64,000 bases of DNA from Verrucomicrobiota bacterium (GTDB taxonomy: Bacteria; Verrucomicrobiota; Verrucomicrobiia; Limisphaerales; PALSA-1396). Made by a program: the position numbers and the translations under genes. Within the stretch, counting starts at the first letter, position 1; each line of letters begins with the position of its first letter. The notes beneath the pieces were generated by a model. That model had not been told where the DNA came from, made no database searches, and saw only the letters and a program-made list of their open reading frames with translations. Positions 1 to 64,000 of this stretch are shown piece by piece. The stretch covers positions 1 to 64,000 of the forward strand of contig JACQFP010000003.1 in the NCBI GenBank assembly GCA_016200005.1. Reading direction: 5' to 3'.

Positions 1-879
1 GTCGTCCGTGTCGGACTTGGCCTCGGAATAGAGCCTGCCCCATCCGGTCCCGAAATAATCGAGCACGCCGCCGAGATCGCTGAAGGATTTGGTGAAGACC
101 GGGTCGTGCAGGATCTGGTCGTAGCGCTTGTCCTTGGCGAGGTTCGAGCCGTGGATGCCGGCCAGTGCCTTCGGCATGCTGAGCCCGTGCTTGGTGACGG
201 CCTTGTAGAGCGGCGATGTCAGCGAGGGGATGTTGAAATCGCCCATCACGATGAGGTCCTTGTCTTCGTTCGTTTTCTCAAGACGCTTGCCTTCGATCCA
301 ATCGGCGAGCCTCTCGATCTCCTGCCGTCGCGCCTCGTTGCTCTCGCCCCAGCGGATGTGCGTCGTGAGAACGACGAAGTCGAAATTGCCCGACTTGAAC
401 GACGCCAGGTAAGGACTGCGCCAGAAGGATTTGTCGGGAAGATACTCGAACCCAAGTTTCGCGCGCGGTGGACTGGCTTCCGCGGCGAGGCCGTTGAAGA
501 TGACCGCGCGTTTGTCGTAGATGAAGCCGAGCCGCTCCCGGTTGCCGCCGGCGTCGGGAATCATGTCGGAATAAACTGCGCGCCAGTACGGGCCGAGGAT
601 TTTCAGTGCTCGGCCAAGGTCGGTGAGATCGTCGCGCAATTCGACGATGCCGATAAGGTCAAACTGACCCAGGATTTCGGCGACGTAATGAATGGCGGCA
701 TCGCTGCGGCGCACCTTGCCGAACTCGCGGATGTTCCAACTGGCGAGGTTGAGCGTCTCGTCCAGTTTCGAGGACGGGACTTTCGCGGCCGTGATGCGCT
801 TCTTGAGCGCCAGCAATCCGGCCGCAATTTCCGGCGAAACTTTTCCGTGGTGCATATCGTTTGAAGTGGCTTCGACCAT
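1..879 (-). CDS. Endonuclease/exonuclease/phosphatase family protein (3' end beyond window)
   Basis: The reverse strand is open from 879 to the window edge (293 codons, no stop). The translation carries the DNase I-like fold signatures: 'LNLASWNIREFG' near the N-terminus, 'IVELRDD', 'VVLTTHIRWGE' and 'VMGDFNIPS', the last being the usual metal and phosphate-binding GDFN motif. Such proteins hydrolyse phosphodiester bonds in nucleic acids or phospholipids; the substrate cannot be read here. The ATG at 879 is the longest start and an in-frame ATG at 855 is an alternative. No signal peptide is seen. It is divergent from the type IIG gene beginning near 1045, so it may be part of the same DNA-processing locus, but that is only proximity. 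Confidence 0.85.
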   Translation of the reverse strand, partial: MVEATSNDMHHGKVSPEIAAGLLALKKRITAAKVPSSKLDETLNLASWNIREFGKVRRSDAAIHYVAEILGQFDLIGIVELRDDLTDLGRALKILGPYWRAVYSDMIPDAGGNRERLGFIYDKRAVIFNGLAAEASPPRAKLGFEYLPDKSFWRSPYLASFKSGNFDFVVLTTHIRWGESNEARRQEIERLADWIEGKRLEKTNEDKDLIVMGDFNIPSLTSPLYKAVTKHGLSMPKALAGIHGSNLAKDKRYDQILHDPVFTKSFSDLGGVLDYFGTGWGRLYSEAKSDTDD

Positions 880-1044
880 AGCAGCGCGCACGACCCGCGC
901 AAGGTTGGATTGGCTGCCACGCGATTGTCCAATCGCTGAATTGCCTGCTTTGCGAAGAATCGTAACCGACGTTTGCTCGATGGCAGTCTGTTCTTGAAAA
1001 GGTTTGTATCCTGTCGAGAATCATCGGCAATCGATTTATTTCCG

Positions 1045-3111
1045 GTGAAACCTGACGACATACTCATTGCCCTCCAAGACCTCACCCAGCGTGAGCGCAT
1101 TGAGTTCCTGCCGCTCGCGCCGGATGCGCGCCAACCTTCGCCTTACGCCCCCATTGAAAAGTATCTGCTCGATCTAAAGAACAACGCAAAGCCGGAATCC
1201 GCCGCCGAAGATTTATTCACTGCGCTTTGCAAAGATCTGTTGGGCTTCCAGCCCACCCGCCAGGTCGGCGTCATGGAAGGCTTCGTGGATTTCATGCTGC
1301 CTGAACCGATGGAGCAGGCCCTTCCCCTTGAACTCAAGCCACTGTTTCAACGCGACGGCCCGGACGCACTTTGGCGCAGCGACGCCAATCCAAAAAACCA
1401 CGTCGCTCAGGTCAAAAAGTATTTGCGTGATCACGAATACCTCGTTCTCACCGACCTGCGCACGGCGTGGTGCTTCAGCACGCGCGACTTTTTCTTTGAA
1501 GGCAAACATTTTGCCGAATTGCCGTTCGTGGACTTTCTCAGCCGTTGCCGCGATAACCGCAGTGTGCTCGACGCCGTGCGCCGGTTGGAAGACACGGCGG
1601 ACAAACCCGAATTGGAACGCCAGTTCTTCGATGACCTCCGGCACTGGTTCAACGAATTCGACAAGGTCAAATGGACGCCGCCGGACCTCGCCGCTGAATC
1701 CATCATTCTCCTCATCAATAAACTCATTTTCGCCCGCACCATCGAGGACTTTGGGCTGGTCCCCTATCGCTACACGCAGGACGCCTACGCGCAACACACC
1801 CGCGACTGGCAGGCCAAAGGCCCGCACCGCATCGTTCCCAAGTTTCTCGATCAGTTCGAAGAGTTCTTCGATGAATACTACGACACGGAAATCTTCTCCG
1901 CCCGCGTCTGGGAACGGCTCGATAAAGACCCCGCCAATCTCCAGCGTTTTTGTGACAAGCTGAACTTCGTGCTCGGCCTCAACTCCTGGGACCAGACTTA
2001 CAGCCGCGGCATCGTCCATTACAATTACCGCCGCATAGACGAGGACATCTTCGGCAAGAGCTATGAAATGTTCCTCGCCGCCAACCGCAAGGACGAAGGC
2101 ATCTACTACACGCCCGCCGGCATCACCGCGCCCATGGCGGATTCGCTCGTGGATTCACTGGCGGGCAGAATCGTGGACGAAATCTGCGACGCCGTTGGTA
2201 GCCAGAAATGCGACTTCGCGCGCGCCGACCAACTCATGGCGTTGCTGGCCGAACTCCGCGTCGCCGACACAGCCGGCGGTTCGGGCGGATTTCTCATCAA
2301 AGTCCTCCGCGCCTTCTGGCGGCAATACCAGCGCATTGATTCGGCCAGCGCCTGGGTCGGCAAAATCCTGAAGCCGGACAACGGCGAACTGTATCTCGCC
2401 GAACTCCCGCCCAATGTTGAGAACGCGCTCGCCTTTCGCCGCCGCCACCAATTCGACAACCGCCGCGTTCTCATCGCCCAAATCCTTTTGCGCCACATCT
2501 TCGGCGTGGATAAAGACCCCGGCGCGCTCGAAGTCGCCAAGACCAACATCTGGAAAGAAGCCGTCAAACTTTCGCCCGCCGATTACAATTATCGCCTCCT
2601 CAAAACCGACGTCGTCAAAATTCTCCCGAACCTCGAATTGAATTTTCATTGCGCCGACTCGCTCGTGGACGTGGAACTGGAAAAGCAGACCGCGTGGCTC
2701 GCCGAGTATCATAAAGCGGAATTGAAAAAGCTGTCGGACCTCCGCGCGTGTTACATCGAGAATCCGATGAACCATGCGCCGCTGGACGAGGCGCTTGCCT
2801 TGCGCGCCAAACTCCGCGCCAATCTGGTCGAACATTTTCAGGGCGAAAACCTGCCCTGTGAACCCGCCGGTTTCGTGCTCCACCCGCTCATTCTTCCGCA
2901 GCCGAGGCCGCAGCGACGAAAGAAAGTCAGAGCCGACTCACGTCGGCTGCTACGAATGAAGCACTCGCCGGCTTCGACGGCATCATCGGCAATCCGCCGT
3001 GGGAAGGGTTCAAACCCATCCGCAAGGAATTTGCCGCCAACTTTTATCGCGGCAAACCGCAGTTCAGCAAGCTGGGCATGGACGGCCCGACGTTCGACAA
3101 GTGGTTCGTAG
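1045..3111 (+). CDS. Type IIG restriction-modification enzyme, N-terminal part (frameshifted)
   Basis: The first part of an Eco57I-like fused restriction and N6-adenine methylase. Near residues 60-85 it has 'GFVDFMLP' followed by 'LPLELK', fitting the D...ExK core of a PD-(D/E)XK nuclease. About residues 350-420 carry 'GIYYTPAGITAPM' and 'VADTAGGSGGFL', methylase motifs X and I. The catalytic NPPW motif (IV) comes next, but in another reading frame: this frame turns to nonsense after about 2890 and stops at 3111, while the homologous frame runs from 2862 to 4541. The start taken is GTG 1045; a TTG at 973 is further upstream. The shift lies in an alanine-rich stretch next to a palindromic repeat arm. 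The gene is either inactivated, split into two subunits, or affected by an assembly error. Confidence 0.75.
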   Translation: MKPDDILIALQDLTQRERIEFLPLAPDARQPSPYAPIEKYLLDLKNNAKPESAAEDLFTALCKDLLGFQPTRQVGVMEGFVDFMLPEPMEQALPLELKPLFQRDGPDALWRSDANPKNHVAQVKKYLRDHEYLVLTDLRTAWCFSTRDFFFEGKHFAELPFVDFLSRCRDNRSVLDAVRRLEDTADKPELERQFFDDLRHWFNEFDKVKWTPPDLAAESIILLINKLIFARTIEDFGLVPYRYTQDAYAQHTRDWQAKGPHRIVPKFLDQFEEFFDEYYDTEIFSARVWERLDKDPANLQRFCDKLNFVLGLNSWDQTYSRGIVHYNYRRIDEDIFGKSYEMFLAANRKDEGIYYTPAGITAPMADSLVDSLAGRIVDEICDAVGSQKCDFARADQLMALLAELRVADTAGGSGGFLIKVLRAFWRQYQRIDSASAWVGKILKPDNGELYLAELPPNVENALAFRRRHQFDNRRVLIAQILLRHIFGVDKDPGALEVAKTNIWKEAVKLSPADYNYRLLKTDVVKILPNLELNFHCADSLVDVELEKQTAWLAEYHKAELKKLSDLRACYIENPMNHAPLDEALALRAKLRANLVEHFQGENLPCEPAGFVLHPLILPQPRPQRRKKVRADSRRLLRMKHSPASTASSAIRRGKGSNPSARNLPPTFIAANRSSASWAWTARRSTSGS
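2922..2957 (+). repeat. Family A palindromic repeat, single arm inside the type IIG gene
   Basis: This is one arm of the repeat whose core is CTCACGTCGGCTGCTAC. The same arm closes the element inside mqnE (14015-14048), and in both genes it is read as the peptide ESQSRLTSAAT in the frame of the downstream homologous sequence. The matching left arm is not seen here. It sits in the window where the type IIG gene changes frame. Confidence 0.8.
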
Positions 3112-4541
3112 AGGAATTGAAAGCGAACAAGGAATTCGCCGCCCGCTGGCGTGCGCATGAGGAATACTACGAACGCAACAAGGAATACTTCAGCAAGACT
3201 TTCAAGAAGCAGGGCACCGGCGACTGGAATCTCTTCAAACTTTTTATTGAGCGCGACCTCTCGCTCGTCCGGCAGGGCGGGCAATTCTCGCTGCTTGTGC
3301 CCAGCGGATTCCAGACCGACGAAGGCTGCGCTGATCTCCGCCGTTGGTTCATCAGCGAACACCGGATGGATGAGCTGACTTCGTTTGAGAATCGCGGCTA
3401 CCCGGAAATCGTGGATGGCAAGGAACGCACGAAACATATTTTCCCGGACGTGGACAACCGCTTCAAATTCGGCTTCTTCAAAGTGGTTAAAGGCGAGGCC
3501 ACGCCCAAAGACCACGCGTTCGACGCGAGGTTTTACCTCCGCGATCCGAAAGATGCCTTCGCTCCGCCGATACATTACAGCGTCGAGATGTTGCGACGTT
3601 TCTCGCCCCAAATGCTTTCTGTGATGGAATTCCGTTCGGCGGAAGATTACGCCGTAGCTGGCAGGATTCGTGGTGAACACAAATTGCTTGGTGAACTTGG
3701 CTACCAATTCCGGCGCGAACTGCACCCGGCAGACGATGTGGAGTTCTATCTCAAGGAGCCTGCACGCAAGCTCCGCGAAGGCGAGTCCGTGATTTACGAA
3801 GGGAAGATGATCCAGCAGTTCGACGGCGATTTTGCCGCACGGGTTTTTCATGCCGAAGACAAAGTTGTCCGCCCCGAACTGCTCCGCAAGGAGCTTTACC
3901 GGCTCGGCCAATTCATCCGTGAAAGCGAGGTGCAAAAGGTCGAAGGCAAGAAAGTTCCGACCAAGAAAGACGAGTTTGAAAAATTTCTGGCCGAGCTTTG
4001 GAAGGCAAAAAAGTTCCAGCTTGATTGCGATTTTGAACGCGTGGTTTTCCGGCGCGTTGGCAGTTCAACCAACGAACGAACCATCATTGCCACTTTGCTG
4101 CCGGCGGGAGTTTATTGCTCCGACACCGTGAGTTATTTGATTCCGGCCAGCTACCAATTGACCAAGGCCGGCAAACTGTCTCGAGAACCGCTAACCGCCG
4201 AGGAAGCACGGTCGGTTCTTTGCCTGCTGGATTCGCTGACGCTGAATTACTACATCCGCAGCAAAATGTCAGCGACGGTAAACATGTTCTACATTTACGA
4301 ACTACCCGTGCCAGAACTTCCCACCGCGCAGAAAAAGAAGCTGGCTGATTCCGCCACCAAGCTCTTGAAAAACCCGCGAAACGTGAAGGAACGCGCCGCG
4401 CTGGAAGTTTTCATCACCCGCGAACTTTACGGCCTGTCGCCCGACGATTGGAAACATCTCACCGGCACCTTCACCTTCGGCGGCGGCGACTCCAAAGCCG
4501 AGTTGGACGAGATTATTCGCCTTTCTCTCTCGCTTTGGTAA
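3078..4541 (+). CDS. Type IIG restriction-modification enzyme, C-terminal methylase/specificity part
   Basis: The second part of the broken Eco57I-like enzyme. The frame is open from 2862, just after a TGA at 2859. Upstream of the ATG at 3078 it encodes 'GFDGIIGNPPWEGF', the catalytic motif IV of N6-adenine methylases, so the true product starts upstream of this ATG. The rest fits a methylase C-terminus plus a target-recognition domain: '[16 protein letters not shown]', then '[31 protein letters not shown]', given here only as its key part 'IYELPVP', typical of TaqI-type specificity regions. Joined to the upstream part the protein would be about 1,160 residues, normal for type IIG or PglX-like enzymes. 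The stop at 4541 is 14 bp before the ABC ATPase. Confidence 0.75.
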
Positions 4542-4554
4542 TGGTTCAAGCTTT

Positions 4555-5238
4555 ATGGCCCCGCCGAACAACAACATCGTCACCATCCGCAGTCTCTCGA
4601 AAGTTTACGAACAGGGTGAAATCAAGGTCACGGCGCTCAACAACATTTCGCTGGATATTCAGGCCGGTGAATTCCTGGCGTTGATGGGACCGTCCGGTTC
4701 GGGCAAATCCACGCTGCTGCACATCATCGCCGGCATTGACCGGCCCACGAACGGCGAGTGCCGCGTCCAGGGCGTCGATGTCACGAAGCTGAACGAATCC
4801 GAACTGGCCGACTGGCGCAATCATAACGTCGGCTTTGTTTTCCAGTCGTTCAACCTGATTCCCGTCCTGACGGCGTATGAGAATGTCGAACTGCCGCTGC
4901 TGTTAACACGACTGAGCGGCGCGCAACGCCGCCGGCAGGTCAACACCGCGCTTGAGTTGGTCGGGCTGGCCGACCGCGCGAAACATTTGCCCCGTCAACT
5001 TTCCGGCGGGCAGGAACAGCGCGTGGCCATCGCCCGCGCGCTCGTGACCGATCCCAGCCTCATCGTCGCCGATGAACCGACCGGCAATCTCGATTCACAA
5101 TCCGCGCAAGATGTCATGGGGATTCTCCAATCGTTGAGCAAGACCGCCGGTAAGACGGTCATCATCGTCACGCACGATCCCAAGGCAGCGGCGTTTGGTT
5201 CGCGCTCCATTCACCTGGAAAAAGGTGAGTTGATTTAA
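4555..5238 (+). CDS. ABC transporter ATP-binding protein, LolD/MacB type
   Basis: A complete 227-residue nucleotide-binding subunit. Walker A is GPSGSGKST (45-53), the Q-loop Gln is in 'FVFQSFN' (about 96), the signature LSGGQ is at 148-152, Walker B '[12 protein letters not shown]' at 168-179, and the H-loop is 'VTHD'. The 'EPTGNLDS' form and the size are typical of the LolD/MacB/FtsE group, which drives lipoprotein release, macrolide or peptide export, or cell-division permeases. No FtsX-like permease lies next to it, so it is an orphan in this window and its substrate is open. It starts 14 bp after the type IIG gene. Confidence 0.88.
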
Positions 5239-5303
5239 TCTGCTGGACTGAAATGGAAAACGGCGCGCTCGACTTTCTGCTTTGAGCGGCCAGAATCCCG
5301 CCG

Positions 5304-6434
5304 ATGCTTTGGACAACTTTCTTAGGGTCGCTCGCCCTGCTCAGTTTTCTCATCACCATCTGGCAATGGCTTGCCGCGCGGCGCTTTCCGCTGCATCAAC
5401 GCCTCACCGACACGTCATTCGTGCCCGCCGTCACATTGCTGAAACCGCTCAAGGGTTGCGACTCGGAAACTACCGGGTGTCTGGGCACTTGGTTGACGCA
5501 AGATTATCCGGGCAAAGTGCAAATCCTGTTTGGCGTTGCTTCGGCGGACGATCCCGTTTGTGCGATTGTCCGGCAGTTGATCAAGGAACATCCGGCGTGT
5601 GAAGCCGAACTGATCGTTTGCGGGGAGTCGCTCGGCGCGAACGCCAAAGTTTCGACGTTGATCCAGCTCGAACGCGCGGCGGCGCACAACTATCTCGTGA
5701 TTAGCGACGCCGATGTGCGGGTGCCGCCGGATTTGTTGACAAATTTGATGTTACCGCTGCGCCAGGCCGAAGTCGGTTTGGTGAATTGTTTCTATTGCCT
5801 GGCCAATCCCTCGACGCTGTCGATGCAGTGGGAAGCCATCGCCATCAACGCCGACTTTTGGAGCCAGGTCCTGCAATCGCGCACGCTCAAGCCGCTCGGC
5901 TTTGCCCTTGGCGCAGTGATGGCGATGAAACGCGAGGCGTTGCAAAAAACCGGCGGTTTTGCAGCGCTCGCCGATTATCTCGCCGACGACTACCAACTCG
6001 GAAATAAAATTGTGCGGGCCGGCTGGCGCATCGAACTGTGTCCGGTTGTCGTCGAATGTTGGGAAGCACCGAGAACGTGGCGCGAAGTCTGGCGGCATCA
6101 ACTCCGCTGGGCGCGCACGATTCGCGCCTGTCAGCCGCTGCCGTATTTCTTCAGTATCCTGAGCAATGCGACGCTGTGGCCGCTGCTGTGGTGGTTTGCT
6201 TTGCCTCGCAGTACACCGTTCTTTGTCCTCTGCCTGTTGGTTCGCCTGCTCACAGCACTGAACAATCACGGGCGATTGACCCGGTCAACAGCGCACCGTG
6301 GTTCTTTGTGGCTCGTTCCCGTGAAGGATTTGTCGCAAGCGGCCTTGTGGTTGCTCGCCTTCACGGGCAATCACCTTGAATGGCGCGGACAAAGGTTTCG
6401 CCTGCAGCGGGACGGCAAACTTGTGAAAGATTAA
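5304..6434 (+). CDS. HpnI/ceramide glucosyltransferase-like family 2 glycosyltransferase
   Basis: A 376-residue membrane glycosyltransferase. An N-terminal membrane segment is followed by a GT-A domain with 'VTLLKPLKG', the metal-binding 'ISDADVRVP', 'LADDYQLG' and the processive-type 'QLRWARTIRA' (the Q-x-x-R-W signature), then C-terminal hydrophobic segments. This order is that of GT21 ceramide glucosyltransferases and of HpnI, which adds N-acetylglucosamine to bacteriohopanetetrol in hopanoid synthesis. No other hopanoid genes are visible here, so a sugar-lipid transferase acting at the inner membrane is the safe reading. It follows the ATPase by 65 bp on the same strand. Confidence 0.82.
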   Translation: MLWTTFLGSLALLSFLITIWQWLAARRFPLHQRLTDTSFVPAVTLLKPLKGCDSETTGCLGTWLTQDYPGKVQILFGVASADDPVCAIVRQLIKEHPACEAELIVCGESLGANAKVSTLIQLERAAAHNYLVISDADVRVPPDLLTNLMLPLRQAEVGLVNCFYCLANPSTLSMQWEAIAINADFWSQVLQSRTLKPLGFALGAVMAMKREALQKTGGFAALADYLADDYQLGNKIVRAGWRIELCPVVVECWEAPRTWREVWRHQLRWARTIRACQPLPYFFSILSNATLWPLLWWFALPRSTPFFVLCLLVRLLTALNNHGRLTRSTAHRGSLWLVPVKDLSQAALWLLAFTGNHLEWRGQRFRLQRDGKLVKD

Positions 6435-6452
6435 GAGTGTCCGCGGCCAGCT

Positions 6453-6785
6453 TCATGGAAACGGCAACGACGGTTTGTCGCGAAACGGATCGCCAGGTGG
6501 CCGCAACGCCGGTTGCGGCGCGCGCGGCTCGGTTCTGATTTCGGGTTGTGAGTTTCCACTACTGGAAGGAGGCGGGTAAGGCCGGCCGTAATAATAGTCG
6601 TCGTAGCCGTAATAGGGACGGTAATACGGGTCATGCCAGTATGGATCGGGCGGATGGCTGGCGGCCGCGTCATCGGAGGTTTTGCAACCTGCCGCTGAAA
6701 CCAACAACATCATCACCAAACAAATGCGCCGGAGTTTCAGAAGAAAATGCGCCCGTTCGTTCGTCAGCTTGACCTGTGGTTTCAT
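6453..6785 (-). CDS. Small Tyr/Pro-rich lipoprotein
   Basis: A 110-residue predicted lipoprotein. After a basic N-terminus and a hydrophobic stretch, 'MLLVSAAGCKTS' forms a lipobox with the modified cysteine. The mature part is low-complexity and rich in Tyr, Pro, Asp and Gly ('YYRPYYGYDDYYYGRPY'), followed by a Pro/Arg tail. I do not recognise a family. It lies tail-to-tail with the glycosyltransferase. Composition suggests a disordered cell-envelope protein. Confidence 0.6.
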   Translation of the reverse strand: MKPQVKLTNERAHFLLKLRRICLVMMLLVSAAGCKTSDDAAASHPPDPYWHDPYYRPYYGYDDYYYGRPYPPPSSSGNSQPEIRTEPRAPQPALRPPGDPFRDKPSLPFP

Positions 6786-6876
6786 AACTCAATCCTTTGT
6801 TTCAGCACCGTAGCGCAATTTTCAACGCCCAAACAGCAATAAACTAGCCGCGAGGAAAAACTTCGCCTCCGCCTGC

Positions 6877-7845
6877 TCACACAGTGCCCGCGGCTGTCAA
6901 TTCGATGATGGTTCGCAACGAGGTCGTCGGTCGAAATCCGGTCGCCTTGGCCAGTTTATCGATGAGCGGCTTGCGCCGGAGCATGTCTTCAAATCCCGGC
7001 GCGTAAGCGTCGTTGTAAGAAACCCGTTCAATCGGCGATTTCGAACCCACAATCTCCACCACCAACTTCGCCAGGTCACCAATGCAGATTTCCTCCGTGC
7101 TACCGACGTTGAAGACCTCGCCGTGCGCTGCAGGACAGGTTTGCAAACGCACCAACGCTTCCACCGTGTCGCGCACATAACAAAAGCAGCGGGTCTGGTG
7201 GCCATCGCCGAACACTTTGAGCGGCTGCCCGCTCTTGGCGGCGGCCACAAATCGTGGCAACACCATTCCGTAACGACCGGTTTGTCGCGGCCCAACGGTG
7301 TTGAACAATCGCGCAATCACCACGGGTAACGAACGCTCCTTGGCAAACGCCAGAGCGAGAAATTCATCCATTAACTTCGAGCAGGCGTAACTCCAGCGGC
7401 TGTGGTGCGGCGGGCCGATCAGCAAATCATCCTCCTCGCTGAACGCTGGTTTTTGACTTTTGCCGTAAACCTCGGATGTGGACGCGAGCAAGACCGGCAC
7501 GCGACGCGGCGATGCAGCCTCCAGAACCGCTTCGGTTTCCTCCAGATTCGTTTCGATGACGCGAATGGGGGAGTTCACGACCAACTCTACCCCCACCGCG
7601 GCAGCCAGGTGATAGATCGACTCCGCGTCTGCTGCGAGAGCGGCAAGTTCGCGGCACGCGGAAACTTTTGAATCAATAAACCGCAAACCGGGATGGCTCA
7701 TCACGGCGCGAAGATTATCGCGGCTACCCGTCGAGCAATCATCAATGACCGTCACCGCCTTGCCGTCCGCCAGCAATCGTTCCACCAGGTGCGAACCGAT
7801 GAAGCCGGCGCCACCAGTGACGATGACCTGAGGTTTATTGCTCAT
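6877..7845 (-). CDS. NAD-dependent epimerase/dehydratase (UDP-sugar type)
   Basis: A 322-residue extended short-chain dehydrogenase. The Rossmann glycine motif is GGAGFIGSH (11-19), the catalytic pair is Tyr153/Lys157 in 'SYACSK', preceded by 'ASTSEVYG', and 'RLFNTVGPRQ' is typical of UDP-glucuronate decarboxylases and dTDP-glucose 4,6-dehydratases. It likely makes a nucleotide sugar for cell-envelope polysaccharide; the exact sugar is not determined. Its start overlaps the 3' end of the amidase gene by 11 bp on the same strand, so the two are probably cotranscribed, amidase first. Confidence 0.88.
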   Translation of the reverse strand: MSNKPQVIVTGGAGFIGSHLVERLLADGKAVTVIDDCSTGSRDNLRAVMSHPGLRFIDSKVSACRELAALAADAESIYHLAAAVGVELVVNSPIRVIETNLEETEAVLEAASPRRVPVLLASTSEVYGKSQKPAFSEEDDLLIGPPHHSRWSYACSKLMDEFLALAFAKERSLPVVIARLFNTVGPRQTGRYGMVLPRFVAAAKSGQPLKVFGDGHQTRCFCYVRDTVEALVRLQTCPAAHGEVFNVGSTEEICIGDLAKLVVEIVGSKSPIERVSYNDAYAPGFEDMLRRKPLIDKLAKATGFRPTTSLRTIIELTAAGTV

Positions 7846-9043
7846 TTTTAGGTTCGGTCGGCGGTCGGTCAGAAGCTGAAGATTCGTTCGTCTTCGTCGC
7901 GTTTCCGTTCACCAATTTCTCAACGCGGATTTCTGTTGGGGGCATCAACGCTTTCGCCACGGCTTCGGCCAACCTCTGCCGATGCGCCGGGTCGGCAATC
8001 AAACGCGCTTCCTTGGGGTTCGACAAGTAACCTCCTTCGAGCAGCACCGCCGGGCGATTTTGTCCGCGCAACACGGTCAGAAATCTCGCGCGTCGCACGC
8101 CCCGATCCATGCTGCCGTTGACTTTCAGCAACATGCGATGCAGGCGGACGGCGAGTTGTAGATTTTGCGCATCATAAGCGTTGTTGACGAAGGCGCGAGT
8201 TGAATCATCTTCAAAGCCCCGGCGCAAACTCGACGGCATGCCCACCGGCGTCAGGCAGTAAGTCTCCAAGCCGGTCTGTTCCCTGTCCGGATAGGACGAA
8301 TTGAAGTGCAGGCTGAGGAAAAGATCGGCGTTCTCCCGCTCCGCCACAGCTACTCGATTCGTCAAGGCGACCTCGCGGTCGTTGGTGCGCGTGAGGACCA
8401 CTCGCCAGCCGTTGGTCACGAGCAACTTTTCCAATCGCCGCGCCCAATCAAGCGTGAACTCCTTTTCGTAACGGTGATCGAAAATACTTCGCGTGCCCGC
8501 ATCCCCGCCACCGTGTCCCGGATCGATGACAATGACGCGATTGGTTTTGTCTGAAACGATTGTGCTGTTGATCAGCGGCAGGATATTTTTTTGCAAGTCC
8601 AGCCGATGAACGAACGGACGGTTGTCGATCATTTGCGGCGCGAAACCGAGACGCAGTTCCAGCCCGTTCCAGCGCGCCGTGAGATTGTCCGCCCGGATCA
8701 CGAGTACGCCGTTGCTCGTCGTCAATGCGTAAGTCGGCGTGGTGGCCGGTGAGATCCGCTGAAAACTACCGAAGCCATTGGACTGGCTCCAGCGAATCAA
8801 TGAGACCCAGGTTTCGGTGAATCGATTTGTCCACGTGGAAGCCACAACTGGTGGTGGAAGGTTCGAAGGCGCCAGGGCCAGGGCAGGTGACGGTGTCAAT
8901 TCTAACGCAACAATCTGGCCAGGTTCCACATTCTCTGCCATTCCCCAGTCAGGAACATGGTTTACGTTTGCCGGTCGCTGATCAGTCCTGCAACCCACAA
9001 GCGCCAGCAGACCGCACAGAAACAGTCTGTTTGAAAACGACAC
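7835..9043 (-). CDS. N-acetylmuramoyl-L-alanine amidase (Amidase_3) lipoprotein
   Basis: A 402-residue periplasmic peptidoglycan hydrolase. The N-terminus has a lipobox 'LLALVGC' (Cys18), so it is probably membrane-anchored. The catalytic domain starts near 170 with the zinc motif 'VIDPGHGG' (His177), continues with 'YEKEFTLD' (second ligand Glu), 'LFLSLHFN' (His245) and 'LLEGGYLSNP' (catalytic Glu335). This is the AmiA/B/C fold, which cleaves the bond between muramic acid and L-alanine. Residues 20-160 form an extra N-terminal region without a recognised motif. It is the first gene of a two-gene unit with the epimerase. Confidence 0.88.
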   Translation of the reverse strand: MSFSNRLFLCGLLALVGCRTDQRPANVNHVPDWGMAENVEPGQIVALELTPSPALALAPSNLPPPVVASTWTNRFTETWVSLIRWSQSNGFGSFQRISPATTPTYALTTSNGVLVIRADNLTARWNGLELRLGFAPQMIDNRPFVHRLDLQKNILPLINSTIVSDKTNRVIVIDPGHGGGDAGTRSIFDHRYEKEFTLDWARRLEKLLVTNGWRVVLTRTNDREVALTNRVAVAERENADLFLSLHFNSSYPDREQTGLETYCLTPVGMPSSLRRGFEDDSTRAFVNNAYDAQNLQLAVRLHRMLLKVNGSMDRGVRRARFLTVLRGQNRPAVLLEGGYLSNPKEARLIADPAHRQRLAEAVAKALMPPTEIRVEKLVNGNATKTNESSASDRPPTEPKNEQ

Positions 9044-9092
9044 GCCGACATTGTGCGGATGCGCCGTTCCGACTCAAGCGGATTCAATTTGA

Positions 9093-9150
9093 CCAAGCAC
9101 CCAAATACCCAAGGTCGTGCGCAAGCCAGTTTGGGTATTTGGGTGCTTGG
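9093..9150. repeat. Perfect 20-bp inverted repeat (hairpin) between amidase and ubiX
   Basis: Positions 9093-9112 (CCAAGCACCCAAATACCCAA) are exactly the reverse complement of 9131-9150, with an 18-base spacer. The hairpin sits upstream of both divergent genes, so it is not a normal terminator position. It could be a regulatory structure or a small palindromic insertion. Part of the arm unit (GGGTATTT) recurs directly after the right arm. Confidence 0.85.
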
Positions 9151-9224
9151 GTATTTTAAACCCGCTTGCCCACACTCTCCCTCGTCGTCATAGTTGACGA
9201 CAGTTACGAACAACGCCTGATCGT

Positions 9225-9782
9225 GTGAGAATTCTTGTTGCCATCACAGGGGCCAGCGGCGCGCTTTACGCGCAGCGCCTGCTGGATAATCTCGATCCAC
9301 GCCAACACGAACTGCACGTCGTCATGAGCAACTACGCGCACCAGGTCATTGCCGAGGAGCTGCCCGAGGGCTTGCGCCTGGCGGAAGGCGTCAAATCGCA
9401 CAGTTTGAAAAGCATGAACGCCCCCTTCGCCAGCGGTTCGAATCCGCCGGATGCGATGGTCGTGATCCCCTGCACCATGGGAACACTGGGCCGCATCGCG
9501 CATGGTTACAGCGAGGACGTGTTGCTGCGCGCCGCCGACGTGGTGTTGAAGGAAAAAAAGAAACTCATCCTCGTCCCGCGCGAAACGCCGCTCAGTCTGG
9601 TTCACGTGAAAAATTTTGAACTGCTCCTGCTGGCGGGCGCCACGCTGATTCCCGCAAATCCTAGTTTTTATTCCGGCGCCAAGACGATTACCGATCTGGC
9701 CGACACGGTCGTCGCCCGCGTGCTGGACCATCTCGGCGTGTCGAACCAACTCGCGCCGCGCTGGGCGGAAGAGAAGGACTAA
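9225..9782 (+). CDS. ubiX: Flavin prenyltransferase UbiX
   Basis: A 185-residue protein of the UbiX/Pad1 family. It uses dimethylallyl phosphate to prenylate FMN, making the cofactor of UbiD-type decarboxylases. Motifs seen: 'ITGASGALYAQRL' at the N-terminus (phosphate/FMN loop), 'VIPCTMGTLGRIAHG' and 'LVPRETPLSLVH'. The start is GTG at 9225, because the family begins M-R-I-L-V-A-I-T-G-A-S-G and no ATG fits. The neighbouring mqnP and mqnE suggest it serves the UbiD-like decarboxylase of the futalosine route to menaquinone; no UbiD homologue is in this window. Confidence 0.92.
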   Translation: MRILVAITGASGALYAQRLLDNLDPRQHELHVVMSNYAHQVIAEELPEGLRLAEGVKSHSLKSMNAPFASGSNPPDAMVVIPCTMGTLGRIAHGYSEDVLLRAADVVLKEKKKLILVPRETPLSLVHVKNFELLLLAGATLIPANPSFYSGAKTITDLADTVVARVLDHLGVSNQLAPRWAEEKD

Positions 9783-9920
9783 CCGCCGATGAACGCAGAT
9801 AAACGCAGATGGTGCATTTGGCACTCCGGCAAGTTCAGATTGACGCGCTCCATTCAGAGCGATGACCTGCCGAATCTGGTCGTTTCTTATCTGCGTTCAT
9901 CTGCGTTCATCTGCGGTTAA
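9783..9920. repeat. Inverted pair of GATGAACGCAGAT repeats between ubiX and mqnP
   Basis: Just after the ubiX stop, the unit GATGAACGCAGATAAACGCA begins. Just before mqnP, the same unit appears on the other strand (GCGTTCATCTGCGTTCATCT). The two arms, about 30 bp each, face each other across about 75 bp. The short tandem period resembles the ACGGATGAC repeats (family B) further along, with a different core. No gene is seen in this spacer. Confidence 0.75.
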
Positions 9921-9922
9921 AA

Positions 9923-10819
9923 ATGCTCTCCGCTGTTCAAAAGTGGGCCTCGTTCGTGCGTTTCTCGCATACAGTCTTCGCGCTGCCGTTCGCGCTGGCG
10001 GCGATGCTTGTTGCTGCGCGGGAAAACCGCGGCTGGCCAGGCTGGCGAATTTTTCTTTTGATCCTCGCCGCGATGGTGTGTGCGCGAACCTGCGCAATGG
10101 CGTTCAACCGCATCGTGGATCGAAAATTTGACGCACAGAATCCGCGCACGGCCAAACGTCATTTGCCCGCCGGCCAAATCTCACTCGTTAGCGCGATTCT
10201 GCTTTGTGGGTTGTCCGGTGCCGGATTCATCACGACGACTTTTTTCCTGAACCCGCTTTGTTTTTACCTCTCGCCCGTCGCCCTGCTGGTCATTTGTTTC
10301 TATTCGCTCACAAAACGGTTCACGGATTACACGCATGTTTATCTCGGCCTTGCCTTGGCGTTGGCGCCGGTGGGTGCGTGGCTCGCTGTGAAGGGCACGA
10401 ATGTTAATGCCGTGGATATTGCACGGATGGCCACACTCGCTGTGGCAGTGGTGCTGTGGCTGGTCGGATTCGACATCATCTACGCGCTGCCAGATTACGA
10501 GTTCGACAAGTCGCACGGCCTGCACTCCCTGGTGGTGGCGTGGGGACCCAAGAACGCGCTGCAAGCGGCGTTCCTGGCGCACATGCTCATGTGCGGGCTG
10601 CTGTTCGTCTTCGGATTTCTCTGCCGCTTCCGCATCGCCTACACCATCGGCTGGCTCATCATCGTCGGCTGCCTCGTGCTGGAACATTGGATTGCGAAGC
10701 GACGCAGCCTGAACTGGATCAACGTCGCCTTCTTCCGGTTGAACGCCATCGTGAGCGCGGTCTTCCTCGTCGTTGTGGCGGCGGAAGTGATTTTCAAGGG
10801 CGGGTTCAAGCTGCGGTAA
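9923..10819 (+). CDS. mqnP: UbiA-family polyprenyltransferase, menaquinone type (MqnP)
   Basis: A 298-residue integral membrane prenyltransferase with about eight to nine hydrophobic segments. The first Asp-rich motif is 'NRIVDRKFDAQNPRT' and the second 'ALPDYEFDKSHGLHS', the paired metal-pyrophosphate sites of UbiA enzymes. It would attach a polyprenyl chain to the aromatic ring. Genes for UbiX, this enzyme and MqnE lie together, which points to MqnP of the futalosine pathway rather than ubiquinone synthesis. The 3' end (FFRLNAIVSAVFL...GFKLR) occurs again as a remnant at 11518-11622, beyond a toxin-antitoxin module. Confidence 0.88.
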   Translation: MLSAVQKWASFVRFSHTVFALPFALAAMLVAARENRGWPGWRIFLLILAAMVCARTCAMAFNRIVDRKFDAQNPRTAKRHLPAGQISLVSAILLCGLSGAGFITTTFFLNPLCFYLSPVALLVICFYSLTKRFTDYTHVYLGLALALAPVGAWLAVKGTNVNAVDIARMATLAVAVVLWLVGFDIIYALPDYEFDKSHGLHSLVVAWGPKNALQAAFLAHMLMCGLLFVFGFLCRFRIAYTIGWLIIVGCLVLEHWIAKRRSLNWINVAFFRLNAIVSAVFLVVVAAEVIFKGGFKLR

Positions 10820-10860
10820 ACCGTCTTGCCAATGAATGGCAATAGATATACACTGCCGTT

Positions 10861-11124
10861 ATGAAAATGGACACTATGAACATTTCGCTGCCCAAGCACA
10901 TGTCCGAATTCGTCCGGCAGAATGTCGAGCGTGATTATGGCAACGCGAGCGAATACTTCCGCGATTTGGTGCGTGAAAAAATGAAGCGCGAGATTGAAGC
11001 CGACCTGAAATTTTTGGAATCCACCGGCAAAGGCGCGCTGCCCGGACCGAGCGAGGCGCAAATTGAAAAAGTTGTGGCCCTGCAAAAGAAACTGCGGAAG
11101 GAGCGCAATGCGCGTCGTTCTTGA
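10861..11124 (+). CDS. TA module 1: ParD-like antitoxin
   Basis: An 87-residue protein starting 'MDTMNISLPKHMSEFV', the ribbon-helix-helix start of ParD/CC2985-type antitoxins, which bind their own promoter as dimers. 'GNASEYFRDLVREKM' continues the DNA-binding fold. The charged C-terminal half would wrap the toxin. The gene overlaps the downstream PIN toxin by 17 bp, as expected for a translationally coupled pair. ATG at 10861 is used; an ATG three codons later is possible. Confidence 0.85.
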   Translation: MKMDTMNISLPKHMSEFVRQNVERDYGNASEYFRDLVREKMKREIEADLKFLESTGKGALPGPSEAQIEKVVALQKKLRKERNARRS

Positions 11125-11515
11125 CGCCAATGTGGTTGCCTCGGCGGTTTGCTGGAGTGGCGAAGCGTATCGCTGCTTTGTAAAATTGGCGCGCCGACAA
11201 TTTTTCGCCTATGGATCGGCTGAAACATTGCGGGAAGCCGAGGATGTCTCTTCGCATTTGGTTTGGGAGGAACGACCGAAACATAATGCCGCCGCGCGAC
11301 TGAACTGGTATTTGGAGAAAATAAAAATGGTCGAACCCGCACCATTGGGCAAACCGCGCAGCCGTGATGCGAAGGACGATTCCTATCTGGCCGTTGCCAT
11401 CGCCGCGCGGGCAAATTTTATCGTGAGCTACGACAAGGATTTGCTGGTCTTGAAAAAACCGTTCGGAATTGAAATCATTCGCCCGGCGCAGTTTTTGAGG
11501 CTGGTCAAAGGATGA
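11108..11515 (+). CDS. TA module 1: PIN-domain toxin ribonuclease
   Basis: A 135-residue PIN-domain protein of the COG1569 type. Acidic residues expected at the metal site are visible: 'VVLDANVVASA' at the N-terminus, 'ETLREAED' in the middle, 'SRDAKDDSYLA' and 'VSYDKDLL' near the end. Such toxins cut RNA when freed from the antitoxin. The start is ATG 11108, inside the antitoxin's last codons; the upstream-extended frame is only antitoxin sequence in another frame. The pair lies between the intact mqnP end and a second mqnP end. Confidence 0.85.
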   Translation: MRVVLDANVVASAVCWSGEAYRCFVKLARRQFFAYGSAETLREAEDVSSHLVWEERPKHNAAARLNWYLEKIKMVEPAPLGKPRSRDAKDDSYLAVAIAARANFIVSYDKDLLVLKKPFGIEIIRPAQFLRLVKG

Positions 11516-11517
11516 AT

Positions 11518-11622
11518 TGAATCAGATTAATTTTCTTCCGCCTCAACGCAATCGTGAGCGCGGTGTTTCTCGTCATCGTGGCCGCGGAGGCAATGTTTTC
11601 ACGCGGGTTCAAACTGCGGTAA
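11518..11622 (+). pseudogene. mqnP 3'-end remnant
   Basis: In one frame this stretch reads 'FFRLNAIVSAVFLVIVAAE' then '...RGFKLR' and stop, matching the last 29 or so residues of mqnP at 10733-10819. An in-frame TGA precedes it, so no product is made. The protein match is closer than the DNA match: many differences are third-position or conservative. This suggests the fragment came from another functional mqnP allele rather than from decay of a local copy. Confidence 0.85.
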
Positions 11623-11642
11623 GAGTGCGTAAAAAATTCCCC

Positions 11643-11671
11643 TTGACAAGCATTGCACTGTGAGGCATAAC
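11643..11671 (+). promoter_or_regulatory. Sigma70-like promoter of the PadR gene, probably leaderless
   Basis: TTGACA at 11643-11648 (full match to the -35 consensus), a 17-base spacer and CATAAC at 11666-11671 as a weaker -10. The ATG of the PadR gene at 11678 lies 7 bases after the -10, about where transcription would start, and no ribosome-binding site fits between. A leaderless transcript is inferred. Confidence 0.6.
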
Positions 11672-11677
11672 TCTGCC

Positions 11678-12016
11678 ATGCTTTCAAAAGAACTCGTCGC
11701 CGCCTCGACCGTGCCGCTGGTGTTGTCCGTGTTGACAGGCGGTGAGAACTACGGCTACGCGCTCATTCAGAGCGTGCGGGCATTGTCCGGCGGCAAGATC
11801 GAATGGACGGAAGGGATGCTTTACCCGGTGCTGCATTGGATGGAGAAGCAAGACTTGATTGAAGCCGAATGGCGCGAAGCCGAGACCGGCCGGAAGCGGA
11901 AATATTACCGGCTGCGCAAGGAAGGCCGTAAGGCGCTCCGGGAGGAGAAAGAGCAATGGTTAACCGTTCACGAAACCCTCGCAACTTTATGGAAAACGTC
12001 TCTCAGTTTGACCTAA
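11678..12016 (+). CDS. PadR-family transcriptional regulator
   Basis: A 112-residue winged-helix regulator of the short PadR type: 'LSVLTGGENYGYALIQSV', 'WTEGMLYPVLHWMEKQDLIEAEW' (shown here only as the family's Y-P-x-L helix-wing), and 'RKRKYYRLRKEGRKAL'. PadR proteins repress neighbouring transporter or membrane-protein genes and respond to small molecules. ATG 11678 is preferred because the family starts with a short helix ('MLSKELVAAS'); the frame is open to 11660. The 3' end overlaps the next gene by 28 bp, the usual PadR plus membrane-partner arrangement. Confidence 0.85.
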   Translation: MLSKELVAASTVPLVLSVLTGGENYGYALIQSVRALSGGKIEWTEGMLYPVLHWMEKQDLIEAEWREAETGRKRKYYRLRKEGRKALREEKEQWLTVHETLATLWKTSLSLT

Positions 12017-12603
12017 ACACGGCGCTTCGGCGCTGGCTGGAACTTCTCCGCCAATCACCACAAGTGAAGGCTGAGAATCTACAGGAGTTGGAGTCGCACG
12101 TCCGTGACTCGGTGGTGCAATTGCAAAGCAAGGGATTGTCGTCAGAGGAATCGTTTCTCATCGCGACGCACCGCGCCGGCAGCCCGGAAAAACTTGAACC
12201 CGAGTTCGCCAAAGTGAATCGGAATCCGTGGAACATGATCGTTCACGGATTGATTCTTGTTTTCTTCAGCGTTGTCTGCTGGTTCCTCTGGGGAACGCTC
12301 CACCTCCCGCAGATGACGCAAGGAATGTTGGCGAGACTTGGCGCGGTCGACCAGGCCACCGGTTATGGAGCATTGCCAGCCTTCACGCGGATGATGATGG
12401 GGCTTGGCAATTTGATGTTCGTGCCGCCACTGCTGGCTTTCATTTACTGCCTTTACGTTTGGTTCCAAAAATCCAGCGTAAAAAGTTCCTGGATGGGATT
12501 CTTCGCCTCCACGACGGCGGTCTTGATTTTCATCACGCTCCCAACGTTGATCGCGGTGGTGTTGCCGCTGATTGATTTGCTGAACCATCTTCCGGCGAAG
12601 TAA
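11989..12603 (+). CDS. Membrane protein with permease-prefix/DUF1700-like N-terminus, PadR partner
   Basis: A 204-residue protein. Residues 1-75 form a soluble helical domain ('RWLELLRQSP', 'ELESHVRDSV', 'GLSSEESFLIATHRAGSP') of the kind found N-terminal to permeases and in PadR-linked DUF1700 proteins. Three hydrophobic segments follow (about 85-105, 135-160 and 170-195). It starts inside the PadR gene (ATG 11989) and is probably cotranscribed and repressed by it. The function is unknown. Confidence 0.7.
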   Translation: MENVSQFDLNTALRRWLELLRQSPQVKAENLQELESHVRDSVVQLQSKGLSSEESFLIATHRAGSPEKLEPEFAKVNRNPWNMIVHGLILVFFSVVCWFLWGTLHLPQMTQGMLARLGAVDQATGYGALPAFTRMMMGLGNLMFVPPLLAFIYCLYVWFQKSSVKSSWMGFFASTTAVLIFITLPTLIAVVLPLIDLLNHLPAK

Positions 12604-12618
12604 TCCCCGTCTATTGGG

Positions 12619-12740
12619 AACGCGCTTTCCCTGCGACGCCGCATATGCTAACATTGGCGGCGTGACTTTCTTCGTTCAACGCAGCGAATTGCGCGACCTC
12701 TACAACAAGGTCGTGCGGGGGGAACGCTTGCCGTTTCGAG
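12619..12740 (+). pseudogene. mqnE 5'-end remnant upstream of TA module 2
   Basis: From GTG 12662 the frame reads 'FFVQRSELRDLYNKVVRGER', matching the mqnE N-terminus 'FFVQRSKLRDLYDKAAAGER' at 13536. Similarity also extends about 40 bases upstream of the start codon in both places. After about 23 codons the match ends and TA module 2 begins. It is a truncated copy of the mqnE start and translation-initiation region, not a gene. Confidence 0.82.
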
Positions 12741-12762
12741 CCGTGACTGTTACGGTAAAGCG

Positions 12763-13008
12763 ATGAAGATCGAAGTTCAGGATGAGGTGTTGCGCGGCTT
12801 GGAATTGACCGAGTCGCAGGCCTTGGTCGATCTGGCCGTGGGTCTTTTCACTGAGCGGCGCGCCACGCTGGGCCGCGCGGCGGAAATTGCGCGCCTGACG
12901 CAACTGGATTTCCAGCGGGAACTAGGACGGCGTGGCATCGCCCTTCACTACGACGTGGAGGATTTGCAGGCTGACCTGCGCACGCTGGCCGCGCTCCGCG
13001 AGAAATGA
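12763..13008 (+). CDS. TA module 2: UPF0175-type antitoxin
   Basis: An 81-residue protein with 'ALVDLAVGLFTERRATLGRAAEIA' (only its pattern is meant: a helical A-x-G-L-F...G-x-A-A-x-x-A core) and 'FQRELGRRGI', followed by 'LHYDVEDLQADL'. This is the layout of UPF0175 antitoxins, which pair with DUF3368 toxins. It overlaps the next gene by 4 bp (ATGA). Confidence 0.8.
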   Translation: MKIEVQDEVLRGLELTESQALVDLAVGLFTERRATLGRAAEIARLTQLDFQRELGRRGIALHYDVEDLQADLRTLAALREK

Positions 13009-13466
13009 TCGTTGTCAGCGACACGTCGGTTGTCACATCGTTGATCCACATCGGGCAGATAGCTTTATTGCAGAAGCTTCATGGAGTGGTGTTGATCCCG
13101 CAGGCAGTGCATCGAGAATTGCTTCGCACCCACGCAGACATTCCCGGCTTTCTGAATGTGCGGCAGGTTGTGGATGCCACGATGGTGGCACGCTTGGAGG
13201 CCGAGTTGGACTTGGGCGAAGCCGAAGCCATCGTGCTCGCCAAAGAAAGCCATGCCGACCTCCTCCTGATCGACGAAAAACTGGGGCGTCTGGTCGCGAT
13301 GCGCGAAGGCGTCCGGGTTGTCGGGTTGATGGGCTTGACCGTCGAAGCGAAGCGGCGCGGGCTGATTGATTCAGTGAGAGAACTTGTGCAACGGCTCGAG
13401 GCAGAAGCCGGATTTCGAGTGTCTGATTCTGTAAAGGACGAGGCGTTCCGCCTGGCCGGAGAGTGA
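13005..13466 (+). CDS. TA module 2: DUF3368 PIN-like toxin
   Basis: A 153-residue DUF3368/PIN-like protein: 'VVSDTSVVTSL' with the first acidic residue, 'LIPQAVHREL', 'LDLGEAEAIVLA', 'DLLLIDEKLGR' and 'VVGLMGLTVEAKRRG', the order usual for this family. It is a probable RNA-cutting toxin held by the UPF0175 antitoxin encoded immediately upstream. The stop lies 69 bp before mqnE, so the module separates the mqnE start from an older partial mqnE start. Confidence 0.83.
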   Translation: MIVVSDTSVVTSLIHIGQIALLQKLHGVVLIPQAVHRELLRTHADIPGFLNVRQVVDATMVARLEAELDLGEAEAIVLAKESHADLLLIDEKLGRLVAMREGVRVVGLMGLTVEAKRRGLIDSVRELVQRLEAEAGFRVSDSVKDEAFRLAGE

Positions 13467-13535
13467 GTCAGTCTGCGCAATTCGCCAAATGCAAACCTGC
13501 TTTCCCACCTGCGCCGCTTCTGCTAATCCTTTCTC

Positions 13536-14846
13536 GTGAACTTCTTCGTTCAACGCAGCAAACTGCGCGACCTCTACGACAAGGCGGCCGCCGGCGAACG
13601 CATTTCCGAGGCCGACGCACTGCGGTTGTTTGATTCGAAGGACCTGAACGCGCTCGGTGCCATCGCCGATCTAGCGCGGCAGAAGAAGGTCGGCAATCGC
13701 GCCAGCTACATCATCAATCGCTACCTCAACTACTCGAACTACTGCATCCTCTCCTGCCAGTTCTGCTCGTTCGCGCGCAAGAAACGCGACGCAGACGGCT
13801 TCGAGTTGACGATCCCGCAGATGGTCGAGAAGGCGCGCGAGGCGCTCAAGCTCGGCGTCACGGAACTGCACATTGTCGGCGGCCTGCACCCCTCGCTGCC
13901 GTTCAGTTACTACGTAGATATGCTGAAGGCGTTGAGCGCACTGAATACTGGTAGCAGCCGACGTGAGGAGGCTCAAACTGAATCCTCTCAACCCTCAACC
14001 CTCAACTCTCAACCGGAAAGTCAGAGCCGACTCACGTCGGCTGCTACGCCGAAGCTGCAATTGAAATGCTTCACCGCCATTGAAATCCTCCACCTCGCGT
14101 GGCTCGCGAAGAAAACGGTCGAGCAAACGTTGATTGAATTGAAGGATGCCGGCCTTGATTCCCTCACCGGCGGCGGCGCGGAAATTTTTCGCAAGGAAGT
14201 CCGCAGCGCCATCGCCAGGGGCAAGGAATCCGCCGAGGAATATCTGGACGTTCACCGAACCTGGCATCGCCTCGGCGGACGCAGCACCTGCACGATGCTG
14301 TTCGGCCACGTCGAATCGCTCGCCGACCGCGTGGATCATCTGCGGCAATTGCGCGCGTTGCAGGACGAGACGCGCGGGTTCGTCGGCTTCGTGCCGCTGC
14401 CGTATCAGCCGGAGAACAACGACATCCCGGTGAAGACGCCGCCCACGGGTTTCGACGCGTTGCGCACCATCGCCGTGAGCCGCATCTACCTCGACAACTT
14501 CGATCACATCACCGCCTACTGGGTGGGCCTGGGGCTGAAGCTGGCGCAAGTGGCGTTGAGCTACGGCGCGGACGATCTGCACGGGACGATCATCGAGGAA
14601 CACATCTTCCGAATGGCTGGGGCGAATCCGCCGCAACTCCGCCAGCGCGAGCACGCGACGGAGTCGGTGTTGCACCAAGTTCAAGCCGAAATGATCAAAG
14701 CCATCCGCGAAGCCGGCCGCACGCCGGTGCAACGGAATACGTATTACGAACCGATTCGCGTTCTGGCTGACGCGCCCGCAGCGAATGAAGCTGAACCGCC
14801 GTCGGGCAAATCCAAAGTGTTGGAGGATAATTTGGCGACGGCGTAG
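13536..14846 (+). CDS. mqnE: Aminodeoxyfutalosine synthase MqnE (radical SAM) with 34-codon repeat insertion
   Basis: The radical SAM enzyme that joins SAM to the chorismate-derived enolpyruvate benzoate in futalosine-type menaquinone synthesis. The cluster motif is C70-x3-C74-x2-C77 ('NYCILSCQFCSF'); 'LHIVGGLHPSLPFSYY', 'FTAIEIL', 'LTGGGAEIF' and 'TMLFGHVES' follow. The start is GTG 13536. At 436 residues it is longer than the usual 370-400. The excess is residues 138-171, encoded by a palindromic repeat at 13947-14048 inserted between 'LSALN' and 'PKLQLKCF'. It is exactly 102 bp, so the frame is kept. Fragments of this gene occur at 12619, 18452 and 19341. Confidence 0.92.
   Translation: MNFFVQRSKLRDLYDKAAAGERISEADALRLFDSKDLNALGAIADLARQKKVGNRASYIINRYLNYSNYCILSCQFCSFARKKRDADGFELTIPQMVEKAREALKLGVTELHIVGGLHPSLPFSYYVDMLKALSALNTGSSRREEAQTESSQPSTLNSQPESQSRLTSAATPKLQLKCFTAIEILHLAWLAKKTVEQTLIELKDAGLDSLTGGGAEIFRKEVRSAIARGKESAEEYLDVHRTWHRLGGRSTCTMLFGHVESLADRVDHLRQLRALQDETRGFVGFVPLPYQPENNDIPVKTPPTGFDALRTIAVSRIYLDNFDHITAYWVGLGLKLAQVALSYGADDLHGTIIEEHIFRMAGANPPQLRQREHATESVLHQVQAEMIKAIREAGRTPVQRNTYYEPIRVLADAPAANEAEPPSGKSKVLEDNLATA
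13947..14048 (+). repeat. Family A palindromic element inserted in frame in mqnE
   Basis: The left arm starts GTAGCAGCCGACGTGAGG (13951) and the right arm ends CTCACGTCGGCTGCTAC, each roughly the reverse complement of the other. The middle is a pyrimidine-rich run of CTCAACC units. The insert adds residues rich in Ser, Gln, Glu and Thr, which probably form a loop. The boundaries follow from rejoining the flanking protein to the expected family sequence. Confidence 0.88.
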
Positions 14847-14857
14847 AAATAACCACC

Positions 14858-15262
14858 ATGAAGCTCATAACTAAGAAGATCGCCACGAATGAATTGTTTC
14901 GCGAACGAGTGCGACACCTTCTCCGCGTCCGGATTCATGCGACGACCTTCCGCAGCCGAAATCCAAATTCGGTGGACCAAGAAGATCGTGTCTCGGATGT
15001 CGAATTCCTCTCAGTTCCTCGCATCACCAAAATCTGCGATCTTGACGCCAGCGAAGTGCAAATTGAGGGAAACATTCTCATTGAACTGACATTGCAGTCG
15101 CAAGTTCACGGTGTCGACGCCGAGGAAACGCTTTTGGACACCTCGGCCAAAACATGCAGGTTCACGTTGGTTATTGCTGGACATGCGCGGACAAACGCTG
15201 AGTTGACAAAATCCGAGATTGAGCGGCTGACAATCGAGGTGCGGCACTTCTCCACCACCTAA
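14858..15262 (+). CDS. Hypothetical protein, first gene of the cargo block
   Basis: A 134-residue soluble protein with no recognised family. The N-terminal third is basic; the rest alternates charged and hydrophobic residues, as in a small beta-rich domain ('EGNILIELTLQSQVHG', 'CRFTLVIAGHAR'). It starts 12 bp after mqnE and 27 bp before the AAA gene, on the same strand. Codon use is AT-richer than in mqnE. It may be the partner of the AAA protein, by position only. Confidence 0.55.
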   Translation: MKLITKKIATNELFRERVRHLLRVRIHATTFRSRNPNSVDQEDRVSDVEFLSVPRITKICDLDASEVQIEGNILIELTLQSQVHGVDAEETLLDTSAKTCRFTLVIAGHARTNAELTKSEIERLTIEVRHFSTT

Positions 15263-15288
15263 ATCTCATGAAGGCCAGTTAGCTCGCT

Positions 15289-17076
15289 ATGGACACTACT
15301 GTTTACTGCGATCAAGGCAAAGAAACACTTAATCGCCTACTCAGACTCTTCCGAAGCGTTATGTCCAAGGAAGAGTTCCAGAAACGCGATGCGGAGCGCC
15401 AATTAACGGAGGTTGCCTCGTGGTTTGTCGCAAAAGTGCTGAAGTCCTACCCAATATCAGATGAAAACAGAATCCAGTTCTGGAGCGCTCTTTTTGGAGG
15501 AGAGCAGCCCTTGATGCAAATCTCCGAAACACTAACCCGTCACGCCGAGTTCGAATCTGCACCGCCTCCGCTACTCAATTTTGGGATCGAACACGACAAA
15601 TTATGCGGGACTCGCGTTTCGGCTACCTTTGTGCAGTTCCTCATGGTACTGGGGTTGTTAGCTACTCTGCTCAACGAGCAAAAACCAAGAACCAATGAGG
15701 AAGGAAATCTGATACTGTCTCCAGCGGAACAGTGGTTCCAAAATTATGTCTTCAGTATGGAGGAGTACTTCAAACAGTTTGGAATTCCGAATCAGGTGGA
15801 CACCTGCTTGGGTGCATTTGGTGAGGACGGAAAAGAAGTGTGCGATTGTATTGGCGACGTCTGCATGGGATGGGCGTTCGATAAGAAAATTGAACACGCG
15901 CTGGACGGGGGCCTAACGATTTATCAGGACACATCTGTTGACGATCAGGCCTTTAACAAGATCAGGGAGTTTTTTCTCAGCAGGAAATTGAATTTTGACG
16001 GCGCGGCACTGAAATTCGCAAAGGAGAATTCCAGATTTCAGCTTATGGTTCCCACAAAGGGGGAGGAAAAAGGCAATCCACACTTTGTTCAGTTCTGGAG
16101 GCAACTATGCAACGAACTGTCCGAACAGGCACTCGCTGGCGAATTGGTTGACTTGCGCTTTTGTGATGTTTTTTGGTCAACAAGGGTCGTCTATGCTGAC
16201 AACAGAAAACACAAATTGCCGACATCTGAACTCTCGCCGCTGCCCACTGTAGGCGACATCGATCAAACATTGCAGGAATTACGTGATATGATTGGTCTCA
16301 ACGGCGTTAAGAGGGAGGTTTTTTCGCTGGTCAACCTGATCAAGGTCCAGAAACTACGCGCAGCCCAAGGACTAAAAGCAACCCCCATTTCCCTTCACCT
16401 TGTTTTTACCGGCAATCCTGGAACTGGAAAGACAACCGTTGCGCGGCTGATAGGTAGAATCTACGCAGCGCTCGGCCTCATATCAAAGGGGCATGTGGTG
16501 GAAGTTGACAGGAGTGGTCTCGTTGCCGGTTATGTCGGGCAAACTGCGCTGAAGGTGCAAGAGGCTGGCCAGCGTGCGCTTGGCGGAATTCTATTTGTAG
16601 ATGAAGCTTACTCCTTGGTGAAGGAGAACGACATCTTCGGCCAAGAGGCGATTGACACCCTTCTGAAGTTCATGGAAGACCACCGAAACGAAATGGTCGT
16701 AATTGTGGCGGGCTATCCGAAATTGATGGACAAGTTCTTGGAATCAAATCCCGGACTAAAATCCCGATTCGCCAGAGTGATCCCGTTCGAGGATTATTCA
16801 GTCGATGATTTGGCGTCGATCTTCGCCCGAATGTGTGAATCCGGCGGGTATATTTATGATGCGGAATTCGAGAAGGCGCTCAGAGAAGCGCTCGGGGAGA
16901 GAACTCAAAGTGAGAACCAATCTTTTGCAAACGCCAGAGGGGCAAGGAATCTTTTTGAAACCCTCCTGCTAGTTCATGCGAACAGAATGGCATCAATTGA
17001 AACACCCAGTAAGGATGATCTGGTTCGGTTTACGTCCGATGATATGATGAAGGTTGAGATAGGCGGAGTGAGCTAA
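15289..17076 (+). CDS. CbbX/SpoVK-type AAA+ ATPase with unknown N-terminal domain
   Basis: A 595-residue protein. Residues 1 to about 330 match nothing I recognise and are mainly helical ('VYCDQGKETLNRLLRLF...'). From about 335 there is a CbbX/SpoVK/EccA-type AAA+ module: 'MIGLNGVKREV', Walker A GNPGTGKTT (375-383), 'AGYVGQTALKV' pore-loop region, Walker B 'ILFVDEAYSL' (about 433), sensor 'VVIVAGYP' and arginine finger 'NPGLKSRFARVI'. Such modules remodel partner proteins in secretion, Rubisco activation or defence. The AT-rich composition and the position between mqnE copies mark it as acquired cargo. Confidence 0.75.
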   Translation: MDTTVYCDQGKETLNRLLRLFRSVMSKEEFQKRDAERQLTEVASWFVAKVLKSYPISDENRIQFWSALFGGEQPLMQISETLTRHAEFESAPPPLLNFGIEHDKLCGTRVSATFVQFLMVLGLLATLLNEQKPRTNEEGNLILSPAEQWFQNYVFSMEEYFKQFGIPNQVDTCLGAFGEDGKEVCDCIGDVCMGWAFDKKIEHALDGGLTIYQDTSVDDQAFNKIREFFLSRKLNFDGAALKFAKENSRFQLMVPTKGEEKGNPHFVQFWRQLCNELSEQALAGELVDLRFCDVFWSTRVVYADNRKHKLPTSELSPLPTVGDIDQTLQELRDMIGLNGVKREVFSLVNLIKVQKLRAAQGLKATPISLHLVFTGNPGTGKTTVARLIGRIYAALGLISKGHVVEVDRSGLVAGYVGQTALKVQEAGQRALGGILFVDEAYSLVKENDIFGQEAIDTLLKFMEDHRNEMVVIVAGYPKLMDKFLESNPGLKSRFARVIPFEDYSVDDLASIFARMCESGGYIYDAEFEKALREALGERTQSENQSFANARGARNLFETLLLVHANRMASIETPSKDDLVRFTSDDMMKVEIGGVS

Positions 17077-17101
17077 TTTGGCCGCGGCGTAAGGCTTCTC
17101 A

Positions 17102-17776
17102 TCAATGTTCGATTCTTGGCAAGTCAACGAGTTTAACCTGCGGGTCGTGCTTCATAATCTGCCGTGCCTGCATATCAGAGACGACTAACTGCTTCCCACC
17201 CTGATGCGGGAAGTGAAGCACAGCCGCCCAGGTGGGCGTGCCGGTGAGATTGCAAAAAAGATGATGAACAGACTCCAACGATGTCTGGCGATTCATTGTG
17301 CTTTTCGTTTCTTGCTCGTGACGCCAACGCCCGTCCGCTTCCCGCACGATACTCGCCAAGAATAATCGTGCTGACGAGGTCAGAAAGTCATAAACCAAGT
17401 CAGCTCGTGCAGTGCGGCTTCGATTGCGCGCGTCTTGGCCCAAAAATCTGTCTCCGCCCAAATCCCCGACATAATCATAGTCGCCACAACCGTCAGCCCC
17501 GTGCGCAAATGACGATGTCAGGTGAGTGACGTGTTGCTCGATTGCGTTGTGGCTATTGGTGGCGAACCTGAACTTGATTTTCCAATCACCGACTTTGCCG
17601 TATCGAGAGAACCAAAACCAGTGAAGCGCGTTCGCTATCGGCAGGACATTTTCCCCCGCAAAAGTTTCCAATGCACTTTCAGTGTCGTAAGGCGCTGCAC
17701 TCGGCAGGCACAAATGAAGTGACTTGTGGACGAGGTGTGCGATTGGACTGCAAGTTCGTTCCTCAACTGATTTCAT
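17102..17776 (-). CDS. Hypothetical protein in cargo block
   Basis: A 224-residue protein of unknown family. It has tryptophan and aromatic-rich stretches ('NALHWFWFSRYG', 'GDWKIKFRF') and a Gly/Asp-rich middle ('HGADGCGDYDYVGDLGGDR'). The start ATG overlaps the stop of the gene at 17773 by 4 bp (ATGA), so the two are coupled on the minus strand, this one second. It is convergent with the AAA gene. The composition is like a true protein, but no motif assigns a function. Confidence 0.5.
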   Translation of the reverse strand: MKSVEERTCSPIAHLVHKSLHLCLPSAAPYDTESALETFAGENVLPIANALHWFWFSRYGKVGDWKIKFRFATNSHNAIEQHVTHLTSSFAHGADGCGDYDYVGDLGGDRFLGQDARNRSRTARADLVYDFLTSSARLFLASIVREADGRWRHEQETKSTMNRQTSLESVHHLFCNLTGTPTWAAVLHFPHQGGKQLVVSDMQARQIMKHDPQVKLVDLPRIEH

Positions 17777-18378
17777 GGATGCAATTTTGTTTTGTCCGCT
17801 CTAAATTGTCCAGCGCACGCCGGGCAGAGGCCACCGGAAACATACACGGAAACTGTCAAGCAAGACGCGCACTTTGGGGCTTCGATCCACTCGCGACTTC
17901 GGATTCGCATTTCGAAGTGAGGTATGTCCTCATACGCGAAATGAGGCCCTTTCGATGATTTGCCGGTAATGTCTTGGAGAACCGCGAGGTGCGCGGCAAA
18001 CCCTGAACCGTCCTTCGCGCCTGAGCCGGGAATCTTGCCGCATGGCTCAAGTGAAACGGCGTTGAAGCTTTTCTCTGTGGGATAGTAGTAGACCTTGCAG
18101 CCGGTTGGATTGTTGGCGTCGCCGGACGACATATAGTCAAAGATTGCCTTGGTGCAGATTTGATCACTTCTAAAACTCTTGAATCGCGTTACGGTGGTTG
18201 CGTCGGTCGGGAAATGCTTCGGGTCATCTCCGTATGGAAACTTCATGCGTGCTCGAATGCACTCGGGGCATTCAGGGAACGTGTGAGGGGTAAGATTGTA
18301 GTCTCCGTGCTGCGGACAATTTGCTTTCATATTTACAAATATGGCGAACACGCCGTGGAACACAGGTTTTTTTTTCAT
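17773..18378 (-). CDS. Zinc-ribbon-like hypothetical protein
   Basis: A 201-residue protein with two cysteine pairs at each end: 'CPQHGDY' and 'PECPEC' near residues 21-40, and 'CASC' with 'GLCPAC' near 169-190, fitting two small zinc-binding modules. The middle has 'NNPTGCKVYYYPTE'. The start is ATG 18378, and ATG 18327 is an alternative. Longer readings upstream run backwards through an mqnE fragment and TA module 3 and are rejected. It is first of a coupled minus-strand pair with the gene ending at 17102. The function is unknown. Confidence 0.6.
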   Translation of the reverse strand: MKKKPVFHGVFAIFVNMKANCPQHGDYNLTPHTFPECPECIRARMKFPYGDDPKHFPTDATTVTRFKSFRSDQICTKAIFDYMSSGDANNPTGCKVYYYPTEKSFNAVSLEPCGKIPGSGAKDGSGFAAHLAVLQDITGKSSKGPHFAYEDIPHFEMRIRSREWIEAPKCASCLTVSVYVSGGLCPACAGQFRADKTKLHP

Positions 18379-18409
18379 CGAGCCACCAAGACTGTTCGCA
18401 TTGAGATGA

Positions 18410-18550
18410 TTTGCCGGAGCTTTAAGCATTTTTCCCAAAAGCGCATCACCGACTTCGTGCCGCTGCCGTATCAGCCGGAGAACAACGACCTCCCGGTGCA
18501 GACCCCGCCCACGGGTTTCGACGCGTTGCGCACCCTCGCCGTGATCTGAT
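18410..18550 (+). pseudogene. mqnE internal fragment, left copy beside TA module 3
   Basis: 18452-18543 matches mqnE 14387-14478 almost base for base: 'FVPLPYQPENND' and 'TPPTGFDALRT' are read in frame, then a TGA follows. The 40 bases before it (starting TTTGCCGGAGC) are not from mqnE but recur at 19286 before the second fragment. The whole unit is thus a direct repeat flanking TA module 3. Confidence 0.85.
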
Positions 18551-18596
18551 GAAATTCCTGTTTGCCCGCGTTCGTGACCGGGTTTAATCTTTTGCC

Positions 18597-18827
18597 ATGA
18601 GCACGCTCGCAGAAATCGAGAAGGCGGCGGAAAAATTGTCTCCGCTGCAGAAGCAGGAATTGATGCTGTTCCTCGGCTCGCAATTGCGAACCGAAAGGAA
18701 TGGGCACGCTCCCCGCAATCTGCCGCCCGCCGAGCGCGCGGCGGATTTGCAGCGCTGGGCGGCCAGCCATGAGCGCGGGCCGGGCTTGCCTGATTCCGCC
18801 ATCGGACGTGACGCCATCTACGACTGA
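18597..18827 (+). CDS. TA module 3: small antitoxin
   Basis: A 76-residue protein beginning 'MSTLAEIEKAAEKLSP' with 'QKQELMLFLGSQLR', a helical start common in small antitoxins that precede VapC toxins, and a C-terminal tail 'GPGLPDSAIGRDAIYD' that may insert into the toxin active site. Its stop codon shares one base with the toxin start (TGATG). No DNA-binding motif is obvious. Confidence 0.75.
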   Translation: MSTLAEIEKAAEKLSPLQKQELMLFLGSQLRTERNGHAPRNLPPAERAADLQRWAASHERGPGLPDSAIGRDAIYD

Positions 18828-19285
18828 TGGCCACTTACCTCGCTGATACGAATCTGCTGTTGCGCCTCGCTGATCCAGCCTCGCCGCAACATCCCATTGC
18901 AACCGATGCGCTCGCCCGCCTTTTGGGCCGAGGGGATGAGGTTTATCTCACGCCGCAGAATTTCATCGAGTTCTGGGCTGTCGCCACGCGACCGGTGGAA
19001 GCGAACGGTTTCGGCTGGACCAGCGAGCGAACCACAAAGGAAGTCACCGATTTGCAGGCGCGCTTTCCCTTGCTGCCGGACTCACCGGAGATTTTCACTC
19101 GCTGGCTGGAGCTTGTGAAACAACTGCCCGTCCACGGCAAGCGCGTTCACGACGCGCGTTTGGTCGCCGTGTTGCAAGCCCACGCAGTCGAGCACTTGAT
19201 CACTTTCAACACTTCCGACTTCACCGTGTTTTCATCGCTTTCATTGGTTGATCCGCGTTCGCTCGTTTCGACGGCGGGGAAATAG
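18827..19285 (+). CDS. TA module 3: VapC-like PIN toxin
   Basis: A 152-residue PIN-domain protein. The likely metal-binding acids are in 'YLADTNLLLRL', 'NFIEFWAVATRP', 'RVHDARLVAVL' and 'FNTSDF', the usual D-E-D-D order. It is a predicted RNase toxin coupled to the upstream antitoxin. The module lies exactly between two copies of a repeat unit containing an mqnE fragment (18410 and 19286). Confidence 0.85.
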   Translation: MATYLADTNLLLRLADPASPQHPIATDALARLLGRGDEVYLTPQNFIEFWAVATRPVEANGFGWTSERTTKEVTDLQARFPLLPDSPEIFTRWLELVKQLPVHGKRVHDARLVAVLQAHAVEHLITFNTSDFTVFSSLSLVDPRSLVSTAGK

Positions 19286-19767
19286 TTTGCCGGAACTTCA
19301 AGTCGTTTTCCCAAAAGCACGCCACTCCCGACAGGTCGGGACTGCCGTATCAGCCGGAGAACAACGACATTCCCGGTGCAGACGCCGCCCACGGGCTTCG
19401 ACGCGTTGCGCACGATCGCGGTGAGCCGCATCTACCTCGACAACCCCGAATGCTTTCGGGGCTGGCGCAAGTGGCGTTGAAGCTCGGTGCGGACGATCTG
19501 CACGGGACGATCATCGAGGAACAAATCTTCCACATGGCCGGCGCGACCTCGCCGCAACTCCGCCAGCGCGAGCACGCGACCAGGTCGGTGTTGCAGACCG
19601 AAGCCGAAATGCTCAAAGCCATCCGCGAAGCCGGCCGCACGCCGGTGCAACGGAATACTTTTTACGAACCGATCAAAGTGCTTGAAGAGACTTCGCCGTC
19701 GGTAAATGAAACCGAACCGCCGTCGGGCAAATCCAAAGTGTTGGAAGACAATCTGGCGACGGCGTGA
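19286..19767 (+). pseudogene. mqnE 3' fragment, right copy beside TA module 3
   Basis: Starts with the same non-mqnE lead as 18410, then matches mqnE from 'LPYQPENND' to the natural C-terminus 'KSKVLEDNLATA' and stop at 19767. An extra T (CATTCCCGG instead of CATCCCGG) shifts the frame. Two micro-palindromes are embedded: TCCCGACAGGTCGGGA at 19326-19341, and an 18-base CCCCGAA...TTCGGGG at 19444-19461 that replaces about 42 bases of mqnE. It is a dead copy of the last third of mqnE. Confidence 0.88.
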
Positions 19768-20329
19768 AGCCTCGACTTGTCGTTGCATTAAGGTTGCTTC
19801 GCGTAAAATAGGACGATGAGCAAGACAGCCACACTTTCCGTTCAGGGAGCCCAGCACAAAGCGCGGGCCGAGCGCTAACCGGCCGAGACGCAGAATGTTC
19901 TGCGTCTGCGGGCAACCGAGCGACAATCGGCGGCGCGGCGATCACGACCGCGGTCAAGGCTAGTCGCGCAGGTAGAAGGAAATCCGCTACGGGAACCTGC
20001 CATGTGGAAAACGCTTCAAGACCGGTTGTTCGCACAGTTCGATATGTCGCGCAAGCTTCAGGAGCATCCCGATACGGCGTCAGAGAGCGGACCGGGTGCG
20101 CAACATGGAGGAATGAGTTCTTGTAAAACTAAATTCAGTATTGGACCGAACATACTTTTCCTGGCTGGAATTGGAACGTATGTCGTTCATGGGAATACAG
20201 TGACCGCCAGGGTTTCATACAGGTATGGATCCCAGTTCAGATACAGCAATAGAGGCATGGGTTCCTAAAATTGATGAAGAGGATTTGATAAGAATATCGA
20301 AAAAAGGCACTTGACCTGGTTTGTCTGGT
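19768..20329. other. Spacer between mqnE remnant and tsf, no supported gene
   Basis: About 560 bases. A short frame starts at ATG 19816 and another of 88 codons at 20002, but neither shows a recognisable domain, and the second mixes compositions along its length. It may hold decayed gene remains. No repeat family of this window and no RNA gene are evident. Confidence 0.5.
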
Positions 20330-21172
20330 TCAAGCCGCCACACTTTCACCCACCTGAAAACGGACAAAGTGTCGGATGGTAATTTCATCGCCCAATTGTT
20401 TGGCAACGGAGGCGACGTGTTCCTTGACGGTGACTTCCGAACTCCGCTTCACGAAACCCTGATCCAGCAAACAATAGCCCTGGTAAAATTTTTCCAGTTT
20501 CCCTTCGACAATCTTGGCGATGGCTTGCGGCGGTTTGTTCTTCACCTGTTCCGCCGCAATTTCCTTTTCCTTGGCCAGCATAGCAGCATCAACCTGGTCG
20601 CGTGACACGACAAACGGATGACCGGCGGCGATTTGCAACGTGATGTCGCGCACGAGTTGTTTGAACTCGTCATTCGCCACCGTCGCTTCCTTGCCCGCGC
20701 CGACTTCGACGAGCACACCAACCTTCGCACCGGTATGAATGTAGGCGGCGACGAGGCCGTTGCCCTCCACAACCAGCCGATGGTGACGGGAAATCTTGAT
20801 GTTCTCACCGATCTTGGCGACTTGGGCCACGCGCAGCGGTTCCAAATCTGTTTTTGGATCGTTGGCGAGCAAACTGGCCACTTCATCGCAGAACGCGCGG
20901 AAGTTTTCGTTCTTGGCGACAAAATCCGTTTCGCAATTCAATTCCACCAACACGCCGACGCGCGCGCCGGGTTGAATGTGCTGGGCGATCACACCTTCCT
21001 TGGCTTCGCGTGTGGCCTTGTTCGCTGCGGAGGCAACACCGCGTTTGCGCAAAATATCCACGGCGGCATCCAGTTTGCCGGCGGCTTCGGTGAGCGCCTT
21101 TTTGCAATCCATCAAACCTGCGCCGGTCATTTCCCGGAGTTTGCCCACGCTGGCAGCAGTAATATCAGCCAT
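20330..21172 (-). CDS. tsf: Translation elongation factor Ts
   Basis: A 280-residue EF-Ts, the nucleotide exchange factor of EF-Tu. The N-terminal UBA-like motif 'VGKLREMTGAGLMDCKKAL', the core 'TDFVAKNENF' and 'PFVVSRDQVD' are clear, and two EF-Ts repeats are present as in the standard 280-300 residue form. It follows rpsB by 91 bp on the minus strand in the conserved rpsB-tsf order. The gap contains short AGTTGAGTGTTGA repeats. Confidence 0.97.
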   Translation of the reverse strand: MADITAASVGKLREMTGAGLMDCKKALTEAAGKLDAAVDILRKRGVASAANKATREAKEGVIAQHIQPGARVGVLVELNCETDFVAKNENFRAFCDEVASLLANDPKTDLEPLRVAQVAKIGENIKISRHHRLVVEGNGLVAAYIHTGAKVGVLVEVGAGKEATVANDEFKQLVRDITLQIAAGHPFVVSRDQVDAAMLAKEKEIAAEQVKNKPPQAIAKIVEGKLEKFYQGYCLLDQGFVKRSSEVTVKEHVASVAKQLGDEITIRHFVRFQVGESVAA

Positions 21173-21263
21173 ATAAAATCAGTTGAGTGTTGAAAGTTGA
21201 GTGTTGAGTGTCGAAAGGAAATCCGAGGGAGGCAATCATCCCAACCGGATTCCAACTGGAGAA

Positions 21264-22079
21264 CTACGCTTGCGGTTGCACCTCTCCGACCGGTATCGGC
21301 GGCGGTGTTGCCTCGATCGTTGGCGTCGCTGCAACAGGTTGCACTTCCACTGGCGCCGCTTGTTCCGCGGGCTTGCGCCGCCCGTACTTGGCTTCGTACT
21401 CCGCCTGCGCCTGCGTCAAGGTCTGGCCGATCGTGCTCAAAATCATGCGCACGGAGCGGATGGCGTCGTCGTTGCCGGCGATCGGATAATTGACCAGTTC
21501 AGGGTCGCAATTCGTATCGACGATGGCCACGACCGGGATCTTTAAGCGCCGCGCTTCGGCAATGGCATTGTGTTCCCGCTTGATGTCCACGATGAACATG
21601 GCCGCGGGATACTTGTCCATCGACCGGATGCCGTCGAAATACTTGAACAACCGCGCGGCTTCACGACGCAGAACGGATTGCTCCTGTTTGACGTAATTGT
21701 TGATGGTGCCGTCCGCTTCCATCTTTTCAATCTGCTTGAGCCGCGCGATGGAGCGCTTGACGGTGCTGAAATTGGTGAGGGTGCCCCCGAGCCAGCGCTC
21801 CGTCACATAAAGCTGGCCACACTCTTTGGCCGTTTCCTTGACGGCCTGCTGCGCCTGCTTCTTGGTGCCCACGAAGAGCACGCGCCCGCTTTTGCTCACG
21901 GTTGCCGACAGAAAATCACACGCGGCTTCCAGTTGACTGAGCGTCTTGCTGAGGTCGATGATGTGGATGCCGTTGCGGGCATCGAAGATGAACGGCTTCA
22001 TCTTGGGATTCCACCGTTTGGTTTGGTGTCCGAAATGAACACCCGAGTCCAACAATTCTTTTACGCCAATACTGATCAC
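21264..22079 (-). CDS. rpsB: 30S ribosomal protein S2
   Basis: A 271-residue S2 of the small ribosomal subunit. 'LLDSGVHFGHQTKRWNPKM' is the family start; 'FIFDARNGIHIIDL', 'VLFVGTKKQA', 'RWLGGTLTNF' and 'VAIVDTNCDPE' follow. The start is GTG 22079 with AAAGGAA six bases upstream, because the family begins M-I-S-I-x-V-K-E-L-L; the ATG at 22142 would add 21 unrelated residues. The C-terminus has an Ala/Pro-rich extension past the usual end. It is first gene of the rpsB-tsf unit, divergent from mobA. Confidence 0.96.
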   Translation of the reverse strand: MISIGVKELLDSGVHFGHQTKRWNPKMKPFIFDARNGIHIIDLSKTLSQLEAACDFLSATVSKSGRVLFVGTKKQAQQAVKETAKECGQLYVTERWLGGTLTNFSTVKRSIARLKQIEKMEADGTINNYVKQEQSVLRREAARLFKYFDGIRSMDKYPAAMFIVDIKREHNAIAEARRLKIPVVAIVDTNCDPELVNYPIAGNDDAIRSVRMILSTIGQTLTQAQAEYEAKYGRRKPAEQAAPVEVQPVAATPTIEATPPPIPVGEVQPQA

Positions 22080-22384
22080 AAGTTTCCTTTGGTTAAGAAT
22101 TCCCTCGAGACCGAGGTCCGAGCGAACCATCCCGCGGAACACGGGATTGATTTTGATGTTGTTTTGGCCGCCGGCATCACTTGAATACAGGCAGAATTAA
22201 GGCCGTTTACCCGATCGACGGTCAACCGGACACTCCGGTTTCCCGGGAAAGGGGTGGTCAAGGTAGCAAAGCCGAACCCGGTAGCAACCTTTATTTTAAT
22301 GGAAAACGTGACGTTGGATTGAAGCCTGGCTTGCTTCCAGACCAGTTCCTCAAGTTGCTTTTTGTTGAAAACCGCGCGTCCAAA

Positions 22385-22972
22385 ATGAAACAGCCTGCAA
22401 CTCAACCCTTCAAATGTGAAGTTTGCATTCTTGCCGGCGGATTGAGCCGACGCATGGGGCGCGACAAAACCCGCTTGCGCCTGGGGCAACACACCGTCCT
22501 GGGGCAAATCCGCGCGACGGCCAGGCAATTGCAGCAGCCCGTGCGTGTCATCCGCCACGATCTCAAACCAGGATGTGGGCCGCTCGGCGGCATTTTCACC
22601 GCCTTGAAGACCAGCCGCTCCCAGGCCGTGCTTTTCCTTGCCGCTGACATGCCGTTCGTCTCTGCCAGCCTCCTGCGCAAAATGCTGGGATATTTAAATC
22701 CCGGCCGAAACGCCTTGTTCGTTCGAGAAAGAGAGGGGGTTGGGTTTCCAATTCTGCTACGGCGAACCGCTTTGCCCGTCGTCACGCAACAACTGATGCG
22801 GGGAGACTTATCGCTGCAAGCGCTCGCCCGGGTTCTCAACGCCAGAACCGTCCGGTTGCCGCGCGCGATGTCGCTGGAGTTGTTCAATATCAATACGCCG
22901 GCCGATTGGGAAGCAGCCCGCAAGCGCAGCTTGTCAAGCCAACGCAAAACCGGTAAGCTCAAAGCATGTTGA
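22385..22972 (+). CDS. mobA: Molybdenum cofactor guanylyltransferase MobA
   Basis: A 195-residue MobA. It links GMP to molybdopterin to make the guanine dinucleotide cofactor used by DMSO-reductase-family enzymes. 'CILAGGLSRRMGRDK' is the nucleotide-binding loop, and 'GPLGGIFTAL' and 'FLAADMPFV' are family motifs. The start is ATG 22385, as the upstream open frame is not MobA-like. The last 7 bp overlap the protease gene. The likely customer in this window is the NarG/NxrA-like enzyme at 60110. Confidence 0.9.
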   Translation: MKQPATQPFKCEVCILAGGLSRRMGRDKTRLRLGQHTVLGQIRATARQLQQPVRVIRHDLKPGCGPLGGIFTALKTSRSQAVLFLAADMPFVSASLLRKMLGYLNPGRNALFVREREGVGFPILLRRTALPVVTQQLMRGDLSLQALARVLNARTVRLPRAMSLELFNINTPADWEAARKRSLSSQRKTGKLKAC

Positions 22973-23946
22973 AAAAGTTTGTGATCCTGTCGGTTCTGCT
23001 CGGTTGCGGCCTTCAAAAGGCGCAGGCCGACACCCTTCAGTTGAAGGACAAAGCCGCCCTGACCGGCAAAATTCTGGCGGAGAAGCGCGATCAAGTCGTG
23101 GTGGATGTCGGCTACACGGTGTTGGTGGTGCCGCGCAACCAGGTCGTAAAAATTTCCAAAGGCGAAAAAGTCGAGAAGGAGGAGCCGTCACCGAAGACGG
23201 TTGTCTCCTCGCCGGTTGTGGCTCCGCCGGAAACCAAGTCCGGCCTATACCAAACTGCGGCCGCCCTGCCGCCGGTGCGGACGGTGCGGGAACTGGTCAA
23301 CCAAGTCGGGGAAGCGGTGGTTCAAGTGCGGACTCCCGGCGGGTTGGGTTCGGGTTTCATCATCAACGAAGATGGATTTCTGATGACCAATTTTCACGTC
23401 ATTGAAGGCGAGACAAAAATTTCCGTGGAAGTTTACCACCAAAAAGCCGGCCAGCTCGAACGCAAGAGCTACAAGGACGTTAAAATTATTGCTTTGAACA
23501 AATTTGAGGACCTGGCGCTGCTCAAGATTGAAGACAAGGACGCGCCGAAGTTCGTGCGTGTCTTGATTGGTGATTCCGACGCCTTGTCGGTCGGTGAACG
23601 TGTGTTCGCCGTCGGCAGTCCGCTGGGATTGGAGCGCACGGTGACTGAAGGCATCCTCAGTACGAAGACGCGACAGTTGCAGGGCGAGCTTTATTTGCAA
23701 ACCACCGCACAGATCAACCCGGGCAACAGTGGCGGTCCGCTCTTCAACCAGAGCGGCGAGGTGGTCGGTGTCACCAACATGAAGATCACTTTTGGCGAAG
23801 GCCTCGGCTTTGCCATTCCCGTGAATGCGGTGAAATTCTTTCTCGACCATCGCGACGCCTTTGCCTACGCCAGCGACAATCCCAGCAATCCCTACCGCTA
23901 CCTCGAACCGCCCAGCCGCACGAGGAAAACGGAAGGCGCGCAGTGA
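22966..23946 (+). CDS. HtrA/DegP-like secreted serine protease without PDZ domain
   Basis: A 326-residue trypsin-like protease. A signal peptide (first about 22 residues, '...GLQKAQA') is followed by a small beta domain to about residue 70, then the protease: His in 'MTNFHVIEG', Asp in 'EDLALLKIED', Ser in 'PGNSGGPLF'. It ends at about 300 residues without a PDZ domain, unlike DegP or DegS. It acts in the periplasm or envelope, probably on damaged proteins. It is coupled by overlap to mobA. Confidence 0.87.
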   Translation: MLKKFVILSVLLGCGLQKAQADTLQLKDKAALTGKILAEKRDQVVVDVGYTVLVVPRNQVVKISKGEKVEKEEPSPKTVVSSPVVAPPETKSGLYQTAAALPPVRTVRELVNQVGEAVVQVRTPGGLGSGFIINEDGFLMTNFHVIEGETKISVEVYHQKAGQLERKSYKDVKIIALNKFEDLALLKIEDKDAPKFVRVLIGDSDALSVGERVFAVGSPLGLERTVTEGILSTKTRQLQGELYLQTTAQINPGNSGGPLFNQSGEVVGVTNMKITFGEGLGFAIPVNAVKFFLDHRDAFAYASDNPSNPYRYLEPPSRTRKTEGAQ

Positions 23947-24031
23947 GGAAGCGATCTAAGTCAGTTGAGCGGGAAACAACTGCGGGCATTTCCCGCTCAT
24001 GAAATCAACAAGTCACGAACCTGGCAAACTC

Positions 24032-25951
24032 ATGAAAAACTGTGCTCTGATTCTGGCGGCCTTCTTTTGTCTCGTGTTCGACAGCAATGCTGCCGTGCCG
24101 CCCGCGGAAAAATTGCTGCCGGACGATACTTTGGTTTTGCTCACCGTCCCTGACTGGCCAAAAGCCAGGAACATTCTGACCAATTCGCCACAGGGTCAGT
24201 TCTGGAACGATCCGGCAATGAAACCCTTCAAAGATAAGTTCATGGCCAGACTCAAGGAAGATGTCCTGACCCCGTTGGAACGCGACATGGGGATTCGCTG
24301 GGAAGATTTTTCTCCGCTGGCCCAGGGACAACTCACGTTTGCTCTCACGCAAAACGGCTGGCAGGGCAAGGACGACCAGAAAATGGGTTGGCTTCTGCTC
24401 GTTGACACCAGGGATAAAACCAACCAACTCAAAAAGAATCTTGCAGACCTGAAGAAAAAATGGGTGGACTCCGGCAAGCAGCTCAAGTCCGACAAAATCC
24501 GCGACGTCGAATTCAGCACGCTCGTCACCTCCAGCAATGACTTCGCCAAGGTGCTGAAAAAAGCCCTGCCGGTGCCGCCTCCGGGAACTCCGGAAGGTTT
24601 CGAGGACCCGGACGCCAAAAAGACCCAACCCAAGAATGAGTTGATTGTCGGGCAGACTGATTCCTTGTTGATCGTCGGCAACTCCGCCAAGGCCATTGAA
24701 AAACTTCTCGTCCGGTTGGCAGGCGGAGCGGTCCCGTCGCTTGGCGAATTGCCCGCCTACGCCGCCGATCACGCCGCCATGTTTCGCGACGCGCCCGCCT
24801 ACGGTTGGATCAACGCGAAGCTGCTGGTGGACTCCCTCATTCGTCCCTCCAGCGCGTCCGCCGATGCGGATTCCCAACCCGGCGCGTTCCTCCCCTCCTT
24901 GAGCAAAGTCGCGGCTGTCCTTGGCTTGACCGGACTGAAAACGGCGGCGTTTAGTTTGCACAATTCAAACGAGGGCCTGCTATTTCATGTTTTTCTCGGC
25001 ATTCCAGAAGCGGAGCGCCGCGGCCTTTTCAAAGTGTTGGCGCTCGAAACCAAGGAGAGCAATCCGCCGCCGTTCGTACCGGCCGATGCGGTGAAGTTCC
25101 AGCGTTGGCGGATTGATGGTCAAAAAGCCTGGGCTACGCTGGAAACCGTGATCACCAATTTGTCACCGCAACTCGCCGACTTTCTGCAAATGACCTTCAA
25201 CACCATCGGCAAGGACCAGGACGCCACTTTTGATTTCAAGAAATCCTTCTTCGGCAATCTCGGCGACGACCTGATCTCCTTTCAAAAAGCGACCAAAGGC
25301 AATGCGCCGGCTGACCTGAACTCGCCGCCAACGATCTACTTGGTTGGTTCACCGAATGCAGAACAACTCGCTGTCGCCTTTAAATCCGCCACCGCCGTCA
25401 TGCCGCCCCAGTTTGGCGGTGGCACTCCGGTCAAGGACCGGGAATTTCTCGGTCGCAAAGTCTATACGCTGCCAGCCCCTCCCGCCGCGGGCGATACCGG
25501 CCAGCGCGGATTCAACTTCGCGGCCAGCGGTGGTTACCTGGCGATGTCCTCGGACGTGGCGCTGCTCGAGCAATACCTGCGCAGCGCCGAAACCCAGGCC
25601 AAATCCCTGCGCGAAAATCCCGGCATAAATGAAGCGGCCCAACAAGTCGGCGGCGCGGGAACGGGCTTGTTCGGTTACGCTAACGAAAGCGAAACGATGC
25701 GCGCGCGATTCGGGACCATGAGAAAAAATCCGAATTCATCAACCAACTCGAACAACCTCGCGCTTCTGGCCAGTGCTCTCAGCATCAGCTTGAATCAGAA
25801 TAATTACAACACCTGGTTTGATTACTCGCTGCTGCCCGAATACGACAAGGTCGCCAGGTATTTTCATTTCAGTGTCTATGCCGGCAGCGCGAATGCAGAT
25901 GGATTGACGTTGAAAATATTTTATCCCGTGCCGCCGCAGTTGAAGAAGTGA
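24032..25951 (+). CDS. Secreted DUF3352-like protein
   Basis: A 639-residue exported protein. A signal peptide ('CALILAAFFCLVFDSNAA') precedes 'EKLLPDDTLVLLTVPDW', an opening common to DUF3352-type proteins of this phylum. The rest is a repetitive alpha/beta architecture with phrases such as 'LIVGNSAKAIEKLL' and 'YLAMSSDVALLEQYL' that echo each other, suggesting an internal duplication. ATG 24032 fits the signal peptide; ATG 23999 adds 11 residues. The function is unknown. It may be a periplasmic quality-control or scaffold protein, on location only. Confidence 0.7.
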   Translation: MKNCALILAAFFCLVFDSNAAVPPAEKLLPDDTLVLLTVPDWPKARNILTNSPQGQFWNDPAMKPFKDKFMARLKEDVLTPLERDMGIRWEDFSPLAQGQLTFALTQNGWQGKDDQKMGWLLLVDTRDKTNQLKKNLADLKKKWVDSGKQLKSDKIRDVEFSTLVTSSNDFAKVLKKALPVPPPGTPEGFEDPDAKKTQPKNELIVGQTDSLLIVGNSAKAIEKLLVRLAGGAVPSLGELPAYAADHAAMFRDAPAYGWINAKLLVDSLIRPSSASADADSQPGAFLPSLSKVAAVLGLTGLKTAAFSLHNSNEGLLFHVFLGIPEAERRGLFKVLALETKESNPPPFVPADAVKFQRWRIDGQKAWATLETVITNLSPQLADFLQMTFNTIGKDQDATFDFKKSFFGNLGDDLISFQKATKGNAPADLNSPPTIYLVGSPNAEQLAVAFKSATAVMPPQFGGGTPVKDREFLGRKVYTLPAPPAAGDTGQRGFNFAASGGYLAMSSDVALLEQYLRSAETQAKSLRENPGINEAAQQVGGAGTGLFGYANESETMRARFGTMRKNPNSSTNSNNLALLASALSISLNQNNYNTWFDYSLLPEYDKVARYFHFSVYAGSANADGLTLKIFYPVPPQLKK

Positions 25952-26021
25952 CGTTGGAGTTCAGTCTCGGCTCGCTCTCAAAAACGGCCGCACAAGCTGA
26001 AGCTTGGACTCCAGCCTCATT

Positions 26022-26100
26022 CCTGCGGATAAACCAGAATCCGGTCATGGACGAGTACGACCAGGTCGTTCTTGCCATCGCCAGTCAGCTCGGCCACATC
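26022..26100 (-). pseudogene. Detached FG-GAP gene tail
   Basis: On the minus strand this reads 'LTGDGKNDLVVLVHDRILVY' then 'PQE' and stop, identical in protein to the last 23 residues of the FG-GAP gene at 30160-30229. The copy directly abuts the stop of the propeller gene at 26101. It has no start and no upstream FG-GAP sequence, so it is a stranded 3' end. Confidence 0.85.
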
Positions 26101-29100
26101 CTATTCCACCAGCATCACGCGGTAGAAGCGCTGCGACCAAGCACCGGCTGAGGAGTCCTCCTTGAAACCCGTCGTGTCCGTCGCCGTCACATCACCGACG
26201 AGATCGTTCCACATTGAATCGGACAGCGACGTTTTGAACTGCACCCGATATTTCTTTCCTGGAACGGCGCTCCAAAATATCTGCACCGGGCCGGAGGATG
26301 GCGATGAGAGTGTAACCACCCTCAGGATAGAGCCAGCGTTGGTGGGGTCGGTTCCCGCCATGAACTCCATCAAGTCGGTTTGTCCATCCCCGTCATAATC
26401 GCCTGTCCCATCGCGTTGCAGGCCGTTGAAGTACGCCAGTTCCCAATCGTCCGGAAGCCCATCGCCATCGGTGTCGGATCGGTTCAGCCGGAGCATCATG
26501 ATGTCGCGCGATTCGTTGTAGTCGCCAGTGATCAAGTCCGAAGCGTAGCTTTCCAACAAGACCGTGCTCCCGTCTGCGCTCATGATCGGGTTGCCGGAGA
26601 ATTGATTCCCGGTGCCTGTCCCGTCACGATTGACGCTCAGCAGAATGGTCCTGCTCAGCAACAAATCGCGCAGGAACACGTCGCTCATGCCGTTGGTGTC
26701 GTTTGCGGCCAGGTTCGAAGCGCGGCTGCGGAAGAGCACGTAACGACTGTCGGGGGTGATCAAAGGCGAGAGTGATCGATTATTCCCCGCGCCGATGCCC
26801 TCGCGATTGACGCTTATTAGCGATGCCAGTCCGTTCGTGCGATCGATGAGATATACATCCGTCGTCAAGTTGGTATCCAAGGCGGAGTAACTGTTGCTAC
26901 GTTCGCACGCCACGAATCGCCCGTCGGCGCTGAAGGCGGCGTTCACCGCGTCCGTGAGGGTGGTAGTCAAGGTCTGACTCGCCACATCAAACAAGAAAGT
27001 GTTCGTGAGGCGCTCAAACGCAAGCAGCGGGCCGTTGGCACCAAACGCCACGCGCCCGATTTGATTCAACCCGGCTCCCGTTGCGTCGGCACTGGCGAGA
27101 ATGTTGGACCCCGTCACTGAATCCCACAGAATGGCATTGACTCCGGAGATCGAGTTCGTAACGAGGTTTCCAGCACTACTGAGATACGCGACATACCGGC
27201 CGTCAGTACTGATGACGGCGTTGGACGACGCGGCTGATCCCGCCGCGTTGCCCTGATAGTTGAGGCTGACGAGGCGGTTTGAATCTTGTGTCAGGTCTCG
27301 ATAGTAAATCTGCCCGACAGTCGTGGCGTAACCGCCGACATTGTTCTCGCTGCTTTGAAACGCCATGAATGCGCCCTGTTGGCTGAACGCTGGGAACGAC
27401 GGCGCGCTCACTTTGCCTACGCCGGCGATCAATTCGTTCGTCCGCGCCAATCGGTCAAAGGCATACAGATTATAGCGCGTTCCCAGACCCGCCAACGGCG
27501 TGCTGTCAGGGATCGCTTCGAATGCGACCCACCGGCCATCGTCGCTGATCACGGGACGCCGGGATGGGCCGCGCGAAAAACCGTCCAAGATCGTGTTGAG
27601 CCGGACCCAGCCGTTGGAACTGGCGTTGAGGTCGCCGATCCACACATCGCCCGTGTGGTTGGTGTCGCCGGCATCCAAGTCGGACGCGTAACTTTCGAAC
27701 ACGACGAACTGGCCGTTGGAACTGATCCCGCCGGGAATCACTCGGCTGGCGGCTGATCCGGTCGCCACCATCAATCCCGGTTCGCGAAGCGAAATCAGTT
27801 CGGTGGTTCCGCCTGCTCGGTCATAAAGATAAATGTTTCGCCCTCCAGTTGTCTCGGGCGCGCCGACGAAAACAATCCAGTTTGCGTCGTCCGTCATCGT
27901 GGCATCCGCGCCGGGCACGTTGGTCGCGATGGTCGTGTTGGTGGCTGCGACAGCGTCGAACAGCACCAGGTTCTTGCTGACATCCTGATAAATCACAAAG
28001 CGCCCGTCGGCCGAAAGCGCCGGGACAAATCGCGCGCCCTGTGCGGAGGTCAACAGGGTAACCCCCGAAGCGATCAACGTTGTCGTACCAGCCGCAAGGT
28101 CACGATGGAAAAGATCCGCGCCGGATGAATTGGTGTCACCCAGCACGAGATTGTTGGCGGTGCTCACGAACACCACGACGTTGCCGTCCTTGCTCAACAC
28201 CGGCGAGCCGGAGCTGCTCGAAGTCGAACTGGCGCCATTGGTGTTCACGCTGACCAGAGCCGTCGTTCCAGCGACGCGATCCCGCAGGAACACATCAAGC
28301 CCACTGTTCGTATCATTGGTGGCCACGTTGGATGCGGCGCTTTGAAACACCACATAGCTGCCCGAAATATCCATGGAGGGATTTTGCGAATCGCCGTTGC
28401 CCAGCCCGGTGCCCGCCGTGTTAACACTGAGGGCGAGGTTCGACGAGGTTTGCAGGTCTCGCATAAACACGTCAATCTTCGCGTTGGAGTCACCCGAGAC
28501 AACGTTGGTGGCCGAGCTGTGGAACGTTACCCAGCGACCGTCATCGCTGATTTGTCGATTCCCATCCCATATCACGGACCGACCAGCGGAACTGGCAGTG
28601 TTTGCGGAGTTGCGAGTCACGAGCGTCGTGGTTCCGGCCACCGTGTCGCGAACAAACAAATCAACCGCGTTGTTGGCATCGCTGGCCGCCAGATTGCTGG
28701 CGCGGCTCGCGAAGAGCACATAGCGACCGTTGGGTGTGATGCTGGGAGCGGTAGATTCGAGGTTGCCTGGACTGACGCCGGCGGTGTTCACGCTGATTAA
28801 CGTGGTGGTTCCAGCAACGAGATCGCGCAGGAACACGTCGGAAGCGTTGTTCGTGTCATTCGGAACCAGATCGCTCGCGGCGCTCTCGAACACGACAAAC
28901 TGACCATTGGAACTGAGCGTGGGTGATTGGGAAGCGCCGTTTCCGCTTCTTGTGCCCGACGAGTTCACGCTCACCAGTAACGTACTGCCGAGCTGGCGAT
29001 CACGAACAAAAACGTCGAACGCGCCGTTGCTGTCGTTGGTGACCAGATCGTCTGCCGTGCTGACGAACACGACGAAGCGGCCATCCGCACTGACGCCCGG

Positions 29101-29238
29101 GTTGTGGCAATCACCCGCAGCTCCCGATGACAACGCCGTAGGAGTGAGCAACGGCCCGACCAACGGGTTCGCCCACGACGGGGTGGCAATGGCAACGCCC
29201 GTTCCGACCGACAGAAGCAACAATTTGCGGATTTTCAT
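26101..29238 (-). CDS. Large secreted TolB-like beta-propeller repeat protein
   Basis: A 1,045-residue exported protein. A signal peptide ('KLLLLSVGTGVAIATPSWA') precedes many copies of a repeat of about 55 residues with the core 'S.DGRFVVF.S.A.DLV', 'DTN...DVFLRD' and 'GTTTLISVN..G', as in TolB/WD40-like propellers. Near the C-terminus 'DTDGDGLPDDWELAYF' and 'DYDGDGQTDLMEFMAGTDP' are thrombospondin type 3-like calcium loops, then a beta-sandwich ending 'QRFYRVMLVE'. The start is ATG 29238, since the upstream frame lies within the pseudopilin gene. It is probably an outer-surface protein. Confidence 0.8.
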   Translation of the reverse strand: MKIRKLLLLSVGTGVAIATPSWANPLVGPLLTPTALSSGAAGDCHNPGVSADGRFVVFVSTADDLVTNDSNGAFDVFVRDRQLGSTLLVSVNSSGTRSGNGASQSPTLSSNGQFVVFESAASDLVPNDTNNASDVFLRDLVAGTTTLISVNTAGVSPGNLESTAPSITPNGRYVLFASRASNLAASDANNAVDLFVRDTVAGTTTLVTRNSANTASSAGRSVIWDGNRQISDDGRWVTFHSSATNVVSGDSNAKIDVFMRDLQTSSNLALSVNTAGTGLGNGDSQNPSMDISGSYVVFQSAASNVATNDTNSGLDVFLRDRVAGTTALVSVNTNGASSTSSSSGSPVLSKDGNVVVFVSTANNLVLGDTNSSGADLFHRDLAAGTTTLIASGVTLLTSAQGARFVPALSADGRFVIYQDVSKNLVLFDAVAATNTTIATNVPGADATMTDDANWIVFVGAPETTGGRNIYLYDRAGGTTELISLREPGLMVATGSAASRVIPGGISSNGQFVVFESYASDLDAGDTNHTGDVWIGDLNASSNGWVRLNTILDGFSRGPSRRPVISDDGRWVAFEAIPDSTPLAGLGTRYNLYAFDRLARTNELIAGVGKVSAPSFPAFSQQGAFMAFQSSENNVGGYATTVGQIYYRDLTQDSNRLVSLNYQGNAAGSAASSNAVISTDGRYVAYLSSAGNLVTNSISGVNAILWDSVTGSNILASADATGAGLNQIGRVAFGANGPLLAFERLTNTFLFDVASQTLTTTLTDAVNAAFSADGRFVACERSNSYSALDTNLTTDVYLIDRTNGLASLISVNREGIGAGNNRSLSPLITPDSRYVLFRSRASNLAANDTNGMSDVFLRDLLLSRTILLSVNRDGTGTGNQFSGNPIMSADGSTVLLESYASDLITGDYNESRDIMMLRLNRSDTDGDGLPDDWELAYFNGLQRDGTGDYDGDGQTDLMEFMAGTDPTNAGSILRVVTLSSPSSGPVQIFWSAVPGKKYRVQFKTSLSDSMWNDLVGDVTATDTTGFKEDSSAGAWSQRFYRVMLVE

Positions 29239-29264
29239 TGTGCGTCTTCCGATGATTCCGTCCT

Positions 29265-30083
29265 TCAACGCAGATAAGAAGCTGCGGCCTGAAGTCGGGC
29301 CACATCCGGATTGTTGGGCGAAGCGACGTTGAGGTTGATTGGGCCGTTGATCGGAGGCATGGTTCTGGCATCGGACCACTGCCAGTACTCAACATGCCCG
29401 TCAGCCATGCCAAGATTCATTCCGCCCACATGGAAATACGCTGGGAAATCAACAATCGTTGCAGACGCACCGACATGCGCGAGGTCAATAACAAATTCTG
29501 AGTCGTTGATGCTCGCGGGATGCTCCTCCAAGAGCACAAAAGTCCGGTTGGGTTGAGAAACTTCAGTCGCCTTGGTCATTACTTGAAAGTTTGGGCTCCA
29601 TGGATCAGAAATTGGGCCTACGTAACCATTCATTGAGTAGCTGCGTACTCGCAGCTTGGGCACTCCTCCACCTGTAATCAACGTTGAGGGGTCGGCAGGA
29701 CATCGAAACAACAACGACGAATTCACGTAGGGACCGATCGCCGCATAAGCGGCGTTGGTAAGTTTCAAGGGACTGGTGTTGTCCGAGTTGACGGGAGAAA
29801 AATCGAGGACGCCGCCAACCCACGCGACGCCTGGCGATGGTGAGTAATGGGCCATCAACAACCCCGAATAATCATCCGCGTACATCTGCCACGCCTGCAT
29901 CAGGCGGCGGAGATTGTTGGCGCAGACAGCTCGGTCCGAGGATGTCGGATTATGCGCCACCGCACTGACCGAAAGCAGAGTCAGCACGGCCACCACGCAC
30001 AGCACCACCAGCAGTTCAGTAAAGGTGAAGGCAACCTGGTCCATCCGACCAGGACGCGGTTCGATGGCCGCGTGTAGTTGCAT
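29265..30083 (-). CDS. Pseudopilin-like protein (prepilin-type N-terminus, H-X9-DG type)
   Basis: A 272-residue protein with the prepilin-like start 'FTFTELLVVLCVVAVLTLLS', whose Glu sits five residues after the cleavage point. Then come 'NNLRRLMQAWQMYADDYSG' and the C-terminal 'HVGGMNLGMADGHVEYWQW'. This is the DUF1559-like pseudopilin family that is abundant in Verrucomicrobiota and Planctomycetota. The start is taken at ATG 30083; ATG 30044 is closer to the cleavage site. It lies 26 bp upstream of the propeller gene on the same strand, and the two probably moved together. Confidence 0.82.
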   Translation of the reverse strand: MQLHAAIEPRPGRMDQVAFTFTELLVVLCVVAVLTLLSVSAVAHNPTSSDRAVCANNLRRLMQAWQMYADDYSGLLMAHYSPSPGVAWVGGVLDFSPVNSDNTSPLKLTNAAYAAIGPYVNSSLLFRCPADPSTLITGGGVPKLRVRSYSMNGYVGPISDPWSPNFQVMTKATEVSQPNRTFVLLEEHPASINDSEFVIDLAHVGASATIVDFPAYFHVGGMNLGMADGHVEYWQWSDARTMPPINGPINLNVASPNNPDVARLQAAASYLR

Positions 30084-30159
30084 GGGTGGAACATAAGCTG
30101 AGTTGACCTCGCTGGTCAATTCGATTCCAGCAACCAATGCAGGCTGATTGGCTGACTCT

Positions 30160-32508
30160 TTATTCCTGCGGGTAAACCAAAATCCGGTCATGTACGAGCA
30201 CGACCAGGTCGTTCTTGCCATCGCCGGTCACGTCGGTCACCAACGCTTCGCGCGGTTCAGGCATGTCGCTGCGGCGGCTGCGGAAGGTCCGCTCCTCAAA
30301 CACCTGCCAGCGATTCGCCGGCACCAACTGATGCGGTGCTTCAAACAATACCAAGTCCAGATAGTTCTTCGCGGTCTCCAGAAAAACCAGGTCCTTGCGC
30401 CCGTCGTTGTTCAAGTCGCCCGTGACCACGTCATTCAAGTGGCCGTCCTTGATCGGCGTTTCGTAACCGTCCAGTTCCTTGAATTCCCAGGTGTCGCCCT
30501 GAAGCGCCAGCCACGCGGCGGCATTGAGGCCAAGAAAACCAACGGTGTTCAGATTTGTGCCGCCCAGCGCCACCGGTTGCAGACTGGTGAATTCGGTGAA
30601 CGGCAGCGAGATGTTGCGGACAACCTGCCATACTCCCGCGGTATCGCGTTCGCACAGCGTCAATACCTTGCGTTCCGCATCGAGCAAGAACAGCGACGGG
30701 ATGGCGTTCGTTCCGTTGGGGACGGCCGCCGCGCCCACCAGCCGGGAATTGCTCCCGGCGCCGTTGATCTGTTCCTTAACACTGAACATCCAACCGGCCT
30801 TGTTTGTGGCGTTCTGAGCGGAGGCCTCCGGCTTCAGCACGACGGCGCGGAGAAAATTTTTCTGCGTCAACAACAACTCCGGTTTGCCATCGCCATCGAC
30901 GTCTGCCGCGCTCAACCACGGCAACTCGATGCTGCCGCCGGGCGGCGCGATGTCCAGTTCCTCAAAATCCTTGCCCGCCACCTGCAAGAGAATTTTGATT
31001 TTTTCGTACGGGATCAGAACGATGAGGTCAGCCAATCCGTCCTGGTTGACATCGTGGAACGCAAGTGTGCTGGGATTGGATTTGAAATTCTTGCTGAGCT
31101 TCTGCGTTTTGGTCTTTCCATCGGCGGTGCGCGTGAACAATACCCGCTTGCTCTCCTGCTCGCTGCCGTCTTGATCCAGCAGCACTGCCAGCGTCGCCCG
31201 CGCTTTGGCTTGAAGCGGGCCGACCGCCATCGCCAGCGGCTTGCCTTCCATCGGAATCAGCGTGGGGAACGGCAACCGTCCCTTTTCATCGAGCCGCGTC
31301 ACGCCCACCTGCCTTTCGTCCGTGCTCAATAAAAAAATCTCCGCCCGCCCGTTGCCGTCCCAATCCGCCACCGCCAGATCGCTTACGCCGGTCAGCGTGG
31401 GGAAGGATTTGGCCGCGGCGAGGGTGCCATCGCTTTTTTGGAAAAAGACCGTGATCTGTCCGCTGTCCGGTTCGGACACCAGCAGGTCAGGCAGGCCGTC
31501 ACCGTTGATGTCCGCCCACAACATGCCACGTCGCGCCTTGGTGGTTCGATTGATGGGCAGCACCTGGAACTGGCCGAGCTTGAAACTGCCGGAGAGCGTC
31601 TCCGCCGGCTGACGGACGAATTCGGAGATTTGAGCGCGCCCGGAATTTTGCGCGATGGTCATGACTTTCGTCCTTCCGCCCTTCTCCAAAATATCCGCCC
31701 AGTAAGAACGAATGGGTGGCAACGCAAAATAAATCTCTGGCCCCAACTGTCCCGCATCGTTCTGCAAACGAAACCGAAACGGTGTCGGGTTTTCCCAGTT
31801 GACGAGCAACAAATCGTCCCGGCCGTCGCCGTCAATGTCCAACACCTGGGCCGACTTGAGTGCTCCTGAAAACGGAATCTTCTCCGGCTCGCCGAGGGTG
31901 TGGTCGGGTTTTTGGGTGAAGAGGTAAATGTAATTCTCGGACAGGAGCAGTAAATCGAGCAGGTGGTCGCCATTCAAGTCGCCGGTCGTCAACGCGTTGG
32001 GCGTGAGCTGGCCGTCGTCGATGGCCCAGCGTTTGGGCGCGCTCCAGCCGTTGGTGCCTTGATTGTATTGCACGACCAGTTCCTTCGGTTCGCCGTAGTA
32101 AGCGATGTCCGGACGGCCATCCTGGTTAAGGTCCTCCACCACCAGCGACGCGATGCGTTTCTCCGAGGCGATGGAATCGACGCGAAACCGCGCGTCTAGC
32201 GGCAACTCATTGAGTTCGCGTTTAACCGCTGGCGGCACGGTTTTCGCCGTGTTGGTCGAGCCGGTTTGATTGTAGAGCAGATTGATCTTGGAGCGGACGT
32301 TGTTGACCACAATCAGGTCGTTCAGCCCATCGCCATCGAGGTCGGCCGAGTGCAGTTGGCTGATTTGATTGTCGATGGGAAAAATCTCCGGCCCCGTGAA
32401 ACCGAATCGATTCGTGAGGGTTTCCGCCTTGCAGGCAAAGGCCAATGCCGCCATACCGACCAGCACAGCGAGGCGGGTTGCGCGCCGGATTGAATTCAAA
32501 TTATGCAT
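30160..32508 (-). CDS. Secreted FG-GAP/VCBS repeat protein
   Basis: A 782-residue exported protein with at least nine calcium-binding FG-GAP loops of the pattern D-x-[DN]-x-D-G-x-x-[DE]-[IL]: 'DLDGDGLNDLIVV', 'DLNQDGRPDIAYY', 'DIDGDGRDDLLLV', 'DVNQDGLADLIVL', 'DVDGDGKPELLLT', 'DLNNDGRKDLVFL' and the last 'DVTGDGKNDLVVL'. They form a beta-propeller like that of integrin alpha chains. The start is ATG 32508 with a signal peptide ('LVGMAALAFACKAE'). The role is probably surface binding. The last 23 residues are duplicated at 26022-26100. Confidence 0.82.
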   Translation of the reverse strand: MHNLNSIRRATRLAVLVGMAALAFACKAETLTNRFGFTGPEIFPIDNQISQLHSADLDGDGLNDLIVVNNVRSKINLLYNQTGSTNTAKTVPPAVKRELNELPLDARFRVDSIASEKRIASLVVEDLNQDGRPDIAYYGEPKELVVQYNQGTNGWSAPKRWAIDDGQLTPNALTTGDLNGDHLLDLLLLSENYIYLFTQKPDHTLGEPEKIPFSGALKSAQVLDIDGDGRDDLLLVNWENPTPFRFRLQNDAGQLGPEIYFALPPIRSYWADILEKGGRTKVMTIAQNSGRAQISEFVRQPAETLSGSFKLGQFQVLPINRTTKARRGMLWADINGDGLPDLLVSEPDSGQITVFFQKSDGTLAAAKSFPTLTGVSDLAVADWDGNGRAEIFLLSTDERQVGVTRLDEKGRLPFPTLIPMEGKPLAMAVGPLQAKARATLAVLLDQDGSEQESKRVLFTRTADGKTKTQKLSKNFKSNPSTLAFHDVNQDGLADLIVLIPYEKIKILLQVAGKDFEELDIAPPGGSIELPWLSAADVDGDGKPELLLTQKNFLRAVVLKPEASAQNATNKAGWMFSVKEQINGAGSNSRLVGAAAVPNGTNAIPSLFLLDAERKVLTLCERDTAGVWQVVRNISLPFTEFTSLQPVALGGTNLNTVGFLGLNAAAWLALQGDTWEFKELDGYETPIKDGHLNDVVTGDLNNDGRKDLVFLETAKNYLDLVLFEAPHQLVPANRWQVFEERTFRSRRSDMPEPREALVTDVTGDGKNDLVVLVHDRILVYPQE

Positions 32509-32564
32509 GTTTGAACGCGTTTCAATTCGCGAAAAGCTGCCATCCATCCGGGGCTTTGGCGAGT

Positions 32565-32987
32565 TTATTCCCCGATAAAATGGCCGGCCACGCGACGCGT
32601 GTGCGGCTGGCGGCGATGTTCCCACAAATAAATCCCCTGCCAGGTGCCCAACGCCAGTCGCCCCGCTTCGACGGGGATGCTGAGGTTCACCGCTGTCAAG
32701 GCCGTGCGAACATGCGCCGGCATGTCGTCCTCCACTTCGGCCGTGTGTTGGAAAAGCGCGTCGCCATCCGGAACGAGCCGCGCGAAAAAGCGTTCCAAAT
32801 CACGCCGCACTTCGGGATCGGCATTTTCCTGGATCAACAACGAAGCCGAAGTGTGGCGTAGGTGCAAGGTGACGACACCGGACTGAAATCCATTCTGTCG
32901 AACCCACGCGGCCACTTCGTCAGTAAATTCATAAAGACCTCGTCCACGCGTCTTCACCACCAGTTCGTGCGAGCTTTGGCGTATCAT
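32565..32987 (-). CDS. YjbQ/UPF0047 family protein (thiamine phosphate synthase-like)
   Basis: A 140-residue member of the YjbQ family: 'VVTLHLRHTSASLLIQENA', 'FQHTAEVEDDMPAHV' and 'LALGTWQGIYLWEHR' carry the conserved His and Glu cluster. Members have weak thiamine-phosphate synthase activity in vitro and an uncertain physiological role. ATG 32987 is used, because the longer frame to 33053 reads into a palindromic repeat. It stands alone between the FG-GAP gene and a family A hairpin. Confidence 0.88.
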   Translation of the reverse strand: MIRQSSHELVVKTRGRGLYEFTDEVAAWVRQNGFQSGVVTLHLRHTSASLLIQENADPEVRRDLERFFARLVPDGDALFQHTAEVEDDMPAHVRTALTAVNLSIPVEAGRLALGTWQGIYLWEHRRQPHTRRVAGHFIGE

Positions 32988-33025
32988 TTTGGTGTGCAAT
33001 TTGGATGACGAACTTCGAACAAAAA

Positions 33026-33099
33026 GTAGCCGCCGATGTGAGGAGGCGGACAAGTGTTGTGATTGTCCATTATTTCCGCCTCCTCACGTCGGCGGCTAC
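33026..33099. repeat. Family A palindrome, complete hairpin
   Basis: The left arm GTAGCCGCCGATGTGAGGAG and the right arm CTCCTCACGTCGGCGGCTAC are reverse complements with one mismatch, separated by about 34 bases. It lies between yjbQ and the TPR gene. The core is the same as the repeat in mqnE, with C in place of A in GTAGCMGCC. Confidence 0.88.
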
Positions 33100-33126
33100 G
33101 AATGAGAACTGATTTTTAACAGGCGG

Positions 33127-34923
33127 CTATGGCGATCCTTCCGCCGGCTTTTTTTCATCCAGCATTTTTTCCAGATTCGGATTGTGCGGCATGCCCGCGG
33201 TCAGCGCTTTTTGATAATGCCAGCGCGCCAGTTCCACCAGCGGCGGTTGCTGGGTGACGTAGATGACGGCGAGATTGTTGTGCGCGCTGCCATAACCGGG
33301 ATTGAGTTGAATCGCCTTGCGTAGCGCGGTTTCCGCCGGCCCGCGCATGCCTTTATGACTGAGTGTGATGCCCAGATAATTTTGCGTCTCGGCGCTTAAT
33401 GGATTCAGTTTCGCCGACCGGCTGAGCAGATCGAGCGCTTCGTCGTACTTTTGTTGCTGGAATTTCAAATAGCCCATGAGCGACAAACTGAAAGCGTCGT
33501 TTGGATCAATCTCCAGCGCTTGCTTCAGATTTCTTTCCGCGGCATCGAGATGGTTCAATTCCAACTGGATGGCCGCCAGATTCCCCAACGTGTAAACGTT
33601 CTTCTCGTCCAGCCGCAGCACCTGCAAATACTTCTGCTCCGCTTCCTCGTAACGTTGCGCGGCGAAAGCGCTCTGCGCTTGCGCCACCAGCGGACCGGCG
33701 CCCTCCGGCAATTCCTTGACCGACTTCTTCCCGGCCTTGGGATTCTGGGCCGCCAGTTTCGCCGGCGATGGCTTGAACAGGGCCAATTCCTCCTCAGTGT
33801 AGGGCACCTGGCGCGCCTCGAATACTTCCAGCCGGGCGCGCAAGATTTCCAGTTGACTGGTCATTTCCTCCACGCGCGCCGCCGTGGCCGGACCTTTGCG
33901 GCCATAAAGTTCCTTGGTGGCGACGTCGAGTTTCTTTTGCAACTCGTCCCGCTCGCGTTCCAGTTGTCTGATTCTCGCGGCATCCTCCGGTGAAGGTGTT
34001 GCGGGAAGCAGGGGTTTGGGTGCGGAAGTCGTGGACAACTGTTTGATCCGGTTTTCCAGGGCGATCTTCTCCAATCGCGCAATTTCCTTGTCCGATTGCA
34101 ATGCTGCGATCTGCGTTTCGGCCTGGGCCAGTTGACGACTCAAATCCGCGGCTTTGTCGCCCGAGGGCTGTTTGGTCCGCAGATCGGCGACTTGCTTTTT
34201 GAGAATATCATTTTCCGCTCGTAATGCGGCTGCCGCCTCCGTCTGTTCACTCAGCTTGTGCATGGCTTCCGCCAGGGCCTGCTTGTTCTGCGCCAGAGCC
34301 GCCGGCGTCGCCGCGGCTGACCGGGCTTGCTCTTCCGCCAGGCCGGCTTTCAACAGCTCATTCTCCTTCAAGAGTGATTTGATCCGCTCCTCTGCTTTGG
34401 TCAACTCCCGCGGATCCACGACCGCTGGCTGGACCGCGAGGGCCTCTTTGAGTTTTGCCTGGAGCAACGTCTTGTCCGCCGTCAACTGACGGACTTCATC
34501 CTCCAAAGTCTTGAGTTGATTCGCCGGCATACTGGGGGCGGCGGGCCGGGCCGCGGGCGGTGGCAACTTCAAAGTAAACTCAGTTTTCGGCGCGGCCGGC
34601 GGAACGATTGTCACGGTGCCGGGTGGGACGTTGGTCGCCGGCGTGCGTGAGGCCAACGGGATTATTTTTGCTTCGAGGTATTTGAGCCGGAAGCTCACGA
34701 CCTTGGTATTCCACTCGGGATTGACGGCTTGAAATCGTTTCAGCGCGGTCTGCGCCTCCAGATATTTTGCCAGTGCCTGGGTCATTTGCCCCGCTTCGTT
34801 CAGATAATCAGCCTGCTGAATCGAATTGTAAATGGCGACATACTGTTCGTCCTGCGACTCCGCGCGCACCTCCGGCAACGCTGCCAGCAAAACCAACACA
34901 ACCAGTGCAACAAGGCGTTTCAT
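33127..34923 (-). CDS. Exported coiled-coil and TPR protein
   Basis: A 598-residue protein. A signal peptide ('LVALVVLVLLAALPEVRA') is followed by a helical part, a Pro-rich linker (about 90-130), a long coiled coil (about 130-370, rich in E, K, L and Q), and a C-terminal TPR array ('AQSAFAAQRYEEAEQKYLQ', 'GNLAAIQLELNHLDAAE', 'GYLKFQQQKYDEALDL', 'YLGITLSHKGMRGPAE'). It probably scaffolds an envelope complex. No neighbour hints at the partner. Confidence 0.78.
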   Translation of the reverse strand: MKRLVALVVLVLLAALPEVRAESQDEQYVAIYNSIQQADYLNEAGQMTQALAKYLEAQTALKRFQAVNPEWNTKVVSFRLKYLEAKIIPLASRTPATNVPPGTVTIVPPAAPKTEFTLKLPPPAARPAAPSMPANQLKTLEDEVRQLTADKTLLQAKLKEALAVQPAVVDPRELTKAEERIKSLLKENELLKAGLAEEQARSAAATPAALAQNKQALAEAMHKLSEQTEAAAALRAENDILKKQVADLRTKQPSGDKAADLSRQLAQAETQIAALQSDKEIARLEKIALENRIKQLSTTSAPKPLLPATPSPEDAARIRQLERERDELQKKLDVATKELYGRKGPATAARVEEMTSQLEILRARLEVFEARQVPYTEEELALFKPSPAKLAAQNPKAGKKSVKELPEGAGPLVAQAQSAFAAQRYEEAEQKYLQVLRLDEKNVYTLGNLAAIQLELNHLDAAERNLKQALEIDPNDAFSLSLMGYLKFQQQKYDEALDLLSRSAKLNPLSAETQNYLGITLSHKGMRGPAETALRKAIQLNPGYGSAHNNLAVIYVTQQPPLVELARWHYQKALTAGMPHNPNLEKMLDEKKPAEGSP

Positions 34924-35067
34924 ACAAGAATTCTAGTCGAGCAAACAAACCTTTGGCAATGATTACATCGGCTTGTTCAAAACCTCCCTGAGATATTTTT
35001 GACGGCCTTTGGGAACGTTGACATTGGGTTGCCTCTTATGTTAGTTTGCGCCCCAACGGATAAACTT

Positions 35068-35688
35068 ATGGCGTCGTTTTTGAACCAACATGTCTTGGTG
35101 CTCAATCGCCTCTGGCAGGCGGTGAGCATTTGCACCACCCGGCGCGCTCTGACATTGCTGTTTGCCGGTCATGCGCAAGTCGTGCTCGGCGATCAGGACG
35201 GCTCCTTTCAAACCTTCAACTTCAGCGAGTGGCAGGACTTGTCGCAACGCGAGCCGCACCCGGAAAGCATCCACACTGTCTCATTCAGGATCCGCGTGCC
35301 GCGCGTCATCTTGCTCGTCATGTTCGACCGGCTGCCCAAAAAGGAAGTCAAGTTCACGCGCCATAACATTTTCGAGCGGGACCAGAACAAATGCCAGTAT
35401 TGCGGCGAGGTGTTTGATCGCAAGGATTTGAACCTGGATCATGTGATTCCGCGCGACCGCGGCGGCCCGACGACGTGGGAGAACATCGTTTGCTCCTGCG
35501 TCCAGTGTAACACCCACAAGGCCAATCGCACGCCGATGGAGGCGGGGCTGCACCTCATCCGCAAGCCGAAACGGCCCAAGTGGCGTCCGTTCGTCCAGAT
35601 CAACCTGGGATTGCACCAACACGACAGTTGGAAGCATTTCATCGATCTGGCCTATTGGAACGTGGAGCTGGGCGAGGATGTTCGTTGA
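35068..35688 (+). CDS. HNH endonuclease
   Basis: A 206-residue HNH nuclease of the common 'VLNRLWQAV' type. The zinc knuckle and active site are 'CQYCGEVF', 'LNLDHVIPRDRGG', 'TTWENIVCSC' and 'QCNTHKANRTP'. Such genes are widespread in environmental bacteria with unclear function, often in accessory regions. ATG 35068 fits the family start 'M-x-S-F-L-N-x-x-V-L-V-L-N'; ATG 35038 is a possible upstream start. Confidence 0.87.
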   Translation: MASFLNQHVLVLNRLWQAVSICTTRRALTLLFAGHAQVVLGDQDGSFQTFNFSEWQDLSQREPHPESIHTVSFRIRVPRVILLVMFDRLPKKEVKFTRHNIFERDQNKCQYCGEVFDRKDLNLDHVIPRDRGGPTTWENIVCSCVQCNTHKANRTPMEAGLHLIRKPKRPKWRPFVQINLGLHQHDSWKHFIDLAYWNVELGEDVR

Positions 35689-35799
35689 GGCCCGAAGTCG
35701 GAGGTCAAAGGTCAGACGCCAGATGACAGAGATCGGAAGTCGGAAAGCTGAAAGCAATTCAACTACAAACAACCAGCAGATAATGAGAAAGGCAACACT

Positions 35800-36183
35800 A
35801 TGGCGGAAATCATTCGTTCGTTTCGGGACTTACGGGTTTATCAAGCGATGTTTGGACTCCAGCAGAACATTTTTGAAATCTCCAAAGCCTGGCCGCGAGA
35901 AGAGCAGTACGCGCTCACCGACCAGGTCCGGCGCTCGTCTCGTTCCGTTGGGGCTAATCTGGCTGAGTCGTGGGCGAAGCGGATGTACCCTTTGCACTTT
36001 CTCAGCAAGCTGACTGACGCTGACGGAGAACTGCAAGAAACTTCACATTGGCTGTCTTCTGCTCTGGCGTGCAAGTATCTTGTGAACAGAGAGCAGGAGG
36101 ATTTACAGGCGAGAATCGATCATGTCGGGAAGATGCTGGGCAAAATGATTTCCATGCCGGAAAAATTCGCCATAAAAAAATGA
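35800..36183 (+). CDS. Four-helix bundle protein (S23/IVP type)
   Basis: A 127-residue member of the four-helix bundle family found in 23S rRNA intervening sequences: 'FRDLRVYQAMFGLQQNIFE', 'YALTDQVRRSSRSVGANLAE', 'FLSKLTDADGELQETSHWL'. These proteins are small, basic and linked to mobile intervening sequences and diversity-generating retroelements (Avd). Here it is flanked by opposed GAAGTCGGAGGTC-type repeats (35690-35755 and 36187-36260), as if carried by a small inverted-repeat unit. Confidence 0.85.
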   Translation: MAEIIRSFRDLRVYQAMFGLQQNIFEISKAWPREEQYALTDQVRRSSRSVGANLAESWAKRMYPLHFLSKLTDADGELQETSHWLSSALACKYLVNREQEDLQARIDHVGKMLGKMISMPEKFAIKK

Positions 36184-36227
36184 TGCGTGGACACCGACTT
36201 CCGACGTCCGGCTTCTGACTTCTGACT

Positions 36228-36611
36228 TCAGCCCTCCGACCTCCGACCTCTGCCTTCCGTCCTTGCCGCCTCAATCAACTCCCAGAACTTCGGGTTTTGT
36301 TGTAGCGCCTCGTCCTCCGCCATCTTCAATCCCGAACGGAACATGAAATCCTTAAGTGTGTGGCGGCTCAGAATCCGATGCACCACCACGCCAAGTTCAT
36401 GTCGCTCAAAATAAACGCGGTAATCGCCGACGCGAAACCGGTGCAACGTTTTTCCCGCCTGCTCCAGTTTGCCGAACTGGTCGAGTTCGGTTGCCATCAC
36501 CTGCTGGGGCAAACCGCGAAATTCGCCGAGGATTTGCAACTGCAGCTCCTTGGGCATCCGCGCCAGCTCCGCCGCGCTGGTCGGATTGAAAATGATCTGG
36601 AAGGGGCGCAT
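36228..36611 (-). CDS. RelE/ParE-type toxin with repeat-derived C-terminus
   Basis: A 127-residue protein whose first 85 residues are RelE-like: 'FQIIFNPTSAAELARMP', 'KTLHRFRVGDYRVYFERHE', 'VVHRILSRHTLKDF'. These toxins cut mRNA on the ribosome. No antitoxin gene is visible on either side, so it is orphaned or has lost its partner. The last dozen residues ('EGRGRRSEG') are encoded by the purine-rich family F repeat, which also provides the stop. Confidence 0.75.
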   Translation of the reverse strand: MRPFQIIFNPTSAAELARMPKELQLQILGEFRGLPQQVMATELDQFGKLEQAGKTLHRFRVGDYRVYFERHELGVVVHRILSRHTLKDFMFRSGLKMAEDEALQQNPKFWELIEAARTEGRGRRSEG

Positions 36612-36662
36612 TGTAAAAAGTTGAGGGTCGTTGGTTGAGAGTTGAGGGTTTCTGAAGGCCGG

Positions 36663-37052
36663 TCAACTGCGATTTTCCAGCAACGATTTTCTTAAGCCAC
36701 TTAACCCGAAAACCGGGAGGGAGAACCACGGATGACACGGATGGCACGGATGAAGAGGAACTTCTACACGGAACTCCCCGAATCGACCTGCCGCGGCGGT
36801 GCGCGAGCACGGCGGGTCCGTACAGAGCCACACGAACGGAATGCTTTCATTATCCGTATCATCCGCAAAATCCGTGGTTTCAGCTTCGGAACTCGGGCTT
36901 AGCATTCGACTCTGTTTCTCGGCGGAGGCGCGTCGCATTTGATTGGTCAGGCCGAATCGTTCATCTTCGGGAAAGGTTCGCGTTATTGAATAAACTGTGT
37001 CCGCAAAATCGATGGCCTCGTGCCATACATCCAGTTTTTCAAAGTTAAACAT
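36663..37052 (-). pseudogene. Four-helix bundle gene truncated by a palindromic repeat
   Basis: The frame opens 'MFNFEKLDVWHEAIDFADTV' and 'DERFGLTNQMRRA', a clear match to the first 42 residues of the S23-type four-helix bundle family. The expected 'SIPSNIAEG' helix never follows. Instead the frame soon runs into a family B palindrome (36725-36885) and continues to a chance stop as 129 codons of unrelated sequence. Confidence 0.75.
36725..36885. repeat. Family B palindrome (ACGGATGAC units) inside the four-helix remnant
   Basis: The left arm has ACCACGGATGACACGGATGG. The right arm is the opposed form ending ATCCGCAAAATCCGTGGTTT. The loop of about 100 bases holds its own GC-rich segment. The tandem period of about 9-10 bases (GACACGGAT) and the outward-facing CCACGGAT ends define the family. 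Confidence 0.82.
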
Positions 37053-37187
37053 ATTTTAGTTCAGGGTTATTGGTTGGATATTTATCGACACATGTTTGTA
37101 ATCGCGGAAGTCCCGATCATCAATGCAGAATTCCAATCCTTCTCCTGACTCTCAACCCTCAATCTTCAACTCTCAACCCTTCCGAAG

Positions 37188-37262
37188 TGGTAGCGCGTAC
37201 GGGAATCGCACCCGTCTTTCAGCCTTGAGAGGGCCGTGTCCTAACTGATAGACGAACGCGCC
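37188..37262 (-). tRNA. tRNA-Glu (CUC)
   Basis: Read on the minus strand this folds as a tRNA of 75 nt including encoded CCA. The acceptor GGCGCGU pairs with ACGCGCU (G1-U72 wobble), the D-arm is GUCUAUCAGUUAGGAC, the anticodon stem CGGCC/GGCUG encloses the loop CUCUCAA with anticodon CUC, and the T-arm is ACGGG/CCCGU. CUC reads the glutamate codon GAG. The spacer on either side (37053-37187, 37263-37455) holds CTCAACCCTCAA-type runs and, at 37359-37383, one arm of a GCGCGCCCGGAGGTCGC repeat; I see no other gene there. Confidence 0.93.
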
Positions 37263-37455
37263 TACCGGCAACCTTGTCATGCTACCCGCACCATGGCGGA
37301 TGTCAACGACCGCGCGATAAGGCTCGCACCATTTGCCGGCAATAATCGACGAAACCACGGCGCGCCCGGAGGTCGCCGCCCTACCAGCAAATGATATGCG
37401 GGTTTCAAAGACTGCTTGCGCCGGCGACCTTGGCATTTATCCTTTCGCCGCGACC

Positions 37456-39009
37456 ATGAAATTGAAGCGACAACGGTTGGTTTCTCAAAGCACTCTGTCC
37501 CGGATGCTCCAGACCGCCGAGGAGGCTTGGAAACGCAGGGAGTTCCGGCAGTGCATCGGGATTCTGGAACGCGCCAGCCGGCTGGACCCGGCCAATTCCG
37601 AGATCCTGCTGCAATTGGGCCGCGTTCATGGTTTGTGTTACGATTACGCGGCTGCCGAAAATTGCTTTGAGAAAGCGGTTCGAGTGGCACCAAACAAAAC
37701 AGAAACACTCGCGGCAGCAGGACTACAATCGCGCGATTTTCGCAGCTATGGAATGGCGGAGCGTTTTTTCCAGCGGGCGGTGGAGCAAAAAAACGCAGCG
37801 CCAGAGACCCTCATCAACCTTGCGGAGCTCTACGAACGACTCCGCCGTCTGGAAGATGCCGCCAGACTGGTAGATCACGCGCTGCAATTGGACGGGGCTT
37901 GCGCGTCGGAGTTGCTCGCGCGCGCGCGACTGGAACGCCAGACGGGGCGGCCGGCCGAAGCGGAGAAACTGCTCCGATCTTTTCTGCCAAATGCCGAGCA
38001 GACCATACGCATCCGCGGCTGGTATGAACTGGGTGCGCTGTTAGACCGCCAGGGGCGTTACGACGAAGCCATGACGGCATTTCTCGAGGCCAAGGCGCTG
38101 TTGCGTCCTGACGCAGCCCCGTACGCCGCCGGACTGCGATTACTCCGTGCGCGCTTGAAGGAGATGACTGCCAACATCTCTGTGGACATGCTGCAGCGGT
38201 GGCTTGATTTGAGTCAGGCATTTCAACCACTGCGCCGGTTGGCCCTGCTTTGTGGCCATCCGCGTTCCGGGACTACCCTGCTGGAACAGGTGCTGGATTC
38301 ACACGCCGAGATCGTCTCGGCTGAGGAGACGGAGATTTTCCACGATGATGCATACGTTCCACTGACGCGCAGTTTGCCGGAGGGCACGCTCATGCTCAGC
38401 GTTCTGGAATCGGCCCAAACCAGCGCGTTGCAGCAATCGCGTGCGAATTATTTCCGGTCCATGGAATTGTCGCTTGGCAATCCCATCGCCGGGCGGCTGT
38501 TGGTTGATAAAAACCCCTCGCTCACTTTTTTGATTCCTGCGCTCATCCGCGTCTTTCCTGAAACCAAATTCCTCTTGGCGCTGCGCGACCCGCGCGATGT
38601 CTGCCTGAGCTGTTTCATGCAGCCGTTCGTCCCCCTCGGTCAGACCACTTCAGCCTATTTGAGCTTGGAGAGCACCGTTGAAGAATATGCACATCTGATG
38701 GGTATCTGGAGAACGTTAGCGCCCCTGCTGCCAAGCCCTTATTTGGAAGTGAGGTACGAAGACATGGTGGAGGATTTGGAATCCGTGGCGCGGCGGGTGT
38801 TGGAGTTTCTCGATGTCCCGTGGGACGCCCGCGTGTTGGGCTTCGACGAGCACGCGCGGCAAAAGCTGGTGCGATCGCCGACTTACGCGGACGTGGTGAA
38901 ACCCGTGTTCAAAACCGCCGTCGGCCGCTGGCGAAATTACCAGAAATACCTCGAACCTCATCTGGAAAAGCTGGCGCCGTTTGTGAAGGCGTTCGGCTAT
39001 GACGAATGA
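37456..39009 (+). CDS. TPR-sulfotransferase fusion
   Basis: A 517-residue protein. Residues about 15-250 form TPR repeats ('AWKRREFRQCIGILERASRL', 'LGRVHGLCYDYAAAENCFEK', 'AERFFQRAVEQ'). From about 262 there is a sulfotransferase domain with the PAPS 5'-phosphosulfate loop 'GHPRSGTTLLEQVL' and the 3'-phosphate region 'LALRDPRDVCLSCF'. Bacterial TPR-sulfotransferases of this kind transfer sulfate to unknown acceptors, possibly proteins or polysaccharides. ATG 37456 is used; the longer frame runs back over the tRNA-proximal spacer. Confidence 0.87.
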   Translation: MKLKRQRLVSQSTLSRMLQTAEEAWKRREFRQCIGILERASRLDPANSEILLQLGRVHGLCYDYAAAENCFEKAVRVAPNKTETLAAAGLQSRDFRSYGMAERFFQRAVEQKNAAPETLINLAELYERLRRLEDAARLVDHALQLDGACASELLARARLERQTGRPAEAEKLLRSFLPNAEQTIRIRGWYELGALLDRQGRYDEAMTAFLEAKALLRPDAAPYAAGLRLLRARLKEMTANISVDMLQRWLDLSQAFQPLRRLALLCGHPRSGTTLLEQVLDSHAEIVSAEETEIFHDDAYVPLTRSLPEGTLMLSVLESAQTSALQQSRANYFRSMELSLGNPIAGRLLVDKNPSLTFLIPALIRVFPETKFLLALRDPRDVCLSCFMQPFVPLGQTTSAYLSLESTVEEYAHLMGIWRTLAPLLPSPYLEVRYEDMVEDLESVARRVLEFLDVPWDARVLGFDEHARQKLVRSPTYADVVKPVFKTAVGRWRNYQKYLEPHLEKLAPFVKAFGYDE

Positions 39010-39014
39010 CCACA

Positions 39015-39246
39015 AAGGAATTTGACCACGGATGACACGGATAACACGGATGAGATAAACCGCGAAATACGCCAACCACGCGAAAACCCGGAGCTTGAAA
39101 AGGGATGGGAGGCGGAGGGACTCCTTCACCGGCCGGCTTCCAGCGCGGAGCTTCCAGCGCGGAGCGGTGAAGAAGACCTTTTCCGAAAGCCCTTCTCCGT
39201 TCGCGTATTTCGTGTGGTTCGCGGTGCCATCCGCTGCTTTTTTTAG
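39015..39246. repeat. Composite repeat, copy 1 (about 230 bp)
   Basis: It begins GGAATTTGACCACGGATGAC (family B arm), continues with a family C arm (ACCGCGAAATACGCC), then a unique GC-rich core, and ends with an opposed family C arm (TTCGCGTATTTCGTG). It is nearly identical to 40050-40264, except for an extra tandem 14-base unit TTCCAGCGCGGAGC. The two copies flank the gene pair at 39287-39917. A family A arm (AGCCTCCTCACGTCGGCGGC) follows at 39253-39281. Confidence 0.88.
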
Positions 39247-39286
39247 CGGAATAGTCAGAGCCTCCTCACGTCGGCGGCTACGAGAG

Positions 39287-39514
39287 TCAAACGGATCGTC
39301 TCCGCGCTTCCGCGAGCAGTTGTGCCCGTTTGTGTTCCTTGTATCGGTCGCGCAACGCGGAGAGCAACTCGCGCCGTGTCAGGTGCATTCCGGCGATGGC
39401 TTGATCGAGCAGGGCGTTCAACCGCTCCCGGCAAAGCGGGAGGTCCTTGGGTTCCGCGTATTCCAGGTCGAACTGCGCCTGCAGGATGGCCTCCAACAGT
39501 TCATGCCTCGCCAC
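39287..39514 (-). CDS. Small hypothetical protein
   Basis: A 75-residue, helical, highly charged protein ('FDLEYAEPKDLPLCRERLN', 'LTRRELLSALRDRYKEHKR'). No family is recognised. Its start overlaps the end of the gene at 39501 by 14 bp on the same strand, as in a coupled pair. Its stop lies close to the family A arm at 39253. The size and coupling resemble a toxin-antitoxin or accessory pair, but nothing in the residues proves it. Confidence 0.5.
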   Translation of the reverse strand: MARHELLEAILQAQFDLEYAEPKDLPLCRERLNALLDQAIAGMHLTRRELLSALRDRYKEHKRAQLLAEARRRSV

Positions 39515-39917
39515 CGAATACCTCCCTCAAGATGGCTTCCTGACGCGCGGGTTTCATCTCGGTGTGCCATTGGTCGAAGGTGATGCGCAGGGATTCGAGT
39601 TTGGCCTCAAGCGATTGTGGTTTAAGGCCGAGCGGACTGAGCAACGCGGCATCGGCACATTCGAGCAACAACCCTTCGCCGCCGGCGATGGCCTGCGAAA
39701 GCAGCGAGCGATGCAGTTGGAGATCATCCGGGGTGGGACCGAGGAGCATTTGTTCCTCCAGGTCCTGGCACAGGCGGCAAAAGTTGAACCAAGATACAAC
39801 GCGGGCGATGAGCGGATGGTGGCGGGCTTTGATCTCCGCCTCTAACACGTCGGCGAAGCGCCCGGCGGTACGCCACCGTTCCTTGACAGATGTTGACACA
39901 GGATCCAGAGCATTCAT
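39501..39917 (-). CDS. Hypothetical protein, partner of the gene at 39287
   Basis: A 138-residue, mostly helical protein ('RFADVLEAEIKARHHPLIA', 'LQLHRSLLSQAIAGGEGLL', 'ITFDQWHTEMKPARQEAIL'). ATG 39917 is chosen because the frame upstream reads through palindromic repeats. No family is recognised. It is first of a two-gene minus-strand unit carried between two copies of the composite repeat (39015 and 40050). Confidence 0.5.
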   Translation of the reverse strand: MNALDPVSTSVKERWRTAGRFADVLEAEIKARHHPLIARVVSWFNFCRLCQDLEEQMLLGPTPDDLQLHRSLLSQAIAGGEGLLLECADAALLSPLGLKPQSLEAKLESLRITFDQWHTEMKPARQEAILREVFGGEA

Positions 39918-40049
39918 GCGGGATGAATGTAGCCGTTCTGCTCGTTCTCGCCAACTGCAATTTGGCGCGACGCGCCCATACCACACTAGACGTAGCCGCC
40001 GGGGTGACGAGACTCTGATCTGAACCACCAATGGACACGAATGAACACG

Positions 40050-40264
40050 AAGGAATTTGACTACGGATGACACGGATAACACGGATGAGATGAACCGCGA
40101 AATACGCCAACCACGCGAAAACCCGGAGCTTGAAAGGGATGGGAGGCGGAGGGACTCCTTCACCGGCCGGCTTCCAGCGCGGAGCGGTGAAGAAAACCTT
40201 TTCCGAAAGTCCTTCTCCGTTCGCGTTTTTCATGTGGTTCGCGGTGCCATCTGCTGCTGTTAGC
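40050..40264. repeat. Composite repeat, copy 2
   Basis: It matches copy 1 (39015-39246) over its whole length with scattered substitutions, and lacks the duplicated 14-base unit. It has the same orientation, so the two form direct repeats about 1 kb apart. Between the gene pair and this copy, 39955-40049, lies a family A-like arm (ACGTAGCCGCCGGGGTGACG). Confidence 0.88.
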
Positions 40265-40353
40265 TTGAAAGGTTGCGCTCCAGTCACCCAACGTGGTCAA
40301 TTTCCATCTCGCTGCCTCCGGGCACGCGAACTTCAACCTCACGAAGGACTTTG

Positions 40354-40540
40354 ACCACGGATGACACGGATTTCACGGATGATTTGCCATCCGTTTCCCC
40401 ATCCGTGTCATCCGTGCAATCCGTGGTTATCCTAGTTTCCTACCGGGTGGTAAGTGTTGTAGGAGTCGAGGTAACGAGACTCGGATCAGAGCGCCGATTC
40501 TCAGCTTTTTCAGATGGAGTCTCCTCACGTCGTCTCCTAC
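40354..40540. repeat. Family B hairpin followed by family A hairpin
   Basis: 40354-40427 is a compact family B palindrome: ACCACGGATGACACGGATTT on the left and its opposed form ending GTGCAATCCGTGGT on the right. 40459-40540 is a family A variant with arms GTAGGAGTCGAGGTAACGAG and CTCCTCACGTCGTCTCCTAC. The stretch 39918-40552 contains only repeats, no gene. Confidence 0.85.
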
Positions 40541-40552
40541 GGGGTCTGTGTG

Positions 40553-40588
40553 GAAAATAAAAAAGCCCCGAAGATTTCTTCGGGGCTT
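40553..40588 (-). terminator. Rho-independent terminator of the PEP-CTERM gene
   Basis: A perfect 11-bp stem (AAGCCCCGAAG / CTTCGGGGCTT) with a 4-base loop. On the minus strand it is followed by a T-rich run (TTTTTTATTTT). It starts 24 bases after the PEP-CTERM stop codon. Confidence 0.92.
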
Positions 40589-40611
40589 GAAGTAGAACAA
40601 ACTAAACCAAG

Positions 40612-41178
40612 TTATTTGCGGCGGCGGAAGAACAACAGCACGCCAGTGCCGAGGCCGATCAACGCGAACGTGGACGGCTCAGGCACAACAACGTTCACCA
40701 ACTCTCCACCGTTTGGACCAGGGAGACCAGCCCAAGTAGCCGCAGGTGATAGTCCTGTTGCAAGGGAGGCTTCCTGCCAGAGGAACGAGGCACCTCGAGC
40801 AGTGGCAGCACCATACGTTGCCCCTGTTGCGGTATCCCATGCCAAAACTTGGAACGTGACCGCCCCTGAGGTGTAGCCCGGAATATCTACAGCCACACCA
40901 TTCCAATACCCTGGTTGCCCCAAGGCAGTGAGACTCCCGTTGAGTGGAACCGAAAGACCCAAGGGTGTCAGTGCTGTTGGATCGCTGGTAGTGCCAATAA
41001 AATACGCAAGATCAACGTGAATGCCGCTGTTACCAGTAGGTGTTCCGTTGTACCGCACATTCATGTAGGGCGCGGCATTGTAATTGTCGAAAAGCGTATG
41101 CCCCTGACCATAGGAAGAGGACACCGTTGCGACCGAAGCTGCGATCCCAATTACTGACGCAATGATTGTTTTTTTCAT
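40612..41178 (-). CDS. PEP-CTERM sorting domain protein
   Basis: A 188-residue secreted protein. It has a signal peptide ('KTIIASVIGIAASVATVSS'), a low-cysteine beta-rich body with Asn/Gly/Thr-rich text, and the sorting tail 'VPEPSTFALIGLGTGVLLFF' followed by 'RRRK'. PEP-CTERM proteins are cut by an exosortase and delivered to the cell surface or matrix, usually in biofilm-forming Gram-negatives. No exosortase gene is in this window. A strong terminator follows. Confidence 0.93.
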   Translation of the reverse strand: MKKTIIASVIGIAASVATVSSSYGQGHTLFDNYNAAPYMNVRYNGTPTGNSGIHVDLAYFIGTTSDPTALTPLGLSVPLNGSLTALGQPGYWNGVAVDIPGYTSGAVTFQVLAWDTATGATYGAATARGASFLWQEASLATGLSPAATWAGLPGPNGGELVNVVVPEPSTFALIGLGTGVLLFFRRRK

Positions 41179-41244
41179 ATTGTACTTATCGGTTGTGTTT
41201 TTTGGTTTTCTATTATGATCTATTCGTCAATTATCTAAACCCGT

Positions 41245-41877
41245 TTATGGCAGAGTCTGAACCCAGTTGGTGGCTGCTTTCGATTGCACAAAGAAACCTT
41301 GTGCAGGAACCACGGGCAGATCAGGAGACCAAACACTAGGAGACCCACCTTTGGTTGAAGCCACATATGTGCTTCCGTTCCAAGCTTGGATAATTGATTT
41401 ATTGGGCAGCACTCCCAAACCCAAGGTAGCACCATTCAAGGTATCCGAAAACGGAATCGGGCTTCCTACCAGCGCGTAAGTTGTCGGGAGAGCGTTGGTG
41501 ACGCTTTGACCTGGCCCAACAATAACGCTTCCCACGAATGTGTTCGTCTGTTGACTAGGTGTTTTCAGGAAGAATCCCGTACCGACGGGAACAGAAAGAT
41601 CAGGTGACCAAACGCTCGGGCTACCGCCTTTGGTAGAAGCCACGAATGTGGTGCCATCCCACAACTGAGCGATCGATTTATTGGGCATCGTTCCCAACAA
41701 ACTACCGAGACTGTTCGTACCGTCGTTTAACGGATTGGCAAGCAAGACATACGTGTTGTTAGATGTTACGACGCTGACATATCCCACCACGTTGACTGAA
41801 TAGACTTGCGCCATCGAGGAGTAGGCGAAACCTGCCGCAGCAACGGCAGCCGTTAGAAGTAATGTTTTTGTTCTCAT
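41245..41877 (-). CDS. Secreted two-repeat protein of Verrucomicrobiota type
   Basis: A 210-residue exported protein. A signal peptide ('LLLTAAVAAAGFAYSSMAQ') precedes 'VYSVNVVGYVSV', an opening common in secreted proteins of this phylum. The body is two copies of an approximately 85-residue unit, each with 'MPNKSIAQLWDG' or 'LPNKSIIQAWNG' followed by 'STKGGSPSVWSPDL'. The leader on the mRNA is A/C-rich with no clear Shine-Dalgarno sequence. The function is unknown; a surface or matrix protein is likely. Confidence 0.8.
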   Translation of the reverse strand: MRTKTLLLTAAVAAAGFAYSSMAQVYSVNVVGYVSVVTSNNTYVLLANPLNDGTNSLGSLLGTMPNKSIAQLWDGTTFVASTKGGSPSVWSPDLSVPVGTGFFLKTPSQQTNTFVGSVIVGPGQSVTNALPTTYALVGSPIPFSDTLNGATLGLGVLPNKSIIQAWNGSTYVASTKGGSPSVWSPDLPVVPAQGFFVQSKAATNWVQTLP

Positions 41878-42098
41878 TTTGTTTGTTTGTTAGTTTGTGT
41901 GTCCCGTGTGTGAGGCGAATATCACAAAATGGCCTCAAACTGTCAACAGTTTTTTGAATTTTTTTTGAACATTTTTCAAAAGGCCGTTTTGCGCCGTCCA
42001 TACTGCGGTTTTGCGTCGGTTTTTCAAGGGTTTTTGCGGATTCAGGGCTGAAGGTTTGGGAGCGCATGGGAAGTCGGCGGAGATACGAAAAAAGATTT

Positions 42099-42172
42099 AA
42101 CCGCGAAATACACGAAATACGCGAAAGAATTCTTTTGGAAACCCGTTCGTGTATTTCGCGTGGTTCGCGGTT
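42099..42172. repeat. Family C hairpin (CGCGAAATAC units), copy 1
   Basis: The left arm is AACCGCGAAATACACGAAAT and the right arm the opposed form ending TTCGCGTGGTTCGCGGTT, with a loop of about 20 bases. The spacer 41878-42205 holds only this element, a T-rich/A-rich tract around 41945-41980 upstream of the secreted gene, and the leader of the next gene. Confidence 0.88.
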
Positions 42173-42205
42173 TGAATCTGAATGGTTTGCGGTTAGTCTC
42201 CTCTC

Positions 42206-42622
42206 ATGAAAACAGAAATTCTCTACAAGGAGGAAAGCTACAAAATTGTCGGTGCGTGCTTCGAGGTTTATCGCGAGAAAGGCTGCGGATTCCTGGAGCA
42301 GGTTTATCAGGAGTGCATGGAGATCGAACTGCGATTGCAGGGTGTTTCTTTCGTGCCAAAGAAACCGCTCGCACTGGAATACAAAAATTGCCCGCTGCGC
42401 TCAACCTACGAGCCGGACTTCATCTGCCACGACAGGATCGTCCTCGAACTGCAAGCCGTGACCGAACTCACGGATGAACACCGCGCCCAAGTTCAGAATT
42501 ATCTCAAGGCCACGCGACTGAAATTGGGATTGCTCGTGAACTTCGGGCATTATCCGAAGGCGCAGGTGGAACGTATCGTGGCCGAGAGAGGCCGATACTA
42601 CCACAACCGGGAGAACTCTTAA
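42206..42622 (+). CDS. GxxExxY family protein
   Basis: A 138-residue protein with the family signature G-F-L-E-Q-V-Y near residue 31, 'LEYKNCPLRSTYEPDFICHD', and 'HRAQVQNYLKATRLKLGLLVNFG'. The fold is a small PD-(D/E)XK-like nuclease ('PDF...LELQAV'); the canonical Lys of ExK is here replaced by Gln in 'ELQAV'. The function of the family is unknown. It is bounded by family C hairpins, and its TAA stop is formed by the first bases of the hairpin at 42621. Confidence 0.88.
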   Translation: MKTEILYKEESYKIVGACFEVYREKGCGFLEQVYQECMEIELRLQGVSFVPKKPLALEYKNCPLRSTYEPDFICHDRIVLELQAVTELTDEHRAQVQNYLKATRLKLGLLVNFGHYPKAQVERIVAERGRYYHNRENS

Positions 42623-42692
42623 CCGCTAAATACGCCAATTACGCGAAAGGTTTTCCGAAATTCGTTCGTGTATTTCGCGTAGTTCGCGGTTA
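42621..42692. repeat. Family C hairpin, copy 2 (overlaps GxxExxY stop)
   Basis: The left arm is AACCGCTAAATACGCCAATT and the right arm ends TTTCGCGTAGTTCGCGGTT. The stop codon TAA at 42620-42622 lies at its outer edge. The loop is about 15 bases. Confidence 0.88.
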
Positions 42693-42739
42693 ATCTGCCT
42701 CGTGCTTGGGAAGTCGGCGGACGTGCCAACGAAAATTTC

Positions 42740-42812
42740 AACCGCTAAATACGCCAAACACGCGAAAAGTTTTTCTGGAATTCCGTTCGTGTATTTCGCG
42801 TGGTTCGCGGTT
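42740..42812. repeat. Family C hairpin, copy 3
   Basis: The left arm is AACCGCTAAATACGCCAAAC and the right arm ends TTTCGCGTGGTTCGCGGTT. It follows copy 2 by 47 bases in the same direction. The spacer to 42956 then contains 'GTCATCCGTGGTCAAAG', half of a family B unit, and the leader of the TA pair. Confidence 0.88.
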
Positions 42813-42956
42813 AAGTCATCCGTGGTCAAAGTCCTTCGAGTTCGTCAATGGTGGAACGATTCTGCCCGGCTGCATCAAGTTGAATTCTCCAGCGGCGATG
42901 GATTAAAACCCGCCGCAATGTTTGACTTGCCCTGGCAGCCTCTTTATGTTGCCTGC

Positions 42957-43160
42957 ATGACCGCGCTTGAAGAACGCCGCATTAAAGTCCTGCTGAAGGA
43001 CGCCGTCGTTGAAGTTCTCGAAGAACGCCACGACCTCTTGCGTGAGGCTTTGCAGGAAAGTTTGGAGGACATGGCCATGCTCAGGGCCATTCAAGACGGG
43101 GAAAAGTCCCGGCTCACAAGTCGCAAAAAAATCTTTCAACGACTCGCACACCCGGCGTGA
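42957..43160 (+). CDS. TA module 4: small antitoxin
   Basis: A 67-residue acidic, helical protein ('KDAVVEVLEERHDLLREAL', 'SLEDMAMLRAIQDGEK') that overlaps the start of a RelE-type toxin (GTGA, 4 bases). Its length, charge and coupling are those of antitoxins paired with RelE/ParE toxins. The start could also be ATG 42918. I do not recognise a DNA-binding motif. Confidence 0.72.
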   Translation: MTALEERRIKVLLKDAVVEVLEERHDLLREALQESLEDMAMLRAIQDGEKSRLTSRKKIFQRLAHPA

Positions 43161-43423
43161 AGACCTCTTTCCGCGAATCCTTCGACGCGGACCTGTCCGA
43201 TATTAGAGACCCCGCATTGCTTCGCCGGATCAGGAAAGTCATCGAGCAAGTAGAAGCCGTCCGAACCTTCCTGCAGATTCCCAACCTCAAGCGTCTGGAA
43301 GCGACTGGCAAGTACTACCGCATTCGCGTGGGCAATTACCGCGTCGGTTTTGTTTTCGAGCGCGGTGCGGTGACGTTTGTGCGTTGCCTACATCGCAAGG
43401 AAATCTACCGCTACTTCCCTTGA
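43157..43423 (+). CDS. TA module 4: RelE/ParE toxin
   Basis: An 88-residue toxin of the RelE superfamily: 'FRESFDADLSDIRDPAL', 'PNLKRLEATGKYYRIRVGNYRVGF' (key part K-Y-Y-R-I-R-x-G-x-Y-R) and 'VTFVRCLHRKEIYRYFP' are typical. It uses GTG 43157 as start inside the antitoxin stop. The likely action is mRNA cleavage on ribosomes or gyrase inhibition. The pair lies between family C hairpins and a mixed repeat block. Confidence 0.85.
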   Translation: MKTSFRESFDADLSDIRDPALLRRIRKVIEQVEAVRTFLQIPNLKRLEATGKYYRIRVGNYRVGFVFERGAVTFVRCLHRKEIYRYFP

Positions 43424-43816
43424 TGTTTGCACTGTGGAGCTTAACCACGGATGACGCGAAAAACCGGAGCTTGAATGCGCCGAGAAACGGTGAAACTCCC
43501 TCCCCATGAACCTCGTAGCAGCGGACGTGAGTCCGCTCCATCTGAATCCGATGAAAGTCAGAGCCGACTCACCTCTTTCGCGCGTATTTCGCGGTTCCAT
43601 CTGCTCTTTTTTAGCTGAATAATCAGAGCCTCGTTACTTCGGCAGTGGAGATGGACCGCGAAATACGCGGAACACACGGACAGCCGGAGCGTGACGCCCT
43701 GGAAACAGTTAAACTTCATCACTCGCCAAGTCTGGATTTCCTTTTCCGAAAAGCCTTCTCACTTTCGCGTATTCCGCGTATTTCGCGGTTCAACATGCTT
43801 CTGTTTGGCCGAAAAG
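43424..43816. repeat. Repeat-only spacer: mixed family A, B and C arms
   Basis: About 390 bases with no supported gene. 43441-43465 is a family B arm (TAACCACGGATGACGCG). 43515-43572 is a family A element (GTAGCAGCGGACGTGAGTCC and AGTCAGAGCCGACTCAC). 43620-43650 is a degenerate family A arm. 43653-43795 is a long family C pair (ACCGCGAAATACGCGGAAC and CGCGTATTCCGCGTATTTCG). Elements appear nested. Confidence 0.8.
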
Positions 43817-45013
43817 TCAGAGTCTCCTCACGTCGTCTCCTACCAAAACTTTCAGTGACTCGGTTGTCGGATGGGCGGCCAGATCGATGGCAGCGGCGGT
43901 TTGCGCCAATGGAAATTGGTGAGTGATGAGCGGACGCACGTCGAGCCGCCGGGAAAAGACCAGTTGAGCAACTTTTTTTTGCAACGTGAAGTCGGCTGAG
44001 TAACTGCCGAGCAAATCCTTTTCATCAACGCACACCGTGGTGAGATCAACAGCGGTCGGGGGGCCGCGACGCGTGTGGGCGAAGAGGAGCATCTGTCCAC
44101 CGCACCGGACCAGTTGCATCGCTTGCTGCGCCACTGCATCCGAAGGCACGGCGATGATCGCGGCGTCGAGGCCGCGACCGTGGGTGATTTTCTTTGTGAG
44201 TTGCGTCAATGCACCGCTCGCATCAGGTTCACTCACGAACCTCGGCGGAACCGATTGTCGAACCGCCCCCTCACCCCAACCCTCTCCCCCTCCGCGGGGG
44301 AGAGGGTGACGAAGTCGGGTGAGGGGATGTTCGGCTTTCCCTGCGTTAAAGGTCCAGCGCGCGCCGAATTTTTCCGCGAGTTGCAAACGAGGGTTCAACA
44401 AATCACTCGCGATTACGTTTACGCGTCGCAGTCGCAGCAGGCGCGTGAACATCAACCCGATGGGTCCCTGTCCCGCCACCAGAACCGTGTCGCCCGGCAG
44501 CAGGTTCAAACGGTTGATGGCCTTGAGGATGGTGTTCACCGGTTCGAGCATGGCGCCTTCGGCAAACGAATTGCGCGACGGAATCTTGACGACGCCGGGG
44601 AGCACGAATGGCATCACGCGCACATATTCGGCGTAACCACCGCCCGCCGATTCAAAGCCGGCGGTGATGCCAGTGCGCTTGTACCGTGCGCATTGGGCAA
44701 AGGAATGATGGCGGCAGGCGTGACATTCCAGACATGGAATATGGTGATGCAACGCAACGCGGTCGCCAATGTGAAAACCTTTCACGCGCGCGCCGACGCG
44801 CACAATGGTGCCGGCGGTTTCATGGCCGAAGATGCGCGGCGGCGGGACGGTGCCGTACTGAATTTTTTTGATGTCGGTGGGGCAGACACCGCACGCTGCG
44901 ACCTTTACCAACAGTTCACCGCCCTGGATGCGCGGTACGGGGACGGTCTCGACGCGCAGATCATTGGGTCCGCGATAGACGACGGCGCGCATGGTTTTGG
45001 GAATGACGAACAC
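43817..45013 (-). CDS. Zinc-dependent alcohol dehydrogenase (MDR family) with repeat-coded parts
   Basis: A 398-residue medium-chain dehydrogenase, threonine/sorbitol-dehydrogenase-like. Catalytic zinc ligands: Cys41 region 'ACGVCPTDI', His64 in 'FGHETAG' and Glu157 in 'MLEPVN'. Structural-zinc cysteines are in 'CLECHACRHHSFAQC'. The NAD loop is 'GQGPIGLM' (about 181). Residues about 227-258 ('HPLTRLRHPLPRGGGEGWG...') break the Rossmann fold and are encoded by a family D palindrome. The last eight residues 'VGDDVRRL' and the stop are encoded by a family A arm. The frame is kept throughout. The substrate is unknown. Confidence 0.83.
   Translation of the reverse strand: MFVIPKTMRAVVYRGPNDLRVETVPVPRIQGGELLVKVAACGVCPTDIKKIQYGTVPPPRIFGHETAGTIVRVGARVKGFHIGDRVALHHHIPCLECHACRHHSFAQCARYKRTGITAGFESAGGGYAEYVRVMPFVLPGVVKIPSRNSFAEGAMLEPVNTILKAINRLNLLPGDTVLVAGQGPIGLMFTRLLRLRRVNVIASDLLNPRLQLAEKFGARWTFNAGKAEHPLTRLRHPLPRGGGEGWGEGAVRQSVPPRFVSEPDASGALTQLTKKITHGRGLDAAIIAVPSDAVAQQAMQLVRCGGQMLLFAHTRRGPPTAVDLTTVCVDEKDLLGSYSADFTLQKKVAQLVFSRRLDVRPLITHQFPLAQTAAAIDLAAHPTTESLKVLVGDDVRRL
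44266..44326. repeat. Family D palindrome (CCCTCTCCCC...GGGGAGAGGG) inside the dehydrogenase gene
   Basis: CCCCCTCACCCCAACCCTCT on the left, CGCGGGGGAGAGGGTGACG in the middle and GGGTGAGGGG at the right edge give nested inverted repeats. The same family recurs at 63877-63925, and a diverged form is at 46454-46532. Confidence 0.85.
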
Positions 45014-45412
45014 AAGGAAGTTTTAACCACGGATGAACCGGATGGACACTGATTTTTTGAAAGAGTAATTCGCCGTAGGAGACGACACTGAATAAAAATC
45101 CGAAATCCGAAGCTCGAAATTCGAAATGAAATCAAAGTGATTGGCCGAATTGATTGTCGAAGACGAAACGCGGCAGGGCGCGACCTCCGGGCGCGCCGCA
45201 GGCCAACCTCACGAAGGACGGCAGCGCATTTTCGGACGGCGCGCGCGGCAGCGGCGCGTTCGGAGAACGCGCGCTGACCATGACAGCGCGCCCGGAGGTC
45301 GCGACCTACCTTCAGACTCTGTCTGAAAAAATCGAAGTCCGAAGTCAGATTTCCGCCGTCCGCGTACCGACCTCCGTCTTCCGTCCTCTGACCTCTGACT
45401 TCTGACTTCTGA
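45014..45412. repeat. Repeat-only spacer with a GC-rich palindrome and purine/pyrimidine repeats
   Basis: About 400 bases. 45022-45050 is a family B arm, 45072-45090 part of a family A arm (GTAGGAGACGAC). 45178-45305 is a long inverted pair GCGCGACCTCCGGGCGCGC and its complement, of which one arm also occurs at 37359. 45330-45412 is family F (CTGACCTCTGACTTCTGAC). No gene is supported. Confidence 0.8.
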
Positions 45413-47194
45413 TCACGGTTTCGTCGGGGTGGCGGCGGGCTGTGGCATCGCGTCGGGCGGCACCGGAGGCGGCGCCAGAAAAGTGTGCAGGCCGCGCGGA
45501 AATTGCGGTGATTCCAGCCAGTCGGCGAGGAAATGGAGTTCAAGCGCCGAGAAGCCGATGGTGGACTTGCGCAGGAAATGCAGTTTGTCAGGCTCGGGAC
45601 TAGTCACCATCGTGTCACATGCGCCCAATTTAGTTTCGAGCGTCTTCGTCCAGAGGATGGCCGCCGAGTCGGAAGGGATTTGCGGCGTTTTCGAAATGTA
45701 GCGGACGAGCTGGCCCAAGTATAGCCAGGTTACGATTCGATCGCCGGTGATTTCCCAATCCAGATAGACAAGGTTGGTCCACGGAGAAACGAGTTTGACC
45801 ATGTCGTAGGACGGCGCTTCCAAAATGGGATAGGGCGGTACGGTGCCGCCGAAGGCGTAATCAACGCCGTTGGTGCTGTAGGATCGAAAGAATGGTGAAA
45901 GAAAAGGAATTCCCTTTGCAGTAACGCCGTTCTGATTTTCCGCCCAACCGAACTTTCCATTGTCAGTGGTGGCGAGCAGCGGATTGACTGCGTCCATGAG
46001 CCGGGCGGAAAGCGCGTGGACCTGATTGCTGGCGTCAGTCATCGGCGCGGCGAAATAAGTTTGAGCGGGCAATCCCGGGATCGTCCAGAGAAACACCTGG
46101 TTGGGCGGCGGCGCGGTGAAAAGCCCGCGCAGCGATTCCGACGAGGCCAGCCACGGTCGGAGCCCTCGAACTGCGGTGAACCCAACCAGCGGTTCGCCAA
46201 TAAGATTTGTTGGGATGCTCCACGCATCAAATTCGAGCGTCACCGGTTTGGGGAATATCAAATCGCCTTCGGTGCGGACGCTTTGGCCGTCGGGGGTAGC
46301 TCTCAACGTGACGCGCGGGGTGTTTCCCGGGGGTTTCCAATCCGGGACAAAAAGTTTGGTGATGGTCGCAAGATCGACGTTTGCGTCCAGCCAATGATTC
46401 GTGGCCGGCAAGGAGCGACTCCCCGAACCCGAGTCCGCAAATCGAGTCCCTGAACCCACCCCTTGCCCCTCCAAGGAGGGGAGCTGCGCAGGGTGGATTG
46501 TTCCCCTCTTGGGAGGGGTCAGGGGTGGGTCGGTCGGTGCCCGTTTCAGGCGTATCGGCGAGTGCTCCTGGTCGATCCGCGCGATGATTTCGCCGAGCAA
46601 CGCGTTCGTGTCCGAGGCCGCGCCCACCACGGTCCACTGGCCGGCACGCGTCAGTTCAATGAGTTTGGGCGCATCGTGTTTTTTGAGCGACCAGCCGCGC
46701 AGCCCGTTCGTCGCCGGCACGGTTCGGAGGGTGGTCAACGATTCCATCACGGCGGCAAGATTGGTTTCCCAAAGCGCGGCGCGGTTGTCATCCAGTCGTA
46801 TGGCGAAGACGATTTGCGCGGGTTGATCCGTCGGCTGCCGGACTTCCGTGTAAGATTCTTCCTGCACGAGATCGTCGAGCAAAGGGCGCAAGCGCGCGCT
46901 GGCCGTGTTCGCAGCATTCGTCTCGCCGCGGAGCAGCCGCCAGGGGGCCGTGGAGAGCTTGTCGAGCGTCTGCGCTTCAAGCTTCACGCTTTCGGGCAGG
47001 TTCCAAATCGCCATGAACGGCGCGTCGTTGGTCCGCGCCGCGATCCACTTTTTACCGAGCCAATGCAGATGCGAAACGCTGACTGCGTTTGACTTCATTG
47101 TTGCGTTCGGTGGTGCTGGCGGCGGTGTTGAACTGGATGCGGGAGGCGCGGACTTCTTGCAGCCGGCTAACAGCACGGCGACCAGCGGTGACAT
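45413..47194 (-). CDS. Lipoprotein of unknown function, paralogue 1, with repeat insertion
   Basis: A 593-residue predicted lipoprotein ('VAVLLAGCKK'). It is clearly paralogous to the next gene upstream: shared phrases include 'HWLGKK', 'LDKLSTAPWRLLRGE', 'RPLLDDLVQEESY', 'TAVRGLRPWLAS' and 'LADWLESPQFPRGL'. Compared with the paralogue it has about 40 extra residues after 'LLGEIIARIDQEHSP', beginning 'PPLTPPKRG', which are encoded by the palindrome at 46454-46532. The start is ATG 47194, set by the lipobox; the longer frame is repeat sequence. I do not recognise a domain. An envelope location is likely. Confidence 0.68.
   Translation of the reverse strand: MSPLVAVLLAGCKKSAPPASSSTPPPAPPNATMKSNAVSVSHLHWLGKKWIAARTNDAPFMAIWNLPESVKLEAQTLDKLSTAPWRLLRGETNAANTASARLRPLLDDLVQEESYTEVRQPTDQPAQIVFAIRLDDNRAALWETNLAAVMESLTTLRTVPATNGLRGWSLKKHDAPKLIELTRAGQWTVVGAASDTNALLGEIIARIDQEHSPIRLKRAPTDPPLTPPKRGTIHPAQLPSLEGQGVGSGTRFADSGSGSRSLPATNHWLDANVDLATITKLFVPDWKPPGNTPRVTLRATPDGQSVRTEGDLIFPKPVTLEFDAWSIPTNLIGEPLVGFTAVRGLRPWLASSESLRGLFTAPPPNQVFLWTIPGLPAQTYFAAPMTDASNQVHALSARLMDAVNPLLATTDNGKFGWAENQNGVTAKGIPFLSPFFRSYSTNGVDYAFGGTVPPYPILEAPSYDMVKLVSPWTNLVYLDWEITGDRIVTWLYLGQLVRYISKTPQIPSDSAAILWTKTLETKLGACDTMVTSPEPDKLHFLRKSTIGFSALELHFLADWLESPQFPRGLHTFLAPPPVPPDAMPQPAATPTKP
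46454..46532. repeat. Palindrome inserted in frame in lipoprotein paralogue 1
   Basis: The left arm is ACCCACCCCTTGCCCCTCCA and the right arm ends AGGGGTCAGGGGTGGGT, roughly reverse complements, with an inner pair CCTCCAAGGAGGGGA / TCCCCTCTTGGGAGG. The paralogue at 47585 lacks it. Confidence 0.85.
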
Positions 47195-47584
47195 GAAAAT
47201 GAAACTCTTAACCAGAGCGATGCAGTTCAAAGGAACGGGGAGCGCAGCCGCCACGGCTGCTGTTCGGCGCGCCCTCGCGCCGAACCCTTCGCACGGCGGA
47301 AGTGCGAATTGGTGCCCACGCTCGCACGCGAAGGCCGACGACGAGGGCGTCGTCGGCTGCGCCCGAGGCGGGCGCGCTCCCCGATGCCGATTGAATCGCC
47401 CGGACTTAAGTCTGGTAAACATACGGCCCGGTGTTGTGCCAAAAGTGAAACCGTTTCGCAAATGGAATCAGAACCAAGATTTGAAATCAGAAAGTAGAAA
47501 GCAGAGATCCGAGGCCCGAAATCCGATTTCCGTCCTCCGCCTTCCGAACCGAGCCTCGTGACCTCGACGCTTACGGAAGCATAT
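47195..47584. repeat. Spacer with GC-rich inverted repeat and family F arm
   Basis: About 390 bases. 47236-47390 holds a long GC-rich palindrome: GGGGAGCGC on the left, GCGCGCTCCCC on the right, with inner self-complementary GCGCGCC and GACGACGAGGGCGTCGTC segments. 47480-47550 is a family F run with opposed halves, and 47551-47575 a degenerate family A arm. No gene is supported. Confidence 0.75.
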
Positions 47585-49234
47585 TTATGGTTTCGCCGGT
47601 GCGGTACTTGGCGGTGTTGCACCAGCAGGCGAAACGAGTTGAGAATAAAGACCGCGCGGAAACTGTGGTGATTCCAGCCAATCAACCAACAGTTGCAATT
47701 CCGGCGCCGTCAACCCCGCGGTGGACTTGCGAATGAAGGACAGTTGATTCGTTCCGGTGCGCGTGACCAGGGTCGTGCACTTGTCCAGTCGGGACGACAC
47801 AACCCGCAACCAGTTCATGCTCGCGGAATCCATTGTCAATTGCGCGTGGCGGAAGGCCAGACGCGCCACCTGGCCGATGTAAAGCCACGATTCGATGCGC
47901 GGGCCGGTAACCTCCCAGTCGTAATAAACAAGGTTCGTTCGCCGCAACACGTCGTGGATCATCCCGGGCGACGGCGGACGGTTGGTTTCCAGGCCTGCGG
48001 CCGGGAGCAAGCCACCGAACGCAAAGGCATCGTTTCCCGCGCCAACCGCTTTCACGAAAGGCGCCAGCACTGGCAGCCCTGCCCACATGGCGGCATCCGC
48101 ATCCGAGGCGCGGACAAAATTCCCGACGCCGTGGGCCGCCAGCCACGGATTGCCATCGCGCAGCAAGACATCCGCCAGAGGGCGCAACCCGCCGCCCGGC
48201 TGCAGCAGCGGAGCGGCAAAGTAAGTTTGAATGGGAACCCCGTCCATGGCCCAGAAGCAAACCTGGTTGGGTGGCGGCCCGACTTGAAGATCGTTCCACT
48301 TTTTCCACGAAGCCAACCACGGTTGGAAGCCGCGCACGGCCGTGAAACTGATCAGTGGATCGCGCACCAGGTTGGTTGGGATGTTCCAAGGCTCCAATTC
48401 ACCCAGGAGCGGACGGGCGAAGATCAAATCGCCGTGAGTCAGCACATTGCCGCCGTCGCCCGTCACGTGGATCGAGAGCCGCGGCAATTCTTCCGGCAGA
48501 TTCCAGTCGTGCACCAACGCACCCGCGACTCGCTGGAGATCGAGGTCGGCTTCGAGCCAATAGTTCGTTGACGGTGCCGGAAACGGTGCATGGTCGCGCT
48601 GGATTCGAGCAACGATCTCGCCGAGCAACACATTGGTCGCCTGCGCCACACCCAAAAGCGTCCAGTTGCCCACTCGCTTCAATTCAATGAGGTTCGGCGA
48701 GCGCGTCTGCTGGATCGACCAACCGCGTCCCCCGTCCTGCAGGAGCATGTTCTGCACGCCGGTGAGCGAAGCCACCACGACCGCGAGATTGGTCCGCCAT
48801 AAACCGGAATGCGGTTCATCCAGCTTGATGGCGAACGCCAGTTCCCCAGCCTGATTCGCCACCTGTCGAAATTCGACGTAGGATTCCTGCTGCACCAAGT
48901 CATCGAGCAGCGGTCGCAACAGCGCTGTCGGGGCGTTTGCCACCTCCGCCTCACCGCGCCACAACCGCCACGGGGCAACCGAAAGTTTGTCCAAGCTCTG
49001 CGCCTGCAGTTTCGCGCTTTCGGGCAGTCCCCAAAGACGCATGAAGTAGTAGGCACTGGCTTCTATCCCAAGGCGTTTCTTGCCCAGCCAATGAACGCGC
49101 ACGACGGTGTTCGATGCCAGGGGCGCGGTTGCCGACGGTGCAGGCGGAAGGTTGGATCCGGATTTCCGGCAACCCGCGCCAGACACGAAAACGAGCGCCA
49201 TCAAAAGACGGGGCAGGATTTGTCGGATGTGCAT
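47585..49234 (-). CDS. Lipoprotein of unknown function, paralogue 2
   Basis: A 549-residue predicted lipoprotein ('ALVFVSGAGCRKSG'). It is the uninterrupted paralogue of the gene at 45413, with the same order of conserved blocks ('RVHWLGKKRLGIEA', 'RPLLDDLVQQESYVEF', 'LLGEIVARIQRDHAP', 'TAVRGFQPWLASW', 'VDWLESPQFPRGLY'). It runs directly from 'RDHAPFPAPS' to 'TNYWLEADLDL' where the other copy carries its insertion, so it defines the ancestral junction. The start is ATG 49234. The tandem copies are separated only by repeats. Confidence 0.7.
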   Translation of the reverse strand: MHIRQILPRLLMALVFVSGAGCRKSGSNLPPAPSATAPLASNTVVRVHWLGKKRLGIEASAYYFMRLWGLPESAKLQAQSLDKLSVAPWRLWRGEAEVANAPTALLRPLLDDLVQQESYVEFRQVANQAGELAFAIKLDEPHSGLWRTNLAVVVASLTGVQNMLLQDGGRGWSIQQTRSPNLIELKRVGNWTLLGVAQATNVLLGEIVARIQRDHAPFPAPSTNYWLEADLDLQRVAGALVHDWNLPEELPRLSIHVTGDGGNVLTHGDLIFARPLLGELEPWNIPTNLVRDPLISFTAVRGFQPWLASWKKWNDLQVGPPPNQVCFWAMDGVPIQTYFAAPLLQPGGGLRPLADVLLRDGNPWLAAHGVGNFVRASDADAAMWAGLPVLAPFVKAVGAGNDAFAFGGLLPAAGLETNRPPSPGMIHDVLRRTNLVYYDWEVTGPRIESWLYIGQVARLAFRHAQLTMDSASMNWLRVVSSRLDKCTTLVTRTGTNQLSFIRKSTAGLTAPELQLLVDWLESPQFPRGLYSQLVSPAGATPPSTAPAKP

Positions 49235-49294
49235 GGCGCGTCGTTTAGTGCCAGAGTACGCGAGGTTTCGCAAACAGAATAAACCCGACTTCGC

Positions 49295-49440
49295 GTAGGA
49301 GTCGAGGTCACGAGACGCTGGTCGGAGGAGGGAGGAGGGAGGCCAGAGGTCAGCGGACGGAAGGCGGAGGACGGATTTCACCTTTCAGTTTTCAGTTTTT
49401 CAGCTTTTTTCAGTAGGAGTCTCCTCACGTCGTCTCCTAC
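49295..49440. repeat. Family A palindrome enclosing family F sequence
   Basis: The outer arms are GTAGGAGTCGAGGTCACGAG at 49295 and CTCCTCACGTCGTCTCCTAC ending at 49440. Inside are a purine-rich GGAGGGAGGCCAGAGGTC run and a TTTTCAGTTTTTCAG tract. One element appears to have been inserted in the loop of another. Confidence 0.82.
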
Positions 49441-49493
49441 TTTGTTTGTTTCCAAACTTGCATGTAGGATTGACTGCTCGTTAGCTTTCGTTC

Positions 49494-52232
49494 ATGCAAT
49501 CACGAAACCGCGGCGGGATGGTGCTGGCGCTGTTCTTCTGTTCGGGCGCAACCGCGCTGGTCTATGAAGTGGTCTGGTCGAAATTCTTATCGCAGATGTT
49601 CGGCAGCACCATCTACGCACAGACGGTGGTGCTGGCCGCGTTCATGGGCGGACTGGCGCTGGGCAACCGCCTGTTCGGTCGTTGGGCGGATCGTCTCGCG
49701 CAGCCGGTGGCCACCTATGGATTTCTGGAAATCATCATCGGTGTTTACGCGTTTTGCTTCCCAACCTTTGACCGGATGGCGGATGCAGCCTTCGTCTCGC
49801 TCGGAACTCACATAGCCGAACGCGCGGGATTACTGCTGGTATTGAAAGGTGTGTTGAGCGCGGCACTTCTACTTGGGCCGACGATTCTGATGGGCGGCAC
49901 GTTGCCGTTGCTGGCGGCGTGGTTGCAAAAATCCTCCACTGATCCTGGACGCCGCTCGGCGCGCTTTTACTCGGTGAACAGCCTTGGTGCCGTCGCCGGA
50001 TCGGCGCTCGCCGGATTCTGGCTCGTGCAAAGCTTCGGCATGGTGGCAACGTTGCAAATCACCGCGGCGGTCAACGTCATGGTCGGCGTCAGCGCGGTTT
50101 TGTTGAGCCGGCTCAGCTTGTCGAATGAGCTCCGGCAGGTTGAATCCAAAACTTCGACCGAAACCGACGCCGCGTCGCCGGGAACATTGCGTTGGGCCGG
50201 AGTGATCGTCGCGATGACTGGTGCGGTTTCGATGGGGCTGGAAGTATTGTCGTCGCGCTCGTTGGCGCTGATTTTCGGCTCGTCGCTGCAATCGTTCGCG
50301 GTGGTGTTGATCGCGTTCATCCTCGGCATCGGCTTGGGCAGCGCGTGGATTGCCTCGCCGCGGCGGCGCGGGCGTTCGAGCGAAGGCGTGATTGTCTTGT
50401 TGCTCTGCCTGGCGGCGGCGTGGGTGGCGGTGCTGGTGTTCAACATCGAACGCTGGGTGGATTTCTATCGAATTGCGCGCACCGGACTGGGTCGAACGGA
50501 AGTGGGTTATGTCTATCACCAGTTGCTTACGACTGGCATCGCGTTGGTGATCCTTGGCGTCCCGGCGGCGGGGATCGGGGCGGTGTTGCCATTGATGATC
50601 CGGGCCGTTTCGGCGGAAGGGGCGCCGCTGGGCGCGAAAGTTGGCGCCTTGCTCACCTGGAACACGCTCGGGGCGGTCGTCGGCACGCTGTTCACGGGTT
50701 TCATTCTGATGCCGCAGGTGGGATTACGGAATGCCTTTGCCGTGCTGGCTTTGGTGCTGGGTCTGGTGGCACTGATTGTGGCTTTGCGACGCCGCTGGCG
50801 AGCGGGGATCATTGGTTCGATGGGCGTCTGCGCATTCGTCGGATCGCTTTTCATCTTTGGCGGTGAAGGCTGGCGCTATGTGATGAGTTCAGGGGTGTTT
50901 CGCGTGTGGGAAATGAAATTTGAACCCCGGTTGATGCCCATGCGGAAAGAACACATGAAAATCCTGTTTTACGAGGACGGGCCGGACGCAACCGTGTCCG
51001 TGGAAGAGGTGGATGGCATCATTGGCCCGGCGGAAATTGGTTTGCGCATCAACGGCAAGCCGGACGCCGGAACGCAGGTGGACGTCTGCAACCAATTGCT
51101 CCTGGCCCATCTTCCGATGCTGGTGCGACCGGGAGCGAAAGATGTTTTTGTGCTGGGCCTTGCCTCGGGCATGACGGCCGGAGCCGTGCTGGCTTATCCC
51201 GTCGAGCATCTGGACGTGGCGGATAATTGTGAACCAGTCATCCAGGCGTCCAAACTGTTCGCCGACTGGAACCGACATGTGCTCAGCGATCCGCGCACCC
51301 ACTTGTGGCGGGAAGACGCGCGCACCGTGCTCAAGCTCCGTCCGCAGCTATACGATGTGATCATCACCGAGCCGTCGAATCCATGGACGGTCGGCGTCGG
51401 CAGTGTGTTCAGCCGTGAGTTTTACGAACTCGCCGCGAGCCGTCTGAAACCCGGCGGCATCATGACCCAATGGTTTCATGTCTATGAAACGCATGACGAC
51501 ATTGTGAACATGGTCTTGCGCACCTTTAGTTCGGTGTTCCCATTTGTGGAAATGTGGGATACGGGGGTTGGTGACATCGTGATGTTGGGCGCACTGCAAC
51601 CGTGGCCCACCGGGCCGGAGGTATTTCGGCAGGGTTTCGCGATCGACCGTGTGGCGACGGACATGGGGATGCTGGATATTCGTTCTCCGGAAGCGTTGCT
51701 CGCGCGTCAACTGGCCTCTCAGCGGACCGGCTTCGCCATTGCGGGCCCTGGGCCGATGCAAAGCGATCTTTTCCCGGTGCTGGAATACGCCGCGCCGCGG
51801 GCTTTCTACATCGGCGTCGGTTCCCGGATGCTGGATCGTTTTGATGAGCGGACGCGTCAGCAGCTTCTCGCGCCGCCGGAAAAACGCGCGGCGCTGCATT
51901 CGTTGCCGGCGGTCAGCGCGCAACTCTTGTTCAGCACCTTCTCGACGGTGAACGGGGAACTGTTCGGCTGCGTCTTCGGCAATCCCTCCAGCGCGAACGT
52001 GCCGTGTGTTTTCCAGACGCGGCAGCCGGCGCCGCCACCGGGAGGGTCCGGAACTGCGTTGGACCAGGCTGCGAGGGCGTTTGAGGCGGGGGCTTTGGAT
52101 CCGGCCGCACAACTGGCGGCGCTGGCCTGGAAACAGAATCCGGCTGACCCGATGGCCGGCTATATGTCTCGTGTCATCGAGCGTGAGAAACAATTGCGAC
52201 AAGCCAGCGGCAACGCCCGCGCGCAGCGGTGA
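49494..52232 (+). CDS. Membrane protein fused to spermidine-synthase-like domain
   Basis: A 912-residue protein. Residues 1 to about 460 are membrane segments in two groups of about six ('LVYEVVWSKFLSQMFG', 'LGNRLFGRWADRL', 'MGGTLPLLAAWL'), MFS-like. From about 545 there is a spermidine synthase-type Rossmann domain: 'VFVLGLASGMTAGAVL', 'LDVADNCEPVI', 'DVIITEPSNPW' and 'FYELAASRLKPGGIMTQW'. The C-terminal 100 residues look helical with a TPR-like end. Such fusions are frequent in soil bacteria; the product is not established and may not be a polyamine, since the aminopropyl-acceptor residues are not obvious. Confidence 0.82.
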   Translation: MQSRNRGGMVLALFFCSGATALVYEVVWSKFLSQMFGSTIYAQTVVLAAFMGGLALGNRLFGRWADRLAQPVATYGFLEIIIGVYAFCFPTFDRMADAAFVSLGTHIAERAGLLLVLKGVLSAALLLGPTILMGGTLPLLAAWLQKSSTDPGRRSARFYSVNSLGAVAGSALAGFWLVQSFGMVATLQITAAVNVMVGVSAVLLSRLSLSNELRQVESKTSTETDAASPGTLRWAGVIVAMTGAVSMGLEVLSSRSLALIFGSSLQSFAVVLIAFILGIGLGSAWIASPRRRGRSSEGVIVLLLCLAAAWVAVLVFNIERWVDFYRIARTGLGRTEVGYVYHQLLTTGIALVILGVPAAGIGAVLPLMIRAVSAEGAPLGAKVGALLTWNTLGAVVGTLFTGFILMPQVGLRNAFAVLALVLGLVALIVALRRRWRAGIIGSMGVCAFVGSLFIFGGEGWRYVMSSGVFRVWEMKFEPRLMPMRKEHMKILFYEDGPDATVSVEEVDGIIGPAEIGLRINGKPDAGTQVDVCNQLLLAHLPMLVRPGAKDVFVLGLASGMTAGAVLAYPVEHLDVADNCEPVIQASKLFADWNRHVLSDPRTHLWREDARTVLKLRPQLYDVIITEPSNPWTVGVGSVFSREFYELAASRLKPGGIMTQWFHVYETHDDIVNMVLRTFSSVFPFVEMWDTGVGDIVMLGALQPWPTGPEVFRQGFAIDRVATDMGMLDIRSPEALLARQLASQRTGFAIAGPGPMQSDLFPVLEYAAPRAFYIGVGSRMLDRFDERTRQQLLAPPEKRAALHSLPAVSAQLLFSTFSTVNGELFGCVFGNPSSANVPCVFQTRQPAPPPGGSGTALDQAARAFEAGALDPAAQLAALAWKQNPADPMAGYMSRVIEREKQLRQASGNARAQR

Positions 52233-52238
52233 GCAGAC

Positions 52239-53018
52239 TCAACCCGCGCCCGGTGGCGGCTGCCCAATCAAGAACTCCCGAAACCACGGCTCCGGCTCGC
52301 ACGAAAACTCGAGGCGCTGCTCACGCCACCGAAATTTCAACGCGCTCGCGTGCAGCCCGTGATGTGGCAGCATCAACCGCCGGCGTTGTTCCGGCGTGAG
52401 GCGATCCTCCACCAGCGCCAGATACAGATCTTCATCGCCACCGTACATCTTGTCGCCCACGATGGGATGGCCAAGGTGCGCCAGATGGATACGGATCTGG
52501 TGTTTGCGGCCAGTGCGCGGCAACACTCGCAGGAACGTAAAACCGCCCTCCGCCCGTGTGAAACGGCGTTCCACAAAAAAATCGGTTTGCGATGTAGCGC
52601 CGTCGGGTCGGACACAATCCTTGATCGCGATGCAGCTTTGTTCATCCTTGCCCAGCGGCACGTCCACCGTGCCTTGTTCGCCGGTCACATGGCCGTGCAC
52701 GATGGCGAGGTATTCCTTTTGCACGGAGCGGCTCTCCCAAATTCTTCTCAGTTCCAGCGCGACAGGTGAGTTTTTGGCCACGAGCACAATGCCGCTGGTT
52801 TCACGGTCCAGACGATTGATCAGGTGCAAGTCGAACTCCGCGCCCAGATAAAGGCGCACCCGGCTGATCAGGCTCGAATAAACGTCGCCTTTGGTCGGGT
52901 GGCAGACAAGGCCCGCCGGTTTGTTGACGACCAGCAAGTTGCAATCCTCGTGCAGGAGTTCAAACAGTTTGTCCATTGACGTCGGCGCCGCCGGCGAAAA
53001 GAGTTCCTTCATTCTCAA
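52239..53018 (-). CDS. RluA-family pseudouridine synthase
   Basis: A 259-residue RNA pseudouridine synthase. The catalytic Asp is in 'HLINRLDRETSGIVL'; 'LLVVNKPAGLVCHP' is the N-terminal motif, with 'RTGRKHQIRIHLAHLGHPIVGDKMY' (key part R-K-H-Q-I-R-x-H) in the C-terminal half. No S4 domain is present. The target uridine in rRNA or tRNA cannot be told. It is convergent with the membrane fusion gene and divergent from the DUF6580-like gene. Confidence 0.92.
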   Translation of the reverse strand: MRMKELFSPAAPTSMDKLFELLHEDCNLLVVNKPAGLVCHPTKGDVYSSLISRVRLYLGAEFDLHLINRLDRETSGIVLVAKNSPVALELRRIWESRSVQKEYLAIVHGHVTGEQGTVDVPLGKDEQSCIAIKDCVRPDGATSQTDFFVERRFTRAEGGFTFLRVLPRTGRKHQIRIHLAHLGHPIVGDKMYGGDEDLYLALVEDRLTPEQRRRLMLPHHGLHASALKFRWREQRLEFSCEPEPWFREFLIGQPPPGAG

Positions 53019-53063
53019 TTGTCCGGCTTGTCATTGCGTCGGGTTGGCGTATCATCCGGGACT

Positions 53064-53672
53064 GTGAAAGAAAAGTACGGATTGCCGCTGGTCCTGATCG
53101 TCGTCTTCGCGCTGACGCGTCTGCCGGGACTGATGCCGTGGAACTTCAGCGCCGCGTATGCGCTGGCCTTTTGTGCGGGAGTGTATTTTCCGGGTCGCCT
53201 CGCCTGGTGGTTGCCGTTGGGCACGCTGCTCGCAACCGACGTGCTGCTGAATGTTTTTTATTACCATGAGCCGGTTTTTACCGTTTACATGGCGATCAAA
53301 ACACTTTCCTTCCTCGGCATCATCGCGCTGGGACGGCTGTTTTCTCCGCGCACGAACTGGTTCAAGCTCGTTGGCGGTGGGCTTTTGGCCGCTGTTTTGT
53401 TCTATGTCGTGACCAACACCGCATCGTGGATCAACGACCCTGCCTACGCCAAAACACTCGCGGGATGGATTCAAGCGTTGACGGTAGGGAGGCCGGATTT
53501 TCATCCGACTACGCTGGAGTTTTTCCGCAACACACTTCTTAGCGGCGGCCTTTTCACCGCGTTGTTCGCCGGCGCCATGAAAATTGCGGCGGCGGCTGAA
53601 TCGGCGAAAGAGAAAGAGCCGGAGCCGGCGGAAGAACCCGAAGGCGAGCAACCCGATGAAGCGAAGGCGTGA
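53064..53672 (+). CDS. DUF6580-like membrane protein
   Basis: A 202-residue membrane protein with about five hydrophobic segments: 'LPLVLIVVFALTRLPGLMPWNFS', 'AYALAFCAGVYFPGRLAWWLPL', 'LATDVLLNVFYY' (pattern of small ECF-like substrate-binding proteins), and a Glu/Pro-rich cytoplasmic tail. The start is GTG 53064; the ATG at 53019 would abut the divergent start at 53018. A transport role is inferred from the fold only. Confidence 0.72.
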   Translation: MKEKYGLPLVLIVVFALTRLPGLMPWNFSAAYALAFCAGVYFPGRLAWWLPLGTLLATDVLLNVFYYHEPVFTVYMAIKTLSFLGIIALGRLFSPRTNWFKLVGGGLLAAVLFYVVTNTASWINDPAYAKTLAGWIQALTVGRPDFHPTTLEFFRNTLLSGGLFTALFAGAMKIAAAAESAKEKEPEPAEEPEGEQPDEAKA

Positions 53673-53769
53673 GTGGGATCGTGATGCGTGAAACGTGAGG
53701 CGTGAGGCGTGAGGCGTGATGAATCGAGGAGGCGGCTGAGGCTGAGCGAAATATTCGCGATCTACCACC

Positions 53770-54231
53770 ATGAAAATTGGCGTCATCTCCGACACCCACG
53801 GCTATCTCGATCCACAAATCCTGAAACTGTTCTCCGACGTTGACCACATCCTGCACGCCGGCGACATTGGCACGCCTCGCATCATTTTTGAACTGGAGCA
53901 AATCGCGCCCGTGACGGCTGTCCTTGGAAATACGGACAGCGACATCAGCTTCAACGAAATTGAGATGGTTCAACTCCAAGGACGTAGATTTCTACTGCAT
54001 CACATCGTCGATCCGCGCGCTCCCGGTGACATCATCAAGCAACGCATCCTCCGCGAAAAGCCGGACGTAGTGGTGTTTGGTCATACTCACAAACCGTTCA
54101 ATCAAGTGATCGGCAAGACGCTCTACTTCAACCCGGGCTACGCCGGCAAGCAGCGCTTCAACCTGGAACGCAGCATCGCCATCTTGCATTGTGATCCGGA
54201 CAGCATCCACGCTGAGCTTGCGAAGTTGTGA
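53770..54231 (+). CDS. YfcE/MJ0936-type metallophosphodiesterase
   Basis: A 153-residue calcineurin-like phosphoesterase. Metal-binding motifs in order: 'VISDTHGYLD', 'ILHAGDIGTP', 'AVLGNTDSD', 'FLLHHIVDP' and 'VVFGHTHKP'. These small enzymes hydrolyse phosphodiesters with Mn or Ni; the physiological substrate is unknown. The 97 bp upstream hold short GCGTGAGGCGTGAGGCGTG tandem units (53688-53718). Confidence 0.92.
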   Translation: MKIGVISDTHGYLDPQILKLFSDVDHILHAGDIGTPRIIFELEQIAPVTAVLGNTDSDISFNEIEMVQLQGRRFLLHHIVDPRAPGDIIKQRILREKPDVVVFGHTHKPFNQVIGKTLYFNPGYAGKQRFNLERSIAILHCDPDSIHAELAKL

Positions 54232-54243
54232 CTGCCATTCCGA

Positions 54244-54375
54244 TCAGCCGATTCTCCCTGCGCGGGACCAGAGCGACGACGCCAGACAACACACGGTGCT
54301 GCCGCAGCTCAACAGGGCGGAAATGATCGCGAGGGTCGGGTGCTTGAAAATTGCAAACAAGCCACTCAACGGCAT
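54244..54375 (-). CDS. Possible 43-residue membrane peptide
   Basis: A short frame with 'LFAIFKHPTLAIISALLSCG' as one hydrophobic helix followed by 'CCLASSLWSRAGRIG'. It sits in an otherwise empty spacer (54232-54779). The composition is like a small membrane protein, but there is no homology evidence, and it is below the size where an open frame is significant. Confidence 0.25.
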   Translation of the reverse strand: MPLSGLFAIFKHPTLAIISALLSCGSTVCCLASSLWSRAGRIG

Positions 54376-54779
54376 TGACGGCGCTTGATTTCACGCCTGG
54401 CGCGGGGAACCGAAGTTGGACAGAAGCGGTTTGGGTGGGTTCGTCTCCAGGTTTTGCAATTCAACCATTCCTCAGCCAGTCTTGGCCTTCGTACTACTCA
54501 AAGATGTAGTACCCCCATCACACAAAAGTGTAATAGCGGGAGTGCCGCCAGCCATTTAACGTAGGCGCGAATGAATCCAATGGCTCGCCATTCCGAACCG
54601 ATGAATCCCGGCGCGCACGCCGCGTCTCCATTCTTGTTCCAACATGGCCTTGCGAAAGAAGGACTGGGCGCGAGAGTGGTTTTCGATTCACCCGGCAAAT
54701 TCCCCCAACTGAATCCAGAAAGACCCGGCGGTCTCCGCCCCCAACTGCAACTTCCCCTGCTGAGATAAGGAAAATCATT
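54376..54779. other. Spacer before the nitrogen-oxide cluster
   Basis: About 400 bases with no supported gene. It contains a 7-bp inverted repeat GTACTAC at 54491-54497 and GTAGTAC at 54506-54512, and a smaller ACAC/GTGT pair at 54522-54533. These could be an operator upstream of the GYD gene. A forward frame at 54571 has no protein character. Confidence 0.45.
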
Positions 54780-55082
54780 ATGCCTCAATACGTCAGTCTG
54801 CTCCGCTTCATTGAACAGAAGGCCAGGACCATCAACAAATCGACCGAGCGCGACCATGACTTGCACAAGCTGGCCGCAAATGCCGGTGTCAAAATCGAAA
54901 GCCAGTATTGGCCGATGGGCGAAAGCGACGGCGTGTTGACGCTGCGCGCCGACAGCGAACAGCAAGTGTTGCATCTGCTTAAAGGCCTGGTCTCGCTTGA
55001 CCATGTGCATGCCGGAGCCTTGCAGGCCCTGGTGTATTCGGAAGCGACTTCGACTCTGGCACCTGGAACCGTGAGCCATTGA
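54780..55082 (+). CDS. GYD-domain protein
   Basis: A 100-residue protein of the GYD family: 'MPQYVSLLRFIEQKARTI', 'YWPMGESDGVLTLRADSEQQ' (the position of the G-x-Y-D motif is here G-E-S-D), and 'LLKGLVSLDHVHAGALQAL'. The fold is a ferredoxin-like ligand or dimer module; the function is unknown. It is the first gene on the strand of the nitrogen-oxide cluster, 250 bp upstream of nirK. AAGGA precedes the start by 7 bases. Confidence 0.78.
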   Translation: MPQYVSLLRFIEQKARTINKSTERDHDLHKLAANAGVKIESQYWPMGESDGVLTLRADSEQQVLHLLKGLVSLDHVHAGALQALVYSEATSTLAPGTVSH

Positions 55083-55248
55083 GGCGTCGAAGCGGCCGGC
55101 GGGGGTGGCCAATCTGCGGATTTGCGATCCAATGAATCAGCCAACAAGAATGCAGCTTTGCTGCGAGGCTGGCTGCACGCCAGCGGGGTTCTGTTGAGCT
55201 TTTGGTCATGGTCACCACTTTCAAGAGCGCTCCGTTGCTAACATTCAC

Positions 55249-55266
55249 TTGTCCTGCCTAGGACAA
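55249..55266. promoter_or_regulatory. Palindromic operator-like site upstream of nirK
   Basis: TTGTCCT at 55249-55255 and AGGACAA at 55260-55266 form a perfect 7-4-7 inverted repeat, 66 bases before the nirK start. The spacing does not match the FNR/DNR box (TTG-N8-CAA). It could bind another nitrogen-oxide regulator, such as an Rrf2-family protein. Confidence 0.55.
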
Positions 55267-55331
55267 AAAAGAGCCAGTGTTGACCAAAAGATGTGGAGTC
55301 GTCCCGCCGCATGACAGGCAGAATTCAAGTC

Positions 55332-56846
55332 ATGAAATGTAAATTGATGCTCAGTTTTGCAAACGCAATCGTATTCGCCAACCTGTTGGCTCTGCTTGCG
55401 ACCAGAGGTGTTGCGGCCGTGGACAATTCGACCGAACCCATCGTTGGCGAGGAGGTGGCGGTGTTGACCCAGGCGCCCAACGTGCCGCCGCCGATCAAGC
55501 GCGCGTATGCCACCAAAGTCATCGTGACGCTCGAAGTGCAGGAAGTCGTGCTGCGGCTGGCCGATGGCGTGAACTACTTGTTTTGGACGTTTGGCGGCGA
55601 GGTGCCGGGAAGTTTCATCCGCGTCCGGGAGGGCGACTTCATCGAGTTTCATCTGAACAACAACCCGAACAACAAGATGCCGCATAACATTGACCTTCAC
55701 GCCGTCACCGGTCCGGGGGGCGGCGCGACCTCGTCGTTCACGGCGCCGGGTCACACCTCGCAGTTCTCCTTCCGCGTTCTGAATCCCGGCTTGTATGTGT
55801 ACCATTGCGCCACGGCGCCGGTGCCGATGCACGTCGGCAATGGCATGTATGGGTTGATACTGGTCGAGCCGAAGGAAGGTTTGCCGCCCGTGGACCGCGA
55901 GTATTACGTAATGCAGAGCGAAGTCTATACGGCGGGCAGGTTTGGCGAGGAAGGATTGCAACCGTTCGACATGAACAAAGCCGCTGACGAAAGGCCGCCC
56001 TACGTGGTGTTTAACGGTGCGGTCAGTTCACTGGTCGGCGACAAGGCGCTCAAAGCGAGCGTCGGCGAAACCGTGCGCCTGTTCGTCGGCAATGGGGGAC
56101 TGAACCTGGTGTCTTCATTCCACGTCATCGGCGAGATTTTTGACACGGTTTATCCCGAAGGCGGCACATCGCTGTTGCAAAAGAACGTGCAGACGACGCT
56201 CGTTCCACCGGGTGGCTCCACCATCGTCGAGTTCAAAACCGATGTGCCGGGCACATTCATTCTCGTGGACCACGCGTTGTTGCGCGCCTTCAACAAAGGA
56301 GCGCTCGGCATGTTGAAAGTGGATGGCCCGGAGAATCACCTGATCTATACCGGCAAGGAGGTGGACGCCGTCTATCTCGGACAACAGGCGGCGGCGGGCA
56401 GCGAATCGGCCAAACGCATCGGCACGCTGCAATCTGCGCTGGCGCAGGAAATAAAAACCAACCCGCAGATCGCCACGCTGACCAAGGAGATTCAAATTGA
56501 AAAAGGCAAACAGGTTTACATGCAGACCTGTTTCGTCTGCCATCAACCCGACGGGCAGGGCCTTGCCAGCCAGATCCCGCCCCTGGCCAGGTCCGACCTC
56601 CTCATGGCCGACAAGGAGGGCAGCATCCGTGGGGTTCTCCAAGGCCGTTCCGGTGAAATCACCGTGAACGGGAAAAAATACAACGGCGTGATGATTCCGC
56701 TGAATTATTTGACGGATGAACAAATTGCCAACGCCCTCACTTATGTCCGCAACAGTTGGGGCAACAGTGGCGACGCCGTGTCCGTGGAAGAAGTTCGCCA
56801 CGTGCGCAGCGAGGCGCCGCCCCCGCCGGCCAACCCCTATGAGTAG
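55332..56846 (+). CDS. nirK: Copper nitrite reductase NirK with C-terminal cytochrome c
   Basis: A 504-residue periplasmic enzyme reducing nitrite to nitric oxide. After a signal peptide come two cupredoxin domains. Type 1 copper: His118 ('MPHNIDLHA'), Cys159 and His167 ('[16 protein letters not shown]') and Met172. Type 2 copper: His123, His158 and His314 ('[10 protein letters not shown]'). Catalytic Asp121 and His264 ('[10 protein letters not shown]') are present. The motif is 'TGPGGGA', not the class I 'TGALGGA'. A linker leads to a class I cytochrome c domain (CFVCH, 400-404), so the protein probably takes electrons directly from its own haem. ATG 55332 gives the best signal peptide; ATG 55293 is further upstream. 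Confidence 0.94.
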
Positions 56847-56873
56847 GCGCGAATGATTTGAAAGGAGGCGCTA

Positions 56874-57698
56874 GTGGCTAAAGGAATCAAACTGTTCGCA
56901 GCCGCGCTGATCTGCACGGTCAGCGCGGTCCCGCCACTTTGTGCGCAGACACCACGCGACGCCACGCCAGTCGTCGCACCGCCCCGCGGCACAGTCTTCA
57001 TACCCGCCGGCGCTTACCGGCCTCTATTCCGCGGTGAGAATGATCCAAAGGAAATTTCAGTGAAACCGTTTTATCTGGAGGTTGAGCCGGTCACCAACGA
57101 GCAGTTTCTGGAATTCGTGCGCGCCAATCCACGCTGGCGCCGGTCACAGGTGAAGCGGCTGTTAGCTGACGAATCTTATCTCAAACCTTGGGCCGGTGAC
57201 CTTGATCTGGGGAAGGACGGCGGAAAAATAAGACAAGCGCCTGTCACTTGCGTCTCCTGGTTCGCCGCCAAAGCCTACTGTGCCTGGAAAGGAATGCGGT
57301 TGCCGACCGTAGCCGAATGGGAATATGCCGCCAATGCCAGCCCAACGCGCCCGGACGGTGAGAACGATCCTAAATTCAAACAGCAAATCCTGGAGTGGTA
57401 CACCACACCAGCACCGCGGACGCTTGCACATGTCGGCACTGGGCGCGCCAATTATTTCGGGGTCCATGATCTGCACGGGTTAGTGTGGGAATGGGTGGCC
57501 GATTTCAACACCGCACTCGTAACCGGCGAATCCCGCGGCGACACCGGACTCGAACGAAGACTCTTTTGCGGCAGCGGTTCGGAAGGCGCCAACGACCGCG
57601 ACAATTACCCGGCGTTCATGCGTTACGGTTTTCGCAGCAGTCTCAAGGCAGATTACACCGTCCACAACCTCGGTTTCCGTTGCGCCAAAGATTTATGA
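56874..57698 (+). CDS. nirV: NirV, formylglycine-generating-enzyme-like protein
   Basis: A 274-residue exported protein of the FGE/SUMF1 fold: 'VFIPAGAYRPLF', 'PVTNEQFLEFV', 'PVTCVSWFAAKAYCAWKGMRLPT', 'EWEYAAN', 'VHDLHGLVWEWV' and 'GFRSSLKADYTVHNLGFRCA'. NirV proteins have this fold and are encoded beside nirK; their role in NirK maturation or nitrite response is unsettled. The start is GTG 56874, with AAAGGAGG at 56861-56868. It has a signal peptide ('LFAAALICTVSAVPPLCA') and is coupled to the SCO gene by ATGA. Confidence 0.88.
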   Translation: MAKGIKLFAAALICTVSAVPPLCAQTPRDATPVVAPPRGTVFIPAGAYRPLFRGENDPKEISVKPFYLEVEPVTNEQFLEFVRANPRWRRSQVKRLLADESYLKPWAGDLDLGKDGGKIRQAPVTCVSWFAAKAYCAWKGMRLPTVAEWEYAANASPTRPDGENDPKFKQQILEWYTTPAPRTLAHVGTGRANYFGVHDLHGLVWEWVADFNTALVTGESRGDTGLERRLFCGSGSEGANDRDNYPAFMRYGFRSSLKADYTVHNLGFRCAKDL

Positions 57699-58330
57699 AA
57701 ACTCGCGTTGTCAGTATTTTAGGCGCGACCCTTGTGTTCGTCGCCAATACCCGCAGTGACGCCGGCGAAGCAGCCCAACCCGCCGCCAAAGCGTCCTGCT
57801 GCTGCGCCAGAAACCTGGAACCGGCCGCTCCCCTGACTGATCGATCCATTTATCAGCTTGACTCCACTTGGACCAACGACGCCGGCAAACCGATCAAGCT
57901 CGCCGTGCTTCGTGGACGCACGCAAGTCGTCGCCATGTTCTTCGCTAACTGCGCCTACGCCTGTCCCCTCATTGTCAACGATATGAAACGCATTGAGGCC
58001 GCGCTGCCGGAATCGTTTCGATCCCGCGTTGGCTTCACACTGGTTTCTTTCGACAGCGAGCGCGACACGCCAGAGACGTTGAGCGCCTTTCGCAAGAGCC
58101 GGGGACTGGCGCAAAGCCGGTGGACATTATTGCGCGGCCAACCGGACGACATCCTGGAACTGGCCGCGGTGCTCGGGGTAAAATTCAAGAAGGATGCGCG
58201 TGGCCAGTTCGCCCACTCCAATCTCATCACGGTCTTGAATTCAGAGGGCGAAATAGTCCATCAACAGATCGGGCTGAATCAAAGCATCGAGGAGACCGTT
58301 CGCATCGTTCGACAAATGACCGAGAGATAA
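57695..58330 (+). CDS. SCO1/SenC family copper chaperone
   Basis: A 211-residue thioredoxin-fold protein. The copper ligands are C-x3-C in 'FFANCAYACPLIV' and a later His in 'QFAHSNLITVL'. 'SFDSERDTPETLSAFRKSRG' is typical of the family. An N-terminal signal peptide is followed by an unusual 'SCCCAR' cluster. SCO proteins insert or reduce copper in oxidases; here a role in loading NirK is likely from the position. ATG 57695 overlaps the nirV stop. Confidence 0.9.
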   Translation: MKTRVVSILGATLVFVANTRSDAGEAAQPAAKASCCCARNLEPAAPLTDRSIYQLDSTWTNDAGKPIKLAVLRGRTQVVAMFFANCAYACPLIVNDMKRIEAALPESFRSRVGFTLVSFDSERDTPETLSAFRKSRGLAQSRWTLLRGQPDDILELAAVLGVKFKKDARGQFAHSNLITVLNSEGEIVHQQIGLNQSIEETVRIVRQMTER

Positions 58331-58506
58331 GCCGTCCTTCGCTTCAGCCGCTTCGAACCGCAGACTGACAAACCTTTCCCCGTGCTGAACGCGCACGCTG
58401 CCGTGGCGCCAGAATCAATGTCGATCAGGTGACGACCTCTGCCGACGCCCCGGAGAATTTTCGCGACAGAAGGTGACGGCTTGTTCGCGCGCCGTTTTAG
58501 TAATTC

Positions 58507-58520
58507 TTGACTTGAATCAA
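58507..58520. promoter_or_regulatory. FNR/DNR-type box upstream of the cytochrome c gene
   Basis: TTGACTTGAATCAA matches the FNR/CRP-family consensus TTGAT-N4-ATCAA in 9 of 10 positions. It lies 37 bases upstream of the ATG at 58557, a likely activator position. It suggests control by oxygen or nitric oxide. The rest of the spacer 58331-58556 holds nothing recognisable. Confidence 0.72.
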
Positions 58521-58556
58521 AACAGAGTGCGCGGTTCCCGCTCATGATCATATCCA

Positions 58557-60113
58557 ATGAAGATTGCGCCGCATTTCTTAAGCGTAACCATCCTTGTCGT
58601 GACGAGCGGACTTCCCGCCCAAACTGTATCTCCAAGACCTGCATTGCCAACAAGCGCTACTGTTTCGCTCTCGGCCGGACGCGCCGTCTATGAGCAACAT
58701 TGCGCGGCCTGCCACGGCGTCAACGGTGACGGCAACGGCCCGGCTGCCGTCTGGCTTTACCCCAAACCGCGAAACTACAGCGCGGGCCTGTTCAAAATCC
58801 AATCCACGCCCGCCGGCTCACTGCCAACGGACGACGACCTGCTCAACACCATCACCCGCGGGATGCCAGGCAGTTCGATGCCGAGCTTCACGTATCTTTC
58901 CGACCAGGAGCGGCGCGAAGCGGTTGCGTACGTCAAATATCTCACCGCCTACACGGACAATTCCGGCAAGCGCATCAACCGCTTCGAGGAAGCCGCCACC
59001 AATGGCCTGATCGCCAAACCGGTGGAAGTGCCGCCCGAGACACCAGTCACCCTTCAGGAGCTGACGTTGGGCCGCGACATGTTTAAAAAGATGCAATGCT
59101 TTCTTTGCCATGGGCCGACGGGTGCAGGCGATGGCGAGCAGGTGCCTACCCTTAAAGACGCTTTCGGCCTCGCCATTCGCCCGCGCGATTTCAACACCGG
59201 CATGTTCCGTGGCGGTCACACGGGGCCAGATCTTTACCGGCGCATCTACACCGGCCTCGGCGGTACGCCGATGGTGCCGTATGGCGATGCGGTGATGAAG
59301 CCCGCGGAACGTTGGGCGCTCGTCCATTTCGTGCAATCACTGCGGCGCACCGATGTCGCCGTGAACGATCTGCTCACACCGGAGGACGGAGCGATTCGCG
59401 TGAAGAAAATCGCGAAATTGCCAATCGATCCGATGGATCAATACTGGGAATCACTCGATCCCGTGCGCGTGCCGCTAAATCCGCTGTGGCCCGAGCCGCA
59501 ACAGGTTTATGCGGTGGCGGTGTCCGCCGTGACCGATGGCCGGAAGCTCGCGGTGCTGCTCCAGTGGCGCGACGAACTTCCGCAAAACACCGCGATCCGC
59601 GTGCAGGACTTTCAGGACGCCGCGGCGCTGCAGTTCTCCATGAGCGGCAATTACGGCTTTCTGGGCATGGGTGACGCGAAGAATCCCGTGAACCTCTGGC
59701 AATGGAAAGCCGGCTGGCAGGCGGAGGCGGAAGGACACGCGCCAACCGTGAACACGGCCTACCCTTCGATGCACTCGGACACTTACTTCGCCACGAGTTA
59801 CAGCACTGCCGCCAGCGCGGGTAATGTCATTTCGCAGCCACACAAATCACCCATTGAGGACGCCAACGCGCGCGGCTTCGGTTCATTCAAATCGCAGCCG
59901 CTCGCCGGGCAGAACGTCCAAGGCAAAGGCCTGTGGCATGACGGCTTTTGGAACGTGGTTTTCGTCCGCGATCTGAAATCAAAAGATGCGGAGGATGTGA
60001 AATTCGCGCGCGGCAAATCCGTGCCTGTGGCGTTCGCCATCTGGAACGGCGAGCAGCATGACCGCAACGGCCGCAAGATGGTCAGCAATTGGTATCAACT
60101 TGTGTTCGAATGA
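58557..60113 (+). CDS. Dihaem cytochrome c with ethylbenzene-dehydrogenase-type haem domain
   Basis: A 518-residue exported protein. After a signal peptide there are two class I cytochrome c domains (CAACH at 49-53, CFLCH at 181-185), with likely Met ligands in 'GMPGSSMPSF' and 'GGTPMVPYGD'. From about 290 there is a domain like the gamma subunit of type II DMSO-reductase-family enzymes and cytochrome c-552 ('VYAVAVSAVTDGRKLAVLLQW', 'DAAALQFSM', 'VPVAFAIWNGEQHDRNGRKMVSNWYQL', the last being its end motif). It probably passes electrons to or from the molybdoenzyme encoded next, which starts in its stop codon. Confidence 0.87.
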   Translation: MKIAPHFLSVTILVVTSGLPAQTVSPRPALPTSATVSLSAGRAVYEQHCAACHGVNGDGNGPAAVWLYPKPRNYSAGLFKIQSTPAGSLPTDDDLLNTITRGMPGSSMPSFTYLSDQERREAVAYVKYLTAYTDNSGKRINRFEEAATNGLIAKPVEVPPETPVTLQELTLGRDMFKKMQCFLCHGPTGAGDGEQVPTLKDAFGLAIRPRDFNTGMFRGGHTGPDLYRRIYTGLGGTPMVPYGDAVMKPAERWALVHFVQSLRRTDVAVNDLLTPEDGAIRVKKIAKLPIDPMDQYWESLDPVRVPLNPLWPEPQQVYAVAVSAVTDGRKLAVLLQWRDELPQNTAIRVQDFQDAAALQFSMSGNYGFLGMGDAKNPVNLWQWKAGWQAEAEGHAPTVNTAYPSMHSDTYFATSYSTAASAGNVISQPHKSPIEDANARGFGSFKSQPLAGQNVQGKGLWHDGFWNVVFVRDLKSKDAEDVKFARGKSVPVAFAIWNGEQHDRNGRKMVSNWYQLVFE

Positions 60114-63100
60114 AACGACCAAAAATTATGAACGACCATTTTTCCCGCCGCTCCTTCCTCCAGCGCAGCGGCCTCGTCGGCGCGGGCATCACGGCGGCGC
60201 AATTCCTTCCGCTGCGCTTCCTCCAGGCGCAACCAGCGCTGGAAGATGTCAGCAATCCACTCGCGCACTATCCGAACCGCGAGTGGGAAAAACTCTACCG
60301 CAATCAATATGCCTACGACCACCAGTTCTCCTGGGTCTGCGCGCCGAACGACACGCACAATTGCCGCATCACCGCGCACGTTCGCAACGGCGTCATCGTC
60401 CGACTCGGCGAGCAATATGACATCGGTGATTACTCGGATCTCTACGGCAATCATGCCACGACTGCCTGGGGCAACCGCCATTGCGCCAAGGGTTACACGT
60501 TTCACCGGATTCTTTACGGGCCGTATCGACTGAAACATCCCATCGTGCGGCGCGGTTGGAAGCGCTGGGCGGACGACGGTTTCCCGACCCTCACCGCCGA
60601 GGTCAAAGCCAAATACAAATTCGATTCGCGCGGCACGGACAAATTTGAGCGCATCCCGTGGGACGATGCATTCAGCTACATCGCCCGCGCGACGAAAGCC
60701 ATCGCGACCCGTTACAGCGGCGAAGCGGGCGCGAAGCTCCTCGAATCACAGGGCTATCCGCCGGAGATGATTGAGGTCATGGGCGGCGCGGGCACGCGCA
60801 CCATCAAGATGCGCGGCGGCATGGGCCTGCTCGGCGTGCTCGGCAAATATGGCATGTATCGCCTCTGCAATTCGCTCGCGTTACTGGACGTTCACATTCG
60901 CGGCGTGAAGCAGGAGGACGCGAAGGCTGGCCGCGTCTGGTCGAATTACACCTGGCACGGTGATCAGGCTCCCGGCCATCCGTGGGTGCATGGGCTGCAG
61001 AATTCCGAGACGGATTTCAATGATCTCCGAAACTCGAAGCTCATCGTCATGAACGGCAAGAACCTCGTCGAAAACAAAATGGCCGATGCCCATTGGTTCG
61101 TCGAGGCGATGGAGCGCGGCTGCAAGATTGTCGTTATCGCGCCCGAATACGGCGCGCCCTCCACGAAGGCGGATTATTGGATTCCCGTGCGCCCCGCCAC
61201 CGACGCAGCGCTCTGGCTCGGCGTCACGCGCGTGATGCTCGACAACAAATGGTACGACGAAAACTTCGTGAAGCGGTTCACGGATTTCCCGTTGCTCGTG
61301 CGCACGGACAATCTCAAGCGCCTGCGCGCCGCAGAAGTTTTCGCGAACTACACCAGCACCCTCCCCGCCGACAGCCCGAGCAAAAAGGTTCAAGGCTTGA
61401 CGGATGAACAACATCAGAAACTCGGCGATTTCGTGGTGTGGGATGCCAGGTCGAATTCACCGAAGGCGCTCACCCGAGACATGGTGGGCGAAACGCTCGC
61501 CAAGTCAGGCCTTGATCCGCAGCTTGATTTCAAAGGCAGGATAAAACTCGCCGACGGCAGCGAAGTGGAGGTCGCCACGTCGTGGAATCTTTACCAGGTT
61601 CACCTCAAGGACTACGACCTGGACACCGTTTCCGAAATCACGAGCGCCCCGAAGGAATTGATCGAGCGGCTCGCGAAGGACATCGCCACGATCACGCCGA
61701 CTTCGATTCATCAAGGCGAAGGCATCAATCACTGGTTTCACGCGACCGAGGCGAATCGCGCCGCGTATCTGCCGCTCATGCTCACCGGCAACATTGGCAA
61801 GCCGGGCGCTGGCTGTCATGGTTGGGCGGGCAATTACAAGGCCGCGCTGTTTCAGGGAAGCAAGCTCACCGGCCCGGGCTTCAAGGGCTGGGTCGCCGAA
61901 GATCCATTCGAGCAGAACCTCGATCCCAAGGCGCACGGCAAGGACATCCACGCGCACGCCTACACCAGGGACGAAGAGCCGGCCTATTGGAATCACGGCG
62001 ACCGCCCGCTTATCGTCAACACGCCGAAGGAAGGCCGCAAAGTCTTCACCGGCAATTCCCACATGCCGTCGCCAACCAAGGCGATCTTCACGACCAATGT
62101 GAACCTGATCAACAATGCCAAGTGGGCCTATGGCATGATCAAGAACGTCAACCCGAACGTGGAGTTGATCGTGACAATGGACACTCAAATGACGGCCAGC
62201 GTCGAGTATTCCGATTTCGGCCTGCCGGCAAATTCATGGGTCGAGTTCGAGGATTTGGAGATCACGGCGAGTTGCTCGAATCCGTTCCTGCAAATCTGGA
62301 AAGGCGGCATCAAACCGCTTTACGACTCGAAGGACGACCTCGCGATTCTGGCCGGCATTGGCGCAGCGCTCGGCAAAGTCACCGGCGACAAGCGATTCCA
62401 CACGCACTTCAAATTCGAGCACGAGGGGAAACGCGGCATCTACATCCAGCGCCTGCTCGACAGTTGCACGACGACCGCCGGCTACAAGCTCGACGACATC
62501 ATGGCCGGCAAGTATGGCCCGCCCGGCGGCGCGCTGCTGTTGTTCCGCAGTTATCCGCGCGTTCCGTTCTACGAGCAAGTTCACGATGATTATCCGTTCT
62601 ACACGGACACGGGCCGGTTGCATTCCTACAGCGACGACCCCACGGCGCTGGCGTGCGGCGAGAATTTCATCGTCCACCGCGAAGGCCCGGAGGCGACGCC
62701 GTATCTGCCGAACGTCATCGTGAGTTCAAACCCGCTCGTGCGCCCGAACGATTATGGCATTCCGCTCGACGCCGAGCATTGGGATGAGCGCACCGTGCGC
62801 AACGTGAAGATGAGTTGGGCGGACGCGAAGAACTCGAAGAATTTCCTCTGGGAGAAAGGATTCCAGTTCTACTGCCTGACACCCAAGTCGCGGCACAGTG
62901 TCCACTCGTCGTGGGCCAACGTGGACTGGCATCTCATCTGGAACTCGAACTTCGGCGATCAGTATCGCGTGGACAAACGCCTGCCGAACGTCGGCGAGCA
63001 CCAACTCCACATGAACCCCCAGGCCGCGCGCGACCTCGGCATTGCGGACGGCGATTATGTCTATGTGGACGCGAACCCCGCCGACCGTCCGTATCTCGGC

Positions 63101-63598
63101 GCGACGCCCAGCGATCCGTTCTACAAGGTGAGCCGGCTCATGCTGCGTCTCACCTTCAACGCCGCGTATCCCTACAACGTCGTGATGATGAAGCACGGCT
63201 CGTTCATCGCGACTGAAAAGACGGTGAAGGCCCAGCAGACGCGGCCCGACGGCATGTCGCTCACCGAGGAGGGCTACATCTCGAATTTCCGTTTCGGCTC
63301 GCAGCAATCGGTCACGCGCAACTGGCACATGCCGATGCACCAGACCGACACGCTGTTCCACAAATCAAAGGCGTTCATGAGTTTCCTCTTCGGCGGCGAA
63401 GCGGACAACCACGCCGTCAACACCGTGCCGAAGGAATGTTTGATCCGCATCACGAAGGCGGAGGACGGCGGCCTCGGCGGCAAAGGCCCGTGGAAACCCG
63501 GCACGGAAGGGATGTCGCCTGACGGCGAAGGCAAGCCGATGAAGAAATATCTGGCCGGCGAATTCCTCGGCAGCAAGGGCGCGGCAACGTTTGAATGA
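60110..63598 (+). CDS. NarG/NxrA-like molybdopterin oxidoreductase, Tat-exported
   Basis: A 1,162-residue catalytic subunit of a type II DMSO-reductase-family enzyme. The Tat signal 'SRRSFLQRSG' (12-21) indicates periplasmic location. The [4Fe-4S] region has Cys77, Cys85 ('CAPNDTHNC') and Cys125 ('RHCAKG'), preceded by Asp70/His71. 'GNHATTAWGNRHC' and 'FHRILYGPYRLKHP' resemble periplasmic nitrite oxidoreductase/nitrate reductase alpha subunits rather than cytoplasmic NarG. 'KNLVENKMADAHW' lies in the region expected to hold the Mo-ligand Asp. The direction (nitrate reduction, nitrite oxidation or another oxyanion) is not decided by sequence. ATG 60110 overlaps the upstream stop; ATG 60128 is an alternative. 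Confidence 0.85.
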   Translation: MKRPKIMNDHFSRRSFLQRSGLVGAGITAAQFLPLRFLQAQPALEDVSNPLAHYPNREWEKLYRNQYAYDHQFSWVCAPNDTHNCRITAHVRNGVIVRLGEQYDIGDYSDLYGNHATTAWGNRHCAKGYTFHRILYGPYRLKHPIVRRGWKRWADDGFPTLTAEVKAKYKFDSRGTDKFERIPWDDAFSYIARATKAIATRYSGEAGAKLLESQGYPPEMIEVMGGAGTRTIKMRGGMGLLGVLGKYGMYRLCNSLALLDVHIRGVKQEDAKAGRVWSNYTWHGDQAPGHPWVHGLQNSETDFNDLRNSKLIVMNGKNLVENKMADAHWFVEAMERGCKIVVIAPEYGAPSTKADYWIPVRPATDAALWLGVTRVMLDNKWYDENFVKRFTDFPLLVRTDNLKRLRAAEVFANYTSTLPADSPSKKVQGLTDEQHQKLGDFVVWDARSNSPKALTRDMVGETLAKSGLDPQLDFKGRIKLADGSEVEVATSWNLYQVHLKDYDLDTVSEITSAPKELIERLAKDIATITPTSIHQGEGINHWFHATEANRAAYLPLMLTGNIGKPGAGCHGWAGNYKAALFQGSKLTGPGFKGWVAEDPFEQNLDPKAHGKDIHAHAYTRDEEPAYWNHGDRPLIVNTPKEGRKVFTGNSHMPSPTKAIFTTNVNLINNAKWAYGMIKNVNPNVELIVTMDTQMTASVEYSDFGLPANSWVEFEDLEITASCSNPFLQIWKGGIKPLYDSKDDLAILAGIGAALGKVTGDKRFHTHFKFEHEGKRGIYIQRLLDSCTTTAGYKLDDIMAGKYGPPGGALLLFRSYPRVPFYEQVHDDYPFYTDTGRLHSYSDDPTALACGENFIVHREGPEATPYLPNVIVSSNPLVRPNDYGIPLDAEHWDERTVRNVKMSWADAKNSKNFLWEKGFQFYCLTPKSRHSVHSSWANVDWHLIWNSNFGDQYRVDKRLPNVGEHQLHMNPQAARDLGIADGDYVYVDANPADRPYLGATPSDPFYKVSRLMLRLTFNAAYPYNVVMMKHGSFIATEKTVKAQQTRPDGMSLTEEGYISNFRFGSQQSVTRNWHMPMHQTDTLFHKSKAFMSFLFGGEADNHAVNTVPKECLIRITKAEDGGLGGKGPWKPGTEGMSPDGEGKPMKKYLAGEFLGSKGAATFE

Positions 63599-63603
63599 TC
63601 TTA

Positions 63604-64000
63604 TGCCCAAAGACGAATTCGATTTTGAAGACCCGTTTGAGTTGAACGGTATGGCGATGCTCACGCACGAGGACACGACCGACGTCATGGCCGAGTGCTT
63701 CATCGAGGAATTCATGCGGTTGGGTTACAACCACAAGCAAGTGCTCGCGCTGTTTTGCAACCCGCATTACCTCGGGCCGAACATCGTGCTGGAGAAACGC
63801 GGTTACCAATTCGTGCGCGACAGGATCGCGGAAGTATTCGCGCGCTGGGGTAGAGCGGTGACGTGGCGAGCGGAGAATCCCCTCACCCCGTCCCTCTCCC
63901 CTGCCGAAGGGGAGAGGGCGAATCGTACGCCGTCAAACCGCGACCTTGCGGACGCGGATTCCGAGAGCGGCGTCGAGCTTTCAGAGAAACGTCCATTGCT
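63604..64000 (+). CDS. Small protein downstream of the molybdoenzyme (3' end beyond window)
   Basis: The frame is open for 132 codons to the window edge: 'FDFEDPFELNGMAMLTHED', 'DVMAECFIEEFMRLGYNHKQV', 'FCNPHYLGPNIVLEKRG', 'FVRDRIAEVFARW'. It starts 5 bases after the molybdoenzyme stop. No family is recognised, but the first 90 residues look like a real folded protein, and the position suggests a subunit or maturation factor. After residue 90 the frame enters a family D palindrome read as 'NPLTPSLSPAEGERANR' and stays open beyond it. Confidence 0.7.
63877..63925. repeat. Family D palindrome at the 3' part of the last gene
   Basis: CCCCTCACCCCGTCCCTCTC on the left and AAGGGGAGAGGGCG on the right, the same element as at 44266. 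It lies inside an open reading frame. Confidence 0.85.

Follow-up and report, generated by a model that had tools for sequence, protein, structure and literature searches.

Toxin-antitoxin (TA) modules in the genome of a Verrucomicrobiota bacterium were found beside the ends of conserved genes, with a partial copy of the same gene end on the far side of the module, and we consider it about an even chance (probability roughly 0.5) that related bacteria were the source of such modules, gained through homology-anchored additive recombination. In the window (the whole 64,000-nucleotide stretch of DNA analyzed), three TA modules adjoin mqnP or mqnE fragments; the two genes themselves persist as complete open reading frames (ORFs). 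All three junctions proposed in an initial annotation of the window were recovered and, as it had also stated, no integrase, resolvase, or other recombinase or transposase family reached its cut-off in a Pfam scan of 14 window proteins. The features are as follows.

9923-10819, + strand: complete mqnP-like UbiA-family prenyltransferase gene (Pfam UbiA, 1.9e-48)
10730-10819, + strand: mqnP 3' end, the copy joined to the TA module (repeat comparison)
10861-11124, + strand: antitoxin weakly matching the ParD family (TIGR02606, 3.8e-8)
11108-11515, + strand: PIN_3 toxin (PF13470, 4.2e-16)
11533-11622, + strand: remnant of the mqnP 3' end in the ancestral position (downstream sequence matches that of a relative's mqnP)
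11660-12603, + strand: PadR regulator gene with its partner ORF, forming the ancestral mqnP-mqnE interval (Pfam; comparison with relatives)
12624-12710, + strand: mqnE 5'-end remnant with about 37 nt of upstream sequence (repeat comparison)
12763-13008, + strand: UPF0175 antitoxin (PF03683, 8.6e-18)
13005-13466, + strand: DUF3368 toxin (PF11848, 1.9e-11)
13536-14846, + strand: complete mqnE (TIGR03700, 4.9e-127)
18403-18449, + strand: leader not matching mqnE (second copy at 19279-19325, 77%)
18450-18544, + strand: internal mqnE remnant (nt 849-943), on the left side of the third module (sequence comparison)
18597-18827, + strand: small ORF where the antitoxin would be expected (no family matched)
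18827-19285, + strand: PIN (VapC-like) toxin (PF01850, 2e-8)
19342-19765, + strand: mqnE 3' remnant (nt 862-1309), right of the third module (sequence comparison)

The module identities first proposed hold for the PIN_3, DUF3368, PIN, and UPF0175 proteins, all of which exceed Pfam cut-offs, and are less secure for the other two antitoxins: the first scored 33.2 bits against TIGR02606 (cut-off 46.2) and had no match in the Pfam scan, and the third matched no family. We take UPF0175 to have an antitoxin role and DUF3368 to be PIN-like toxins. MqnP exception models match the prenyltransferase at 9923-10819, yet under their cut-offs, and MqnE scored 423.6 bits against TIGR03700 (cut-off 434.55).

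At mqnP, the remnant lies at the ancestral junction. The end of the gene is repeated with the same stop codon at 11513-11622, beyond the antitoxin and PIN_3 toxin (75% identity over 110 nt ungapped, or 80% over 92 nt in a second comparison). Sequence behind this remnant matches the region downstream of mqnP in a relative at a score reached by 0 of 300 shuffles, whereas sequence behind the intact gene has no such match (76% of shuffles reach its score). Among the loci, this polarity was seen at mqnP only, and the same flank comparison gave no signal at the MFS, SMC, and hydrolase loci. The PadR gene and at least part of its partner ORF are also present in L013 and in G001, a relative of the same genus as the window genome. 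In G001, the mqnP-PadR-mqnE interval holds neither modules nor remnants, and the MFS-like, SMC-like, and hydrolase-like genes each occur at one place, so that the empty state is present in a close relative.

The second module, the UPF0175/DUF3368 pair, is preceded at 12624-12710 by a repeat of the mqnE start and its upstream sequence (79% over 87 nt). The third (18597-19285) is 3.6 kb away from intact mqnE and is flanked by two mqnE fragments, at 18450-18544 (95% identity) and 19342-19765 (82%), and its flanking repeat includes about 47 nt with no match to mqnE. The short left fragment is nearest to the genome's own mqnE (95%). For the right fragment, percent identity puts the mqnE of L017 closest, whereas local score favors the genome's own gene; a 33-nt segment is common to the fragment and its own mqnE but missing from G001 and L017. 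The PIN toxin of this module is 42%-49% identical to the best 8 of 15 plasmid-borne relatives, 5 of which 8 are annotated as VapC.

The initial annotation had read the mqn genes as menaquinone-specific platforms for insertion, which is too narrow because mqnE tails also sit elsewhere in the genome, at C87 behind a DUF433/DUF5615 pair and at C31 behind other genes; flanking repeats at many other, unrelated genes rule out a menaquinone-specific hotspot. As the initial annotation supposed, a module beside a gene essential for respiration might also resist clean loss. Across the window genome (G000, a single MAG and the main source of the enrichment statistics), direct repeats of at least 40 nt and at least 70 bits flanked 16 of 49 usable toxin loci, 15 of them distinct (L192, at a contig end, and L341 and L375, with short flanks, were left out). 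Once duplicate rows were removed (L365 coincides with L207, and a single repeat serves both L203 and L371), the count was 15/48. No such repeats were found at 29 response-regulator loci of the same genome (Fisher P = 2e-4 versus toxin loci), and they occurred at 19 of 600 random positions, three of which fall on TA modules. A piece of a gene end is evident at nine of the 15 distinct loci (L182, L190, L196, L197, L198, L211, L213, L368, and L378); repeats at L193, L199, L203, L205 (low-complexity), L369, and L377 were not linked to a gene end. Cargo toxins at the examined loci include PIN, DUF5615, ParE/HigB-like, and DUF4160 proteins, with no restriction-modification (R-M) system among them. 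Enrichment was weak in relatives, where 4 of 55 toxin loci were repeat-flanked (13 of 68 left out; P = 0.12 versus random positions of G000).

Other TA families were also found at mqnE ends in other genomes, a check that the initial annotation had suggested: HigBA-like and DUF433/DUF5615 modules behind the gene and UPF0175/DUF3368 before it. Ten mqnE remnants were compared with mqnE of their own and other genomes, and six ranked another genome's gene above their own by both identity and local score (C31, C87, L016, L019 right, L043, and L015). The C31 remnant, for example, is 92% identical to mqnE of L019 versus 76% to its own. For the C87 remnant, the best-scoring mqnE was that of L043, a genome whose mqnE is likewise accompanied by the DUF433/DUF5615 pair (antitoxin 94% and toxin 80% identical). 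Three remnants ranked their own mqnE first (those of the HigBA-like modules in G015, 96%, and G028, 90%, and that of L014, 90%), and for one, the window's right remnant, the two methods conflicted. The remnants nearest to their own gene (G015, G028, L014, and window left) are compatible with genuine target duplication, a donor of the same species, or gene conversion. The proposed link between modules and remnants stands insofar as TA loci are associated with gene-end copies, but it is not absolute, since each occurs without the other in other genomes or loci. TA modules lie at mqnE ends in L063, L067, and L069 with no remnant detected at E ≤ 0.01, a possible donor state, and mqnE fragments lie without TA genes in the ORF lists of L015, L016, and C31. 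Such cases fit donor-like states or later loss, and weaken a strict one-to-one link. For the TA proteins of the SMC, MFS, hydrolase, sigma, and L190 loci, a search of 41 relative loci found no donor (one of the 8 queries was out of frame), and the mqnE-tail pattern gave no hit in viral contigs. In G015, C39 matches a piece of C322 without a difference for 127 nt and stops at that point; it was taken as a contig-end overlap and not counted as a further copy.

The divergence between intact and remnant copies bears on how the repeats arose. Pooled over 19 pairs, differences at first, second, and third codon positions numbered 97/67/218, a divergence like that between working orthologues. The bias toward third positions was strongest at the DUF4160/DUF2442 locus (3/3/23) and was also found at C31 (10/3/28), the SMC-like gene (5/3/15), and the MFS-like gene (2/3/11); pairs without it were the mqnE start (3/1/1), the window's left remnant (3/1/1), the hydrolase-like gene (3/5/6), L043 (8/9/11), and G015 (1/1/0). 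For seven G000 pairs, three-way counts used a single outgroup per pair (G001, or G004 for want of G001 sequence). The outgroup sided with the intact copy only at 68 positions and with the remnant only at 55, which rejects a 2:1 (P = 0.0095) or 3:1 (P = 2e-6) excess. The MFS pair leans to a faster remnant (9 versus 4), and with L021 and L030 as outgroups the mqnP remnant looks faster (12 versus 5 each). Judged from these comparisons, most remnants lack the appearance of in-situ duplicates that have decayed, because of the third-position bias, the about equal rates, and the six of ten mqnE remnants that rank a foreign gene first; remnants were not detectably faster than intact copies. In-situ duplication with neutral decay is disfavored as a general rule by the pooled codon positions and rates, and is kept for some cases. 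That the copies often seem to derive from two different relatives suggests that TA pairs spread on borrowed gene ends.

The same data weigh on whether the modules inserted in the manner of R-M systems, by an unknown route that duplicates 50-460 bp of native target and leaves the spare copy to decay. We regard this as possible but doubtful overall. It would account for the own-nearest remnants of G015, G028, and L014, for the 33-nt segment that the window's right remnant has in common with its own mqnE, and for frameshift gaps in 7 of the 19 remnant pairs. It fits less well with the pooled third-position bias, the about equal rates of both copies, the foreign-ranked mqnE remnants, and the loci at which homology stops at a start or stop codon (mqnP, mqnE tails, L182, and L190). 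At three loci, the repeat extends upstream past the start codon, by 45 nt (L213), 67 nt (L196), and about 37 nt (mqnE), a point that speaks against homology-anchored recombination. R-M insertion with long target duplication was reportedly described by Nobusato et al. in 2000 and by Furuta et al. in 2010. The initial annotation, which was aware of no earlier description of such an element, is not supported on this point: the accessible sections of two reports describe R-M systems as selfish addiction modules that lack their own transposase and have direct target duplications on the order of 100 bp (PMC3031569, PMC3874152), a size that agrees with the repeats here. The present case differs in that the cargo consists of TA modules, many loci are affected in one genome, and many copies resemble diverged orthologues and not a fresh duplication of one sequence.

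Homology-anchored additive recombination would begin with incoming DNA that carries a TA module beside the 3' or 5' end of a conserved gene. The donor gene end would pair and cross over with the recipient's homologous copy, and the module's far side would be closed by illegitimate joining (homology-facilitated illegitimate recombination) or, with a circular donor, by a single crossover. The product would be a complete gene with a donor-derived end, followed by the module and then by the recipient's displaced gene end as the remnant. We infer the crossover, the illegitimate joint, and the form of the incoming DNA, as well as the choice of the foreign copy at loci other than mqnP, and TA addiction may have helped to retain the event. 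A match to a ComEC-type competence protein is present, which weakly supports acquisition by recombination. Single-crossover products in Escherichia coli, as described in the available part of one report, combine one homologous anchor with an illegitimate joint and contain gene-end duplications of 109-950 bp, albeit in a laboratory assay with no TA link (PMC3240628). In the type VI secretion (T6SS) clusters of Vibrio cholerae, toxin-immunity modules enter via a conserved anchor and push older genes downstream, for which the authors, in the portion available, suggest a mechanism resembling homology-facilitated illegitimate recombination (PMC5361080); that accretion is limited to T6SS clusters and displaces immunity genes, not housekeeping gene ends. 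Our literature search, which mostly left out subscription journals, returned no description of this process for TA modules and no paper joining toxin-antitoxin with homology-facilitated illegitimate recombination or with partial duplication and illegitimate recombination. In the accessible text of some TA-related papers, the wording "target duplication" refers to R-M systems or IS insertions, or is part of a cited title.

If the gene-end anchor were general, TA mobility would be a by-product of homologous exchange between relatives. This would explain why different species have the same TA families next to the same gene, and housekeeping genes adjoining TA modules would then be predicted to have mosaic ends. 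Tentatively, a TA module and a conserved gene end might even form a recombinase-free mobile unit with the gene end as a portable homology arm, each TA family spreading between species along a particular housekeeping gene, replacing its end under the protection of addiction, and competent bacteria accumulating units genome-wide; we hold this extension to be rather improbable. The signature of gene end, TA module, and remnant with third-position differences is searchable across any genome set.

Joining of one strain's gene and TA module to another strain's gene end in a multi-strain metagenome assembly would yield false allelic duplicates. Many copies do resemble two functional alleles, the statistics come mainly from one genome, and one such case was found, an apparent mqnE duplication at G027 C410 that spans a run of N and was dropped. 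Nonetheless, such an artefact is an unlikely explanation: sampled parts of C22, C3, C87, and C31 contain no N (4 in C6), the frameshift gaps affect 7 of 19 pairs, control loci gave 0/29, and only 8 cargo-free repeat pairs were found in 858 kb, 3 of them at least 85% identical. The same TA-remnant architecture also recurs in independent assemblies (window/L071, window/L019, G015/G028, and L014/L043).

Integrative elements of the tRNA type rebuild the 3' end of their target gene and leave a remnant on the far side. They depend on an integrase together with a fixed att site; here, no integrase was seen among the 14 window proteins scanned, and the repeats vary in gene and length. A site-specific element, in which each TA family would use a defined gene-end segment as attachment site and move together with that tail by an unseen recombinase acting in trans, could explain why several genomes have the same TA family on one given side of mqnE, why remnant starts are near-identical (nt 1148/1149 in G015 and G028, and 849 for the left remnants of the window and L019), and why the DUF433/DUF5615 pair at C87 has an mqnE tail far from mqnE. 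We find this very improbable, as the repeats at DUF5615 toxin loci are of unequal length and come from different genes (mqnE, a sigma-like gene, and an ABC-like gene), the 14 scanned window proteins include no recombinase, and the shared starts may come from alignment limits or common ancestry. The gene beside the C87 unit had no match in the 29 relatives searched. Elsewhere in the window, repeats around a PDDEXK_3 gene (42064-42814) and at 39002-40261 were set aside, as they appear by eye to be dispersed intergenic repeats.

The initial annotation placed three toxin-antitoxin (TA) modules at positions 9923-19767, each next to incomplete copies of mqnP or of mqnE, with the functional gene complete each time. 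Both statements were confirmed: partial copies (remnants) adjoin all three modules, and the prenyltransferase and MqnE ORFs are full-length.

First module: weak ParD-family match and PIN_3, between mqnP and a copy of the last ~90-110 nt of mqnP
Second module: UPF0175 and DUF3368, flanked on the left by a copy of the mqnE start with the preceding ~37 nt and on the right by mqnE
Third module: unclassified ORF and PIN, with an mqnE fragment on either side, 3.6 kb downstream of intact mqnE

The window also contains a 31-nt inverted repeat (94% complementary, 9780-9810/9889-9919) between a UbiX-like ORF and mqnP, and a further candidate TA pair at 42702-43423 (ParE_toxin match 43169-43408, small ORF upstream). 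The mqnE coding sequence includes an in-frame dispersed palindromic repeat (nt 410-520; 13951-14047), which accounts for 40 of the 47 genome matches of mqnE DNA.

Comparison of mqn loci in relatives bore out the proposed repeated insertion at these genes in part. The same-genus relative G001 has the order UbiX-mqnP-PadR-mqnE with neither TA module nor remnant in between, and other TA families occur at mqnE ends: DUF433/DUF5615 pairs behind mqnE with a remnant in L014 and L043 (L numbers denote individual loci), and HigBA-like pairs behind mqnE with a tail remnant in genomes G015 and G028. UPF0175/DUF3368 lies upstream of mqnE with a start remnant in L071, and L019 carries the third module too, enclosed by the same pair of mqnE fragments. 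The suggested link between TA module and remnant did not hold throughout, as HigBA-like pairs (L063, L069) and UPF0175/DUF3368 (L067) also occur without a detected remnant, and in L015 and L016 an mqnE fragment lies behind another gene with no TA module seen. In G027, DUF433/DUF5615 lies ~550 nt downstream of mqnE on a contig with an N run; an apparent internal mqnE duplication in that genome (C410, L137) crosses an N run and is probably a scaffolding artefact. A PIN match in G028 (L132, contig C76, 3095-3403), immediately past the tail remnant that follows the HigBA-like pair, may mark a further module at this mqnE end, and ~134-163 nt are inserted at position ~841 of mqnE in L015, L017 and G015.

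Repeats around toxin loci were then counted across the source genome (PF01850, 29 matches; PF18480, 5; PF13470, 13; PF05016, 4) by comparing 1500 bases left with 1500 bases right of each locus and scoring same-strand repeats of at least 40 nt and at least 70 bits. A flanking repeat was found at 16 of 49 usable loci (9/28, 2/5, 3/12 and 2/4, respectively), or 15/48 once a place listed twice had been removed and a repeat shared by two loci had been counted a single time. Response regulators gave 0/29 usable loci (30 fetched of 115 matches; Fisher P for 15/48 = 3e-4) and random positions in 858 kb gave 19/600 (P = 8e-10), of which two were the window's third module and one a DUF4160/DUF2442 locus. 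The repeats at toxin loci were 60-232 nt long, and a gene start or end portion was evident in 9 of 15, from MFS-like, SMC-like, sigma-like, alpha/beta hydrolase-like, ABC-like, ThiG-like and other genes (named by eye from ORFs). When the 858 kb were scanned without preselected loci, 25 low-copy repeat pairs outside single ORFs were returned, including the three window modules, the DUF4160/DUF2442 pair (DhiT/DhiA-like, under NCBIfam cut-offs; repeat of 424 nt, 93%) and an AAA_14/DUF4143 gene. Three scan pairs (window 39002-40261; 42064-42814 twice) were set aside by eye as dispersed intergenic repeats, part of them around a PDDEXK_3 gene.

More mqnE tails occur outside the window in the source genome (87 contigs, 6.54 Mb), on contigs C87 and C31; the window itself belongs to contig C3.

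C87, 5888-6119: mqnE tail, immediately behind a DUF433/DUF5615 pair
C31, 81942-84389: AAA_14/DUF4143 gene with a 330-nt gene-end repeat on both flanks (88%), then an mqnE tail
C31, 84326-84389: this mqnE tail

The antitoxin of the C87 pair is 93-94% identical to those of L014 and L043. For the mqnE tail of this pair, the highest-scoring match is the mqnE of L043. This combination fits joint transfer of pair and tail. The C31 tail is 92% identical to L019 mqnE versus 76% to its own (92 columns). The C87 unit (L009, 5206-6125) lies far from mqnE, beside a gene labelled by eye as isocitrate-dehydrogenase-like; read by eye, ~20 nt left of the pair resemble the mqnE end, and a 12-nt repeat flanks the pair on both sides.

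Differences between intact and remnant copies fell 97/67/218 on codon positions 1/2/3 in 19 partly dependent pairs (13 from the source genome, six from relatives). Third positions were strongly favoured in some pairs (3/3/23, 10/3/28, 5/3/15, 2/3/11), and other pairs showed no such bias (3/1/1 twice, 3/5/6, 8/9/11, 1/1/0). In seven source-genome pairs, with one outgroup per gene, the outgroup agreed with the intact copy only at 68 sites and with the remnant only at 55, approximately equal counts that reject a twofold or threefold excess (intact/remnant: MFS 9/4, SMC 7/10, mqnE 28/26; mqnP 9/5 with G001 and 12/5 with L021 and with L030). Local score and aligned identity were used to rank 91 intact mqnE sequences for each of ten mqnE remnants; six remnants were closer to another genome's mqnE than to their own (C31, C87, L016, L019 right, L043, L015), and three ranked their own first (G015, G028, L014). 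The window's right remnant gave conflicting results: it is 90% identical to L017 versus 85% to its own mqnE, which ranks first by score, and it shares with the latter a 33-nt segment missing from G001 and L017. Together, codon positions, outgroup counts and rankings suggest that the members of many copy pairs evolved apart, as functional genes of separate lineages, until they were brought together; some copies look like native duplicates.

Flanking sequence indicates which copy is new at mqnP. Downstream of the remnant, the sequence matches that downstream of G001 mqnP (score reached by 0/300 shuffles) and the interval from the remnant through PadR corresponds to the G001 interval; downstream of intact mqnP there is no match (score reached by 76% of shuffles). 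Hence, the ancestral position is held by the remnant, and the mqnP end next to the TA module is the new copy. At the mqnE start both flanks resemble L013, and flank comparison at the MFS, SMC and hydrolase loci gave no polarity signal.

A donor fragment carrying a gene end and a TA module may have recombined with the recipient by homology inside the gene end, the far side being closed by illegitimate joining; alternatively, with a circular donor, a single crossover would be enough. Either route would yield the gene, the TA module and the displaced native end in that order. Single crossovers of a gene-end-bearing plasmid in E. coli are reported to give duplications of 109-950 bp (PMC3240628), and a similar route has been proposed for V. 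cholerae effector-immunity modules (PMC5361080). The source genome encodes a ComEC-type protein, which is common and only permissive for such a mechanism. False assembly joining of strain variants could mimic the same structure, but the sampled contigs are practically without N, frameshift gaps occur in 7 of the 19 intact-remnant pairs, the architecture recurs in independent assemblies and cargo-free duplications are few (8 pairs, 3 of them at least 85% identical).

Insertion with long, variable target duplications has been described for R-M systems (PMC3031569, PMC3874152), which are addiction modules like TA modules. The cargo in the source genome is instead TA modules, for which our literature search found no description of such insertion.

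Repeat-flanked TA loci are strong in the source genome and sparse in other genomes. Among PIN loci of relatives (68 fetched, 28 chosen automatically and 40 picked by hand from the match list), only 4 of 55 usable loci had a flanking repeat, which is not significantly higher than at random positions in the source genome (P = 0.12) and is below its PF01850 loci (9/28, P = 0.005). G001 (82% complete) has 3 PF01850 matches, against 29 in the source genome.
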